This document shows, piece by piece, positions 1 to 51,542 of a DNA stretch of 51,542 bases. The DNA is from Rhodanobacter sp. C06 (GTDB lineage: Bacteria; Pseudomonadota; Gammaproteobacteria; Xanthomonadales; Rhodanobacteraceae). The stretch's first letter is position 1; every line of letters starts with the position of its first letter. The DNA is taken from assembly GCF_002001105.1 (NCBI RefSeq), contig NZ_MUNP01000035.1, forward strand, positions 1 through 51,542. Reading direction: 5' to 3'. The notes beneath the pieces were generated by a model that saw nothing but the letters and a program-made list of their open reading frames with translations, did no database searches and was not told the origin of the DNA. A program made the position numbers and the translations under genes.

Positions 1-1
1 C

Positions 2-277
2 TTCGACCGATACATACGAGAACATGCCAAGCTGCTGGACGTCGGGGCTGCGCATCGGATCGGGCGGTCAGTGATTGAGAACGTCTATGACCGCGGCGGC
101 GCGCGGAGGTTTCTCAACAGCCTGCTACAGCTTGGGTTCCAGAACGGTTCCAAGTTCACTTGCTGGCCAGACAACTCGCGCGCGAACGCGCGGATGCCGG
201 GCAGCTGGTCGCATGTTGCGGACTGTCGCGTGACGAGGCGGAACCTGATTCTCGCGATGCGCACGCCGGCGGCATGA
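2..277 (+). CDS. Partial hypothetical protein, 3' end only
   Basis: The reading frame is open from the left edge to a TGA, giving about 91 residues of a C-terminus. It reads naturally upstream of the first internal GTG (position 71), so the gene very probably begins outside the window. I do not recognise the family. The sequence is mixed charged and hydrophobic with no membrane segment or motif I can name. It runs convergently into the FlhB-like gene with almost no spacer. Its base composition is a little less GC-biased than the flagellar genes beside it, which could mean a different origin, but the piece is too short to be sure. Confidence 0.4.
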   Translation, partial: FDRYIREHAKLLDVGAAHRIGRSVIENVYDRGGARRFLNSLLQLGFQNGSKFTCWPDNSRANARMPGSWSHVADCRVTRRNLILAMRTPAA

Positions 278-278
278 A

Positions 279-545
279 TCAGCCCTGCTCTTCCGCCGCG
301 TCGTAGACCGCGGCGAGCACCGAGGCCGCCGCGGCGTAGAGCAGCACCGGCACGTCGTCGCGCAGACGCAGGCCGGCCAAGAGGGCGGCGATCTGCGGAT
401 CGGGATGCAGCGGCAGGCCCAGTGCCTGTGCGCGGGCGCGCAGGCTTTCCAGAGACTCGGGCGGCAACGCGCGAGTCTCGCCGCTGCCGGGGGCGGACAG
501 GCGCAGGCTGACCCGGCGCGTGGGGGGAGAAGTCGGCGGGTTCAT
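279..545 (-). CDS. FlhB C-terminal-domain-like protein (FhlB type)
   Basis: This 88-residue protein matches the part of the cytoplasmic domain of the flagellar export-gate protein FlhB that follows the autocleavage site. The key stretch is GLPLHPDPQIAALL, then LRLRDDVPVLLYAAAASVLAAVY near the C-terminus. It has no membrane segments and no NPTH cleavage loop, so it is a stand-alone copy of the domain. Such small FlhB-like proteins commonly sit next to fliK and are thought to act with FliK in switching the export substrate. That role is family knowledge and was not tested here. It starts 10 bases after the FliK stop, so the two are co-transcribed. The N-terminus (residues 1-30) is Pro/Ser/Arg-rich. 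Confidence 0.8.
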   Translation of the reverse strand: MNPPTSPPTRRVSLRLSAPGSGETRALPPESLESLRARAQALGLPLHPDPQIAALLAGLRLRDDVPVLLYAAAASVLAAVYDAAEEQG

Positions 546-555
546 GTCGGCGTGC

Positions 556-1701
556 TCATGCGGTGGCCTGCAGCAGCACGGCGCTGTAGCGGTTCGGCGG
601 CTCGGGCAAACCGTGTTGGCAGCTCAGCTGGTCGAGCAGCAGGCCGCAGGCGGCCAGGCGCTGGCGCAGCGCGCCGAACTGGCGCTCCAGCCGTTGCACG
701 GTATCGGCCTGCGCGGCCCACAGTCGCACCGACAGGCGCGGCTCGCGCAGCTGCAGTTCGCCTTGCACTGCGCCCAGCGCGGGCAGGTCCAGCGCGAAGC
801 CCAGGTTCCAGCCGCGGCTGCCGTCGCCGGTGTCGATGGCGTATTCCAGCTGCAGTTGCAGCACGTCGCGGCCGTCCACGCCGTGCAGTGGAATCTCGAT
901 CATCCACGCCGGCAGCGGGCCGCTGGCGGACTCCAGCTGGGCCACCTCGACCCGCGCCAGTGCGGCCTTCACGTCGCCTTGCAGGCGATCGAGCAGTGGC
1001 TCCACTTCGTCGCCCGCCAGCAGCGATGGCGGCAAGGACGCGCGCGGCTGCGCCTGCAGGCCGCGCTGCAGCATGGGGGGCGCGGTGTCGCCGGTGTTCC
1101 GCGTAGCCGGTGCCGGCGCGCGACGGTCGAGCAGGGCGATCAGGCGCAGCAGCGCGCCTTTCCAGTCGTCCTGCAGTAGGGGCGCCGGCTGGCCCGGCGG
1201 ACGCGCAAGCAGGGATTCGAGGAACAGCCCGCTGTGTTCGATCGCCACGCGCAGGCCTTCGCCGCGGGTGACCTCGGCCGGGCTGGGCATCGCCTGTTCG
1301 AGCAGGGCGAGCGCGTTGCGCAGCTCCGGCGGCAGTTGGCGCAGCACCGGCCGCTGGGCCAGCGCGTCCAGCGTGGCCAGCAGTGGCGCGTAGCCGTTCT
1401 GTTGCGGCAGGCGCTCGCGCAGGGCGCGTTGCAGCACGGGGTCGGTCGGCTGCGCGAGCAACTCCAGTTGCGGCTGGGCGCCCAGGCTCAGCACGCGCAC
1501 CTGGAATTGCGCGGGCAGCTGTCCGCCCGCCACGTCGGCCTCCACCGTCAGCGTGCCGATCTGCAGGACCTGCAGACCCTGCGCATTCACGCCCAGCGGC
1601 CGCGCCAGCAGCACGCTGCCGATGCGCCAGCTGGGCGCGGCGCTGCCGGAGGCGGCGCCGGCCCAGGTCAGGGCGGCAAGGCTGGTCGGCTGGATGATCA
1701 A
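556..1701 (-). CDS. fliK: Flagellar hook-length control protein FliK family
   Basis: This 381-residue protein carries a C-terminal Flg_hook-type domain (about residues 265-365), recognisable by the run LPAWMIEIPLHG, then GWNLGFALDLPALGAVQGEL and RLWAA. The middle is Gln/Leu/Ala/Pro-rich and poorly conserved, as in FliK proteins, which measure hook length and trigger the switch from rod/hook to filament export. I chose the TTG at 1701 because AGGA lies about 8 bases upstream; the longer open frame beyond it is the shadow of cheA on the other strand. The N-terminus is shorter than that of enteric FliK. The next gene is the FlhB-like protein, its expected partner. The divergent cluster on the plus strand encodes chemotaxis. 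Confidence 0.75.
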   Translation of the reverse strand: MIIQPTSLAALTWAGAASGSAAPSWRIGSVLLARPLGVNAQGLQVLQIGTLTVEADVAGGQLPAQFQVRVLSLGAQPQLELLAQPTDPVLQRALRERLPQQNGYAPLLATLDALAQRPVLRQLPPELRNALALLEQAMPSPAEVTRGEGLRVAIEHSGLFLESLLARPPGQPAPLLQDDWKGALLRLIALLDRRAPAPATRNTGDTAPPMLQRGLQAQPRASLPPSLLAGDEVEPLLDRLQGDVKAALARVEVAQLESASGPLPAWMIEIPLHGVDGRDVLQLQLEYAIDTGDGSRGWNLGFALDLPALGAVQGELQLREPRLSVRLWAAQADTVQRLERQFGALRQRLAACGLLLDQLSCQHGLPEPPNRYSAVLLQATA

Positions 1702-1808
1702 GCGGATTCCTGCACGTGGAGGGTAGCGTCGAGAGCGGACTCGTCCCGGAGGACATCGACCGTTTTCGCACGAACTTGAGGCGACGTCACCGGAACGGCA
1801 AACGGGCC

Positions 1809-1835
1809 TAAAGCGTGCACCAGCGCGGCCGATAA
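1809..1835 (+). promoter_or_regulatory. Sigma-28 (FliA) promoter for the STAS-cheY-cheA operon
   Basis: TAAA at 1809-1812 is followed, after exactly 15 bases, by GCCGATAA at 1828-1835. This is a full match to the core FliA consensus (TAAA-N15-GCCGATAA). It lies about 40 bases upstream of the STAS start on the same strand. Late flagellar and chemotaxis genes are the usual FliA regulon. Confidence 0.85.
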
Positions 1836-1877
1836 GCCCAGCAGTCGGCGCCAACGGGCGCGAACGGAGCGATGGGC

Positions 1878-2204
1878 ATGGCCGGCAAGCGGGCGGCGAA
1901 ACGGGACGGCGAACAGGCGGCAGGCGAGGCGGTGGTGCTGCCGCCGGACTGCCGCATGGCCACCCTGGCGGCGCTGCACACCGAACTGGTGGCGGCGTTG
2001 CCGGGCGGCGCCGTCGAGCTCGACGGCAGCCAGGTGGAGCGTGTGGATACCGCCGCGCTGCAGCTGCTGGTGCTGCTGCGCCGCGCGCTGGACGGTCGCG
2101 GCGGCACGCTGGCTTGGCGCGGCAGCAGTGCGGCCCTGAACGACGCGGCCGGGCTCTTGGGCCTGGCGAAGATTCTGGAACTGCCGGCCGCCCGGCCGGC
2201 CTGA
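1878..2204 (+). CDS. STAS-domain protein, first gene of the chemotaxis operon
   Basis: This 108-residue protein is a single STAS fold. After a short basic N-terminus come VVLPPDCRMATLAALHTEL, VELDGSQVERVDTAALQLLVLLRRAL and a C-terminal GLAKILEL. STAS proteins act as anti-sigma-factor antagonists or as partners in phospho-switches. The usual phosphorylated Ser/Thr would lie in ERVDTAALQ, where T and the preceding D are present. I took the ATG at 1878 because GGAG (1866-1869) is 8 bases away. The in-frame ATG at 1872 is only 2 bases from it. No cognate kinase or phosphatase is nearby. Its operon partners are cheY and cheA, so a link to chemosensory output is likely but unproven. Confidence 0.75.
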   Translation: MAGKRAAKRDGEQAAGEAVVLPPDCRMATLAALHTELVAALPGGAVELDGSQVERVDTAALQLLVLLRRALDGRGGTLAWRGSSAALNDAAGLLGLAKILELPAARPA

Positions 2205-2217
2205 ACGAGGTGGCAGC

Positions 2218-2580
2218 ATGGCAAAGATTCTCGCGGTAGACGATTCGGCTTCGATGCGCGGCATGGTGGCCTTCACCCTGCGCGGCGCGGGCCACGAGGT
2301 GACCGAGGCCGAGAACGGCCAGTTGGCGCTGGATGCGGCCGGCGGCAGCGCGTTCGACCTGGTGCTGGCCGACGTCAACATGCCGGTGATGGACGGCATC
2401 AGCATGGTGCGCGCGCTGCGCGCGAAGCCCGAGTACAAGGGCGTGCCGATCCTGATGCTCACCACCGAGTCGCACACCGAGAAGAAGATGGAAGGCAAGG
2501 CCGCCGGCGCCACCGGCTGGCTGGTCAAGCCGTTCGACCCCGAGCAGCTGCTGGCCACCGTCAAGCGCGTGCTGGGTTAA
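2218..2580 (+). CDS. cheY: Chemotaxis response regulator CheY
   Basis: This 120-residue protein is a single receiver domain with no output domain. The acidic pair is D8-D9, the phosphorylated aspartate is D52 (ADVNMPVMDG), the conserved Thr is in LMLTTES (T82/T83), and the lysine is K104 in VKPF. When phosphorylated by CheA it would bind the flagellar switch protein FliM. A GAGGTGG ribosome site lies 5 bases before the ATG. It starts 13 bases after the STAS gene and precedes cheA by 9 bases, so the three form one operon. Confidence 0.95.
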   Translation: MAKILAVDDSASMRGMVAFTLRGAGHEVTEAENGQLALDAAGGSAFDLVLADVNMPVMDGISMVRALRAKPEYKGVPILMLTTESHTEKKMEGKAAGATGWLVKPFDPEQLLATVKRVLG

Positions 2581-2589
2581 GGGGCATCG

Positions 2590-4593
2590 ATGGCCACGGT
2601 TGATCTCAGCCAGTTCCACCAGACCTTCTTCGAGGAAAGCCACGAAGGCCTCGACGCGATGGAGGCGGCGCTGCTGGCGCTGGACTCGGGCTCGACCGAC
2701 CACGAGCTGGTGCACACCATCTTCCGCGCGGCGCATTCGATCAAGGGCGGCGCGGCGACGTTCGGCTTCGCCGACATGGCCGCGTTCACCCACGTGGCCG
2801 AATCGCTGCTGGAGGAAGTGCGCAGCGAACGCCGCGCGGTGGATGCCGGCTTGATCGACCTGCTGCTGCGCTCGCTCGACTGCCTGCGCGGCATGCTGGA
2901 CCGCACCAGTCGCGGCCAGCCCGCGGCCGACGCCGGCAGCGAGGCGCTGCGCGCCGAGCTGGCGCAGCTGGTCGCGGGCGCGCCGGCGCCCGCCGCGGTG
3001 CAGGCGTCGGCCGCGCCGGCCACCGGCTGGGCGATCCGCTTCGTCGCGCTGCCGCACCTGCTGCAGACCGGCAACGATCCCCTCCGCGTGTTCAACGAAT
3101 TGCAGACATTGGGCCGGCTGGAAGTGCTGCGCGCCTTCGTGACCGAATCCGCGCCCGCGGACTTCGCCGCGCTCGATCCTGGCCAGTGCCATCTCGGCTG
3201 GGAGCTGCGCCTGCACGGCGCGGTGGCGCGCGCGGATCTCGACGCCGTGTTCGACTGGCTGGACGGCGACTGCGAACTCGCCATCGCGCCGCTGGCCGCG
3301 GCCGCGACCGAAGCCGTCGTGGCGACGCCGGTGCCGGTCGCAGCGGCGACGCCTGCTGCGGAAACGCCGGCGCCGGCACGCGAGGCCACCGTCGCGAGCG
3401 GTGCAGGCCACACCGATGGCGGCTCGATCCGCGTGGGCATCGACAAGGTCGATGCGCTGATCGACATGATGGGCGAGCTGGTGATCACCCAGTCCATGCT
3501 CAGCGACATCGGCGAGCATTTCGATCTTTCGCAGCTGGAGCGGCTGCGCGAGGGGCTAGCCCAGCTCGAACGCAACACGCGCGAGCTGCAGGACAGCGTG
3601 ATGCGCATCCGCATGCTGCCGATCGGCAGCGTGTTCAACCGCTTCCCGCGCCTGGTGCGCGACCTCGAGCGCAAGCTCGGCAAGCAGGTGCGGTTGGAGC
3701 TGCACGGCGAGCACACCGAGCTGGACAAGACCGTACTGGAGAAGATCGGCGATCCGATGGTGCACCTGGTGCGCAACGCGATCGACCACGGCCTGGAAAT
3801 GCCGGAGCAGCGCCGCGCCGCGGGCAAGTCGGAAACCGGCACGCTCACGCTCGACGCTCACCACGAGGGCAGCAACATCATCGTGCGGATCAGCGACGAC
3901 GGCGCCGGCCTGAGTCATGAACGCATTCGCGCCAAGGCGGTGGAGCGAGGGCTGGTTTCGGCCACCCAGCCGCTGAGCGACGACGAGGTGGCCGAGCTGA
4001 TTTTCCAGCCCGGCTTCTCCACCGCGGCCCAGGCCACCGACCTTTCCGGCCGCGGCGTGGGCATGGACGTCGTGCGCCGCAACGTGCGCGACCTCGGCGG
4101 CAGCGTGGGCGTGAAGAGCGTGGCCGGCCAGGGCAGTGTGTTCACCATCGCGCTGCCGCTGACGCTGGCGATCATCGACGGTCTGGTCACCACGGTGGGC
4201 GCCGAACGCTACATCGTGCCGCTGATCTCCATCGTCGAATCGTTGCGCCTGCCGGCCGACGCCGTGCGCCGCACCGCCGGCGGCGGCGAGGTGTTCCGCT
4301 TCCGCGACGAATACCTGCCGGTGATCCGCCTGCACCACGCCTTCGGCTGTGCCGACGCGGTCACCGCGATCGAGCGCGGCATCGTGGTGGTGGTCGAGGA
4401 CGGCGGCCAGCGCGTGGGCCTGCTGGTCGACGAACTGGTGGGCCAGCAGCAGGCGGTGATCAAGTCGCTGGAGAAGCATTACCAGCAGGTACAGGGCGTG
4501 TCGGGAGCCACCATCGTCAGCGACGGTTCGGTGGCGCTGATCGTCGACGTGGGCGGCGTGGTGCGGCTGGGACGGCGCGGCAAGGCGGCCTGA
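2590..4593 (+). CDS. cheA: Chemotaxis histidine kinase CheA
   Basis: This 667-residue protein has the full CheA layout. The Hpt (P1) domain has the phosphorylated His49 in FRAAHSIKGGA. A poorly conserved linker (P2 region) is Ala/Pro-rich around residues 235-275. The dimerisation helices (P3) start near VDALIDMMGELVITQSML. The HATPase domain (P4) has the N box HLVRNAIDHGLE, the G1 box ISDDGAGLS and the G2 box GRGVGMDVV. The CheW-like P5 domain covers the last 140 residues. It autophosphorylates under receptor control and passes phosphate to CheY and CheB. AAGGGG sits 6 bases before the ATG. The frame closes at 4593, before a REP pair and a second promoter. Confidence 0.97.
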   Translation: MATVDLSQFHQTFFEESHEGLDAMEAALLALDSGSTDHELVHTIFRAAHSIKGGAATFGFADMAAFTHVAESLLEEVRSERRAVDAGLIDLLLRSLDCLRGMLDRTSRGQPAADAGSEALRAELAQLVAGAPAPAAVQASAAPATGWAIRFVALPHLLQTGNDPLRVFNELQTLGRLEVLRAFVTESAPADFAALDPGQCHLGWELRLHGAVARADLDAVFDWLDGDCELAIAPLAAAATEAVVATPVPVAAATPAAETPAPAREATVASGAGHTDGGSIRVGIDKVDALIDMMGELVITQSMLSDIGEHFDLSQLERLREGLAQLERNTRELQDSVMRIRMLPIGSVFNRFPRLVRDLERKLGKQVRLELHGEHTELDKTVLEKIGDPMVHLVRNAIDHGLEMPEQRRAAGKSETGTLTLDAHHEGSNIIVRISDDGAGLSHERIRAKAVERGLVSATQPLSDDEVAELIFQPGFSTAAQATDLSGRGVGMDVVRRNVRDLGGSVGVKSVAGQGSVFTIALPLTLAIIDGLVTTVGAERYIVPLISIVESLRLPADAVRRTAGGGEVFRFRDEYLPVIRLHHAFGCADAVTAIERGIVVVVEDGGQRVGLLVDELVGQQQAVIKSLEKHYQQVQGVSGATIVSDGSVALIVDVGGVVRLGRRGKAA

Positions 4594-4625
4594 GCGTTTC
4601 CTTGCCCGGATCGATGCAGCCTTCC

Positions 4626-4690
4626 GTAGGTCGGGATTCATCCCGACAACGCACTCCGTGGGTGAAGGGCCGGGATGAATCCCGACCTGC
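4626..4690. repeat. GTAG-type REP pair between cheA and cheW
   Basis: GTAG at 4626-4629 is followed by an 8-bp perfect hairpin (gtcgggat/tc/atcccgac, 4630-4647). An inverted second copy lies at 4671-4690, with GCAG in place of GTAG at its foot. The 23 bases between carry no gene. This is the head-to-head arrangement typical of REP/BIME elements mobilised by TnpA-REP (RAYT) proteins. No RAYT gene is in the window. Confidence 0.75.
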
Positions 4691-4744
4691 GCAGGCAGCC
4701 GTTCGCTGGGCCGCGTTTTCGCGTATTTGCCTCCGGTGGTGCGC

Positions 4745-4771
4745 TCAAGTCCGCCGCGTCCGGGCCGATAC
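4745..4771 (+). promoter_or_regulatory. Probable sigma-28 promoter for cheW-mcp-cheRDB
   Basis: TCAA (4745-4748, within TCAAGT) and GCCGATAC (4764-4771) are separated by 15 bases. The spacing is the same as in the promoter before STAS-cheY, and two bases differ from the core consensus. It lies 50 bases before cheW, after the REP pair that separates cheW from cheA. Confidence 0.65.
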
Positions 4772-4821
4772 AAGACCGAGGCCGGGCGCCCCACAGGCGC
4801 CCATCACGAGGTAGACGATCC

Positions 4822-5328
4822 ATGCACGAACACCACGCAGGCACGGCAGCCACCGTGCAGCAGCTCACCTTCAGCCTGGCCGGCGAGGAGTACGGCGTCG
4901 ACATCCTGGCGGTGCGCGAGATTCGCGGCTGGTCGCGGGTGACCCGCATCCCGCAGGCGTCCGCGTACATGCTCGGCGTGCTGAACCTGCGCGGCGCGAT
5001 CGTGCCGGTGCTGGACCTGCGCCTGCGCTTCGGGCTGGAACGCGAGAGCTACGACGACAACACGGTGATGATCGTGGTGGCCGTGGCCGAGCGCCTGTTC
5101 GGCATCGTGGTGGACGCGGTGTCCGACGTGGTCGACATCGATCCGGCGACGGTCAAGCCGGTGCCGGACATGGGCGCGATCGTCGACACCCGCTACCTCA
5201 AAGGTCTGACCACCCATGCCGAACGCATGCTGATGCTGCTGGACGTGGAGAAGCTGATGCGTCCGGAAGACGTGGAAACGCTGGACGCCGCGCTGCCGGC
5301 CGTCCGCGAAGTCGAAGTTGCCGCCTGA
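4822..5328 (+). CDS. cheW: Chemotaxis coupling protein CheW
   Basis: This 168-residue protein is a single CheW domain, from [23 protein letters not shown] to the C-terminal helix near [11 protein letters not shown]. It contains the conserved [16 protein letters not shown] strand pair that binds receptor tips and the CheA P5 domain. The ATG at 4822 has GAGGT about 9 bases upstream. An in-frame extension back to 4675 would run through the second REP half and the promoter, so I reject it. The next gene starts 13 bases after its stop. The spacing and the promoter upstream suggest that cheW heads the second transcript of the cluster. Confidence 0.93.
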
Positions 5329-5341
5329 TTCGGGAATCACG

Positions 5342-7060
5342 ATGAACATCAAGAAATTCACTGCGCGTTTCGCCAAGTTTTCCACCTTGTCGGTCAAGGC
5401 CCGCCTGATCGGCACCTTCGCGCTGCTCGCGATCATGCTGGTGGCGGGTGCCGGCGTGGGCCTGGGCGTGATGTCCTGGCAGAACGAGGGGATGCGCCAC
5501 AGTTACGAGGAGGCCATGGTGCCGGCGCAGCTGATGGGCGAGTTGCGCTCCAAGTCGCTGATGAACTTCGTCGTGCTGGGCGAGGCGGCCGACGTGATCG
5601 GCAAGGCCGACCAAGTGAAGCAGAAGGTCGCCGAGTCCGAGAAGATCCAGAAGGAGATCGCCGCGGCCAACAAGCAGCTGTCGGGGATGCCGTTGAGCGC
5701 AGACATCGCGGCGAAGTACAAAGCCTATCGCGCCACCGACGCGGATTACGCGAGCAGCCTGAAGGATGTCTACGACGCGCTCGGCCAGAACGACGACGGC
5801 ACCCGCGACCTGCTGGAGATGGAAGTGCGCCCGTCGCTGATGATGCGGCTGGACGCGCTCGACAAGCTGATCCGGGCGCAGGGCGACGAGGTGAAGCAGG
5901 TCTACCAGACCCAGGTCAGCCGCTACGGCGTGGTGCGGGCGCTGGTGCTGGTCACGCTGTCCGGCGGCCTGATCTTCGCGCTGCTGGTGGCGACCCTGCT
6001 GGTGCGTTCGATCAGTGGCACGCTGGCGCGCCTGGTGACGGTGGCGCACGCGATCGCCGAAGGCCGGCTGGGTCACGGCATCAAGGTGAAGCGGATGGAC
6101 GAGCTGGGCCGCCTGCTCGACGCGTTCCGGGTGATGGACGAGCGCCTCGCGGCGATCGTGGGCGAGGTGCGCCAGGGTTCCGATGCGGTGTCGAGCGCGG
6201 CGCAGCAGATCGCGCGCGGCAATGACGACCTCAGCCAGCGCACGCAGGAACAGGCTTCCAGCCTGGAGGAAACCGCCTCGTCGATGGAGGAGATGACCTC
6301 CACCGTGAAGCAGAACGCGGAGAACGCCAGCCACGCCAACCAGCTGGCGCGCGGCGCCCGCGAGCAGGCCGAGCACGGCGGCGAGGTGGCCGGCAAGGCG
6401 ATCGTCGCGATGGCCGAGATCGATGCCTCCAGCCGCAAGATCGGCGACATCGTGGGCTTGATCCAGGAGATCGCGTTCCAGACCAACCTGCTGGCGCTGA
6501 ACGCCGCGGTGGAAGCGGCGCGCGCCGGCGAGCAGGGACGCGGCTTCGCGGTGGTGGCCAGCGAGGTGCGCAACCTGGCGCAGCGCAGTGCCGGCGCGGC
6601 GAAGGAGATCAAGGGCCTGATCGCCGAGAGCGAGGAGAAGGTGCGCAGCGGTTCGGAGCTGGTCAACCAGTCCGGCAAGGCGCTGGCCGACATCGTCGAG
6701 AGCGTGAAGAAGGTCACCGACATCGTGGCCGAGATCGCCGCAGCCAGCCAGGAACAGTCGGCCGGCATCGACCAGGTCAACAACGCCGTGATGCAGATGG
6801 ACGAGATGACCCAGCAGAACGCGGCGCTGGTCGAGGAAGCCTCGGCCGCCGCCCGCGCCATGCAGGAGCAGGCCGGCGACCTGACCAGCCAGGTGGGCTT
6901 CTTCCGTCTCGCCGGCGATGCCGCGGCGGCGGACGTGCCGCCGGCGCGCGCGAAGGAAGTGGCCAAGGCCACCGAGGCGGTGTTCGCCGCGGTGCGCAAG
7001 GCGCCGCCGCGCGCGATGGCCGCCGAAGCGGCGGATGCCGGCGCCTGGAAGGAGTTCTGA
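5342..7060 (+). CDS. Methyl-accepting chemotaxis protein with CheR-docking C-terminus
   Basis: This 572-residue receptor has a first membrane segment at about residues 20-43 and a helical periplasmic ligand domain (4-helix-bundle type) to about 195. The second membrane segment is near [19 protein letters not shown], followed by a HAMP domain and a long signalling hairpin whose tip reads [21 protein letters not shown]. The C-terminus ends AWKEF, which fits the x-W-x-x-F pentapeptide used by enteric receptors (NWETF) to tether CheR and CheB. The cheR gene begins 2 bases after its stop. I took the ATG at 5342, with GGGAA upstream, and not the ATG at 5318, which overlaps cheW. The ligand cannot be read from sequence. 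Confidence 0.92.
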
Positions 7061-7062
7061 GC

Positions 7063-7944
7063 GTGGCCGTCGCCGCCGGTGCGATCAAGCGTGATGCGGC
7101 ACCCGCGGGCGACGGCACGACCCTGCTTGGCGAGGCGGAGTTCCGCTTCCTGCGCGACTTCGTCTACGAGCACTGCGGCATCGCGCTGGGCGAACACAAG
7201 CGCCAGCTGGTGCAGGGGCGGCTGGCGCGGCGCCTGCGTGCGCTGGGCCTGCCCAACTACGCCGCCTATTGCGCGCTGCTGCGCAGCGATCCGAACGGCG
7301 AGTTGGGCGAACTGGCCAGCGCGATCAGCACCAACGTCACCGCGTTCTTCCGCGAGCCGCACCATTACGAGCTGCTGGAGAACGAGCTGCTGCCGCAGTG
7401 GCTGGTGCACAAGCGCCGCGACGGCGACCGGCTCAGGATCTGGTCGGCCGGCTGTTCCAGCGGCGAGGAGCCGTATGCGCTGGCGATGGTGCTGGCCGAG
7501 GCGCTGGAGAAGCATGGCGCCACCGGCGTCGACGCGAGGATCCTCGCCACCGACCTGTCGCCGCAGGCGCTGGAAACGGCGCGCAACGGCGTGTATCCGC
7601 TGGACAAGCTGGACGGCATCAGCGAGGAGCGCCGCCGCTGGCTGCTGCGCGGCGCCGGCGAGTACGAAGGCTACGCCTGCGTGCATCCGCGGCTGCGCGA
7701 GCTGGTGACCGTGCAGCCGCTGAACCTGCTGCACGACTGGCCGATGCGCGGGCCGTTCGACGCGATCTTCTGCCGCAACGTGGTGATCTACTTCGACCAG
7801 CCGACCAAGCAGCGGCTGTTCAGCCGCTACGCCGCGCTGCTGCCGGCGGGCGGCCACCTGTTCCTGGGCCATTCCGAGTCGCTGCACGGCATCAACGACG
7901 ACTTCGAACTGATCGGGCGCACCGTCTACCGGAAGCGCGCCTGA
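7063..7944 (+). CDS. cheR: Chemotaxis protein methyltransferase CheR
   Basis: This 293-residue protein starts at GTG with GGAG in the tail of the preceding receptor gene. It has the N-terminal helical domain (FRFLRDFVYEHCGIALGEHK) and the SAM-binding domain with IWSAGCSSGEEPYALAMVL, ILATDLSPQALE and FDAIFCRNVVIYFD, closing with GGHLFLGHSESL. It methylates receptor glutamates for adaptation. The last base of its stop codon is the first base of the cheD ATG (tgATG), so translation is probably coupled. The receptor just upstream carries a docking pentapeptide, consistent with CheR being used on it. Confidence 0.95.
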   Translation: MAVAAGAIKRDAAPAGDGTTLLGEAEFRFLRDFVYEHCGIALGEHKRQLVQGRLARRLRALGLPNYAAYCALLRSDPNGELGELASAISTNVTAFFREPHHYELLENELLPQWLVHKRRDGDRLRIWSAGCSSGEEPYALAMVLAEALEKHGATGVDARILATDLSPQALETARNGVYPLDKLDGISEERRRWLLRGAGEYEGYACVHPRLRELVTVQPLNLLHDWPMRGPFDAIFCRNVVIYFDQPTKQRLFSRYAALLPAGGHLFLGHSESLHGINDDFELIGRTVYRKRA

Positions 7945-8594
7945 TGCTGGCACGCACAGCCGAGCGCCGGGCCACGCCCACCCTGCCCGAGGCCATGCCC
8001 GGCTTCGAGCACCTGCGCCGGTTCTGGGATCCCGCGCAGAACTGCATGGTGGTCAAGGTGCTGCCGGGCGAGTTCTACGTGGGCGCGCAGGACGAGCTGG
8101 TCAGCACCGTGCTCGGTTCCTGCGTGGCGGCCTGCGTGCACGACCCCGTCCGCGGCATTGGCGGCATGAACCATTTCATGCTGCCCGAGCCGCGCGGCGC
8201 CAGCGACGGCTGGTCGTCCACCGTGGGGCGCGCGGCGCGCTACGGCAGCGACGCGATGGAACAGCTGATCAACGCGGTGCTGAAGGCCGGCGGGCAGCGC
8301 ACGGACCTCAGGGTGAAGGTGTTCGGCGGCGGCCGCGTGCTGGCGCAGATGAGCGACGTGGGCCAGCGCAACATCGACTTCGTGCGCCGCTACATCGCCG
8401 CCGAACGGCTGCCGCTGGTGGCCGAGGACCTGGGCGACGTGTACCCGCGCCAGGTGCAGTTTTTCCCGCTGAGCGGCCGGGTGCGCGTGCGCCAGTTGCG
8501 CCGCAGCGACGACGTGGCGCTGGTGGCCGACGAGCGCGGCTACCTCAAGCGTTTGGCAAACGATCCGATAAAGGGTGAGGTCGAGCTGTTCTGA
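7944..8594 (+). CDS. cheD: Chemoreceptor glutamine deamidase CheD
   Basis: This 216-residue protein has the Cys-His catalytic pair of CheD in LGSCVAACVHDP (C) and GGMNHFMLPE (H), then AMEQLINAVLKAGG and KVFGGGRVL. CheD deamidates specific glutamines in receptors and in some species interacts with CheC. No cheC or cheX is in this cluster, so the deamidase role is the safer reading. The N-terminal 40 residues are an extension rich in Arg/Pro/Leu. The last residues read GEVELF, which closely resembles the GEIELF end of the second receptor-like protein downstream. The start overlaps the cheR stop by one base. Confidence 0.93.
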   Translation: MLARTAERRATPTLPEAMPGFEHLRRFWDPAQNCMVVKVLPGEFYVGAQDELVSTVLGSCVAACVHDPVRGIGGMNHFMLPEPRGASDGWSSTVGRAARYGSDAMEQLINAVLKAGGQRTDLRVKVFGGGRVLAQMSDVGQRNIDFVRRYIAAERLPLVAEDLGDVYPRQVQFFPLSGRVRVRQLRRSDDVALVADERGYLKRLANDPIKGEVELF

Positions 8595-8664
8595 CGCCGG
8601 GCGCCGGCGCGGCATCGACCGGGCCATCGTCTTCGGCGACGGGCCCGCATGGCCAAGGTGAGCA

Positions 8665-9756
8665 ATGGAAAGAGTGCGCGTACTGGTAGTCGACGATTCC
8701 GCCCTGGTGCGCAAGTTGATGTCGACCATGCTTGCCTGCGACCCGGGCATCGAAGTCGTGGGCACGGCGGCGGACCCGCTGATCGCCCGCGAGAAGATCA
8801 AGCAGCTCGACCCCGACGTGCTAACGCTGGACGTCGAGATGCCGCGCATGGACGGCCTCACCTTCCTGGAGAACCTGATGCGGCTGCGGCCGATGCCGGT
8901 GGTGATGGTGTCGTCGCTGACCACGGAAGGGGCCGACGTGACGCTGCGCGCGCTGGAGCTGGGCGCGGTGGATTTCCTCGCCAAGCCGAGCAGCGACCTC
9001 GCGTCCAGCTTCGGCGACAGCGCGCTGGAGATCTGCGCCAAGGTCAAGCAGGCGGCGCGGGCGAAGCCGCGCGCACGCACCACGGTGCGCAAGCTGGACG
9101 TGGCGCCGCGGCTTTCCGCCGACGCGGTGCTGCCGCGCTCGCAGACCGCGGGCAGCCGTGGCGGCAGCCCGATCATCGCGATCGGCGCCTCTACCGGCGG
9201 CACCGAGGCGGTGCGCGTGGTGCTGGAGGCGATGCCGCCGGACGCGCCGCCGATCCTGGTGACCCAGCACATCCCGGCCGCCTTCAGCGGGCCGTTCGCC
9301 GCGCGCATGGACCGCTGCTCGGCGATGCGCGTGTGCGAGGCGCGCGACGGCCAGCCGATCCAGCCGGGCCACGCCTACATCGCGCCCGGCAGCCACCACC
9401 TGCTGGTGATGTGGGACGGCGCGAAGTACGTCTGCCGCCTGCACGACGGCCCGCCGGTGAACCGGCACCGCCCCAGCGTGGACGTGCTGTTCCGCTCGCT
9501 GGCGGCCAGCGCCGGCGCGGCCACCATCGCCGCGCTGCTCACCGGCATGGGCGACGACGGCGCACGCGGCCTGCTCGAACTGCGCCAGGCCGGCGCCGCG
9601 ACCCTGGTGCAGGACGAGCCCAGCTCGGTGGTGTGGGGCATGCCCGGCGCCGCCTGGAAGCTCGGTGCCGCGCCGGAGATGCTGCCGGTCGACCACATCG
9701 CGGCGCGCCTGCTCGCGCTCGCCCGCCACATTCAACCCGGCGCCGTCTGCGCCTGA
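8665..9756 (+). CDS. cheB: Protein-glutamate methylesterase CheB
   Basis: This 363-residue protein has an N-terminal receiver domain (D10-D11, phosphorylated D56 in [11 protein letters not shown] in LAKPSS). A linker of about 40 residues, basic and Ala-rich, leads to the methylesterase domain. The catalytic triad is visible as Ser in [11 protein letters not shown], His in [10 protein letters not shown] and Asp in GMGDDGARG. It removes methyl groups from receptors once phosphorylated by CheA. AAGGTGA lies 5 bases before the ATG. The 70-base gap after cheD is GC-rich and holds no gene. Confidence 0.95.
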
Positions 9757-9772
9757 CCGCGGAATACGGATC

Positions 9773-10951
9773 ATGTCATTCACTCCCGCCTCCCTGTTCC
9801 GACGTCCGCTGGCCGGCTGGATCGCCAGTGCCGTCGCCCTGCTGCTGAGCCTGCTGTGGCATCCGGCCTGGCTGGCGCCGCTGCTGGTGCTCGCGCTCAC
9901 CGCGACGTGGGCTTTCGCCACTCGCGCCGAACTGCCGGCCGCACCCGTCGTCGCCGCGCCCGCGAGCAGCGAGCCGGTGCGCGAGGCACTGGAGGACGTG
10001 CGCAGCGCGCTGGTCGACGAGCTGGGCCACGCCACCCGCGAGCTGCACCAGGGCCTGGACCTGCTGCGCGATGCGGTGTCAGAACTGGGCGGCGGTTTCG
10101 ACGGCCTGTCGAACAAGACCGCGCTGCAGCAGTCGCTGCTCAAGCAGATCATCGACGTGCAGGACGGCGGCGTCTCCGTGCAGGATTTCGCCGCGCGCAC
10201 CGGCGACCTGCTGGAGCACTTCGTGGGCATGATCGTGCAGATGTCGCGCGAGAGCCTGCGCATCGTCTACCGCATCGACGGCATGGCGAAGGAGATGGAC
10301 GCGGTGTTCGGCCTGCTGCGCAACGTCAACACGATTGCCGAGGAAACCAACCTGCTGGCGCTGAATGCCGCGATCGAGGCGGCGCGCGCGGGCGAATCCG
10401 GCCGCGGCTTCGCGGTGGTGGCCGGCGAGATCCGCAACCTGGCCAGCAACTCCAACCAGCTCAACGAGCGCATCGGCGGCCATGTCGAGCGCGCCCGCAC
10501 GGCAATGGAGCAGCTGCGCGGCCTGATCGGCGCGATGGCCTCGCAGGACCTCAACGTGGCGCTGTCGGCCAAGGGCGGCATCGACGCGATGACCGCCCAC
10601 GTCACCGAGAGCGACGCGCGCAGCAGCAAGGTCGCCGACCAGGTGGTCGAGATCAGCCGCGGCCTCGGCAGCGATGTCTCCACCACCGTGCGCTCGCTGC
10701 AGTTCGAGGACATCCTGCGCCAGCTGATCACGCAGACCCGGACCCGGCTCACCGAGCTGCAGGATGTCACCACCGAATGCACCCGCGACATCGAGGAGCT
10801 GGCCTGCACCGCGCTGGAGGCCGACGCACTGGCCGAGCGCTCGCAGCGCGTGCGCAGCCGGCTGGCGATCCAGCGCGAGAAGGCGCGCCTGCGCTCGCGT
10901 GGCCCGGCGCTGCAGAACTCGATGGAAGCCGGCGAAATCGAACTCTTCTGA
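9773..10951 (+). CDS. Membrane-anchored methyl-accepting-like protein without periplasmic domain
   Basis: This 392-residue protein has two closely spaced hydrophobic segments (about residues 14-48) with no room for a ligand domain between them. A long helical region follows, with a receptor signalling tip ([21 protein letters not shown]) and then about 170 further residues. There is no HAMP domain. It may sense from the membrane or cytoplasm, or respond to partner proteins. The start at 9773 follows cheB by 16 bases. The far upstream in-frame start lies inside cheB and is rejected. The C-terminus GEIELF is nearly the same as the end of CheD, and there is no Trp-containing CheR pentapeptide. 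Confidence 0.85.
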
Positions 10952-10961
10952 GGATGGCACC

Positions 10962-11261
10962 ATGATCGTCCACCACGACCCCGAACTCGATTGCCTCACC
11001 TTGCAGCTGGGCGAGCGTTTCGACTTCAGCATCCATCGCGACTTCCATGACGCCTGCCTCGGTGCAGGCAAGCCCGCGCGCAGCTACGTGATCGACCTGG
11101 GCGAGGTCGCCGGCATGGACAGCTCGGCGCTGGGCATGTTGCTGCTGCTGCGCGAGCACGCCGGCGCCGACCGTGCCGACATCCGCATCGTCAACGCCTC
11201 CGGCGAGCTGCGCAGCACCTTGCGCGTGGCCGGCTTCGACAAGCTGTTCGTGCTGCACTGA
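10962..11261 (+). CDS. STAS-domain protein, last gene of the chemotaxis cluster
   Basis: This 99-residue protein is a STAS domain with the classical phosphorylation-site segment GEVAGMDSSALGMLLLLREH. The second Ser is the usual target residue of anti-anti-sigma factors. It differs clearly from the first STAS protein of the cluster, which has Thr at this place. GAGG lies 9 bases before the ATG, and the gene follows the receptor-like gene by 10 bases. A matching kinase or phosphatase is not in the window. A strong stem-loop 70 bases downstream probably ends the transcript. Confidence 0.85.
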   Translation: MIVHHDPELDCLTLQLGERFDFSIHRDFHDACLGAGKPARSYVIDLGEVAGMDSSALGMLLLLREHAGADRADIRIVNASGELRSTLRVAGFDKLFVLH

Positions 11262-11333
11262 CGATCGGCTGCCGGCCCGGCAGTGGCTGGCCGGCTGGGG
11301 GCGCCGCTCGGCGGCGGGTCGGATGCACCAATG

Positions 11334-11360
11334 CGAAAGGCCCCCGCGGGGGGCCTTTCG
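11334..11360. terminator. Stem-loop terminator after the chemotaxis cluster
   Basis: A 12-bp perfect stem (cgaaaggccccc, 11334-11345; its complement, 11349-11360) closes a 3-base loop. It lies between two convergent genes and could stop transcription from both sides. There is no long U-run, so its efficiency as an intrinsic terminator is uncertain. Confidence 0.75.
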
Positions 11361-11385
11361 CGTTGGCGCCGGGATGGGTGGCCGC

Positions 11386-11748
11386 TTACCAGGTACGCAC
11401 GTCGACCACGCTGGCCGTGAAGGATTCCATGCCGGGTCGAAAGCGGAACATGCGGCCCAGGTCGAAGTCGACCTTGTCGCCGGGGGCGATGTTCGAGGTG
11501 CCTGCCGGCCACGCCTGCTTGCTCTCCAGCACGTTGCCCGAGGCGTCCTTGATCTCGACGCGGATCTGCGCGGCGGCGGCGTTGGCGCAATGGTTGGCCA
11601 GTTCGCCACGCAAGGCGATGCGCGTCGACATGCCGGCACTGTTTAGCGCCGGCTTGAAATCCTGGATCGCGAAGTCCTGCGCGGAGCAGGCGGCGTGAGC
11701 GGCCAACGGAGCCAGCAACAAGGCCGTGGAAACTAGCAATACTTTCAT
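11386..11748 (-). CDS. Small secreted protein, paralogue A of an inverted gene pair
   Basis: This 120-residue protein has a clear Sec signal peptide (MKVLLVSTALLLAPLAAHA) and a mature domain of about 100 residues predicted to be beta-rich. It has two conserved cysteines (the second mature residue and one in NHC), probably disulfide-bonded. The shared core with its neighbour includes RGEL.NHC, IKDASGNV..SKQAWPAGTSN and the terminal VDVRTW. I cannot name a function. The IKDASGNV...PGD..F pattern resembles small periplasmic beta-sandwich proteins of the FxLYD kind, but this is only a resemblance. It is transcribed away from its paralogue at 11924. Confidence 0.8.
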   Translation of the reverse strand: MKVLLVSTALLLAPLAAHAACSAQDFAIQDFKPALNSAGMSTRIALRGELANHCANAAAAQIRVEIKDASGNVLESKQAWPAGTSNIAPGDKVDFDLGRMFRFRPGMESFTASVVDVRTW

Positions 11749-11923
11749 GAGCTTCGGTCTCCCACTTGGGCGCGATTGCGCACGTATCCGGGGCATCGGC
11801 CGCGGGGCGGGGAACTTGAGCCGGTGGTGGCGAGGCGCTAAAGCTCCAGGCAGTGCGGTCGATACCGGTGGCATCCGCCTGCATCCGCACGGCGGTTCCC
11901 TCCCCATCGTTTCCGGAGATTCC

Positions 11924-13865
<1,942 letters not shown>

Positions 13866-13873
13866 AAACCGAT

Positions 13874-13951
13874 GTAGGAGCGCACCCTGTGCGCGAATGC
13901 TCTGGTGTTTGATCGAAGCCGGAAGCCGTCGCGCACAGGGTGCGCTCCCAC
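13874..13951. repeat. 78-bp GTAG REP pair (copy 1 of a dispersed element)
   Basis: GTAG at 13874 starts a palindrome (gcgcaccctgtgcgc). After a spacer containing gtttgatcgaagcc the complementary half follows, ending gtgcgctcccac. The same element, including the spacer, recurs at 34773-34849, so the whole pair moves or copies as a unit. It sits between the convergent glpK and sugar-kinase genes. Confidence 0.85.
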
Positions 13952-13963
13952 ACGGCGATCCGG

Positions 13964-14899
13964 TCAATCCAGCGCGTAGCCGAACTGTTCCTTGAACGCG
14001 GCGGCGAACTGCGCGTAGTCGAAGCGCTGGTTCTGCGTGCCGGGGTGCTCGACCTTGAGCGCACCCATCAGCGAGGCCATGCGACCCACCGTGGGCCAAT
14101 CCTTGCCGCGCAGGATGCCGAAGATCAGGCCGGCGCGGTACGCGTCGCCGCAGCCGGTGGGGTCGACGATCTGGCGTTCGTGCGCGGGCGGGATCTCGTG
14201 CGTGGTGCCGTCGGCGTGGATCAGCGAGCCGCGCGGGCCCAGCGTGACGACGTAGGCCTTCACGCGGCCGGCGATCTCCTCAGCGCTCCAGCCGGTGCGC
14301 GTCTGCAGCAGCTGCGACTCGTAGTCGTTGACGATCACGTAGGTGGACTTTTCGATCATCGCGCGGAACTCGTCGCCGCTGAACAGCGGCATCGCCTGGC
14401 CGGGATCGAAGATGAAGGGCACGCCGCGCGCGGCGAACTCGTCCACGTGCTGCAGCATCGCCTCGCGCCCGTCCGGGGCCACGATGCCGATGTCGATGTC
14501 GGGGATCTCGCGCACGTGGTTGTCGTGCGCGCTGGACATCGCGCCGGGGTGGAAGGCGGTGATCTGGTTGTTGTCCAGGTCGGTGGTGATGAAGCACTGC
14601 GGGGTGAACTGGTCGTCGAACACGCGCACGCGGTCGAGCCGGATGCCGCACTTCTCCAGGTGCGCGCGGTAGGGCGCGAAGTCCTGGCCCACCGCGGCCA
14701 CCGGCAGCGGGTCGCCGCCGAGCAGCTTGAGGTTGTAGGCGATGTTGCCGGCGCAGCCGCCGAACTCGCGGCGCATCCGCGGCACCAGGAAGGACACATT
14801 CAGGATGTGCATCTGGTCGGGCAGGATGTGGTTCTTGAACTGGTCCTGGAACACCATGATGGTGTCGTAGGCAAGCGATCCGCAGATGACGGCAGACAT
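13964..14899 (-). CDS. PfkB-family kinase, adenosine kinase-like
   Basis: This 311-residue protein begins MSAVICGSLAYDTIMVF and carries the two PfkB signatures: FGGCAGNIAYNLKLLGGD near residue 45, and DPTGCGDAYRAGLIFG near residue 250, in which the Asp of GCGDA is the catalytic base. It phosphorylates a sugar or nucleoside. Similarly annotated proteins in related bacteria are called adenosine kinase or carbohydrate kinase, and the substrate cannot be settled from sequence. The ATG at 14899 has only a weak ribosome site, and an in-frame start at 15007 is possible but would run through a REP hairpin. It is divergent from mreB. Confidence 0.85.
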   Translation of the reverse strand: MSAVICGSLAYDTIMVFQDQFKNHILPDQMHILNVSFLVPRMRREFGGCAGNIAYNLKLLGGDPLPVAAVGQDFAPYRAHLEKCGIRLDRVRVFDDQFTPQCFITTDLDNNQITAFHPGAMSSAHDNHVREIPDIDIGIVAPDGREAMLQHVDEFAARGVPFIFDPGQAMPLFSGDEFRAMIEKSTYVIVNDYESQLLQTRTGWSAEEIAGRVKAYVVTLGPRGSLIHADGTTHEIPPAHERQIVDPTGCGDAYRAGLIFGILRGKDWPTVGRMASLMGALKVEHPGTQNQRFDYAQFAAAFKEQFGYALD

Positions 14900-14921
14900 G
14901 GTTGCGTGAGTGCCCCGAGCT

Positions 14922-14944
14922 GTAGGAATGCCGCGCATCGCGGC
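14922..14944. repeat. Single GTAG REP hairpin upstream of the sugar kinase
   Basis: GTAG at 14922-14925 is followed by a 6-bp perfect stem (gccgcg/cat/cgcggc, 14930-14944). It lies in the divergent region between the PfkB-type kinase and mreB and would be in the kinase leader RNA. Confidence 0.6.
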
Positions 14945-15099
14945 TGACCGGACCGGATCCTGCGGATCCGGCCAAAGGTTCGCATCGTATCGTGAACGGA
15001 CGTTCATGGCGAATCCGCGGCGGGCGCGTCGCGCGCGGGCGGGAGCGCCGGAATGTGCGGCAAACCGCGTCGCACAAGGCTTTCTTAACGTCTTTCCGG

Positions 15100-15128
15100 T
15101 TGCGCGCGCCGGGCACGCTGACTAGACT
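15100..15128 (+). promoter_or_regulatory. Sigma-70 type promoter for the mreB operon
   Basis: TTGCGC (15100-15105) and TAGACT (15123-15128) are separated by 17 bases, a good match in sequence and spacing. They lie 42 bases before the mreB start. No other promoter of similar quality was seen in this 270-base divergent region. Confidence 0.65.
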
Positions 15129-15133
15129 GGTGA

Positions 15134-16216
<1,083 letters not shown>

Positions 16217-16228
16217 GTCGCGTCCACG

Positions 16229-17239
16229 ATGGCGCGCGCCCGCGATGAGTCCTCGCCGCTGTTCGCCGGCAACGCCGCGGGCACGCTGCGGCTGATCGTC
16301 TACCTCGCCCTGGCCATGGTGCTGATGGTGCTCGACCATCGCAACGGCTGGTTGTGGCGCGTGCGCTATGCGGCGTCGGCGGTGGTGGAGCCGGTGTATC
16401 GGCTGGCCAACCTGCCCAGCGCCGGCATGCGCACGCTCAGCGTGGCGTTCGCCGACCGCAAGCTGCTCACCGAGCAGAACCAGCGCCTGCGCGAAGACCT
16501 GCTGCTGGCCAATGCGCGGCTCAACCGCATGGCCGGCGTGGCCGAGCAGAACCACCGGCTGAAGGAGCTGCTGGACACCCGGCACAGCCTGGACATCAAC
16601 GTGCAGCTGGCGCGCGTGGTGGGCGTGGACCTGGGCGCCTGGCAGCAGCGGCTGGTGCTCAACCTCGGCGCCCGCGACGGCGTGAAGCCGGGCCAGCCGG
16701 TGATCGACGCGCACGGCGTGATGGGCCAGGTGGTCGAGGTGTTGCCGACCACGTCGGTGGTGATGCTGGTGACCGATCCGGCGCACGCGATCCCGGTGGT
16801 GGTGGAGCGTTCCGGCCTGCGCACGGTGGCCTACGGCGCGCGCGACGGCAGTGGCATGGTGCTGCCGAACATCCCGCTGGCCGCCGATGTGCGGCCGGGC
16901 GACCGGCTGCTCACCTCCGGCCTCGGCGGGCGCTTCCCGCCGGGGTTCCCGGTGGGCAAGGTGCTCGCGGTGGCGCCGAGCCCCTCCGGCATGTTCCGCG
17001 TGGCGCAGGTGCAGCCGGCGGCCGATCTCGATCGCAGCGAGGACGTGCTGCTGCTGCACGACCAGGCCGAGCCCGATGGCCCGCCCGCGCCGGCGGTGCC
17101 GGCCGGTCCGCCGACGGCGCTGGCGCCTGCGCCGGGCGCCGCCAACGGACCGACCGCCACGCCGGCGGCGGGCCAGCCGGCCTCGCCACCGCCGCGCGCC
17201 ACCACCACGACACCCGCATCGGCCGGGAGCACGCCATGA
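16229..17239 (+). CDS. mreC: Rod shape-determining protein MreC
   Basis: This 336-residue protein has one N-terminal membrane helix (about residues 20-38), a coiled coil (about 70-110, LTEQNQRLREDLLLANARL) and the MreC beta domain to about 270, including GVMGQVVEVLPTTSVVMLVTD. The last 60 residues are a Pro/Ala/Thr-rich tail that is not part of the family core and is probably disordered in the periplasm. MreC links MreB to PBP2 and RodA. It starts 12 bases after mreB and its stop overlaps the mreD start (ATGA). Confidence 0.95.
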   Translation: MARARDESSPLFAGNAAGTLRLIVYLALAMVLMVLDHRNGWLWRVRYAASAVVEPVYRLANLPSAGMRTLSVAFADRKLLTEQNQRLREDLLLANARLNRMAGVAEQNHRLKELLDTRHSLDINVQLARVVGVDLGAWQQRLVLNLGARDGVKPGQPVIDAHGVMGQVVEVLPTTSVVMLVTDPAHAIPVVVERSGLRTVAYGARDGSGMVLPNIPLAADVRPGDRLLTSGLGGRFPPGFPVGKVLAVAPSPSGMFRVAQVQPAADLDRSEDVLLLHDQAEPDGPPAPAVPAGPPTALAPAPGAANGPTATPAAGQPASPPPRATTTTPASAGSTP

Positions 17240-17721
17240 ACCGCCAGCGCCTGTCCCTGTGGTGGTTCATCGGCACGCTGGTGTTCGCGCTGCTGTTGAT
17301 GCTGGTGCCGTTGCCGGCGGTACTGGAGCCGTTCAAGCCGTACTGGCCCGCGCTGGTCCTGCTGTACTGGGCGTTGGAGTCGGAAGATCGCGTCAGCCTG
17401 GGGCTGGCCTTCCTGCTCGGCCTGGGCGCCGACCTGTTCGACGGCGTGCTGCTGGGCGAGCAGGCGCTGCGCCTCACCGCGCTGGTGTTCATCGTGCTGC
17501 GCTTCCGCTCGCGGCTGCGCTTCTTCCCGATGTGGCAGCAGACCCTGGCGGTGCTGGCCCTGCTGCTGAACGACCGCATCCTGCTGCTGGTGGTGCGGGT
17601 GCTGTCCGGCACCCCGGTGCCGCCGGCGAGCTGGTGGATCGCCCCGTTCGTGGGCGCCGCGCTGTGGCCGTTCCTGTTCCTGCTGCTGGACGACTTGCGC
17701 GCGCGTTTGCGGATCCAATGA
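17236..17721 (+). CDS. mreD: Rod shape-determining protein MreD
   Basis: This 161-residue, very hydrophobic protein has five or six predicted membrane segments (for example residues 10-30, 38-48, 54-74 and 102-122). It contains the MreD-typical stretch RVSLGLAFLLGLGADLFDGVLLGEQAL. The ATGA overlap with mreC shows translational coupling. Its stop codon lies inside the first copy of a 15-bp tandem repeat. Confidence 0.93.
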   Translation: MNRQRLSLWWFIGTLVFALLLMLVPLPAVLEPFKPYWPALVLLYWALESEDRVSLGLAFLLGLGADLFDGVLLGEQALRLTALVFIVLRFRSRLRFFPMWQQTLAVLALLLNDRILLLVVRVLSGTPVPPASWWIAPFVGAALWPFLFLLLDDLRARLRIQ

Positions 17722-17741
17722 GACACGATCCAATGAGACGT
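17712..17741 (+). repeat. 15-bp tandem repeat over the mreD stop codon
   Basis: Two adjacent copies of gatccaatgagac plus two bases occur at 17712-17726 and 17727-17741, and 13 of 15 bases are the same. The first contains the mreD stop. This looks like a recent slip duplication that lengthened the mreD-mrdA gap. Confidence 0.7.
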
Positions 17742-17752
17742 GGGCCGGTGAC

Positions 17753-19735
17753 ATGAAGCTGCGACGCGCGATCAAGGATGCACGCAGCGAGGGCGAGCTG
17801 TTCCGCCGCCGCGCCGTGGCCGGTTTCGTGCTGATCCTGCTGGGCCTGGCCGGGCTGATCGGCCGCTATGTGTTCCTGCAGGTGGAGCGCTACGACGAGT
17901 TCGCCACGCGTTCGGAGAACAACCGCGTCAAGCCGTTGCCGATCCCGCCGGCGCGCGGCCTGATCTACGACCGCAACGGCGTGCTGCTGGCGAACAACGT
18001 GCCCGCGTTCCGGCTCGAGGTGGTGCCCGAGCAGGTCAAGGACATGAACGCGATGCTGGCGCAGCTGGGCCGGGTGATCCCGCTCGGCCAGGACGACCTC
18101 GACGCGTTCCACAAGCAGCTCAAGCAGAGCCGCCGCTTCGAGAGTGTGCCGCTGAAGCTGCGCCTCACCGAGGACGAGATCGACCGCTTCGCGGTGAACC
18201 GCTGGCGCTTCCCCGGCGTGGACGTGGTGCCCTACCTCAACCGGCGCTATCCATTCGGCGGGCTGTTCGCGCACGTGATCGGCTACGTCTCGCGAATTGA
18301 CGCGGACGACCTCGCGCGGCTCGACCCCTCGCGCTACAAGGGCACCACCCACGTGGGCCGGATCGGCATCGAGCGTTCCTACGAGGACGTGCTGCACGGC
18401 ACGCCGGGCTACGAGCTGGTCGAGGTGAATGCGGACGGCCGCACCCAGCGCGTGCTGCAGACGCATCCCGCCACGCCCGGCCGGAACGTCTACCTCAGCA
18501 TCGACGTGCGCATCCAGAAAGCCGCGGAAGCCGCCTTCGACGGCAAGCCCGGTGCGGCGGTGGCGATCGACCCGCGCAACGGCCAGGTGCTGGCGATGGT
18601 CAGCGTGCCCACCTACGATCCCAACCTGTTCGTCGACGGCATCAGCCACGCCGACTACGACGCGCTGACCAGCGCGCCGGACAAGCCGCTGCTGAACCGT
18701 GCGCTGCGCGGCGTGTATCCGCCGGGCTCCACGGTGAAGCCGTACGTCGCGCTGGGCGGGTTGGAGCTGGGCCTGCGCACGCCGCAGGACACCGTGCTCT
18801 CCACCGGCACGTTCTACATCCCCGGCCAGTCGCGCGGCTACCGCGACGACCGCCGCGGCGGCTTCGGCACGGTGAACCTGCGCACCGCGATCATGTGGTC
18901 GGTGAACACCTACTTCTACAAGCTTGCGCTGGACATGGGCATCGACCGCTTCAGCGCGTGGATGGGCAAGTTCGGCTTCGGCAAGCCCACCGGTATCGAC
19001 CTCGACGGCGAGGCCAGCGGCATCCTCCCCTCGCGCGAATGGAAGGCCAGGCGCTTCAAGCAGGCGTGGTATCCCGGCGAAACGGTGATCGCCGGCATCG
19101 GCCAAGGCTACTGGGCGGTGACCCCGCTGCAGCTGGCGCATGCGCTGGCCACCCTCGCCGGGCGCGGCACGCCGTACGCGCCGCGACTGGTGATGGCCAC
19201 GCAGACCGGCGTGGACCAGCCGAAGATCCCGCTGGCCAATCCGCCCAGCGGTCCCTCGCTGGTCACCAGCCAGGGCAATTGGCAGGCGGTGGAGCAGGGC
19301 ATGCAGATGGTGGTGAACGATCCGCGTGGCACCGCCTATGGGCTGGGCAAGGGTTTCCCGTACACCATCGCGGGCAAGAGCGGCACCGCCGAGCGTTACT
19401 CGCGCCGCACCGACGCCTACAACGAGAACAAGAGCCTCGCCTACCTCGCCAGCCGCCACCGTGCCTGGTTCGAGATGTTCGCGCCGGCCGAGGATCCGCG
19501 CATCGCGGTGGCGGTGGTGCTGGAGGAAGGCGCCTGGGGCGCCTCCTCGGCGGGGCCGATCGCGCGCAAGATCCTCGACGCCTGGCTGGCCACCCAGCCG
19601 GACGCGCCGCCGGACACGCCGCTGCCACCGGGAGGCTTGCCGTCCGTGGGAGCTCCGCCAACCGCGCCGGCGCCACCCGCTTCGAGCGGGGAAGACCAGC
19701 CGGCCGAAGCGTCGACGCAGGACACGCCGCCATGA
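17753..19735 (+). CDS. mrdA: Penicillin-binding protein 2, rod-specific transpeptidase
   Basis: This 660-residue protein has an N-terminal membrane helix (about residues 22-42), the pedestal domain with ARGLIYDRNGVLLANN, and the transpeptidase domain. The active-site motifs are S326-T-V-K329 in PPGSTVKPY, SVN in MWSVNTYFY, and KSGT in IAGKSGTAERY. The last 50 residues form a Pro/Ala/Ser-rich tail like that of MreC. It cross-links new peptidoglycan made by RodA during elongation. The stop overlaps the rodA ATG (ATGA). Confidence 0.96.
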   Translation: MKLRRAIKDARSEGELFRRRAVAGFVLILLGLAGLIGRYVFLQVERYDEFATRSENNRVKPLPIPPARGLIYDRNGVLLANNVPAFRLEVVPEQVKDMNAMLAQLGRVIPLGQDDLDAFHKQLKQSRRFESVPLKLRLTEDEIDRFAVNRWRFPGVDVVPYLNRRYPFGGLFAHVIGYVSRIDADDLARLDPSRYKGTTHVGRIGIERSYEDVLHGTPGYELVEVNADGRTQRVLQTHPATPGRNVYLSIDVRIQKAAEAAFDGKPGAAVAIDPRNGQVLAMVSVPTYDPNLFVDGISHADYDALTSAPDKPLLNRALRGVYPPGSTVKPYVALGGLELGLRTPQDTVLSTGTFYIPGQSRGYRDDRRGGFGTVNLRTAIMWSVNTYFYKLALDMGIDRFSAWMGKFGFGKPTGIDLDGEASGILPSREWKARRFKQAWYPGETVIAGIGQGYWAVTPLQLAHALATLAGRGTPYAPRLVMATQTGVDQPKIPLANPPSGPSLVTSQGNWQAVEQGMQMVVNDPRGTAYGLGKGFPYTIAGKSGTAERYSRRTDAYNENKSLAYLASRHRAWFEMFAPAEDPRIAVAVVLEEGAWGASSAGPIARKILDAWLATQPDAPPDTPLPPGGLPSVGAPPTAPAPPASSGEDQPAEASTQDTPP

Positions 19736-20853
19736 TCGAGTTGCTGCAAGTGCGGATGCGGCGCCTGCTGCGCCGCGTGCTGACCCGGCCGCGGATCGAC
19801 CTGCCGCTGGCCGCGGGCCTGCTGCTGCTGTCGATGGTCGGGCTGGCCACGCTGTACAGCGCCGCCGACGGCAGCGTTGCGCTGGTGGGCGGTCAGGCCG
19901 TGCGCTTCGTGCTGGGCTTCGCGCTGCTGCTGCTGATCTCGCGCATCCCGCCGTCGACCCTGCGCAACTGGACGCCGTGGCTGTATGCCGGCAGCACCTT
20001 GCTGCTGGTGGTGGTGGCGGTGCTGGGCGAGGGGCGCGGCGCCGACCGCTGGCTGAACCTCGGCGTGATGCGCTTCCAGCCTTCCGAGCTGGTGAAGCTC
20101 ACCATGCCGATGATGGCGGCCTGGTACCTGCACCCACGCCAGCTGCCGCCGGGCTGGAAGGACATCGCGGTGGTGGGCGTGCTGATCGCGATCCCCGCCG
20201 TGCTGATCGCCAGGCAGCCGGACCTGGGCACGGCGCTGCTGGTGGCCGCGGCTGGCGCGTTCGCACTGTTCCTGTCCGGCATGGCCTGGTGGCGCATCGG
20301 CTTGTTGCTGGGTGGTGCGGGTGCGATGGTGCCAGTGGTCTGGCATTTGCCCTTCATACATCAGTACCAGCGCGAGCGCGTGCTGACCCTGCTCAATCCC
20401 GAATCGGATCCGCTCGGCAACGGCTGGCACATCATCCAGTCGCAGATCGCGGTGGGCTCCGGCGGCGTGTTCGGCAAGGGCTGGATGCACAGCTCGCAGT
20501 CGCGGCTGGACTTCCTTCCCGAGCACACCACCGACTTCATCTTCGCGGTGTTCTCCGAGGAGTTCGGCCTGGTCGGCGTGTGCCTGATGGTGGCGCTGTA
20601 CGCCTTCATCATCGGCCGCTGCCTGTGGATCGCGATGGAGGCGCGCGACACCTATTCGCGCCTGCTCGCCGGCGCGATCGGCATGAGCCTGTTCGTCTAC
20701 GTGTTCGTCAACGGCGGCATGGTCTCCGGCATGCTGCCGGTGGTGGGCGTGCCGATGCCGATGGTGAGCTACGGCGGCACTTCGGCGGTGACCCTGCTGA
20801 CCGGCTTCGGCATGCTGATGTCGATCCACGCGCACCGCAAGCGGCACGATTGA
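19732..20853 (+). CDS. rodA: Rod-specific peptidoglycan polymerase RodA (SEDS family)
   Basis: This 373-residue protein has about ten membrane segments. SEDS motifs are present: RGADRWLNLG with RFQPSELVKLTMP, the conserved EHTTDFIFAVFSEEFGL loop that carries the catalytic Asp, and PMPMVSYGGTS near the C-terminus. It polymerises lipid II and works with PBP2. The start overlaps the mrdA stop by four bases. Downstream is a tandem repeat with strong hairpins, which may end or weaken the transcript before mltB. Confidence 0.96.
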   Translation: MIELLQVRMRRLLRRVLTRPRIDLPLAAGLLLLSMVGLATLYSAADGSVALVGGQAVRFVLGFALLLLISRIPPSTLRNWTPWLYAGSTLLLVVVAVLGEGRGADRWLNLGVMRFQPSELVKLTMPMMAAWYLHPRQLPPGWKDIAVVGVLIAIPAVLIARQPDLGTALLVAAAGAFALFLSGMAWWRIGLLLGGAGAMVPVVWHLPFIHQYQRERVLTLLNPESDPLGNGWHIIQSQIAVGSGGVFGKGWMHSSQSRLDFLPEHTTDFIFAVFSEEFGLVGVCLMVALYAFIIGRCLWIAMEARDTYSRLLAGAIGMSLFVYVFVNGGMVSGMLPVVGVPMPMVSYGGTSAVTLLTGFGMLMSIHAHRKRHD

Positions 20854-20855
20854 AG

Positions 20856-20980
20856 AGTGCGGCCATGGATGGCCGCCCGTGTGATCTTCGCGATCAGGGA
20901 CGATCGCAATGAATCCCGAGTAGTGCGGCCATGGATGGCCGCCCGTGTGATCTTCGCGACCAAGGATGGTCGCAAAGATC
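20856..20980. repeat. Two 66-bp tandem repeats with covarying hairpins
   Basis: Copies begin at 20856 and 20922, and the first 38 bases are identical. Each copy holds a perfect hairpin gcggccat/gg/atggccgc and a second stem. In copy 1 the second stem is gcgatc...gatcgc (20890-20907). In copy 2 it is gcgacc...ggtcgc (20956-20973), extended by gatctt/aagatc to 20949-20980. A GTAG precedes copy 2 (20920-20923). This is a REP-like element between rodA and mltB and could act as a terminator. Confidence 0.8.
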
Positions 20981-21038
20981 ATGTCATCGAAGTGCATGCT
21001 ACGCTTCGGCGCAATCGTTGCCGATGCCGATACAAGCC

Positions 21039-22049
21039 ATGCCCGTGAATGCCGTGACGCGCCGTTTCCGCAGCCTGTTTCCGCTTGTCCTGCTGTTGAT
21101 CGTCGCGTCGATGCCGGTGTTTGCCGACACGCATCCCGGCCAATCCGCGCTGGTGCAGGAGGTGGCGCGCGACACCGGCAAGGATCCCGTCGCGCTGAAC
21201 GCGCTGCTCGACCAGGCGAAGTTGCAGCAAAGCATCATCGACGCGATGAACCGCCCGGCCGAGTCCAAGCCGTGGAGCGCGTACCGGCCGATCTTCCTCA
21301 CCCCCCAACGCATCGACGACGGCGTGGCGTTCTACCGCGAGCACCGCGCGCTGCTGGAAAGCATCGGCAAGCAGTATGGGGTGGCTCCACAGTACATCGT
21401 GGCGATCCTCGGCGTGGAGACGTCCTACGGGCGCAACACCGGCAAGTACAAGGTGCTGGATGCGCTGGTGACGCTGGGTTTCTACTACCCGAAGCGCGCG
21501 AAGTATTTCCGCCAGCAGCTGAAGACCTTGCTGGAGCTGCCGGACAACCACCTCGCCGGCCCGCTGGACACGCTCGCCGGCTCCTACGCCGGCGCCCAGG
21601 GCTGGGGCCAGTTCATGCCCGACAGCATCCGTGATTATGCGGTGGACGCGGACGGCGACGGCCGCATCGACCTGATGAACTCGCTGCCCGACATCCTCGC
21701 CAGCGTCGCGAATTATTTCGCGAAGCACGGCTGGGTCGATGGTGGTCCGGTGGCGGCGCGCGCGCAGCCGGACGGCGCAGCCAAGCCGCTGGGCGACTGG
21801 CAGGCGAAGCCGCAGTGGCCGCTGGAGCAACTGGAAGCCTGGGGCTACGCTCCGTTCCAGCACCTGAATCCGGGCGAGCCGACCAGCCTGCTCACGCTCG
21901 ATGGGCTGAGCGGTCCGGAGCAGTGGTTCACCTTCAACAATTTCCAGGTGATCACCACCTACAACCGTAGCCCGATGTACGCGATGGCGGTGAACCAGCT
22001 GGCGCAGGCGATCATGGACGGCGTGCGCAGCGCGGACCGCGTGCAATGA
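21039..22049 (+). CDS. mltB: Lytic murein transglycosylase B (SLT type 3)
   Basis: This protein of about 336 residues has a signal peptide (FPLVLLLIVASMPVFA) and no lipobox, so it is periplasmic and not a lipoprotein like enteric MltB. The catalytic Glu is in ILGVETSYGRNTGKYK. Also present are YYPKRAKYFRQQL, SYAGAQGWGQFMPDSIRDYAVD and the EF-like loop DADGDGRIDLMN. It cuts glycan strands to 1,6-anhydro ends. Neither the ATG at 21039 nor the one at 21024 has a good ribosome site. I prefer 21039 because it gives a normal signal peptide. The stop overlaps the rlpA ATG. Confidence 0.9.
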   Translation: MPVNAVTRRFRSLFPLVLLLIVASMPVFADTHPGQSALVQEVARDTGKDPVALNALLDQAKLQQSIIDAMNRPAESKPWSAYRPIFLTPQRIDDGVAFYREHRALLESIGKQYGVAPQYIVAILGVETSYGRNTGKYKVLDALVTLGFYYPKRAKYFRQQLKTLLELPDNHLAGPLDTLAGSYAGAQGWGQFMPDSIRDYAVDADGDGRIDLMNSLPDILASVANYFAKHGWVDGGPVAARAQPDGAAKPLGDWQAKPQWPLEQLEAWGYAPFQHLNPGEPTSLLTLDGLSGPEQWFTFNNFQVITTYNRSPMYAMAVNQLAQAIMDGVRSADRVQ

Positions 22050-22966
22050 GGTTCTGGCGCGGCCTGGCGCTGCTGGCGGCGGCCTTGGCGCTGAGCGCCT
22101 GCGGCGGTCGTCACGCCACCCGGCCCGCCGGGTCGACGGTGGCAGGCCAGAGCCAGAGCCAAGGCACGCGCCACGGCTGGTTCCACCGTGGCGACGACAC
22201 CAGCCTGCCGCAGGACCGCCGCTACGGCGACAAGACCGACAGCTCGCCCACCGGCGCGCCGCCGGCCTTCATCGCCACCTTGCCCGAGCCGGTGCCTAAG
22301 GCCGAGCCACGCTCGCTGTACGGCAACAAGTCGCCGTATACCGTGCTGGGCCAGACTTATCGCGTGCTGCCCAGCGCGCGCGGCTACGACGAGCGTGGCA
22401 TTGCCTCGTTCTACGGCAACAAGTTCCACGGCTACAAGACCTCGAACCTCGAGGACTACGACATGTACCAGTTCACCGCCGCCAGCAAGGTGTTGCCGCT
22501 GCCGAGCTACGCGCGGGTGACCAACCTGGCGAACGGCAAGAGCGTGATCGTGCGCGTCAACGACCGTGGGCCGTTCCACGAGAACCGCATCATCGACCTG
22601 TCCTATGCCGCCGCGGTGCGCATCGGCGTCTGGCCGAAGGGCACCGGGCTGGTCGAGGTGCAGGGCATCGATCCGTCCGCTCCGGGCGGGGAACCGCCGG
22701 CGCCGCACACGGTCACAGCCGACGCCGGATCGCCGGGCATCTACCTGCAGGTGGGCGCGTTCTCCGATCCGGCGAATGCCGAGCGGGTGGCCGCGCAACT
22801 GCGCCAGGCCAACTTCGCGCCGGTGCAGGTGGAGCAGGTTCAGGTCAACGGCCGCACCATTCGCCGCGTGCGGGTAGGCCCGCTGGACGGCGTGGATCGC
22901 GCCGATCAGGTGACCGCCCGCATCGAGGGCATGGGGCTGCCGCGGCCGCAGGTCGCGGTAGACTGA
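22046..22966 (+). CDS. rlpA: Septal lytic transglycosylase lipoprotein RlpA
   Basis: This 306-residue protein has a lipoprotein signal with lipobox LSAC at residue 20. The double-psi beta-barrel domain runs from about 110 to 205, with GIASFYGNKFHG, the conserved Glu in SNLEDYDM, and the Asp and His in VNDRGPFHENRIIDLS. A C-terminal SPOR domain starts at GIYLQVGAFSDPANA and binds denuded glycan. RlpA cleaves glycan strands lacking peptide stems. The usual N-G-E near the catalytic Glu is N-L-E here, a mild departure. It is coupled to mltB and followed by dacA. Confidence 0.93.
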   Translation: MRFWRGLALLAAALALSACGGRHATRPAGSTVAGQSQSQGTRHGWFHRGDDTSLPQDRRYGDKTDSSPTGAPPAFIATLPEPVPKAEPRSLYGNKSPYTVLGQTYRVLPSARGYDERGIASFYGNKFHGYKTSNLEDYDMYQFTAASKVLPLPSYARVTNLANGKSVIVRVNDRGPFHENRIIDLSYAAAVRIGVWPKGTGLVEVQGIDPSAPGGEPPAPHTVTADAGSPGIYLQVGAFSDPANAERVAAQLRQANFAPVQVEQVQVNGRTIRRVRVGPLDGVDRADQVTARIEGMGLPRPQVAVD

Positions 22967-23033
22967 GCGGTGTTTTTCCATTGGCGGCGTCCGCCGGCGC
23001 CGTGTTGCAACCTATTTCGGACCACAGACCACG

Positions 23034-24299
23034 ATGAGCTTTCTCCGCCGCATCCTGACCCCGTTCGCCGTCGCCGCGCTGGTGGCCGGTACCGCCGTTG
23101 CCCAGACGCCGCCGGCGCCGTCGCATCCCGTGCCCACGGTGCCGCGCCCGGTGGTCCCGGCGATGCCGGTGCCGCCGCCGCCGGACGTGGATGCGCAGAG
23201 CTGGGTGCTGATGGACTACGCCACCGGCCAGATCCTCGCCTCGAAGAACCCCGACGAGCGCCGCGCGCCGGCCTCGCTGACCAAGGTGATGACCGACTAC
23301 GTGGTCTCCGCCGAGATCGCCAACGGCCGCGTCCACAACAGCGACCAGGTCAACATCAGCGAGCACGCCTGGCGCAGCGGCGGTGGCGGCACCGACGGCT
23401 CCACCAGCTTCCTCAAGCTCAACAGCAAGGTGGAACTGGACGACTTGCTGAAGGGCATGATCATCCAGTCCGGCAACGACGCGGCGATCGCGCTGGCCGA
23501 GCACACCGCCGGCTCCGAGGATGCGTTCGCGAACCTGATGAACGCCTATGCCAAGCAGTTGGGCATGGTCAACACGCACTTCTCCAACGCCTCCGGCTAC
23601 CCGGTGGACGACCACTACTCGACCGCGCGCGACATCGCGGTGCTGTCGCGTGCGCTGATCCACGACTTCCCGGAGGACTATGCGATCTCCAAGATCAAGG
23701 AGTTCGAGTGGAACGGCATCAAGCAGCAGAACCGCAATGCGCTGCTGTGGCGCGATCCTTCCGTGGACGGCATCAAGACCGGCCACACCGCGGCCGCCGG
23801 CTTCTGCCTCGCCGCCTCGGCCAAGCGCGGCGACGAGCGCATGATCGCGGTGGTGATGGGCTCCAGCACCGACAAGGGCCGCGCCGACGCGGCAATGGCC
23901 TTGCTCAACTACGGCTTCCGCTTCTACGAGACGCACAAGCTGTACGACGCCGGCAAGCCGCTGGTGACTCCGCGGCTGTGGAAGGGCGAGGCGAACCAGC
24001 TGCCGATCGGCGTGGCCGAGCCGGTGCTGGTGACCGTGAAGACCGGCCAGTACGACCAGCTCAAGGCCACCATGGACATTCCTTCCACCCTGATCGCCCC
24101 GTTCAAGAAGGGCCAGCAGGTGGGCACGTTGCGCATCGCGCTGGACGGCCAGCCGATCCAGAGCGTGCCGCTGATCGCGCTGAACGACGCGCCGCAGGGC
24201 GGCTTCTTCTCGCGGCTGTGGGATTCGATCCTGCTGTGGTTCCACGGCAACAAGAAGGTCGACGCGCCCGCGCCGGCCGCGGCGACGGGCACGAAGTGA
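23034..24299 (+). CDS. dacA: D-alanyl-D-alanine carboxypeptidase (PBP5/6 type)
   Basis: This 421-residue protein has a signal peptide, then a Pro/Val-rich stretch (residues 25-52) unusual for PBP5. The active-site motifs are S81-L-T-K84 (PASLTKVM), SGN (IQSGNDAAIAL) and KTG (DGIKTGHT). The PBP5-C beta domain ends in an amphipathic membrane anchor (FFSRLWDSILLWFHGNKK) followed by an Ala-rich tail. It trims pentapeptide stems. Its place after rlpA and before ybeD-lipB-lipA is the same as in E. coli. Confidence 0.95.
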   Translation: MSFLRRILTPFAVAALVAGTAVAQTPPAPSHPVPTVPRPVVPAMPVPPPPDVDAQSWVLMDYATGQILASKNPDERRAPASLTKVMTDYVVSAEIANGRVHNSDQVNISEHAWRSGGGGTDGSTSFLKLNSKVELDDLLKGMIIQSGNDAAIALAEHTAGSEDAFANLMNAYAKQLGMVNTHFSNASGYPVDDHYSTARDIAVLSRALIHDFPEDYAISKIKEFEWNGIKQQNRNALLWRDPSVDGIKTGHTAAAGFCLAASAKRGDERMIAVVMGSSTDKGRADAAMALLNYGFRFYETHKLYDAGKPLVTPRLWKGEANQLPIGVAEPVLVTVKTGQYDQLKATMDIPSTLIAPFKKGQQVGTLRIALDGQPIQSVPLIALNDAPQGGFFSRLWDSILLWFHGNKKVDAPAPAAATGTK

Positions 24300-24589
24300 T
24301 GCACGAGATCGATTTCAGCCAGGCGAAGCGGGAAGGCAAGGGCTTCCAGTTTCCCGGCGAGTTCGAGATCACCGCGGTGGGCAACGCCAGTGCGGGGCTA
24401 CCCACCCGCGTGCCGCAGCTGCTGGAGCGCGCCGGCCTGCACGTGCTGCACGAGACGGTGAAGCACCGCCACTCCGGTGGCGGCAACTACGTCTCGGTCA
24501 CGGTGAGCTTCCGCTGCACCGACCGCGAGCAGTACGACAGCGCGCACGCGGTGCTGCGGGCGGACCCGGATATCCGGTACACGATGTGA
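24299..24589 (+). CDS. ybeD: DUF493/UPF0250 family protein YbeD
   Basis: This 96-residue small alpha/beta protein of the DUF493 family shows the family pattern FQFPGEFEITAVG, then KHRHSGGGNYVSVTVSF and the end ADPDIRYTM. The fold resembles ACT-like regulatory domains, and its exact role is not known. It begins on the last base of the dacA stop (tgATG). It lies between dacA and lipB, as in many gammaproteobacteria, so a link to lipoate or cell-wall control is often suggested but not proven. Confidence 0.92.
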   Translation: MHEIDFSQAKREGKGFQFPGEFEITAVGNASAGLPTRVPQLLERAGLHVLHETVKHRHSGGGNYVSVTVSFRCTDREQYDSAHAVLRADPDIRYTM

Positions 24590-24612
24590 CGAGCCGGTTG
24601 TGACGAGCCGGC
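24585..24612 (+). repeat. 14-bp tandem repeat over the ybeD stop codon
   Basis: tgtgacgagccgg plus one base occurs twice in a row (24585-24598 and 24599-24612). The first copy contains the ybeD stop. It is a short slip duplication with no visible function. Confidence 0.65.
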
Positions 24613-24699
24613 CGTGACCGGCAGGACGGCCGCCGCGCCGCCCTTGGCTTTCCGCCGGCCGGCCGCATCTTTTCCCTTCCTGTTTTGCCAGGTTTCGCC

Positions 24700-25368
24700 A
24701 TGTCCCTGCCGCTCAAGATCCGTCGTCTCGGCCGCCAGCCCTACGCGACGACATGGCAGGCGATGAGCGCGTTCACCGATAACCGCACCGCCGACACGGT
24801 GGACGAGTTCTGGCTGCTGGAACACGACCCGGTGTTCACCCTGGGACAGGCCGGCAAGATGGAGCACGTGCTGGCGCCGGGCGAGATTCCGGTGATCCCG
24901 GTGGATCGCGGCGGCCAGGTCACCTACCACGGCCCCGGCCAGATCGTGGGCTACCCGCTGATCGACCTGCGCCGCGCCGGGCTGGGCGTGCGCGAGCTGG
25001 TCAACCGGATCGAGCAGGCGATCATCGATACGCTGGCGCACTGGAATATCGTTGCCGCACGCCGCGAAGGCGCGCCGGGTGTCTACGTAGCCGACGCCAA
25101 GGTGGCTGCGCTGGGCCTGCGCGTGCGCCGCGGCTGCAGCTTCCACGGGCTGGCCTTCAACGTGAACATGAACCTTGAGCCTTTTCATCGCATCAACCCT
25201 TGCGGCTACAAGGGTTTGGCCGTGACCCAGGTGCTAGACTTGGGCGGCCCGTCGCGGTTGGCGGAGGTGGAAGATGCGCTGGTGGAGGAGTTCTGCCGCC
25301 AGTTCGGTTTCCGCGCCGAGCCTGCCGCCCCCGTGATCCCCGAACTGCCCGCGCGCGCGGCGGTCTGA
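24700..25368 (+). CDS. lipB: Octanoyl-ACP:protein octanoyltransferase LipB
   Basis: This 222-residue protein has the LipB substrate motif [18 protein letters not shown] (about residues 70-87), the catalytic lysine K134 in [10 protein letters not shown], and the acyl-cysteine C168 in INPCGYKGL. It transfers octanoate from acyl carrier protein to lipoyl domains. I use the ATG at 24700, with AGG 7 bases upstream. The TTG at 24685 adds five residues and has no better site. lipA follows 10 bases after its stop. Confidence 0.96.
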
Positions 25369-25378
25369 GCCGAGATAG

Positions 25379-26380
25379 ATGAGCGACGTCTCCGTTTCCC
25401 CGAGCAAGACCATCCCCATCAGCGTCGTCAGCGGCGCGCCCGCGGGCGACAAGCAGCTGGGCAACGACAAGATCGCGCTGAACCGCGCCGGCTTCGACAC
25501 CGCGGTGCCCACGCTGCGCAAGCCGAGCTGGATCCGCGTGCGCCTGCCGCAGGGCAACGCCGTGCAGCAGCTGAAGGCGCGCCTGCGCGAGAACGCGCTG
25601 GTGACAGTGTGCGAGGAAGCCAGCTGCCCGAACATCCACGAGTGCTTCAGCAAGGGCACCGCCACCTTCATGATCCTGGGCGAGGTGTGCACGCGGCGCT
25701 GCTCGTTCTGCGACGTGGCGCATGGCCGGCCGGCCGCGCCCGATCCGCTGGAGCCGGCGCGCCTGGCGCAGACGATTGCCGACATGCGCCTGAAGTACGT
25801 GGTGATCACCTCGGTGGACCGCGACGACCTGCGCGACGGCGGCGCCGAGCATTTCGCCGCCTGCATCCGCGCCACGCGCCACGCCAGCCCCGACATCCGC
25901 ATCGAGATCCTCACGCCGGACTTCCGCGGCAAGGGCCGCATGGAGCGCGCGCTGGAAGTGCTGAAGGACTTCCCGCCGGACGTGTTCAACCACAATCTGG
26001 AAACCGTGCCGCACCTCTACCGCGAAGTGCGTCCGGGCGCCGACTACCAGTGGTCGCTGGACCTGCTCAAGCGCTTCAAGGCGCAGCATCCCGACGTGCC
26101 GACCAAGTCCGGCATCATGCTGGGCCTGGGCGAGACGATGGACCAGGTGATCGAGACGATGCGTGATTTACGCGCCCACGACGTCGAGATGATCACCATC
26201 GGCCAGTACCTGCAGCCCACGCCGCACCATCACCCGGTGGTGCGCTACTGGACGCCCGAAGAATTCGACGACCTGCGCAGGGAGGGCGAGGCGATGGGCT
26301 TCCATCACGTCGCCTCCGGCCCGCTGGTGCGTTCCTCCTACCACGCCGACCTGCAGGCCCACGCGGCCGGCGTCGCCTAA
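25379..26380 (+). CDS. lipA: Lipoyl synthase LipA
   Basis: This 333-residue radical-SAM enzyme has the auxiliary cluster cysteines C78, C83 and C89 ([12 protein letters not shown]) and the SAM-cluster cysteines C104, C108 and C111 (CTRRCSFC). The end of the family, [14 protein letters not shown], is complete and includes the RSSY serine that binds the auxiliary cluster. It inserts two sulfurs into octanoyl groups on lipoyl domains. It is in one operon with lipB and follows the same order as in E. coli. Confidence 0.97.
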
Positions 26381-26401
26381 CTCCCGAGAGTCGCCATCCC
26401 C

Positions 26402-28651
26402 ATGACCTTCCGTCCCGCGTTGGCCCTGCTGCTGGCCTTGACCGTCACCTGCACCTACGCGCAGTCGGCCGCCGACCTCGGCGCCGGCGGCAACCGCAAG
26501 GCGGCCGTGTGGCCGCTCAAGCCCACCGCCACCCAGGCGCAGGCGGCGCAGCTGTCGGCGCGCTTCCTCACCCGCTTCCATTACGACGCGCAGCCGCTCG
26601 ACGACGCGATGTCGGCGAAGATCTACAAGGACTACTTCAAGCTGCTCGACAGCGACAAGGTGTTCTTCACCCAGCAGGACATGGACCAGTTCGCGCCGCT
26701 GAAGACCAAGCTGGACGACGCGATCTGGAACCAGGACCTCAGCGCGCCGTTCGACATCTACAACAAGTTCCTCGAACGGGCGGTGCAGCGCATGACTTAC
26801 GCGCGCAGCCTGCTCAAGGACGGCTTCAGCTTCGACGGCGACGAGAGCTACGACTACGACCGCAAGAACGCCAGCTGGGCGAAGGACGACGCGGCACTGG
26901 ACGAGCTGTGGCGCAAGCGCACCATGAACGACTGGCTGCGGCTCAAGCTCGCGGGCAAGAGCGACGATGAGATCCGCAAGACGCTGACCAAGCGCTATAC
27001 CAACTACATCGAGCGCCTGAAGCAGCTGGATGGCGAGGACGCGTTCCAGACCTTCATGACCGCGTATGCCGAGACCACCGATCCGCATACCGACTATCTG
27101 AGCCCGCGCCAGGCGGAGAACTTCGCGATCCAGATGAAGCTCTCGCTGGAGGGTATCGGCGCCCAGCTGCAGGCGCGCGACGACTACACCATGATCTTCT
27201 CGCTGGTGCCCGGCGGCCCGGCGGAGAAGTCCGGCAAGCTCAAGCCCGGCGATCGCATCGTGGGCGTGGGCCAGGGCGACAGCGGCCCGGTCACCGACGT
27301 GATCGGCTGGCGCCTCGACGACGTGGTCAACCTGATCCGCGGCAAGAAGGACACCACGGTACGGCTGGAGATCCTGCCCGCCGACGCCGGCCCCGACGGC
27401 AAGCACGAGCTGATCAGCCTGGTGCGCAAGAAGGTCAACATCGAGGAAAGCGCGGCCAAGAAGAAGATCCTCGACATCAAGGACGGCGACGTCGTGCGCA
27501 AGATCGGCGTGATCGACCTGCCGAGCTTCTACTCCGACTTCGGCGCACGCAGCGAAGGCGACAAGGATTACCGCAGCGCCACCCGTGACGTCGCCAAGCT
27601 GCTGGTCGAGCTGAAGGCGGCCGGCGTGCAGGGCGTGATCGTGGACCTGCGCAACAACGGTGGCGGCTCGCTGGCCGAGGCCGACTCGATGACCGGCCTG
27701 TTCACCGGCAAGGGTCCGGTGGTGCAGGTGCGCGACGCGCGCGGCCAGGTCGACGTGCAGGGCGCGGACAACGCCGACTCGGTATGGAACGGCCCGCTGG
27801 CGGTGCTGGTGAACCGCGGCACCGCCTCGGCTTCGGAGATCTTCTCCGCCGCGATCCAGGACTACGGCCGCGGCCTGGTCATCGGCACGCCCACCTTCGG
27901 CAAGGGCACCGTGCAGACCCTGATCGACCTCGACCGCTTCAGCCAGAACACCGACGGCAAGCCGCAGTACGGCGAGCTGAAGATGACGGTGCAGGAATTC
28001 TTCCGCATCAACGGCGGTTCCACCCAGATCAAGGGCGTGACCCCGGACCTGGAGTTCCCGAAGAATGGCGACGCCAAGGACTTCGGCGAATCCACCTACG
28101 ACAACGCGCTGCCGTGGACGCACATCGCGCCCGCCGACTACAAGCCGGAGGGCGACCTGAAGGGCTACCTGCCGCAGCTGGAAAGCCTGCACGCCGCCCG
28201 CGCGGCGAAGTCGCCGTCGTGGAAGCTGATGCTGGACGAGCTGGCGCAGTACAAGACGATGCGCGCCAAGACCACGGTGTCGCTGAACTTCGCCAAGCGC
28301 GAGGCCGAGCGCAAGCAGCTGGACGCGATCCAGGCCAGCTTCCGTGCGCGCCAGAAGGCGATCGACGGCAGCGACGCCTACCTCAAGGACGAGGACAGCA
28401 CGCTGGACGACGGCCTCGACCCCGGCGAGCGCAGCCTGAAGAGCGAGCTGCAGCAGGAAAAGGACGCCAAGAAGGCACCCGACGCCCAACTGCGCGAGGC
28501 CGCGCACATCGTGGCCGACGAGGTCGGCTTGCTGAAGGCCGATCCCAAGCTGGGCGCCGTCATCCTGCCGCCCGGCAGCAACTACCTCGCCACCGTGCTG
28601 GCCGGCGCCGACAAGCCCGCGGCTGCGGCCTCCACCGCCGCGACGCACTGA
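26402..28651 (+). CDS. prc: Tail-specific protease Prc (C-terminal processing peptidase)
   Basis: This 749-residue protein has a signal peptide (cleavage near TYAQS), an N-terminal helical domain, a PDZ domain (about residues 240-320, LEGIGAQLQ...PGGPAEKSGKLKPGDRIVGVG) and the S41 serine protease core. The catalytic Ser476 is in GTASASEIF and Lys501 in FGKGTVQ. Their 25-residue spacing is as in E. coli Prc. A C-terminal helical domain follows. In the periplasm it degrades proteins with nonpolar C-termini and controls cell-wall hydrolases, which fits the cell-wall block upstream. It starts 21 bases after lipA. Confidence 0.95.
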   Translation: MTFRPALALLLALTVTCTYAQSAADLGAGGNRKAAVWPLKPTATQAQAAQLSARFLTRFHYDAQPLDDAMSAKIYKDYFKLLDSDKVFFTQQDMDQFAPLKTKLDDAIWNQDLSAPFDIYNKFLERAVQRMTYARSLLKDGFSFDGDESYDYDRKNASWAKDDAALDELWRKRTMNDWLRLKLAGKSDDEIRKTLTKRYTNYIERLKQLDGEDAFQTFMTAYAETTDPHTDYLSPRQAENFAIQMKLSLEGIGAQLQARDDYTMIFSLVPGGPAEKSGKLKPGDRIVGVGQGDSGPVTDVIGWRLDDVVNLIRGKKDTTVRLEILPADAGPDGKHELISLVRKKVNIEESAAKKKILDIKDGDVVRKIGVIDLPSFYSDFGARSEGDKDYRSATRDVAKLLVELKAAGVQGVIVDLRNNGGGSLAEADSMTGLFTGKGPVVQVRDARGQVDVQGADNADSVWNGPLAVLVNRGTASASEIFSAAIQDYGRGLVIGTPTFGKGTVQTLIDLDRFSQNTDGKPQYGELKMTVQEFFRINGGSTQIKGVTPDLEFPKNGDAKDFGESTYDNALPWTHIAPADYKPEGDLKGYLPQLESLHAARAAKSPSWKLMLDELAQYKTMRAKTTVSLNFAKREAERKQLDAIQASFRARQKAIDGSDAYLKDEDSTLDDGLDPGERSLKSELQQEKDAKKAPDAQLREAAHIVADEVGLLKADPKLGAVILPPGSNYLATVLAGADKPAAAASTAATH

Positions 28652-28671
28652 GCGTTCGCGCGCAATATCGA

Positions 28672-28701
28672 CGACCAGGGGCGCTTCGGCGCCCCTGGTC
28701 G
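28672..28701. terminator. Bidirectional terminator between prc and the sulfotransferase
   Basis: A 13-bp perfect stem (cgaccaggggcgc and its complement) closes a stable TTCG tetraloop, with a short T-run on the plus side. It sits exactly between two convergent genes. Confidence 0.85.
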
Positions 28702-28703
28702 TT

Positions 28704-30569
28704 TCAGGCGGTGTAGCCGAGCCGGGCTATCGTCGGCCGCAGCAGCGGCAGCACCGGCTCGAAATATTCGCGGTAGGCCTGCCAGCGGCCGACTGCACGG
28801 TCATGGATGCCGGCGGTGACCTGGGCGTAGCTGGGCGTGCTGATGAAGGCCTTGGCGCGCGCATGCTCGGCGTAGCGCGCCATCGGCGCGGGGTCGGCGA
28901 TGCCGAGGAAGCGCCCCAGTTGCGCCACGTGGCCGTCGAAGTCGCCGACCACGGCCTCGTAGCGCCACTCCAGCAGCTGCGGCGCGAACACCGCCACGTG
29001 CCGCTGCCACTGCTCGAACGCCTGCACGTAGCCGCGTGCGAGACGCGGCAGCGACGAGCACAGCACCATGAAGGCCGGCGAGCGGAACGACTGCATGTAA
29101 CAGCTGAGCAGCACGTCGCAGGGGTGCCGCAGGCACAGGATGATGCGCGCCTGCGGGAACAGCCGCATGATCATCGGCAGGCACAGCATGTTGAGCGGAT
29201 TCTTGTCCACCAACCGGCACGCGCCCGCGTCCGGCAGGACGCGCGCGACCATGCGGCCGTAGAGCGCGCGCAGCTGGTCCGCCTCCGCCGCGGTGAGCGT
29301 GGCGAGGTCCGCGGGATAGCGCTGGCCGGCCAGCTCCATGCGCTCGGTGAGTTCGTGGATGAAGGCGCGTTCGTCCATCGAGCGGAACGCCGGATGGGCG
29401 TCCAGCATCTGTTCCAGCAGCGTGGTGCCCGAACGCGGGAAGCCCACCACGAACACCGGGCTGTGCGCGGCGTCCGGCGCGGGCAGCGGCGACCAGCGCG
29501 CGACCTCGGCGGCCGGGAGGTCGTGGCGCAGCAGCTGCAGCGGCTGGCTGTCCGGCGCGAGCAGTTGCGGCACGATCTCGCGCGCGATCTCCAGTTGCGC
29601 CGCATGCGCGGTTTCCAGCGCCTGCCAGGCTGCGTGCCGTTCGCCTTGCCTGTCGCGGGCCGACGCCAACCCGAAGCCGGCGTTGGCGCGGGTCTCGTCG
29701 TCGCCGGCCGCGGCAAGCAGGCGCCGGTACAAGTCGGCTGCTTGCGCGTGGGCACCGGCACGCATGGCCAGCGCGGCATGCGCCTTCCAGCCATCGATGC
29801 GGGCCTGCGTGGCCTCCGCTGGCAGCGCTTCCAGCGCGGCCAGCGGCAAGGGCCGCAGCGCCTCATGCGCGGCGTCGAGCCGGTTGCCGCGCTCGTGCAG
29901 CAGCGCGCGCTGCGCCGCGATGCGCAGGCGCATTTCGGCTGCGGCCGCGGGCGCAGCCGGCAGCTGCGCGCGATCCAGTGTGCGCCAGGCCGCGTCCGGC
30001 CGGCCCAGCACGGCCAGCATCGAGGCCAGCAGCAGCGCCTGTTCCGCCGGCTGCGGCGGCCAGTCGGCAGCGCTATCCAACATCGCCTCCTGCCCGCTGT
30101 TGTCGCCACAGACGTAGCAGGCGTGCGCGGCCTGCAGCCGGGCGTCGACGAAGCCCGGCGCGAGCTGCACCGCTTCCAGCAGGCTGTCCCGCGCCTGCGG
30201 CCAGAGGCGCTGCTGCAGCTGGAGCAGCCCGAGGTTGTAATGCACCTCGGCGTCGCGCGGAGCCAGTGCCGCGGCGCGTTGCAGCGCCTGGGCGGCGGCC
30301 TCCGCATCGCCGGCCTCGCGTCGCGCCACGCCCAGGTTGTTCCAATAGGCGGACACCCCGGGGCGCAGCCGCGTGAGGCGTTCGAACGTGGCGGCCGCCG
30401 CGGCATGGCGCCCGCTGGCCTGTTGCGCCACGCCGAGCAGCAGCAGCACGTCCTCGCCATCCATGCCGGCGCCGGCGGCTTGCGCGGCGAGCGCGATCGC
30501 GCGCTCCATCTCGCCCGCGTCGCAGGCGCGGGCCATGGCATGGGCGAATTCGATGGTCGAGGTGGGCAT
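28704..30569 (-). CDS. TPR-repeat sulfotransferase-family protein
   Basis: This protein of about 621 residues is built of two parts. Residues 1 to about 330 are tetratricopeptide repeats (for example ATFERLTRLRPGVSAYWNNLG and APRDAEVHYNLGLLQLQ). Residues about 355-610 are a sulfotransferase domain, with the PAPS 5'-phosphosulfate loop FVVGFPRSGTTLLEQML and a 3'-phosphate segment near RIILCLRHPCDVLLSC. The acceptor is unknown, and related TPR-sulfotransferases may act on proteins or polysaccharides. I used the ATG at 30569. A GTG at 30596 in frame is an alternative. No signal peptide is present, so it is cytoplasmic. Confidence 0.82.
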   Translation of the reverse strand: MPTSTIEFAHAMARACDAGEMERAIALAAQAAGAGMDGEDVLLLLGVAQQASGRHAAAAATFERLTRLRPGVSAYWNNLGVARREAGDAEAAAQALQRAAALAPRDAEVHYNLGLLQLQQRLWPQARDSLLEAVQLAPGFVDARLQAAHACYVCGDNSGQEAMLDSAADWPPQPAEQALLLASMLAVLGRPDAAWRTLDRAQLPAAPAAAAEMRLRIAAQRALLHERGNRLDAAHEALRPLPLAALEALPAEATQARIDGWKAHAALAMRAGAHAQAADLYRRLLAAAGDDETRANAGFGLASARDRQGERHAAWQALETAHAAQLEIAREIVPQLLAPDSQPLQLLRHDLPAAEVARWSPLPAPDAAHSPVFVVGFPRSGTTLLEQMLDAHPAFRSMDERAFIHELTERMELAGQRYPADLATLTAAEADQLRALYGRMVARVLPDAGACRLVDKNPLNMLCLPMIMRLFPQARIILCLRHPCDVLLSCYMQSFRSPAFMVLCSSLPRLARGYVQAFEQWQRHVAVFAPQLLEWRYEAVVGDFDGHVAQLGRFLGIADPAPMARYAEHARAKAFISTPSYAQVTAGIHDRAVGRWQAYREYFEPVLPLLRPTIARLGYTA

Positions 30570-30605
30570 GCCGGCTCGGTTCGTGGCGCGCTGCACGAAT
30601 TATGC

Positions 30606-30640
30606 GCGAAGGGCCGCGAGTGCATCTCGCGGCCCTTCGC
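30606..30640. terminator. Stem-loop terminator after the TonB-dependent receptor
   Basis: A 15-bp perfect stem (gcgaagggccgcgag, 30606-30620; complement, 30626-30640) closes a 5-base loop, with an AT-rich stretch beyond it on the minus strand. It lies 28 bases after the receptor stop. Confidence 0.8.
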
Positions 30641-30667
30641 CCTACTGCATGAACAATGCGGCTGCGG

Positions 30668-33571
30668 TCAGAACTTCACGGTGGCGCGGGCCCAGTAGTA
30701 GCGGCCCAGGGTGTCGTAAGTGGCCGTGTCCACGTTGTAGTTCGCGCCGTTCTGGTAGACCAGCGGCGGAATCTTGTTGTTGAGATTGTCCACGCCAATG
30801 TCGAAGCGGGTGTGGATCGCCGGTACGGCGTAGCCGAGCTGGATCGAGTGGTATACCGCGCCGCCCATCGGCGCGTTGGCGCCGGTGGTGAAGTCGGCGT
30901 TGAGGTCGGTGAGCCGGTGGATGTAGCGGGTCTGCCACTGGGCGCTCCAGTGGCCCATGTTCCAGTTGAGCGTGGCCGTGCCGCGCCAGCGCGCGATGTT
31001 GCCGAACTGCTGGGTGTAGGTGCCCGCGTAGTTGATGGTCTGGGCGCCCGGCTGGCCCGGCGTGGCGTCGTTCTTGTAGGTCGAGGTGTAGCTGGTGTTG
31101 AGCCCGACCTTGAAATTGCCGGGGTTCACGCTGCCGAGGTTGAAGTGCGGGATCTGGTAGCCGACCGTGAAGTCCACGCCGGTGGTGCTCAGGTTGCCCA
31201 GGTTGACCACCGGGGTGTTGATGTAGAACACCGCGCCGGCCAGCTTGCTGGTGTTGTCGTAGCGGTGGATGTAGGAGCAGTACGGGCTGCCGTTGTTGGC
31301 GAAGCAGGAGTTCGCCACGGTCTGCGCGGTGATCGGCGTCAGCATGTCGGTCAGGTAGATGTGCCAGAAGTCGAGGCTGCTCGACAGCCCGGGCAGCGCC
31401 GAGGGGCTGTAGACGAAGCCGATGTCGACCGACTTGCCGTGCTCGGGCTTCAGCGAACTGCCGGTGGGCACCGCGCCGGAGTAGTACGACGTGACCTGCG
31501 CGATCGGGTTGCCGCCCCAGCCCGGCGGCACGTACTGGCAGGCGTTCGCATGCTGCGCCAGTTGCCCGCTGGTGAGGTTGATGCAGGGGTCGGACAGCAC
31601 CGGGCCGCCGATCGTGTAGCCGTCGTACAACTCGTCGAGGTTCGGCGCACGGAACACCTGGGACACCGTGCCGCGCACGAGCAGGTCGGCGATCGGGCGC
31701 CACTCGACGGCGATCTTCTTGTTGGTGGTGGTGCCGGTGGTGCTGTAGTCGGAACTGCGGATGCCCAGGTCGAGGTTGAGCGAGTAGGCCCAGGGCACGT
31801 TGCTCAGCAGCGGGATCAACGTCTCGGCGAAGAGTTCCTTCACGTTGTAGCTGCCGCGGCCCGGCGAGCCGCAGGCTTCCTGCAGGATCTGGCAGTTGCC
31901 GGTGGCGATGTCGAGGATCGCGTCGCTGGTCACGTCGTAGTTCATCGTCTGCTTGCGGTACAGGCCGCCCACCGAGAGCTGCATGGTGCCGGCCGGCAGG
32001 CTCCACAGGTCGCCGGAGGCGTCCAGCTGGAGCTGGCGCATGCTGTTGGTCATCGTGTAGACCGGGGTGTCGACGCCGGATTTCAGCGCGGCGGTCACCG
32101 ACGGATCGGCCTGGTTGAAGACGTTGACGCCGCTGTCGATCGCGGCCTGGAACGCGGCGATGTTGACCTCGTTGTAGTCGCGCTGGATGCGGTTGTGGTG
32201 GCCGTAGTCGATGATCGCGTCCCACGTCCAGCTGCTCTGCCCGAAGTTGCCGCGCAGTCCGGTCATGACCTGCGCGTTGGTGGTGGTGAAGGTGTGCAGG
32301 CGGGTGCCCAAGCCGGTGAGTCGCGTGTTGAATGCGTAGCCGCTGTTCGGGTCGCCGGGAATCCCGTTCGCGCTGAAGGTGACGCCGAACGGGTTGATCG
32401 GGTTGCTGGACAGCACGTGCCAGCCGTCGCCGACGCCGGTGGGCGCGGGCGCGTCCTGGCCGCTGGACACGGTGCGGTTGTAGAACATGTCCGCGAAGAA
32501 CTTCAGGTTGTCGCTCAGCTGGTAGTTGCCGAGCACGAAGCCGTCGGTGCGTTCCTGCTCGGTCTGGATGTAGTTGTAGGCGTTGTAGTTGTAGGTGTCG
32601 CCGGCGCCGCCGTAGCAGCGGTAGTCGCCCAGCGCGCTGCCGTTGCCCTGCTGCAGGGTGAGGTAGGCGGTGCCGTTGGGCTTGAGCGCGCAGCCGTACT
32701 GGTTGGCGATCGAGGAGGGCACCTGGATGCGCCCGGTGGGGATGGTGCCGGAGCCGGCCGCGGTGACCACGCCGCTGGACAGGTAGAGCTGGTGCGCCGA
32801 GAAGCTGCGCTTGGTCGCCAGCACCGAGTCGTACTTGTTGTAGTTCAGGCCGGCGACGATGTTGCCCTTCTCGCCGCTGTCGCCCACCGTGAAGTTGAAG
32901 CCGCGGCGCTGGCCGTCGCCATGGCTGGAGATGCCGTCGTTGAGGCTGAACTCGGCGCCCTTGTAATCCTTGCGCAGGATGAAGTTGACCACGCCGCCGA
33001 TCGCATCGGAGCCGTACACCGTCGAGGCGCCCTCGGCCAGCACGTCGACCCGCTCGATCATGTTCTGCGGGATCATGTTGATGTCCTGGTTGGCCATGCG
33101 CTGGCCGTCGATGAGCACCAGGGTGCGGGTCTCGCCGAGGCCGCGCAGCGAGACGCGCGCGGCGCCGTCACCGCCTTCCAGCAGCGGGCTGGCGCCGCCG
33201 CCGCCGTTGCTGTTGTTCTGGGTGTTGGTCGCATTGCCGGAGATGCTGGGCAACTGCTGCAGCACGTCGCCCAGGGTCGGTTTGCCGGAGTTGTCGATGT
33301 TGCTGCGATCGATCGTCACCACCGGGCTGGAGGTCTCGGCGTCCACGCGCCGGATCAGCGAGCCGGTGACGACCATGCCCTGCAGGGTCTTCGCCTTGCT
33401 CTGGGACGGCGCCTGCGTGGCGGATTGCTGGGTGTCGGACTGCTGCGTTCCGGATGGCTGGGCGCCGGCGTTCGCCGCGTCCTGGGCCTGGAGCGTGCCG
33501 GCCACGGCGAGGGCGCCGACGGTCAGGGCCAGTCGTACGGCCAGCGACAAGCGGTTCATGTCATGTTTCAT
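30668..33571 (-). CDS. TonB-dependent outer-membrane receptor
   Basis: This 967-residue protein has a signal peptide (AVRLALTVGALAVAGTLQA). A Gln/Ser-rich linker follows, then a TonB-box-like MVVTGSLIRR and the plug domain (about residues 65-190: TLGDVLQQLPSISGN, VSLRGLGETRTLVLIDGQRM, DVLAEGASTVYGSDAIGGVVNFI). The rest is a large beta barrel ending in the outer-membrane signature WARATVKF. It imports an unknown ligand using TonB energy. There is no adjacent anti-sigma or ABC transport gene to suggest the substrate. GGGGAAA lies before the ATG at 33571. The open frame further upstream is Arg-rich shadow. Confidence 0.93.
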   Translation of the reverse strand: MKHDMNRLSLAVRLALTVGALAVAGTLQAQDAANAGAQPSGTQQSDTQQSATQAPSQSKAKTLQGMVVTGSLIRRVDAETSSPVVTIDRSNIDNSGKPTLGDVLQQLPSISGNATNTQNNSNGGGGASPLLEGGDGAARVSLRGLGETRTLVLIDGQRMANQDINMIPQNMIERVDVLAEGASTVYGSDAIGGVVNFILRKDYKGAEFSLNDGISSHGDGQRRGFNFTVGDSGEKGNIVAGLNYNKYDSVLATKRSFSAHQLYLSSGVVTAAGSGTIPTGRIQVPSSIANQYGCALKPNGTAYLTLQQGNGSALGDYRCYGGAGDTYNYNAYNYIQTEQERTDGFVLGNYQLSDNLKFFADMFYNRTVSSGQDAPAPTGVGDGWHVLSSNPINPFGVTFSANGIPGDPNSGYAFNTRLTGLGTRLHTFTTTNAQVMTGLRGNFGQSSWTWDAIIDYGHHNRIQRDYNEVNIAAFQAAIDSGVNVFNQADPSVTAALKSGVDTPVYTMTNSMRQLQLDASGDLWSLPAGTMQLSVGGLYRKQTMNYDVTSDAILDIATGNCQILQEACGSPGRGSYNVKELFAETLIPLLSNVPWAYSLNLDLGIRSSDYSTTGTTTNKKIAVEWRPIADLLVRGTVSQVFRAPNLDELYDGYTIGGPVLSDPCINLTSGQLAQHANACQYVPPGWGGNPIAQVTSYYSGAVPTGSSLKPEHGKSVDIGFVYSPSALPGLSSSLDFWHIYLTDMLTPITAQTVANSCFANNGSPYCSYIHRYDNTSKLAGAVFYINTPVVNLGNLSTTGVDFTVGYQIPHFNLGSVNPGNFKVGLNTSYTSTYKNDATPGQPGAQTINYAGTYTQQFGNIARWRGTATLNWNMGHWSAQWQTRYIHRLTDLNADFTTGANAPMGGAVYHSIQLGYAVPAIHTRFDIGVDNLNNKIPPLVYQNGANYNVDTATYDTLGRYYWARATVKF

Positions 33572-34136
33572 GCGCTTTCCCCGATGAGTTGCTGCAGTGG
33601 GCCGCCTGCCATTGCGGCACGCGGAATCGTCTGCGCGAATGCGGTGCACGCCGAGACGCGCACCGGGCGCGGCGGGAACGTGGAGCGACGGCGTTATTGC
33701 GTGCCCGGGCGCACCGGCGGGTGCGCGGGGCCGGATCGCACGGAGGGTGGAGCGGGGTGGTCGAGTCGCGAAACCTGCTGCATTGCGTTCTCCCCGAAGT
33801 GCATACGTGACGACGGCGGACAAGCTGCGACGACCGCGCCATCCCGGCGCGAGCGCCGGGCGACGCTGCCGCATCGCCCTCCCCCGAGGCATGCGGCGTC
33901 GCCCGAAGTCCGTCTCCCGTGAAGCGGAACAAGACGAGACAGGGGCCCGTGCTCCCTCGCCGTGCCGGCGGCCATCCGGTTCCTGCAGGCGGTGGCGTGG
34001 GGACGCGAGCCGCATTCAGCCTAGCATGATCTTGCGAACCTGCATGGTCTTGCTGCCGCACCGAAGCTTGACCGCGCTGCAGCAGCGCGCGAGCGTGTCG
34101 CCATTCGCGCGTTGGATGCCTGCCGGGAGCGTCGCC
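33572..34136. other. 565-base region without a supported gene
   Basis: This stretch separates the divergent receptor and DUF4126 genes. Open frames here are in-frame extensions of the two neighbours, with Arg/Ala/Pro-rich composition typical of GC-rich noncoding DNA. I see no tRNA, no REP and no convincing promoter, although the promoters of both neighbours should lie here. Confidence 0.6.
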
Positions 34137-34745
34137 ATGGATCCGTTGTCGAACGTCGCACTGGCCGGGGGCCTGGCCTGGGCCAGCGGTTTCCGCCTGT
34201 ACGCCACGGTGTTCGTGGCCGGCCTGCTGGGGCGGCTGGGCTGGGTGCACCTGCCGCCCGGGCTGGTAACGCTTGCCGACACCTGGGTGCTGGTGGTGTC
34301 CGGCGTGCTGGCGCTGGGCGAATTCCTTGCGGACAAGGTGCCCGCGTTCGACAGCATATGGGACGCGCTGAACACCTTCGTGCGCATCCCGGTGGGCATG
34401 CTGCTGGCGTGGGGCGTGTTCCGCGAATCGGGCGCGGGCGCGCAGGTGGCGGCAGCCCTGCTCGGCGGCGCGCTCACCGCGGGTACGCATCTGGCAAAGA
34501 GCGGCGGCCGTGCGCTGATCAACACCTCGCCCGAACCCGTGAGCAACTGGACCGCCAGCGTGGGCGAGGACGTCACCTGGCTGGGCGGGCTGTGGCTGAT
34601 GTGGAAGCACCCGCTGGTGTTGCTGGTGTTGCTGGCGCTGTTCGTGCTGCTGTTGTGCTGGCTGCTGCCGAAGCTGGTGCGCGGCCTGCATTCGCTGCGG
34701 CAGCGGCTGCGCCGGATCGGCGCCTTTCTCTCCGGTACAGGCTGA
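34137..34745 (+). CDS. DUF4126 family membrane protein
   Basis: This 202-residue protein begins MDPLSNVALAGGLAWASGFRLYATVFVAGLLGRLG, the typical start of DUF4126 proteins. About four to five membrane segments follow, including LVLLVLLALFVLLLCWLLP near the C-terminus. The family function is unknown. The ATG at 34137 has GGGAG 7 bases upstream. A longer in-frame extension to 33597 is low-complexity shadow. A REP pair follows the stop. Confidence 0.85.
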   Translation: MDPLSNVALAGGLAWASGFRLYATVFVAGLLGRLGWVHLPPGLVTLADTWVLVVSGVLALGEFLADKVPAFDSIWDALNTFVRIPVGMLLAWGVFRESGAGAQVAAALLGGALTAGTHLAKSGGRALINTSPEPVSNWTASVGEDVTWLGGLWLMWKHPLVLLVLLALFVLLLCWLLPKLVRGLHSLRQRLRRIGAFLSGTG

Positions 34746-34772
34746 CGGTTATCCCCACCGGTGATTGTTTTT

Positions 34773-34849
34773 GTAGGAGCGTACCCTGTGCGCGAATGCT
34801 CCGGCATTTGATCGAAGCCAAAGCCATCGCGCACAGGGTGCGCTCCTAC
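34773..34849. repeat. 77-bp GTAG REP pair (copy 2 of the dispersed element)
   Basis: GTAG at 34773 and its complement CTAC at 34846-34849 bracket two palindromes and a spacer. The sequence and the spacer (tttgatcgaagcc) match the element at 13874-13951 with about ten differences. It lies between the convergent DUF4126 and aminopeptidase genes. Confidence 0.85.
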
Positions 34850-34853
34850 GGGT

Positions 34854-36584
34854 TTACGGCTTCGCCGCCTTGCGTTGCTGCTTCATCCACTGCTGGAATG
34901 CGGTGATGCGCGGTTCGTCGCGCAGCAGTACCGAGTGCGGATCGATCGTCACCAGTGCGCCGGCAGGCACCGCGAGGCTGCCGTGGCCGCCTTCCATAGC
35001 CACGGTGTGCACGTTGCCGTCCACCTGGACCTCCACCGGCATCGGGAACGGCAGGTTCTGCGGCGCCTGCCAGCGCAGGTCCAGGGTGTCGCCGCGGCGC
35101 TGCACGTCGAGTTTCGGCAGCGCGGCCTGGTAGAGATACACCTTGAAGAACCAGTCGTAGTCCTTGCCGGTCACCCGGTCCACGATGCGCATGTAGTCGG
35201 CGCTGGTGCGGTATTGCGGCGTGAAGTTGCCGGGCTTCGGGTCGGGCCGGCCGTAGACCAGTTCGCGGATGCTGGCGTAGAACGCCTGGTCGCCGATCAG
35301 GTGATGGAGCGTCTGCAGCATCAGCGCGCCCTTGTTGTAGATGTCCTGGCCGGGGCCGCCGCGCGATTCGTCGTAGACCGCCTCCTCGGTGCGCGGCGTG
35401 CCGGACACCACCGGGTACTCGTTCTCGATCATCATTCGCAGCCGGTGCAGCCAGGCGTAGTACATCGCGTCGCCGTCGAGCCAGCGCGCGTACAGCGGTT
35501 GCATCAAGGTGGCGAACCCCTCGTGCAGCCACATGTCGTCCCAGTTCGCGTTGGTCATCTGGTTGCCGAACCACTCGTGCGCGAACTCGTGCTGCAGCAG
35601 CCAGTCGAAGCCGCTGCCATCCTTTGCGTAGTGGTTGCCGTAGGCATTGATGGTCTGGTGTTCCATGCCCTTGTACGGGGTTTCCACCACGCCCATCTTC
35701 TCGTCGCCCCAGGGGTAGGGGCCGATCTTCGCCTCGAAGAAATCCAGCAGCTGCGGGAACTCGGCGAACAGCGCCTTCGCTTGCGCCTCCTCGCCGGGCA
35801 GGTACCAGTAGTGCAGCGGGATCGTATTGCCGTAGCGGCTGTGGTACTCGCCCTTCAACTCCTGGTACGGCCCCACGTTGATCGAGATGGCGTAGGTGGT
35901 GGGGTGCTTGGCGCGCCAGTGGTACGTGCGCGTGTTGCCCTGTTCGCTCACGCCGACCAGCACGCCGTTGCCGGGTGCCACCAGCGGCTTGGGCACGGTG
36001 ACGTAGAGGTCGACCAGATCCGGCTTGCCGTCGGGTTGGTCGATGCACGGCCAGAACAGGTCGCAGCCTTCGCCTTCCACCGCGCTGCCCACCCAGGGCT
36101 GGCCGTCCTTGGTGTGGCTCCACACGAAGCCGCCGTCCCACGGCGCCTTCTTCGCCACGTGGGGCTTGCCGCCGTAGGCGATGGTGGCGACGACTTTGTC
36201 GCCCTTGGCCACGGCGTGCGGCAACGGGATGCGCAGGCGGCCCTCGGGATTGCTCCATGCACCCTTGGTCAGCACCTTGCCGTCCACACTGATCGCGCTC
36301 ACCGGCAGGTTGCGGTCCAGGTCCACCAGCAGCACGTCGGTGGGCGCCAATGCGCTGAAGGTGAGCGTGGCGCTGGCCTCGATGCTCTGCGTGGCGGGCT
36401 TCACCGCGATGTGCAGTTCGGCGTGGTCGAAGTGCACGCGCTTCTGCTCGGCCGGCATCGGCGTGCCGGAGTCCTTGGTCAGTGCGGTGAGCGGCGACTG
36501 ACTGGGCGCGGTGGCTTGGGCCAGGGTCGAACCGGCGATGCCGAGGCCGAGGGCGAGGCCGAGCGCGAGCAGGGTGGGGCGCAT
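34854..36584 (-). CDS. Secreted M1-family metallo-aminopeptidase
   Basis: This 576-residue protein has a signal peptide (LALGLALGLGIAGSTLAQA), so it is periplasmic or exported. The zinc site is H332-E-F-A-H336 with the third ligand E355 in LHEGFAT, the exact 18-residue spacing of the gluzincin HExxH-(X18)-E motif. The exopeptidase loop reads G-M-E-H-Q at about 306-310, where most M1 enzymes have GxMEN. It has only the first two M1 domains plus a short C-terminal part, shorter than PepN (about 870 residues). Peptide nutrient processing is a likely role. Confidence 0.88.
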   Translation of the reverse strand: MRPTLLALGLALGLGIAGSTLAQATAPSQSPLTALTKDSGTPMPAEQKRVHFDHAELHIAVKPATQSIEASATLTFSALAPTDVLLVDLDRNLPVSAISVDGKVLTKGAWSNPEGRLRIPLPHAVAKGDKVVATIAYGGKPHVAKKAPWDGGFVWSHTKDGQPWVGSAVEGEGCDLFWPCIDQPDGKPDLVDLYVTVPKPLVAPGNGVLVGVSEQGNTRTYHWRAKHPTTYAISINVGPYQELKGEYHSRYGNTIPLHYWYLPGEEAQAKALFAEFPQLLDFFEAKIGPYPWGDEKMGVVETPYKGMEHQTINAYGNHYAKDGSGFDWLLQHEFAHEWFGNQMTNANWDDMWLHEGFATLMQPLYARWLDGDAMYYAWLHRLRMMIENEYPVVSGTPRTEEAVYDESRGGPGQDIYNKGALMLQTLHHLIGDQAFYASIRELVYGRPDPKPGNFTPQYRTSADYMRIVDRVTGKDYDWFFKVYLYQAALPKLDVQRRGDTLDLRWQAPQNLPFPMPVEVQVDGNVHTVAMEGGHGSLAVPAGALVTIDPHSVLLRDEPRITAFQQWMKQQRKAAKP

Positions 36585-36685
36585 GGGCGATTTCTCTGCG
36601 TGGGGGCGACTTCACACGATGCCACTTCGGATGGTGCTGCGACATCGCCAAAAGTCATGTGCCTGCATGACGCCCGCAGGCGTAT

Positions 36686-36706
36686 CCCTCTCCCATCGGG
36701 AGGGGG
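36686..36706. terminator. Stem-loop after the M17 aminopeptidase
   Basis: A 9-bp stem with one G-T pair (ccctctccc/atc/gggagggg...) lies 10-30 bases after the M17 gene stop, on its transcript. There is no U-run, so it may be a pause or 3'-end stabiliser and not a full terminator. Confidence 0.5.
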
Positions 36707-36715
36707 GCTTGAAGG

Positions 36716-38098
36716 TCAGCTCTGGCGGTAGCGCTTTTCGAGCATCGCAAACACCGCGCGCAATCCCATCGCCTCGCCGCCGCGCGGGCGGCCCGGGCGG
36801 TCGGCGTCGTTCCAGGCGTAGGTGTCCAGGTGCAGCCAGGGCAGGCCGTCCGGCACGAAGCGTTCCAGGTAGAGCGCGGCGGTGATCGCGCCGGCGTGGC
36901 GCGAGGGGCCGGCGTTGGCGAAGTCGGCGAGGTAGGAATCCAGCATCTTGCGGTAGGGGCGCCACAGCGGCAGCCGCCACAGCGGGTCGGCGACTGCCTT
37001 GCCCGCGGCGAGCGCGGCGTCGGCCAGCGCGTCGTCGTTGCCGAACAGCGCGGGCAGGTCGGGGCCCAGCGCCACGCGTGCGGCGCCGGTGAGGGTGGCG
37101 AAGTCGATCATCAGCTCGGGCTGTTGCTCCGCGCCATAAGCCAATGCGTCGCACAGCACCAGCCGGCCTTCGGCGTCGGTGTTGTCGATCTCGACCGAAT
37201 GGCCGGCACGCGTGACCACGACCTCGCCGGGGCGCAGCGCGTTGCCGCTCACCGCGTTCTCCACCGCGGGCACCAGCAGGGTGAGCCGCAGCGGCAGCTT
37301 CGCCTGCATCACCAGGCCGGCCAGCGCGATCGCGTGCGCGGCGCCGCCCATGTCCTTCTTCATCCAGCGCATGCCGTCGCTGGGCTTGAGGTCGAGGCCG
37401 CCGGTGTCGAAGCACACGCCCTTGCCCACGATCACCAGCTTCGGATGCTCGGGCTTGCCCCAGCTGAGTTCGATCAGCCGCGGCTCGCGATGGCTGGCGC
37501 GGCCCACCGCGTGGATGGTGGGGAAGTTCGCCTTCAGCAGTTCCTTGCCGACCCAGTCGCGCACCTTCGCCTTGTGCTGCTTGCCAAGGTGCTGGATCGC
37601 CTCGCCCAATTGCTCGGGGCCCATATCCTCGGTGGGCGTGTTGACCAGGTCGCGTACCAGCGCGGTGGCCTCGACCAGCGGCTGCACGGCGGCGAGCGTG
37701 GCGGCGTCCAGCGCCAGCGTGGCCGGCGCGCGCTTTGCCTTGCGGTAACGGGTGAACTGGTAGGCGCCCAGCGCCCAGCCCAGCGCAGCCTGCGCGGGAT
37801 CGAGCGCCACACCCTCGACAGCGAGCTGATAGGCGCCTTCGGGCAGGCTCAGCGGCAGCGCGGCGAGCGCGGCCAGCGGATGGGCCGCGTCCACGCCCAC
37901 CAGCACGCGGGCGGGCTTGCCGTGCGCATCGGCGAGCAGGATCGCGCTGCCGGGCCGGGCATCGAAACCGTTCGTGTCCAGCCAGCGGCGCTGCGCGGCA
38001 TCCAGCCGCTTGCGCGCGGCGGGCAGCCGGCGGGCGTCGACGGCCTCGATCGCGACGAGGTGGCGGGGGGCGGACGAACGATCGAGCAGGGCGGACAT
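36716..38098 (-). CDS. M17-family leucyl aminopeptidase
   Basis: This 460-residue protein carries the M17 two-metal site: K226 (VGKGVCFDTGG), D231, D249 (MKKDMGGAAH), and D308 and E310 in NTDAEGRLVLCD, with R312. It lacks a signal peptide and acts in the cytoplasm on N-terminal residues of peptides. It resembles the PepB/leucyl aminopeptidase branch more than PepA. GAAGGAAA lies before the ATG at 38098, and the frame beyond that overlaps the HAD gene. It follows that HAD gene by 73 bases and probably shares its transcript. Confidence 0.92.
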   Translation of the reverse strand: MSALLDRSSAPRHLVAIEAVDARRLPAARKRLDAAQRRWLDTNGFDARPGSAILLADAHGKPARVLVGVDAAHPLAALAALPLSLPEGAYQLAVEGVALDPAQAALGWALGAYQFTRYRKAKRAPATLALDAATLAAVQPLVEATALVRDLVNTPTEDMGPEQLGEAIQHLGKQHKAKVRDWVGKELLKANFPTIHAVGRASHREPRLIELSWGKPEHPKLVIVGKGVCFDTGGLDLKPSDGMRWMKKDMGGAAHAIALAGLVMQAKLPLRLTLLVPAVENAVSGNALRPGEVVVTRAGHSVEIDNTDAEGRLVLCDALAYGAEQQPELMIDFATLTGAARVALGPDLPALFGNDDALADAALAAGKAVADPLWRLPLWRPYRKMLDSYLADFANAGPSRHAGAITAALYLERFVPDGLPWLHLDTYAWNDADRPGRPRGGEAMGLRAVFAMLEKRYRQS

Positions 38099-38171
38099 GG
38101 CTTTCCTTCGGCGTGCAGACGTGTCGCGCGGGGCGCGCAAACGCCAATGATGCGCCGATGCGCCAACGGGG

Positions 38172-38870
38172 TCACGCCACGGCGTGGAGTTCCAGCCAGT
38201 CGGCAAGTTCGCCAAGGTCATGGAAGGCCAATTCCGGCGCTTCACCCAACGTGGCGGGCCAGACTTCGCCATGGCGATTGATCCAGGCCGCGTGCAGGCC
38301 GGCGCGGCGCGCGCCGAGCACGTCCAGCTCGGGGTCATCGCCCGCGTGCAGCACTTCCGCGGGTGCCACGCCGAACTGCGCGACGGCGGCGAGGAAGATG
38401 CGCGGATCGGGCTTGGCCGCGCCCACGTCGCGCGAGGCCACGTGGTGGGCGAAGTGGGCTTGCACGCCGGTGCGCACGAGATCGGCGTTGCCGTTGGTGA
38501 GGCTGGCCAGCGGCCAGCGCGCGGCGAGGCGCGTCAGCGCAGGCAAGCTGTCGGGCCAGGGTTCCACCGTGTTGCGCGCGGCGAAGTAGATCTCCCACAG
38601 CGTATCCAGCGGTGCGTCGGCGATGCCGCAGGCGGCGAACGCCTGCTGCTGGGTGAGCCGGCGCTGGGTGCTGAAGTCGTGGGCGAGGTCGGGGCGCTCC
38701 GCCGCCACCTGCGCACGCAGCTCGCGCATGGCCGGGATCGGCCAGGCGCGAGCCACCTCGGGCCAGTGCTTGCGCAGGTAGTCGTCCACCGCGCGGTCCG
38801 CCTGCTCCAGCGCCGGCAGCACCGGCCACAGCGTGTCGTCCAGGTCGAGCGTGACGGCGCGGATCGGCAC
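38172..38870 (-). CDS. HAD-superfamily hydrolase, YigB-like
   Basis: This 232-residue protein has HAD motif I in VTLDLDDTLWP (nucleophile D9, acid D11), motif II in ASLTNGNAD, and motifs III/IV in GAAKPDPRIF and HAGDDPELDVLGARRAG. A helical cap lies between motifs I and II. It resembles YigB, an FMN/5-amino-6-ribitylamino-uracil phosphate phosphatase, but the substrate is not certain. It begins 51 bases after the stop of the substrate-binding/LysM gene on the same strand. Confidence 0.88.
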   Translation of the reverse strand: MPIRAVTLDLDDTLWPVLPALEQADRAVDDYLRKHWPEVARAWPIPAMRELRAQVAAERPDLAHDFSTQRRLTQQQAFAACGIADAPLDTLWEIYFAARNTVEPWPDSLPALTRLAARWPLASLTNGNADLVRTGVQAHFAHHVASRDVGAAKPDPRIFLAAVAQFGVAPAEVLHAGDDPELDVLGARRAGLHAAWINRHGEVWPATLGEAPELAFHDLGELADWLELHAVA

Positions 38871-38921
38871 GATCAGGGCGAGTTCAAGGCAACGCGAGCC
38901 ATGGAGATCTTGAACAGGCTC

Positions 38922-40157
38922 TCAGTTGTCGCTGAGCCGCAGTATCTGGCCCAGCTTGATGTTGTCGTTCTTCAGGTGGTTCCAGCTGCGCAACTCGGCC
39001 ACGTTGACGCCCTTCTTCTGCGCGATGCCGGACAAGGTGTCGCCCTTGACCACGGTGTAGGTCTTGCCAGCGCCGCCGGAGGCCGTTGCCTTGGCGGCCC
39101 CGGCTTCGGCATGGCGCTGTTCCAGCGCGCCGCGTGCGGCCAGCGTGCGCTCCGAGGTCGGCGCGATCGCGGCGGCCGCGGCGTAGCTGGCACCCGGCGC
39201 GGCGAGCGGCGGCTTGGCCGAGGAGGCGGTCGATTCGGCATAGACCTTGTCGCGGCGCGCCTGGTCCATCGACACCAGCCCGATGCCGTCCTGGTACGGC
39301 AGCACATCGTGGTCGCGCAGCACGGCCTTGGCCTTGTCGCTCTGCAGGAAGTCGAGGAAGGCCTGGGTCTGGGCCGTCTTCGGGCTGTTCGGGTTGGTCA
39401 CCAGGTACAGCGGGATGTACAGCGGATAGCTGCCGTCCGCGATGTTCGCCACGGTGGGCGCCACGCCGTCGATCGGAATCGTGCGCAGCTTCGGGTTGCC
39501 GACCACGTTGCTCAGCGTGGACAGGCCCAGGCCGTTCGGGTTCAGCGCGATGCCTTCCTGCAGCGCCTTGGTGTTGAGGTACAGGCGCGGCGCGGAAATC
39601 TGCTGGTCGCCGCGGCCGTACAGCAGGCTGCGCAGGCTGTATTCCACGCCGTCGTTCGGGCTGATCACCGCGTACAGGTCGATCGGCGCGTCGCGGCCGC
39701 CCACCTGGCTCCAGTTGGTGATCTTGCCGAAGTAGATCTCGTGCAGCTGGCGCAGGCTGAGGCTGCGCACGGGGTTGGCCGGGTTGGTGATCATCACCAG
39801 GCCGTCCCAGGCCACCGGGGTAAAGGTGAGCCGGCTGTCCTCGGGGCTGCCGTCGCTGGGGCGCGCGCTGCCGGCGATGTCGGCCGTGCCGCCGGCCACC
39901 GCATCGAGGCCCGAGGCGGTGTTGAACGGCTGCAACTCGACGCGGCCGTGGCCTTCCTTCTCCCACAGCTTGGCCATCTCGGTGACCACGCCGTGCGCGG
40001 TGGTCACGTCGCCGCGCCAGACCAGCGTGGGTCCCTTGCTGCTCTTGCTGCTGGTGGTCTTGTGGACCGGGCGGTGGGTGGTCTTGGCGGCGGCGGGTGC
40101 GACGAGGCAGGCGCCGAGCAGGAGGGCGGACAACAGGCGGACAGCACGAACGGACAT
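38922..40157 (-). CDS. PstS-like substrate-binding protein fused to a LysM domain
   Basis: This 411-residue protein has a signal peptide (LLSALLLGACLVAPAAA). A phosphate-type periplasmic binding domain follows (about residues 43-300) with TASGLDAVAGGTADIAGSARPSDGS, LVMITNPANPV and LHEIYFGKITNWSQVGG. After an Ala/Ser-rich linker comes a C-terminal LysM domain (about 360-408, YTVVKGDTLSGIAQKKGV...LKLGQILRL type). LysM binds peptidoglycan, so the protein is probably held at the wall. No pstC, pstA or pstB is nearby, so uptake with a transporter is doubtful, and a sensory, adhesive or phosphate-scavenging role is possible. Confidence 0.85.
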   Translation of the reverse strand: MSVRAVRLLSALLLGACLVAPAAAKTTHRPVHKTTSSKSSKGPTLVWRGDVTTAHGVVTEMAKLWEKEGHGRVELQPFNTASGLDAVAGGTADIAGSARPSDGSPEDSRLTFTPVAWDGLVMITNPANPVRSLSLRQLHEIYFGKITNWSQVGGRDAPIDLYAVISPNDGVEYSLRSLLYGRGDQQISAPRLYLNTKALQEGIALNPNGLGLSTLSNVVGNPKLRTIPIDGVAPTVANIADGSYPLYIPLYLVTNPNSPKTAQTQAFLDFLQSDKAKAVLRDHDVLPYQDGIGLVSMDQARRDKVYAESTASSAKPPLAAPGASYAAAAAIAPTSERTLAARGALEQRHAEAGAAKATASGGAGKTYTVVKGDTLSGIAQKKGVNVAELRSWNHLKNDNIKLGQILRLSDN

Positions 40158-40337
40158 GATGACGGAGAACCCCGACAGGAATGGGTGACGGAAAGTGGTG
40201 CAAGGTGGCGGCGCGTGATCCCGGCCGGCGCACGAGCTGGATGCTCGCAGGATATTTCATCGGCCTGAACAGAAAACATCAAGCGCGTTCATGCGCTTGT
40301 GCGACGCAGGCACGCCTGTACGGGTGCGTTCCGTCAT

Positions 40338-40368
40338 GCAAGCCCCATGCGTCGGCGCATGGGGTTGC
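40338..40368. terminator. Stem-loop downstream of the DegQ-like gene
   Basis: A 9-bp perfect stem (ccccatgcg/tcgg/cgcatgggg) is extended by gcaa/ttgc across a one-base bulge. It lies about 80-110 bases after the DegQ stop on its transcript and before the substrate-binding gene. There is no U-run. Confidence 0.55.
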
Positions 40369-40399
40369 GGTGGGCGAGCCGCTGCCGGACGCAGCGACT

Positions 40400-40449
40400 G
40401 TAGGAGCGGCTTCAGCCGCGATTCCTCAGCCCCAGTCGCGCGCTCCTAC
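40400..40449. repeat. GTAG REP pair at the 3' end of the DegQ-like gene
   Basis: GTAG at 40400 starts the hairpin gcggc/ttca/gccgc. The inverted second half ends in CTAC at 40446-40449. Read on the minus strand, the GTAG of that second half contains the TAG stop codon of the DegQ-like gene, so the REP directly abuts and defines its C-terminus. Confidence 0.85.
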
Positions 40450-41843
40450 TGGATCAATACGTAATGCGTGCCCTCGGCGTCGGCCACCACCAGCACCAGC
40501 TGGCGTGGCCGCACGCCGGCCAGCTGGCGCAGCATGCGCAGGCCGGTGATGCGCTGGTTGCCCACGCCGATCACGACATCGCCTTCGCTCAGCCCCGCGG
40601 CAGCGGCGCGGCTGTTCGGCTGCACCGCGCCCACCGCCACGCCGTACATGCCCTGGCTGCGCTGGCTCTCGCTGAGCTCGTTGAAGGTGACGCCGGCCAG
40701 GCGCGGGTCGAGGCTGGCGCCGGCGAGGCTGGCGATTTTCTCCGGTCGCAGCACCGCGCTCACCTCGCGCGTCTTGCCGTCGTGCAGCACGCCCAGTTTC
40801 ACCGTGCTGCCCACCGGCAGCAGGCCCTCGGTGTTGCGCAGCTCGTTCACGTCGCGCAGCGGCTTGCCGTCGATCGCGGTGAGCACGTCGCCGGGCTGCA
40901 GGCCGGCCTGCTCGGCGGGCGAGCCCGCGTTCACGCCGGTGACCACCACGCCCTGGTCCTGCGCCAGGTTCAGCAGGCGCGCGATGCGCGGGGTGATGTC
41001 CTGCGACTGCAGGCCCAGCGTGCCGCGCTGTACCTTGCCGTGCGCGATCAGCTGCTGCATCACCTCGGCGGCGAGGTTGCTGGGAATCGCGAAGCCGATG
41101 CCCACGTTGCCGCCCGAGGGCGAGAAGATCATGGTGTTGATGCCCACCAGCTGGCCGCGCAGGTTCACCAGCGCGCCGCCGGAATTGCCGGGGTTGATCG
41201 AGGCGTCGGTCTGGATGAAGTTCTGGAAGCCCCCCGTGCCCGACGAGTTCTGGCCAAGCCCCGAGCGGCCCAGCGCGGAAACGATGCCCGAGGTCACCGT
41301 CTCGCTGAGCCCGAACGGCTCGCCCACCGCCACCACGAAGTCGCCCACGCGCAGCTTCGAGGAGTCGGCCAGCGGCAGCGCCTGCAGGCCCGGCGCATGG
41401 ATCTGGATCACCGCCACGTCGGTGTCGGGGTCGGTGCCGACCAGCTTCGCCTTGTACGTGCGGCCGCCCTGCAGCGTCACCGTGATGTCGTCGGCGCCGC
41501 CCACCACGTGGTTGTTGGTGAGGATGTAACCCTTCGCCGCGTCCACGACCACGCCCGAGCCCAGGCTCTGCTCCACCCGCTCGCGCGGCACCGCGGGCAG
41601 GCCGAAGAACTGGCGGAACACCGGATCGTCGAAGTACGGGTTGCGCACCTGCACCCGCGTCTTGCTGGAGATGTTCACTACCGCCGGCGTCACGTGCTCC
41701 AGCATCGGCGCCAGCGACGGCATCGCCTGGCCATCCACCGCGGGCGGCATCGCGGCGCGGCTAGCTCCGGGCAGGGCGATGCCGAGCAGCAGCGCCAGCG
41801 AGGCGCTCAGCCAGGGTGAAAAACGCGGGTGACGGGATGCCAT
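40446..41843 (-). CDS. degQ: Periplasmic DegP/DegQ-type serine protease
   Basis: This 465-residue protein has a signal peptide (LSASLALLLGIALPGASRA). The trypsin-like domain has the catalytic His in ILTNNHVVGGAD, Asp in GTDPDTDVAVIQ and Ser in DASINPGNSGGALVN. Two PDZ domains follow (about residues 270-360 and 380-460). It is a quality-control protease and chaperone of the periplasm; DegQ or MucD-like would also fit. AGGAGGAG lies 6 bases before the ATG at 41843, a very strong site. The stop codon comes from the GTAG of a REP element, so the natural C-terminus may once have been different. Confidence 0.92.
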   Translation of the reverse strand: MASRHPRFSPWLSASLALLLGIALPGASRAAMPPAVDGQAMPSLAPMLEHVTPAVVNISSKTRVQVRNPYFDDPVFRQFFGLPAVPRERVEQSLGSGVVVDAAKGYILTNNHVVGGADDITVTLQGGRTYKAKLVGTDPDTDVAVIQIHAPGLQALPLADSSKLRVGDFVVAVGEPFGLSETVTSGIVSALGRSGLGQNSSGTGGFQNFIQTDASINPGNSGGALVNLRGQLVGINTMIFSPSGGNVGIGFAIPSNLAAEVMQQLIAHGKVQRGTLGLQSQDITPRIARLLNLAQDQGVVVTGVNAGSPAEQAGLQPGDVLTAIDGKPLRDVNELRNTEGLLPVGSTVKLGVLHDGKTREVSAVLRPEKIASLAGASLDPRLAGVTFNELSESQRSQGMYGVAVGAVQPNSRAAAAGLSEGDVVIGVGNQRITGLRMLRQLAGVRPRQLVLVVADAEGTHYVLIQ

Positions 41844-41987
41844 CGGACTCCTCCTGTCGGATGCAAGATCGGCGCGCCTTCGACTGCTGGCGAGGCGCCG
41901 CGGTTCCCCGCAACCGGCGTGGCCGTCGCGACGCTCGCGCCACTTTACATCGGGCTTCCCCGGGGGTAACTTGCCATCTATTCGCAA

Positions 41988-42003
41988 CCACAACATCTTG
42001 TGT
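41988..42003 (+). promoter_or_regulatory. Candidate NrdR box upstream of nrdJa
   Basis: The 16 bases ccacaacatcttgtgt match the NrdR-box consensus (acaCwAtATATwGtgt type) in most positions and form an imperfect palindrome. NrdR commonly represses ribonucleotide reductase operons. Pairs of boxes are the norm; I found only this one with confidence. It lies about 190 bases before nrdJa. Confidence 0.5.
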
Positions 42004-42192
42004 CCGCTCTCGAGCGATCGGCCAAGCACTGGTGGGGTGGCGCCTTTCGAGGGGGCGGGTCCGGCAGTCGGTCAACATGGCGTTGCCGCGGCGTCCAGCC
42101 CGCCACGCGCCGCAGCCGATGGTGCGGACCCATTCAACAACAGCAGTCAAAAAGACAAGGCCGCAAGGCCGCACTGGGAGGTCAGGAAGCCG

Positions 42193-44355
42193 ATGAGCAC
42201 AGCGCGTGCGCCAGTCACGGGTTCGGAACTGCAACGCGACGCCGCCACGGCGATCCCGCTGCAGCCCGCCTCGCAGGACATCTGGGACAAGAAATACCGC
42301 CTGCGTACCAAGGCCGGCGAACCGGTCGACGCCGACATCGACGGCACCTGGCAGCGCGTCGCGCGTGCACTGTCCGAAGTGGAAACCACGCCCGAGCTGC
42401 GCGAGCACTGGAACGAACGCTTTCTGTGGGCGCTGCGTCGCGGCGCGATCCCGGCCGGCCGCATCACCTCCAACGCCGGCGCGCTGGAACACAAGCCCGC
42501 CACCTCCACGATCAACTGCACCGTGTCCGGCACCATCCGCGACTCGATGGACGACATCCTGGAGAAGGTGCACGAAGCCGGCCTCACGCTGAAGGCCGGC
42601 TGCGGCATCGGCTACGAGTTCTCCACGCTGCGTCCGCGCGGCGCGTACGTGTCGGGCGCCGGTGCCTACACTTCCGGCCCGCTGTCCTTCATGGACATCT
42701 ACGACAAGATGTGTTTCACCGTCTCGTCCGCCGGCGGTCGCCGCGGCGCGCAGATGGGCACGTTCGACGTGTCGCATCCGGACGTGAAGGAATTCATCCG
42801 CGCCAAGCGCGAGGATGGCCGCCTGCGCCAGTTCAACCTCAGCCTGCTGGTCACCGACGGCTTCATGCAGGCGGTGGAGCACGACCACGACTGGCCGCTG
42901 GTGTTCCCGGTGCACGTCAAGGAACAGGACGAAGTCGATCTCGACGATCCCGCCAAGGTGGTGTGGCGCGAGTGGCCCACCCACGAGAACTACGTCGACC
43001 GCGAAGACGGCCTGGTCGCCTGCAAGATCTACGGCCACATCCGCGCGCGGCACCTGTGGGACATGATCATGGTCTCCACGTACGACTACGCGGAGCCCGG
43101 CTTCATCCTGATCGACAAGGTCAACGAGATGAACAACAACTGGTGGTGCGAGCACATCCGCGCCACCAACCCGTGCGGCGAGCAGCCCTTGCCGCCCTAC
43201 GGCTCCTGCCTGCTCGGCTCGGTCAACCTCACCACCTTCGTGCGCGATCCGTTCGGGCCTAAGGCGCGCTTCGACTGGGACGAGTACCGCGAGGTGGTGA
43301 AGATCTTCACCCGCATGCTCGACAACGTGGTGGAGATCAACGGCCTGCCGCTGCAGCAGCAGCGCGACGAGATCATGGGCAAGCGCCGCCACGGCATGGG
43401 CTTCCTGGGCCTGGGCAGCACGATCACCATGCTCAAGCACCGCTACGGCAGCGCCGAGGCGGTGGCGTTCACCGAGGACGTCTCGCGCGAGATGGCCGTG
43501 GCCGGCTGGGAAGTGGCGCTGGATCTGGCGAAGGAGAAGGGCCCCGCGCCCATCCTCGCGAAGGACTACGTCATCACCGGCGACATGCTGCGCCGCCGCC
43601 CGGAAATGGTGCGCGACGGCTGGAAGGTCGGCGATGCGATCCCCGGCCGCGTGCTGCATGCGAAGTACAGCCGCTACATGCAGCGCGTCGCCGAGGTGGC
43701 GCCGAACCTGGTGGCCGAGCTTGCCGAGACCGGCGCGCGCTTCACCCACCACAGCTCGATCGCGCCCACCGGCACCATCTCGCTGTCGCTGGCCAACAAC
43801 GCCTCCAACGGCATCGAGCCCAGCTTCGCCCACCACTACTCGCGCAACGTGATCCGCGAAGGCAAGAAATCGAAGGAGAAGGTCGAGGTCTACAGCTACG
43901 AGCTCTTGGCCTACCGCGCACTGATCAACGCGAACGCGCTGCCGTTCTCCGACGATCCTCTGACCAAGCTGCCGGACTACTTCGTGGCCGCCGACGACAT
44001 CGGCCCGAAGCAGCATGTCGACATCCAGGCGGCCTCGCAGAAGTGGATCGATTCGTCGATCTCCAAGACCGCGAACGTGCCCACCGACTACCCCTACGAA
44101 GACTTCAAGGACATCTACTTCTACGCCTACAAGCAGGGCCTGAAAGGCTGCACCACCTTCCGCTTCAACCCTGCTGCCTTCCAGGGCGTGCTGGTGAAGG
44201 AGGCCGACCTTGCGAGCACCCTCTACCACTTCGAACTGGAGGACGGTAGTGTTATCGAACTTCGAGGCAATGAAGAAGTGGAATACGACGGCGAGCTGCA
44301 TACCGCGGCGAACCTGTTCGATGCCTTGAAGGAAGGGTATTACGGCAAGTTCTGA
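42193..44355 (+). CDS. nrdJa: Class II (adenosylcobalamin-dependent) ribonucleotide reductase, NrdJa
   Basis: This 720-residue catalytic part of NrdJ carries the redox Cys109 (STINCTVSG) and the finger-loop motif N326-P-C328-G-E330, where C328 is the thiyl-radical cysteine. It also has TFDVSHPDVKEFI, HHSSIAPTGTISL and a C-terminal end at YYGKF. It lacks the C-terminal cysteine pair that regenerates the active site; that is in NrdJb, encoded 750 bases downstream. It reduces ribonucleotides using vitamin B12 and needs no oxygen. I use the ATG at 42193 (AGGAAG upstream). The extension to 41971 is shadow and covers the NrdR-box region. No B12 riboswitch was recognised in the leader. Confidence 0.92.
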   Translation: MSTARAPVTGSELQRDAATAIPLQPASQDIWDKKYRLRTKAGEPVDADIDGTWQRVARALSEVETTPELREHWNERFLWALRRGAIPAGRITSNAGALEHKPATSTINCTVSGTIRDSMDDILEKVHEAGLTLKAGCGIGYEFSTLRPRGAYVSGAGAYTSGPLSFMDIYDKMCFTVSSAGGRRGAQMGTFDVSHPDVKEFIRAKREDGRLRQFNLSLLVTDGFMQAVEHDHDWPLVFPVHVKEQDEVDLDDPAKVVWREWPTHENYVDREDGLVACKIYGHIRARHLWDMIMVSTYDYAEPGFILIDKVNEMNNNWWCEHIRATNPCGEQPLPPYGSCLLGSVNLTTFVRDPFGPKARFDWDEYREVVKIFTRMLDNVVEINGLPLQQQRDEIMGKRRHGMGFLGLGSTITMLKHRYGSAEAVAFTEDVSREMAVAGWEVALDLAKEKGPAPILAKDYVITGDMLRRRPEMVRDGWKVGDAIPGRVLHAKYSRYMQRVAEVAPNLVAELAETGARFTHHSSIAPTGTISLSLANNASNGIEPSFAHHYSRNVIREGKKSKEKVEVYSYELLAYRALINANALPFSDDPLTKLPDYFVAADDIGPKQHVDIQAASQKWIDSSISKTANVPTDYPYEDFKDIYFYAYKQGLKGCTTFRFNPAAFQGVLVKEADLASTLYHFELEDGSVIELRGNEEVEYDGELHTAANLFDALKEGYYGKF

Positions 44356-44400
44356 CCCGAATCCACGAAGCAACGACCACTGCCCGAGGGGAACACCTGC

Positions 44401-45012
44401 ATGTCCATCGATATCGATTTCGAAGTGAAAGACACCGTCACGCCGGACGCCCCTGCGGCGCCGGTCGTCGCCGCTCCGGTCGCCGCACCCGCGCCGGCCA
44501 TGCCGGCCGCCGCGCCGAAGAAGGCAGCGAAGAAGGCCGCCAAGAAGAAGGCTGCGCCGAAGAAGGCCGCGGCCAAGAAGCCCGCCGCGAAGAAGGCGGC
44601 AGCGAAGAAGGCTCCGGCCAAGAAGAAGGCCGCGGCGAAGAAGACCGTGAAGAAGGCCGCCGCCAAGAAGACGGCGAAGAAGGCCGTGAAGAAGGCCGCC
44701 GCCAAGAAGACGGCGAAGAAGGCCGTCAAGAAGGCCGCGAAGAAAGTCGTGAAGAAGGCCGCCACCGCGAAGAAGGCGGTGAAGAAGGCCGCGAAGAAGG
44801 TTGCCGGCAAGGCGAAGAAAGTCGCCAAGAAAGCCGCAAAGAAGGTCAGCAGCAAGAAGACGGCGAAGAAAGCCGCTCCCAAGAAGACAGCCAAGAAGGC
44901 TGCCGTGAAGAAGGCCGCCAAGGCGGTCAAGAGGTCCACTGCCAGCAAGAAGGCGAGCGTCAAGTCGGCGAAGAAACCCGCCGCCAAGAAGGCCGCCCGC
45001 AAGAAGAAGTAA
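44401..45012 (+). CDS. Lysine/alanine-rich histone H1-like protein
   Basis: This 203-residue protein begins with about 25 residues that are acidic or mixed (MSIDIDFEVKDTVTPD). Ala/Pro-rich sequence follows, and from about residue 40 to the end it is almost entirely KKAA-type repeats. It is strongly basic and resembles the C-terminal tail of eukaryotic H1 and bacterial AlgP/HC2-like proteins, which bind DNA and condense the nucleoid. The gene has short repeated units that may vary in number between strains. It lies between nrdJa and nrdJb, 45 and 90 bases from them, on the same strand. Confidence 0.85.
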   Translation: MSIDIDFEVKDTVTPDAPAAPVVAAPVAAPAPAMPAAAPKKAAKKAAKKKAAPKKAAAKKPAAKKAAAKKAPAKKKAAAKKTVKKAAAKKTAKKAVKKAAAKKTAKKAVKKAAKKVVKKAATAKKAVKKAAKKVAGKAKKVAKKAAKKVSSKKTAKKAAPKKTAKKAAVKKAAKAVKRSTASKKASVKSAKKPAAKKAARKKK

Positions 45013-45102
45013 GTCCCGCCACGGCCGGCCCGGCCTCGTGCCGGGCCGGCCGTGCTTTCTCCGCGCCGCGCGCCGCCATCCATCCAGGAAGAACACCACA
45101 CC

Positions 45103-45870
45103 ATGGCGATCAAGATCGAAAAGAAGATCAAGGGCTACAACGTCGTCAAGCCCGAGGACAAGGCCGCGCCGGCCGCCGCACCCGAAAAGGCCAAGGCCGC
45201 CGAGCCGCGCCAGGCCGAAGTCATCCAGATGCACGAGAGCCTGGAGCGTCCCGAAACGCTGATCGGCTCCACCTTCAAGATCAAGTCGCCGCTGTTCGAG
45301 CACGCGCTGTACGTGACCATCAACGACATCGTGCTCAACGCCGGCACCAAGCACGAGCAGCGCCGCCCCTTCGAGATTTTCATCAACTCGAAGAACATGG
45401 ACCACTTCCAGTGGATCGTGGCGCTCACCCGCATCCTCTCCGCCGTGTTCCGCAAGGGCGGCGACGTCACCTTCATCGTGGAAGAGCTGAAGGCCGTGTT
45501 CGACCCCCGCGGCGGCTACTTCAAGGCCGGCGGCGTCTACATGCCCAGCATCGTCGCCGAGATCGGCGGTGTGATCGAGCAGCACATGAAGAACATCGGG
45601 CTGATCCACGACCCGGAGATGAGCGATTCGCAGCGTGCGCTGATCGCCGAGAAGCGCGCCGCCTACGAGGCGGCCAGCGCAAAAAAAAACTCTGATGCCG
45701 GCACCTCCGCTCCCGTAGGAGCGGCTTCAGCCGCGATCACCCCGGCCGAATCCGAAGCAGGCAGCTTCCCGCCCGGCGCCACGCTGTGCCATAAGTGCAA
45801 CACGCAGGCGCTGGTGCTGATGGATGGGTGCCAGACTTGCTTGAATTGTGGGTATTCGAAGTGCGGGTGA
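45103..45870 (+). CDS. nrdJb: Class II ribonucleotide reductase C-terminal component NrdJb
   Basis: This 255-residue protein is recognised from MAIKIEKKIKGYNVVKPED, the TSCPD-type core (IGSTFKIKSPLFEHALYVTIND, FEIFINSKNMDHFQW, AVFRKGGDVTFIVEELKAVFDP) and a C-terminal cysteine-rich tail with CHKC and CQTCLNCGYSKC. In Pseudomonas aeruginosa the class II enzyme is likewise made of NrdJa and NrdJb, and the NrdJb tail supplies the cysteines that re-reduce the active site. The linker between core and tail contains an A9 run (45681-45689) and a complete GTAG REP hairpin that is translated as PVGAASAAIT. A strong terminator follows. Confidence 0.9.
   Translation: MAIKIEKKIKGYNVVKPEDKAAPAAAPEKAKAAEPRQAEVIQMHESLERPETLIGSTFKIKSPLFEHALYVTINDIVLNAGTKHEQRRPFEIFINSKNMDHFQWIVALTRILSAVFRKGGDVTFIVEELKAVFDPRGGYFKAGGVYMPSIVAEIGGVIEQHMKNIGLIHDPEMSDSQRALIAEKRAAYEAASAKKNSDAGTSAPVGAASAAITPAESEAGSFPPGATLCHKCNTQALVLMDGCQTCLNCGYSKCG
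45715..45738 (+). repeat. GTAG REP hairpin inside the nrdJb coding region
   Basis: GTAG at 45715-45718 followed by gagcggcttcagccgcgat is nearly identical to the first half of the REP at 40400. It sits in frame, so it adds residues without stopping translation. No inverted partner half is seen nearby. Confidence 0.85.
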
Positions 45871-45895
45871 GCGTTGTTCACTAACGATTCGATAT

Positions 45896-45926
45896 AAAAG
45901 CGGCGGCTTAGCTCTGCCGCTTTTTT
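45896..45926 (+). terminator. Rho-independent terminator after nrdJb
   Basis: A 9-bp stem (aaaagcggc, 45896-45904; gccgctttt, 45916-45924) with a loop of 11 bases runs into six T residues. It separates the nrdJ transcript from the NACHT gene. A possible -10 element for the NACHT gene (TATAAA, 45893-45898) overlaps its left arm, but no -35 at good spacing is seen. Confidence 0.88.
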
Positions 45927-45955
45927 ATTGAGAATATCTTCGCTGGGGGAAGGCT

Positions 45956-48247
45956 ATGGAAAAGCAAAAGATCGAGAGAGTTGCGAGCCTGAAGGATGAG
46001 GTTAAAGATTTTCACCCGGTGCTGGCTGCGCTATTTAATAAGCTCCCGAGTATCATTTCGGTTGAATATCGCCAGGGGCCGCACGAGATGGGGGCGGATT
46101 TCGTGCTTACCAAATTCGACGAAACGTTGACAAGCAACGATTACATAGGAGTTATAGTTAAAACGGGGACCATCAAACAAGGACATCAGGAGATAGAGCG
46201 TCAAATTGGCGAGTGTGAGCTGGGGAGGAAAGTTGAGGGTGGAAAGAAAACAATTATATTGAACGAAATATGGGTCGTTTGCAATGAAGGGATAACGGCG
46301 AATGCCCAGGATGTGATACATCACAAGTACGCTAATAAAAACATAAAATTTCTTAGCGGAGAGAAGATATCGGAACTCATTGATAAGTACTTCCCACAAT
46401 TTTGGGCTCAAGTCGATGTTAAAATTGGGGAATACTTGGAGGAGGTGGAGCAAAAATCCAGGGGGATGGCTTTTGGCACAGGGCTTGTGGCGACGAAAAA
46501 TGTAGCCGATATTGGCTACAACTTTATCCGTGTCGAGTCGGTCGGGAAGAATTTTAGGCGCCAAAAGAAGAAAGAGATTAAGCGGGATTTACGGCCGCTG
46601 TCTACAGCTCATCAGTTTCTTTTGATCGAAGGCATGATGGGTATGGGGAAGTCTACCGCCTTGGGGCAGTTTGCTCGTCTCCTTGCTTCGCCTGAAGTTT
46701 TCAATACAGATGGTCTCGTGCCCATCCTTATGCCTATGAAAGAGGCTTTCACCGAGTTTGGCGCTGACTTAGAGAAAATTGTGAGTCGAGTTAGAACGCG
46801 GCTGGGTCAATGTACTGCGTCTACTGGTTTTGTTGTCATGTTGGATGCGCTGGATGAGCTAGACCTTTCGCCGGAAGATCGGCTCGAGTTGCTAATAAGA
46901 GTCCAAGTCACGGCTCAAACACAGGGGTGTCGGGTTATTGTTACCTCCCGCCCCTTGATGGACCCATTGCTGGAACGGGAAGTGGAAAAGCGCTTCGATA
47001 GATACGAGATGACCCAGCTTACTATTCCGCAGGTGGTAAAGCTTGTCGATCTGGTCTGTCAAAATAGGTCAACCTCAGAAAAGCTGCGTAAAGATTTGGA
47101 CAAGTCGCAGTTGTTTAGGTCGTTGCCAAAAACGCCGATTTCAGCAATTTTGTTGGCGAAAATCTTGGATGAAAACGTCCAAGAGATTCCATCAACGATG
47201 ACAGAGCTGTATTCGAAGTACATGGAACTAGTGCTCGGTCGATGGGATATGAGCAAGTCTCTCCAGTCCCAGATGGAGTATGACGTAATTCTTAATGTTT
47301 CCATCCAAGTGGCAAGAATGATGATTGACAACTCGTTGGATCGCATTGCCGCTTCGGAAGTGCGGTCGATGTGTGAGAACTATATTAAGGGAAGGAACCT
47401 CAAGGTCGACTGCAACTCTGTCTCGAAAAAAATGCTTGGAAAGCGCGAACTGTACTTCGTTTCACCTTTTGACGAGACTGTGACTTTTAATCACCGAACT
47501 TTTGCGGAGTATCTTTATGCTTTGGGTTTGGAAAGAGTAGGTAAGTTTGAGATTGGTGATAAGGTCTACGATCCATATTGGACAGCGACATATTTTTTTG
47601 TGTTCGGTCTTCGCAGGGATGCGCCTGAGTTAATCGAGGAGCTCGACAAAGTCCGGTTACCTAATGAGATTGGTAGGCTGTTTAAGATCAATAATCACGC
47701 GGGGTTCTTGCTTGCCGCTTATCTCACTCCGTATGCTGTTATTCAATCTTCGCTCAAAATAGCTATCGGTCAAGCTGCCGCGCTTTTGCGTGAGGCATAT
47801 TCAAACGCAAATAGCCCTCTTGCGGAGTTTAGCGAAATTCAGCTGTTGTGTATTATTACCTGTACACTTTGTAACGCCTACGGTTATGATTATTTCAAGC
47901 CGGCTCTGTACGAAATTTCAGTCGACCTATATTCATCTCCTGATCTTAAAGATCGGATGCTAGAAATTTTTTTCGTGAACAGTGCGCTGGCGGCGTCCTC
48001 TGATGGTAAGGCTTTCGATACATTGATTAGCAGTTATGGTCCTGAGATTCCCCTGCCTTTGCAGGTCGGCATTATGGCGCAAGCCGAAGGTTGCGTGGGT
48101 AACTCTGGTATTCTCGATAAATACATAAGGAATTTCCACAAAAAGCTTAAGGGCAATCCTGGCCTCCGGCTCGGATTAACGGAGCTCGTCGAAACTCCAA
48201 TTAGTAAGAAAAAAGCGAAGATGGTGTCAGGGGCAATTCAAGCGTAG
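45956..48247 (+). CDS. NACHT-type STAND NTPase with N-terminal REase-like domain (candidate anti-phage protein)
   Basis: This 763-residue protein has an N-terminal domain (about 20-150) laid out like a restriction endonuclease-like fold: E37, D48 in GADFVL, then K69 in GVIVKTG followed by a Gln/Glu-rich helix. The acidic/Gln position two before K69 is I67, so activity is uncertain. The NACHT NTPase (about 220-430) has Walker A EGMMGMGKST (K232), Walker B VVMLDALDEL (D297-D300-E301) and a sensor VTSRP (330-333). FNHRTFAEYLYAL (511-523) is the usual end-of-NACHT motif. The rest to 763 is helical and probably senses the trigger. GGGGGAAGG precedes the ATG by 5 bases. Codon and base use are clearly AT-richer than all neighbours, a sign of transfer. 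The gene stands alone between a terminator and the CHAP gene. Bacterial NACHT proteins with such effectors defend against phage. Confidence 0.88.
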   Translation: MEKQKIERVASLKDEVKDFHPVLAALFNKLPSIISVEYRQGPHEMGADFVLTKFDETLTSNDYIGVIVKTGTIKQGHQEIERQIGECELGRKVEGGKKTIILNEIWVVCNEGITANAQDVIHHKYANKNIKFLSGEKISELIDKYFPQFWAQVDVKIGEYLEEVEQKSRGMAFGTGLVATKNVADIGYNFIRVESVGKNFRRQKKKEIKRDLRPLSTAHQFLLIEGMMGMGKSTALGQFARLLASPEVFNTDGLVPILMPMKEAFTEFGADLEKIVSRVRTRLGQCTASTGFVVMLDALDELDLSPEDRLELLIRVQVTAQTQGCRVIVTSRPLMDPLLEREVEKRFDRYEMTQLTIPQVVKLVDLVCQNRSTSEKLRKDLDKSQLFRSLPKTPISAILLAKILDENVQEIPSTMTELYSKYMELVLGRWDMSKSLQSQMEYDVILNVSIQVARMMIDNSLDRIAASEVRSMCENYIKGRNLKVDCNSVSKKMLGKRELYFVSPFDETVTFNHRTFAEYLYALGLERVGKFEIGDKVYDPYWTATYFFVFGLRRDAPELIEELDKVRLPNEIGRLFKINNHAGFLLAAYLTPYAVIQSSLKIAIGQAAALLREAYSNANSPLAEFSEIQLLCIITCTLCNAYGYDYFKPALYEISVDLYSSPDLKDRMLEIFFVNSALAASSDGKAFDTLISSYGPEIPLPLQVGIMAQAEGCVGNSGILDKYIRNFHKKLKGNPGLRLGLTELVETPISKKKAKMVSGAIQA

Positions 48248-48327
48248 TGCTGCTACTGTCCTGCTGCTCACCCACGAATTGATTTCGACGCTCAGCTCTT
48301 CGAGACTTGCCTGGTGGAGGACGCCCG

Positions 48328-48690
48328 ATGCCATGGAACAAGAACGCAGCCGTCACCCATGCCGACGACCACGCGCGGCGCCACAGCACGGGCAATTGCG
48401 CGCGATATGTCCGGGAGGCGATCGACGCCGGCGGCGTCGTGCTGGGGCATACGCACTATGCGAAGAACTATGGCCCCGTCCTGGCCGCGTCGGGGTTCCA
48501 GCCGATCCACGGCGTACCGCAGAAGGGGGATGTCGTCGTGATCCAGCCGGCTCCCGGGCATCCTGCCGGGCACATGGCCATTTTCGACGGGGCGAACTGG
48601 GTCTCCGACTTCAAGCAGCTGCACGGCCTTTATCCCGGCCCCGCGTACCGAAGTGCCCGACCGGCGTACATTGTCTATCGCCACCCGTGA
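48328..48690 (+). CDS. CHAP-domain amidase, likely antibacterial effector
   Basis: This 120-residue protein is one CHAP/NlpC-P60-like domain with the catalytic Cys24 in HSTGNCARYVREAI and His82 in PAGHMAIFDG, and a polar partner at N90 or D94 in ANWVSDFKQ. It has no signal peptide although its target would be peptidoglycan. That pattern fits small type VI secretion (Tae) amidase effectors, which are injected into rival cells. GGAGG lies 7 bases before the ATG at 48328. The next gene, 8 bases on, encodes a secreted protein suited to be its immunity partner. No type VI structural genes are in the window. Confidence 0.75.
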   Translation: MPWNKNAAVTHADDHARRHSTGNCARYVREAIDAGGVVLGHTHYAKNYGPVLAASGFQPIHGVPQKGDVVVIQPAPGHPAGHMAIFDGANWVSDFKQLHGLYPGPAYRSARPAYIVYRHP

Positions 48691-48698
48691 GGTCCGGA

Positions 48699-49157
48699 GT
48701 GAACAAGCGTCTATTCGTGGCGTTCGTCGCATGGCTGATGCTGGCGGCGACCTTGCTGCCGATGCCCGTGCTGGCTGCCGGCAAGGCCAATGATCCGGCG
48801 GCGCAGACGCGCGCCTTCTACGCCTGGTTCATCGGCCACGACACGGATGCCGGCTATCCGCTGGCCAGTCCCGATATCTACCGCTACGTGGCGAAGGAGA
48901 CCGTGGACAGGTTGCGCGAGGACTATCGCCGCGGCGGACCGCCGGGCGGCGTCGATTATTTCCTGAAGGTGCAGGACTACGACACGCGCGACTGGCTGGC
49001 GCACATCGTGACGCAACCCGCGATCATGCTCGGCACGGTGGCTGTCGTCCCGGTGATGCTGGGTTCGACGGACAAGGTCGGCGTGCTGGTCTTCCTCCAG
49101 CGCAGTGGTGGAAGCTGGAAGATCATCAAGGTGGACGACACCCGCGGCTATCCGTGA
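48699..49157 (+). CDS. Secreted DUF3828-like protein, possible immunity to the CHAP amidase
   Basis: This 152-residue protein has a signal peptide (residues 1-24, ending VLAAG) and a mature domain with the DUF3828-type pattern FYAWFIGHD, VDYFLKVQDYD..DW and a WKIIKVDD end. It starts at GTG 8 bases after the CHAP gene, with GGTCCGGA before it, so the two are an operon. Its periplasmic location opposite a cytoplasmic peptidoglycan amidase is what is expected of an immunity protein that protects the producer. The function is inferred from the pairing only. Confidence 0.7.
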   Translation: MNKRLFVAFVAWLMLAATLLPMPVLAAGKANDPAAQTRAFYAWFIGHDTDAGYPLASPDIYRYVAKETVDRLREDYRRGGPPGGVDYFLKVQDYDTRDWLAHIVTQPAIMLGTVAVVPVMLGSTDKVGVLVFLQRSGGSWKIIKVDDTRGYP

Positions 49158-49193
49158 GTCCCGCGGGATAGGTGCCGGGGGCGATTTCCGGGC

Positions 49194-50480
49194 TCAGCGC
49201 CGCGCCTTCTGCAAGGACAAGGTCCGCACGACCAGCACGGCCAGCAGCGGAGTGGCGATCGCGTAGACGTACTGCGTCCGCGACACGCCGATGCCGAACG
49301 GAAACCAGATGCCCGGCACGGCCAGCGGATCGAGCAGCTCGCCGCCGAACAGCGCGGCTGCAACCGCGGCCAGCGTGACGAGCGCGAGGATTCGCATCGG
49401 ACCGCTGCGGACCATGCGCACGCCGATCACGACGAACAGCGCGATCGATGCCAGCCGGCTGGCGCTGGTCCAGCTCGCCGAATGGATTGCGGCGCCGACG
49501 CACGCGGCGACCGCCAGTGCCAGCGCCGCCACATCGATGCTGCGCCACGGACGCGGGCACCAGCGGTTCCATGCCCATGTCCAGGCGGCCACCGTCGGTA
49601 TCCACATCACCGACGCCAGCCACGCATAGGTGGTCAGGTCCATCAGGTCGGTCCATGCGGTGATGGCATTGTTGAGGCGCCGGGCGGCCATGAGCGCGAG
49701 CGCGATGCTGGCGAAGACCAGGAAACCCTTGCGGCTGCTGCGTGACCGGTAGCCGAGCGCCAGGGCCATGACGGCCAGCATCGCGAGCGGTTCGATCACC
49801 TCGACGATGTAGCCGGCGATGGTGCGCTGCCATTGCACGTGGTGCAGCGCGTCGCTGGTCGGCCGCGGCGCGAGGATGGGCGCGGTGTGCATGCCGCCGC
49901 CGTCGGCGCTGCCCGTCGAGCCCGGATCCATGTAGGTGCGGACGGCGAGCACGCCACGGCTGCCCGCTGCATCGGTGGGCAGCGCGAACTGCAGCGGCCG
50001 CGTGCCGACGACGCGCGGGTGCGCCCCGAGCCGGCCCGAACCACCCAGCAACCGGCCGTTCCAGTACAGCTCGTAGCCGTCCTCGACGAGGGTAGGCCCG
50101 AGGATGTCCCACGACGCGTGCCCGGCCGGCACCGTCACCGCGCGCCGGTACCAGGCGTAGCCGTGGTAGCCGGGATGGCCGTGCGCCATCCAGCCGCCCA
50201 CGTAATCGGGCAGGCCCACGTCGCCATCGTGGCTGCCCGGCAGGGCGGTCATGTCGACCATCTCCCAAGCGCTGTCGTCGGCAGCGGCGTTCGCCCAGCG
50301 CGGGTCGTCGCCGATGTGGAAGCGCCAGGTGCCATCGAGCAAGGTGGCGGCGGCGCGCAGCGCCGGCGGATCGGGACGACCGCCGCTCGCCAGGTCGGCG
50401 ATCACGATGACCAGGGCCAGCAGCGTCGCCGCGGCGATGCCGATGAACAGCTTGCGTTGCGTCGAATCGATTGGCGGCAT
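49194..50480 (-). CDS. Membrane protein with jelly-roll-like extracellular domain and about seven membrane segments
   Basis: This 428-residue protein has a first hydrophobic segment (residues 12-28) and an outside domain of about 190 residues. That domain resembles the sugar-binding beta-sandwich of glycosidases (LDGTWRFHIGDDPRWA, HGYAWYRRAVTVP, DGYELYWNGRLLGG). About seven membrane helices follow to the end. The order is like that of 7TM receptors with an extracellular sensory domain (7TMR-DISM type), but there is no signalling output domain. It may sense or modify a carbohydrate. The ATG at 50480 lacks a ribosome site. A GTG at 50528 overlapping the stop of the gene upstream (GTGA) is a fair alternative. 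Confidence 0.65.
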   Translation of the reverse strand: MPPIDSTQRKLFIGIAAATLLALVIVIADLASGGRPDPPALRAAATLLDGTWRFHIGDDPRWANAAADDSAWEMVDMTALPGSHDGDVGLPDYVGGWMAHGHPGYHGYAWYRRAVTVPAGHASWDILGPTLVEDGYELYWNGRLLGGSGRLGAHPRVVGTRPLQFALPTDAAGSRGVLAVRTYMDPGSTGSADGGGMHTAPILAPRPTSDALHHVQWQRTIAGYIVEVIEPLAMLAVMALALGYRSRSSRKGFLVFASIALALMAARRLNNAITAWTDLMDLTTYAWLASVMWIPTVAAWTWAWNRWCPRPWRSIDVAALALAVAACVGAAIHSASWTSASRLASIALFVVIGVRMVRSGPMRILALVTLAAVAAALFGGELLDPLAVPGIWFPFGIGVSRTQYVYAIATPLLAVLVVRTLSLQKARR

Positions 50481-50524
50481 GGGCGGAGGCGTCGATCCAG
50501 ATGTCTTGGGGAAGGGTGACAGGT

Positions 50525-51307
50525 TCACTTGCCAGGTCCAGGCCAGCGCATTCCGCGATACGAGTCCGCCACCACCCATGCCGCCGCCGTCAGCACCCAG
50601 GTCGCATACGTCTCGCCCCAGTTGAAGGCGCTGATATGGCCGGCGGCGACCATGGGCAGCCAGATCAGCAGCAGGAACAAGCCCATCATCAAGGCCGAGA
50701 GATTGGCGGCCAGCCGGGCGAGCACGTTGGAGAGGATCGCCGCACCGGCGGCAAGGTAGGCGCCACCGGTGAAGTAAGCCCAGAACACCGGTGCGTGCAG
50801 CCAGTGGGGAATCAGTGGAGCGGTGAGGTTGAGATAGACGAAGTGCGAGAAGCCGAAGGCGATCAACGCCAGGCCGTAGAGCACGCGCGCCATGCGCAGG
50901 CCCCGGTCGCCGACGGCGAAAGCCAGCCGCCGCCGGTCTGTGTCGGTGGCGAACCATGCATGCAGTACCCATGCGGCCGCCACGATCACCGCCATCTCGC
51001 CGCAATATTGGTACGAACCTTCCGTGAGCGGTGCCTGCGCGATCAGCGGCAGCTTGAACACCAGCAGCCACAACAGCGCATAGAAAAACAGCACGCGCGC
51101 GGCCAGCGCAGTCGAGCGCGGCCAGCACAGGCCGAGGCCACATGCCAGCGAAACCACGGCGCAGAGACCGGCCAGAAGCTTCGCGGCCGGCACGTGATCG
51201 AACACCGGCTGCCATATCACGGTGAATCCGCCCTCGATCAGGCCCAGGATACCGAGGGCGACCAGGGTCGCGGCAAACACGGCATGTCCTGTGCTGGCGA
51301 TACGCAT
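50525..51307 (-). CDS. DoxX-like integral membrane protein
   Basis: This 260-residue hydrophobic protein has about seven or eight membrane segments. Its second half (RMARVLYGLALIAFGFSHFVY, then APVFWAYFTGGAYLAAGAAILSN) matches the DoxX-like pattern. Function is unknown; such proteins have been linked to quinone or stress biology without a general role. Its stop overlaps a possible GTG start of the next gene, so both are probably co-transcribed. Confidence 0.75.
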   Translation of the reverse strand: MRIASTGHAVFAATLVALGILGLIEGGFTVIWQPVFDHVPAAKLLAGLCAVVSLACGLGLCWPRSTALAARVLFFYALLWLLVFKLPLIAQAPLTEGSYQYCGEMAVIVAAAWVLHAWFATDTDRRRLAFAVGDRGLRMARVLYGLALIAFGFSHFVYLNLTAPLIPHWLHAPVFWAYFTGGAYLAAGAAILSNVLARLAANLSALMMGLFLLLIWLPMVAAGHISAFNWGETYATWVLTAAAWVVADSYRGMRWPGPGK

Positions 51308-51485
51308 CGCTTGATCCCCTCAGTGATGTTGCCGTGTCACCCTAAGGATGGTCTGATCAATCACCGCCTCATGCTCTCGGCGCGTATTTGAGCCAGCGGC
51401 AGGCAAGATGCTCCCGCCCGCGAGCCCCATTCCATGTTCTTCGTGCCGCCGCCAGCCTTTTCAGGCCACGGCGGACGCAGCAACC

Positions 51486-51542
51486 CTATCTCGGTTGCAG
51501 CAGTATCCCGCGCGCCATCCATAGGTTGACCAGCGCAAACAG
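51486..51542 (-). mobile_element. Likely IS5-type transposase C-terminus, cut by the window edge
   Basis: The last 57 bases on the minus strand read LFALVNLWMARGILLQPR then stop. This matches the conserved end of IS5-family transposases (LFALSNLW.. type). The rest of the gene and the element end on the other side lie beyond the window. No clear terminal inverted repeat was identified in 51308-51485, which otherwise holds nothing I can name. Confidence 0.5.

Follow-up and report, generated by a model that had tools for sequence, protein, structure and literature searches.

The bacterial protein bNACHT25 is related to NLRs, and work on how it senses phages has led to a host chaperone, not to a phage molecule that the protein binds. 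In the report describing it (PMC12169576), phage detection by bNACHT25 needs DnaJ, the D48A substitution removes both defence and DNA degradation, and H506L makes the protein hyperactive. The same report assigns bNACHT25 and bNACHT32 to clade 6, both combining an NCH1 domain with an N-terminal PD-(D/E)XK DNase. It also describes clade 14 proteins, two of which do without DnaJ, as ending in a SNaCT domain and as having no readily discernible effectors.

Here, we analysed a stretch of 51,542 nucleotides from Rhodanobacter sp. C06 (the window), in which an earlier note had proposed a single-gene NACHT NTPase with a restriction-endonuclease-like N-terminus as a candidate phage-defence system. That interpretation is partly supported: the protein is a nuclease-NACHT protein of the bNACHT type, whereas the doubt raised by its residue I67 and the role given to E37 do not stand.

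A distant relative of bNACHT25

The gene (45956..48247, + strand) is an intact open reading frame of 763 codons with an ATG start and no internal stop, and its product matches itself alone in its own genome (4.14 Mb, 82 contigs). It aligns end to end with bNACHT25, whose exact record (WP_001702659.1) we located in E. coli, with 289 of 758 positions identical (38% identity, 58% positives over residues 1-746, E=2e-172). The earlier note had described the protein as shorter than Avs proteins and nearer to bNACHT proteins. Pfam recognises the NACHT core at residues 222-364 (46619..47047, +; PF05729, 28.9 bits for a cut-off of 26.7) and a C-terminal NCH1 domain at residues 584-753 (47705..48214, +; PF22728, 227 bits for a cut-off of 27, E=1.3e-67). 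The NCH1 domain was absent from the earlier account of the protein. The motifs listed in that account were read correctly: in a five-sequence family alignment K232 of Walker A, D297, D300 and E301 of the Walker B DALDEL, R332 of TSRP and H513 of the FNHRTFAEYL motif (47486..47515, +) are all invariant. Alignment to bNACHT25 pairs D48 with D48, K232 with K226 and H513 with H506.

General databases say little about the protein. PADLOC-DB 2023 gave no match, and NCBIfam gave two matches far under cut-off, one of them to an 'anti-phage protein' model (13 bits against 790). Searched alone against PDB sequences, the protein returned three matches only (E 0.35-0.96). A full-length profile returned nine, all inside profile positions 186-413 and with an 'AAA family ATPase' and NLRC4 as the best, and none of the nine extends into the N- or C-terminal domain.

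Among described systems, bNACHT25, carried by the Rac prophage of E. coli, and bNACHT32 (WP_057688292) are the most alike. Each is a single gene encoding about 750 residues, with a nuclease domain carrying D48 and K69 under the same numbers, a NACHT module, NCH1 and the conserved histidine of FNHR/FLHR. For bNACHT32 this comparison goes through an Enterobacter kobei plasmid protein, which shares 82% identity with bNACHT25 and 38% with the window protein. We infer that this copy is probably an allele of bNACHT32, since the published identity between bNACHT32 and bNACHT25 is 81% (PMC12169576) and since the VapC/VapB beside the E. kobei copy and bNACHT32 carry protein accessions in one unbroken series. 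The window protein differs from bNACHT25 in 62% of its residues, and its gene is chromosomal, behind nrdJ in a GC-rich host, whereas the two others are borne by a prophage or a plasmid. The closest sequence that we found, 42% identical over its full length, is a NACHT protein from Ferrimonas aestuarii; its NCH1 scores 225 bits, and it has I in place of E37. We know of no test of function for the Ferrimonas protein.

Avs proteins are defined by a large C-terminal sensor region. The Avs4 (AVAST type 4) chain counts 1534 residues in a PDB entry whose title describes it as phage portal-bound; the window protein, in contrast to this total of about 1500, has 763 residues and ends in NCH1. With the clade 14 proteins bNACHT02, bNACHT11 and bNACHT12 it shares the central NACHT module. 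These end in SNaCT and, in PMC12169576, have no readily discernible effector; the window protein, judged by its Pfam matches and its AF2 fold, has its C-terminus occupied by NCH1 and its N-terminus by a nuclease domain. What it does have is the clade 6 set: NCH1, a central NACHT with the key residues and an N-terminal PD-(D/E)XK domain with D48. Judged by its full-length similarity and its NCH1, NACHT and nuclease domains, it is a distant, divergent new relative in the bNACHT25/32 family. Since one member of this family, bNACHT25 of E. coli, has already been tested, the protein is ordinary in kind.

The family tree places bNACHT25 and the Enterobacter copy in a supported group (97/100) with the window protein outside, its nearest rows by path being Ferrimonas and an IMG/VR sequence (L043). 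As six of the ten inner branches are open and long branches meet, we use the tree for the nearest rows and the enterobacterial group only. Plasmid proteins of Kosakonia, Deinococcus and Malaciobacter enter as distant rows, and a Gloeocapsa plasmid match was left out. A Pfam scan of the Deinococcus and Malaciobacter proteins found no NCH1 in either.

The N-terminal nuclease domain

The earlier note placed a PD-(D/E)xK layout E37...D48...K69 ahead of the NACHT module and proposed comparing its predicted structure with Mrr and Avs nuclease domains. An AF2 model of residues 1-175 adopts a restriction-endonuclease fold and matches AspBHI, MspJI, FokI, LlaBIII and Avs4. We delimit the predicted Mrr-like domain at about residues 1-155 (45956..46420, +), with D48 and K69 as the putative catalytic pair, from conservation, the model and the fold matches. 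The fold itself is read from the AF2 model, since PDB searches by sequence and by profile gave chance-level matches (six for the N-domain profile, E 0.42-0.84). Eight Pfam families matched the window protein at E up to 1, and in no case did the best-matching part fall within the first 190 residues. For Mrr_cat, the E. kobei relative scores above the cut-off of 21 (23.0) and bNACHT25 below it (17.0).

Residue conservation was followed in 13 rows, of which 12 have the N-domain and 10, the window included, are close family rows. All 12 rows with the domain share E15, E44, D48 and K69. Hence, of the proposed layout D48 and K69 stand and E37 does not. Residue 37 is E in eight of the ten family rows, I in Ferrimonas and H in the member from another genus of the same bacterial family (G492), and we reject it as the catalytic third acid because of these two. 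The note had also taken I67, where Glu or Gln is usual before the catalytic lysine, as a hint of a dead nuclease. Residue 67 is I or V in 10/10 close family rows, among them the window and L044, which is nearly identical to bNACHT25; the two more distant rows that have the domain show Q and V. The doubt falls, since a nuclease of demonstrated activity carries this residue as well, and I67 is rejected as a sign of inactivity.

Distribution and chromosomal site

With 46.1% GC against 68.8% in the remaining window, and a GC3 of 51% where nrdJ has 89% and the TSCPD gene 87%, the gene is indeed AT-rich in a GC-rich chromosome, as first described. Relatives are rare. None of 60 related genomes has a full-length one (the match in G056 is partial, 28%). 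In a sample of the class 4/369 genomes match, its own included and the other three partially, and weak partial matches in G056, G232, G254 and G091 were not counted as family. NCH1 occurs in 1/369 genomes of the class sample, its own only, and in 2/233 genomes of the bacterial family, its own and G492. The G492 member, from another genus, has 764 residues (L065:5935-8229), lies in low-GC DNA and stands directly behind a 1256-aa gene that we take to be the B12-dependent mutase fusion icmF.

Further afield, 6 of 72,556 plasmid records match, two of them at full length and both of these on conjugative plasmids. A search of 5,426 E. coli genomes with the Enterobacter gene gave matches in 18, in 17 of them to at least 80% of the gene, and the three regions that we opened have it among Rac-type prophage genes. 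A collection of 50,697 phage records held no match to the window protein and likewise none to bNACHT25. A first viral scan with a single-sequence query found no relative in seven candidate stretches, and an alignment query of IMG/VR gave 12 confirmed loci out of 48, some partial or broken. The gene also lies 13-16 GC points under its fetched flanks in Enterobacter, Pseudomonas, Ferrimonas and E. coli. Because low GC relative to flanks recurs in these four other hosts, being AT-rich belongs to the family as a whole and does not mark this insertion alone. The gene is horizontally gained; its distribution is patchy and its composition foreign-looking.

The gene follows the TSCPD/zinc-ribbon gene (45052..45870, +), the split C-terminal part of a B12-dependent ribonucleotide reductase. 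Here DNA similarity to 11 same-genus regions ends within a few bases of the stop codon (45866-45873). On the right stands a DoxX-like gene (50525..51307, -; Pfam match under its cut-off). The closest relative, G010, is 96.7% identical over the TSCPD gene, carries a 248-aa DUF6680 gene next and returns to similarity at window position 49078. At 48307-49157 the window has, between the NACHT gene and this return of similarity, a gene whose CHAP-like match falls slightly below cut-off and another with DUF3828; G010 retains only the final part of the DUF3828 gene. The locus comparison across relatives thus reveals a variable site, with a NACHT gene in 0/13. The spacing between TSCPD and the DoxX-like gene is 4.7 kb in the window; it is shorter in G013 (about 94 bp), G007 (0.3 kb), G008 (1.9 kb) and G012 (2.4 kb), and longer in G004 (8.5 kb) and G003 (17.4 kb). 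In the remaining eight of 15 genomes a close DoxX copy or TSCPD is missing.

We inspected site content through one or two chosen ORFs in each of 10/13 relatives (all but G006, G007 and G013), eight with PADLOC and Pfam and two, G002 and G014, with Pfam only. Four of the ten have defence- or toxin-like genes: the PADLOC candidate pair PDC-M53A/B in G001, HipA in G008, HsdR of type I restriction in G005 and a RES domain in G014. The others carry an IS3-type transposase (G002), DUF6680 (G010), a FAD monooxygenase (G009), LytTR (G003) and GNAT (G012), and nothing was found in G004. Pfam identified no known defence gene among the immediate neighbours in the window, hence the gene sits in a variable site without a surrounding defence island. 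A repeat block, GGGGATACCC...CCCATAAG, is shared directly behind the TSCPD stop by G002 (L037:3597-3662), G007 (L040:5013-5078) and G008 (L041:6218-6261). It looks like the end of a mobile element or transposon (Tn7-like), which we do not claim it to be. In a limited literature search we found by title no published report of nrdJ as an integration hotspot.

As a control, we followed mechanically chosen upstream gene pairs, using upstream DNA from 11 of the 13 relatives and setting aside the Lys/Ala-rich gene inside the nrdJ locus. Pairs were adjacent in 7/7, 8/8, 6/8, 8/10, 10/10 and 8/11 relatives having both genes, and the three misses of the last pair carry an extra 2.2-2.3 kb. The pair 26402-28704 is broken too, being kept in 1/8 relatives with the first gene; 28704-30668 is kept in 1/1 and 30668-34854 in 0/1. 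The site is thus not unique, as the stretch has a second variable place. The other, at 28704-34015, appears to be a second accessory block: among the eight relatives with the 26402 gene, only G009 has the 28704 gene behind it.

The nrdJ locus has features of its own. The reductase is split into a catalytic part (41971-44355) and the TSCPD part (45052-45870), with the Lys/Ala-rich, histone-like gene (44401-45012) between them. The catalytic frame is continuous in the window. In G001, G002 and G014 (L034, L037, L058) similarity to nrdJ within the fetched stretch starts only at residue 370, the gene next to it upstream is more distant by 2.2-2.3 kb, and the G014 frame contains a LAGLIDADG-like sequence (GFLRGFFDADGSVQG, judged by eye). 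Because of these three features, nrdJ of these genomes probably carries an intein.

Between the TSCPD and NACHT genes lies a terminator-like hairpin with a T-run (45896..45924, +; z = -2.8, equalled by 2/200 shuffles), about 30 bases ahead of the NACHT start. By pattern, five terminator-like sites occur in 2.9 kb against 3.4 expected by chance, i.e. not above chance. As we found no sigma-70-like promoter in the gap, read-through or an unrecognised promoter likely drives the NACHT gene.

Possible mechanism and trigger

We consider it highly probable that the product of this gene is, by itself, an anti-phage immune receptor of the bNACHT25/bNACHT32 type, a NACHT-gated nuclease that would cut DNA on infection. 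Its domain architecture, the conserved residues that matter in bNACHT25, the predicted nuclease fold and the patchy, foreign-looking distribution all point this way. At rest, the NACHT module would be kept nucleotide-bound and off. Upon infection, the C-terminal helical part with NCH1 would sense a change in the cell, one that depends on DnaJ in the E. coli relatives. The NACHT modules would then oligomerise, as expected of STAND proteins in general, and bring the PD-(D/E)XK domains together. By analogy with the tested relatives for nuclease activity and phage defence, D48-dependent cutting of DNA whatever its origin would follow, and the infected cell would halt growth or die ahead of phage release.

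Other readings change one element of this scheme. The N-terminal domain might be a diverged nucleic-acid binder that does not cut, as the earlier note suggested from Ile at position 67 in place of the classical Glu or Gln. We find this very improbable, since I or V at that position characterises the whole close family, including bNACHT25 with its D48-dependent DNA degradation (PMC12169576), and since D48, K69, E15 and E44 are all kept. Still harder to credit is that this STAND protein serves the genus in housekeeping or regulation. Its gene directly follows two core genes, nrdJ and TSCPD, on the same strand, which would suit such a role, but a gene with no full-length relative in 60 genomes, with NCH1 in two of 233 family genomes including its own, with foreign composition and with relatives on prophages or plasmids is hardly of that sort.

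The trigger leaves more latitude. By analogy with the DnaJ link of the tested relatives, that of the window protein may be chaperone-linked, and at 38% identity a different one is conceivable. The same family and nuclease effector might thus respond to something other than a DnaJ-linked change, e.g. a directly bound phage protein. The exclusion of the window protein from the bNACHT25-Enterobacter group and its proximity to the Ferrimonas and L043 rows speak for this, as does the DnaJ independence of the two clade 14 proteins (PMC12169576); but the C-terminal helical region aligns to that of bNACHT25 with short gaps only, and we hold a different trigger to be a tentative, if real, possibility. 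One might speculate further that defence genes land at the TSCPD-DoxX spot throughout the genus and that the NACHT receptor there, branching deeply within the bNACHT25 family, watches a cellular process not linked to DnaJ. We think it rather unlikely that both hold together.

Under the reading that we favour, a nuclease-NACHT immune receptor of the bNACHT25/32 type, a full-length relative at 38% identity in a GC-rich, non-enteric host would be useful for testing whether NCH1 proteins as a rule work by chaperone guarding. More defence genes of the genus may be sought at the variable site behind nrdJ.
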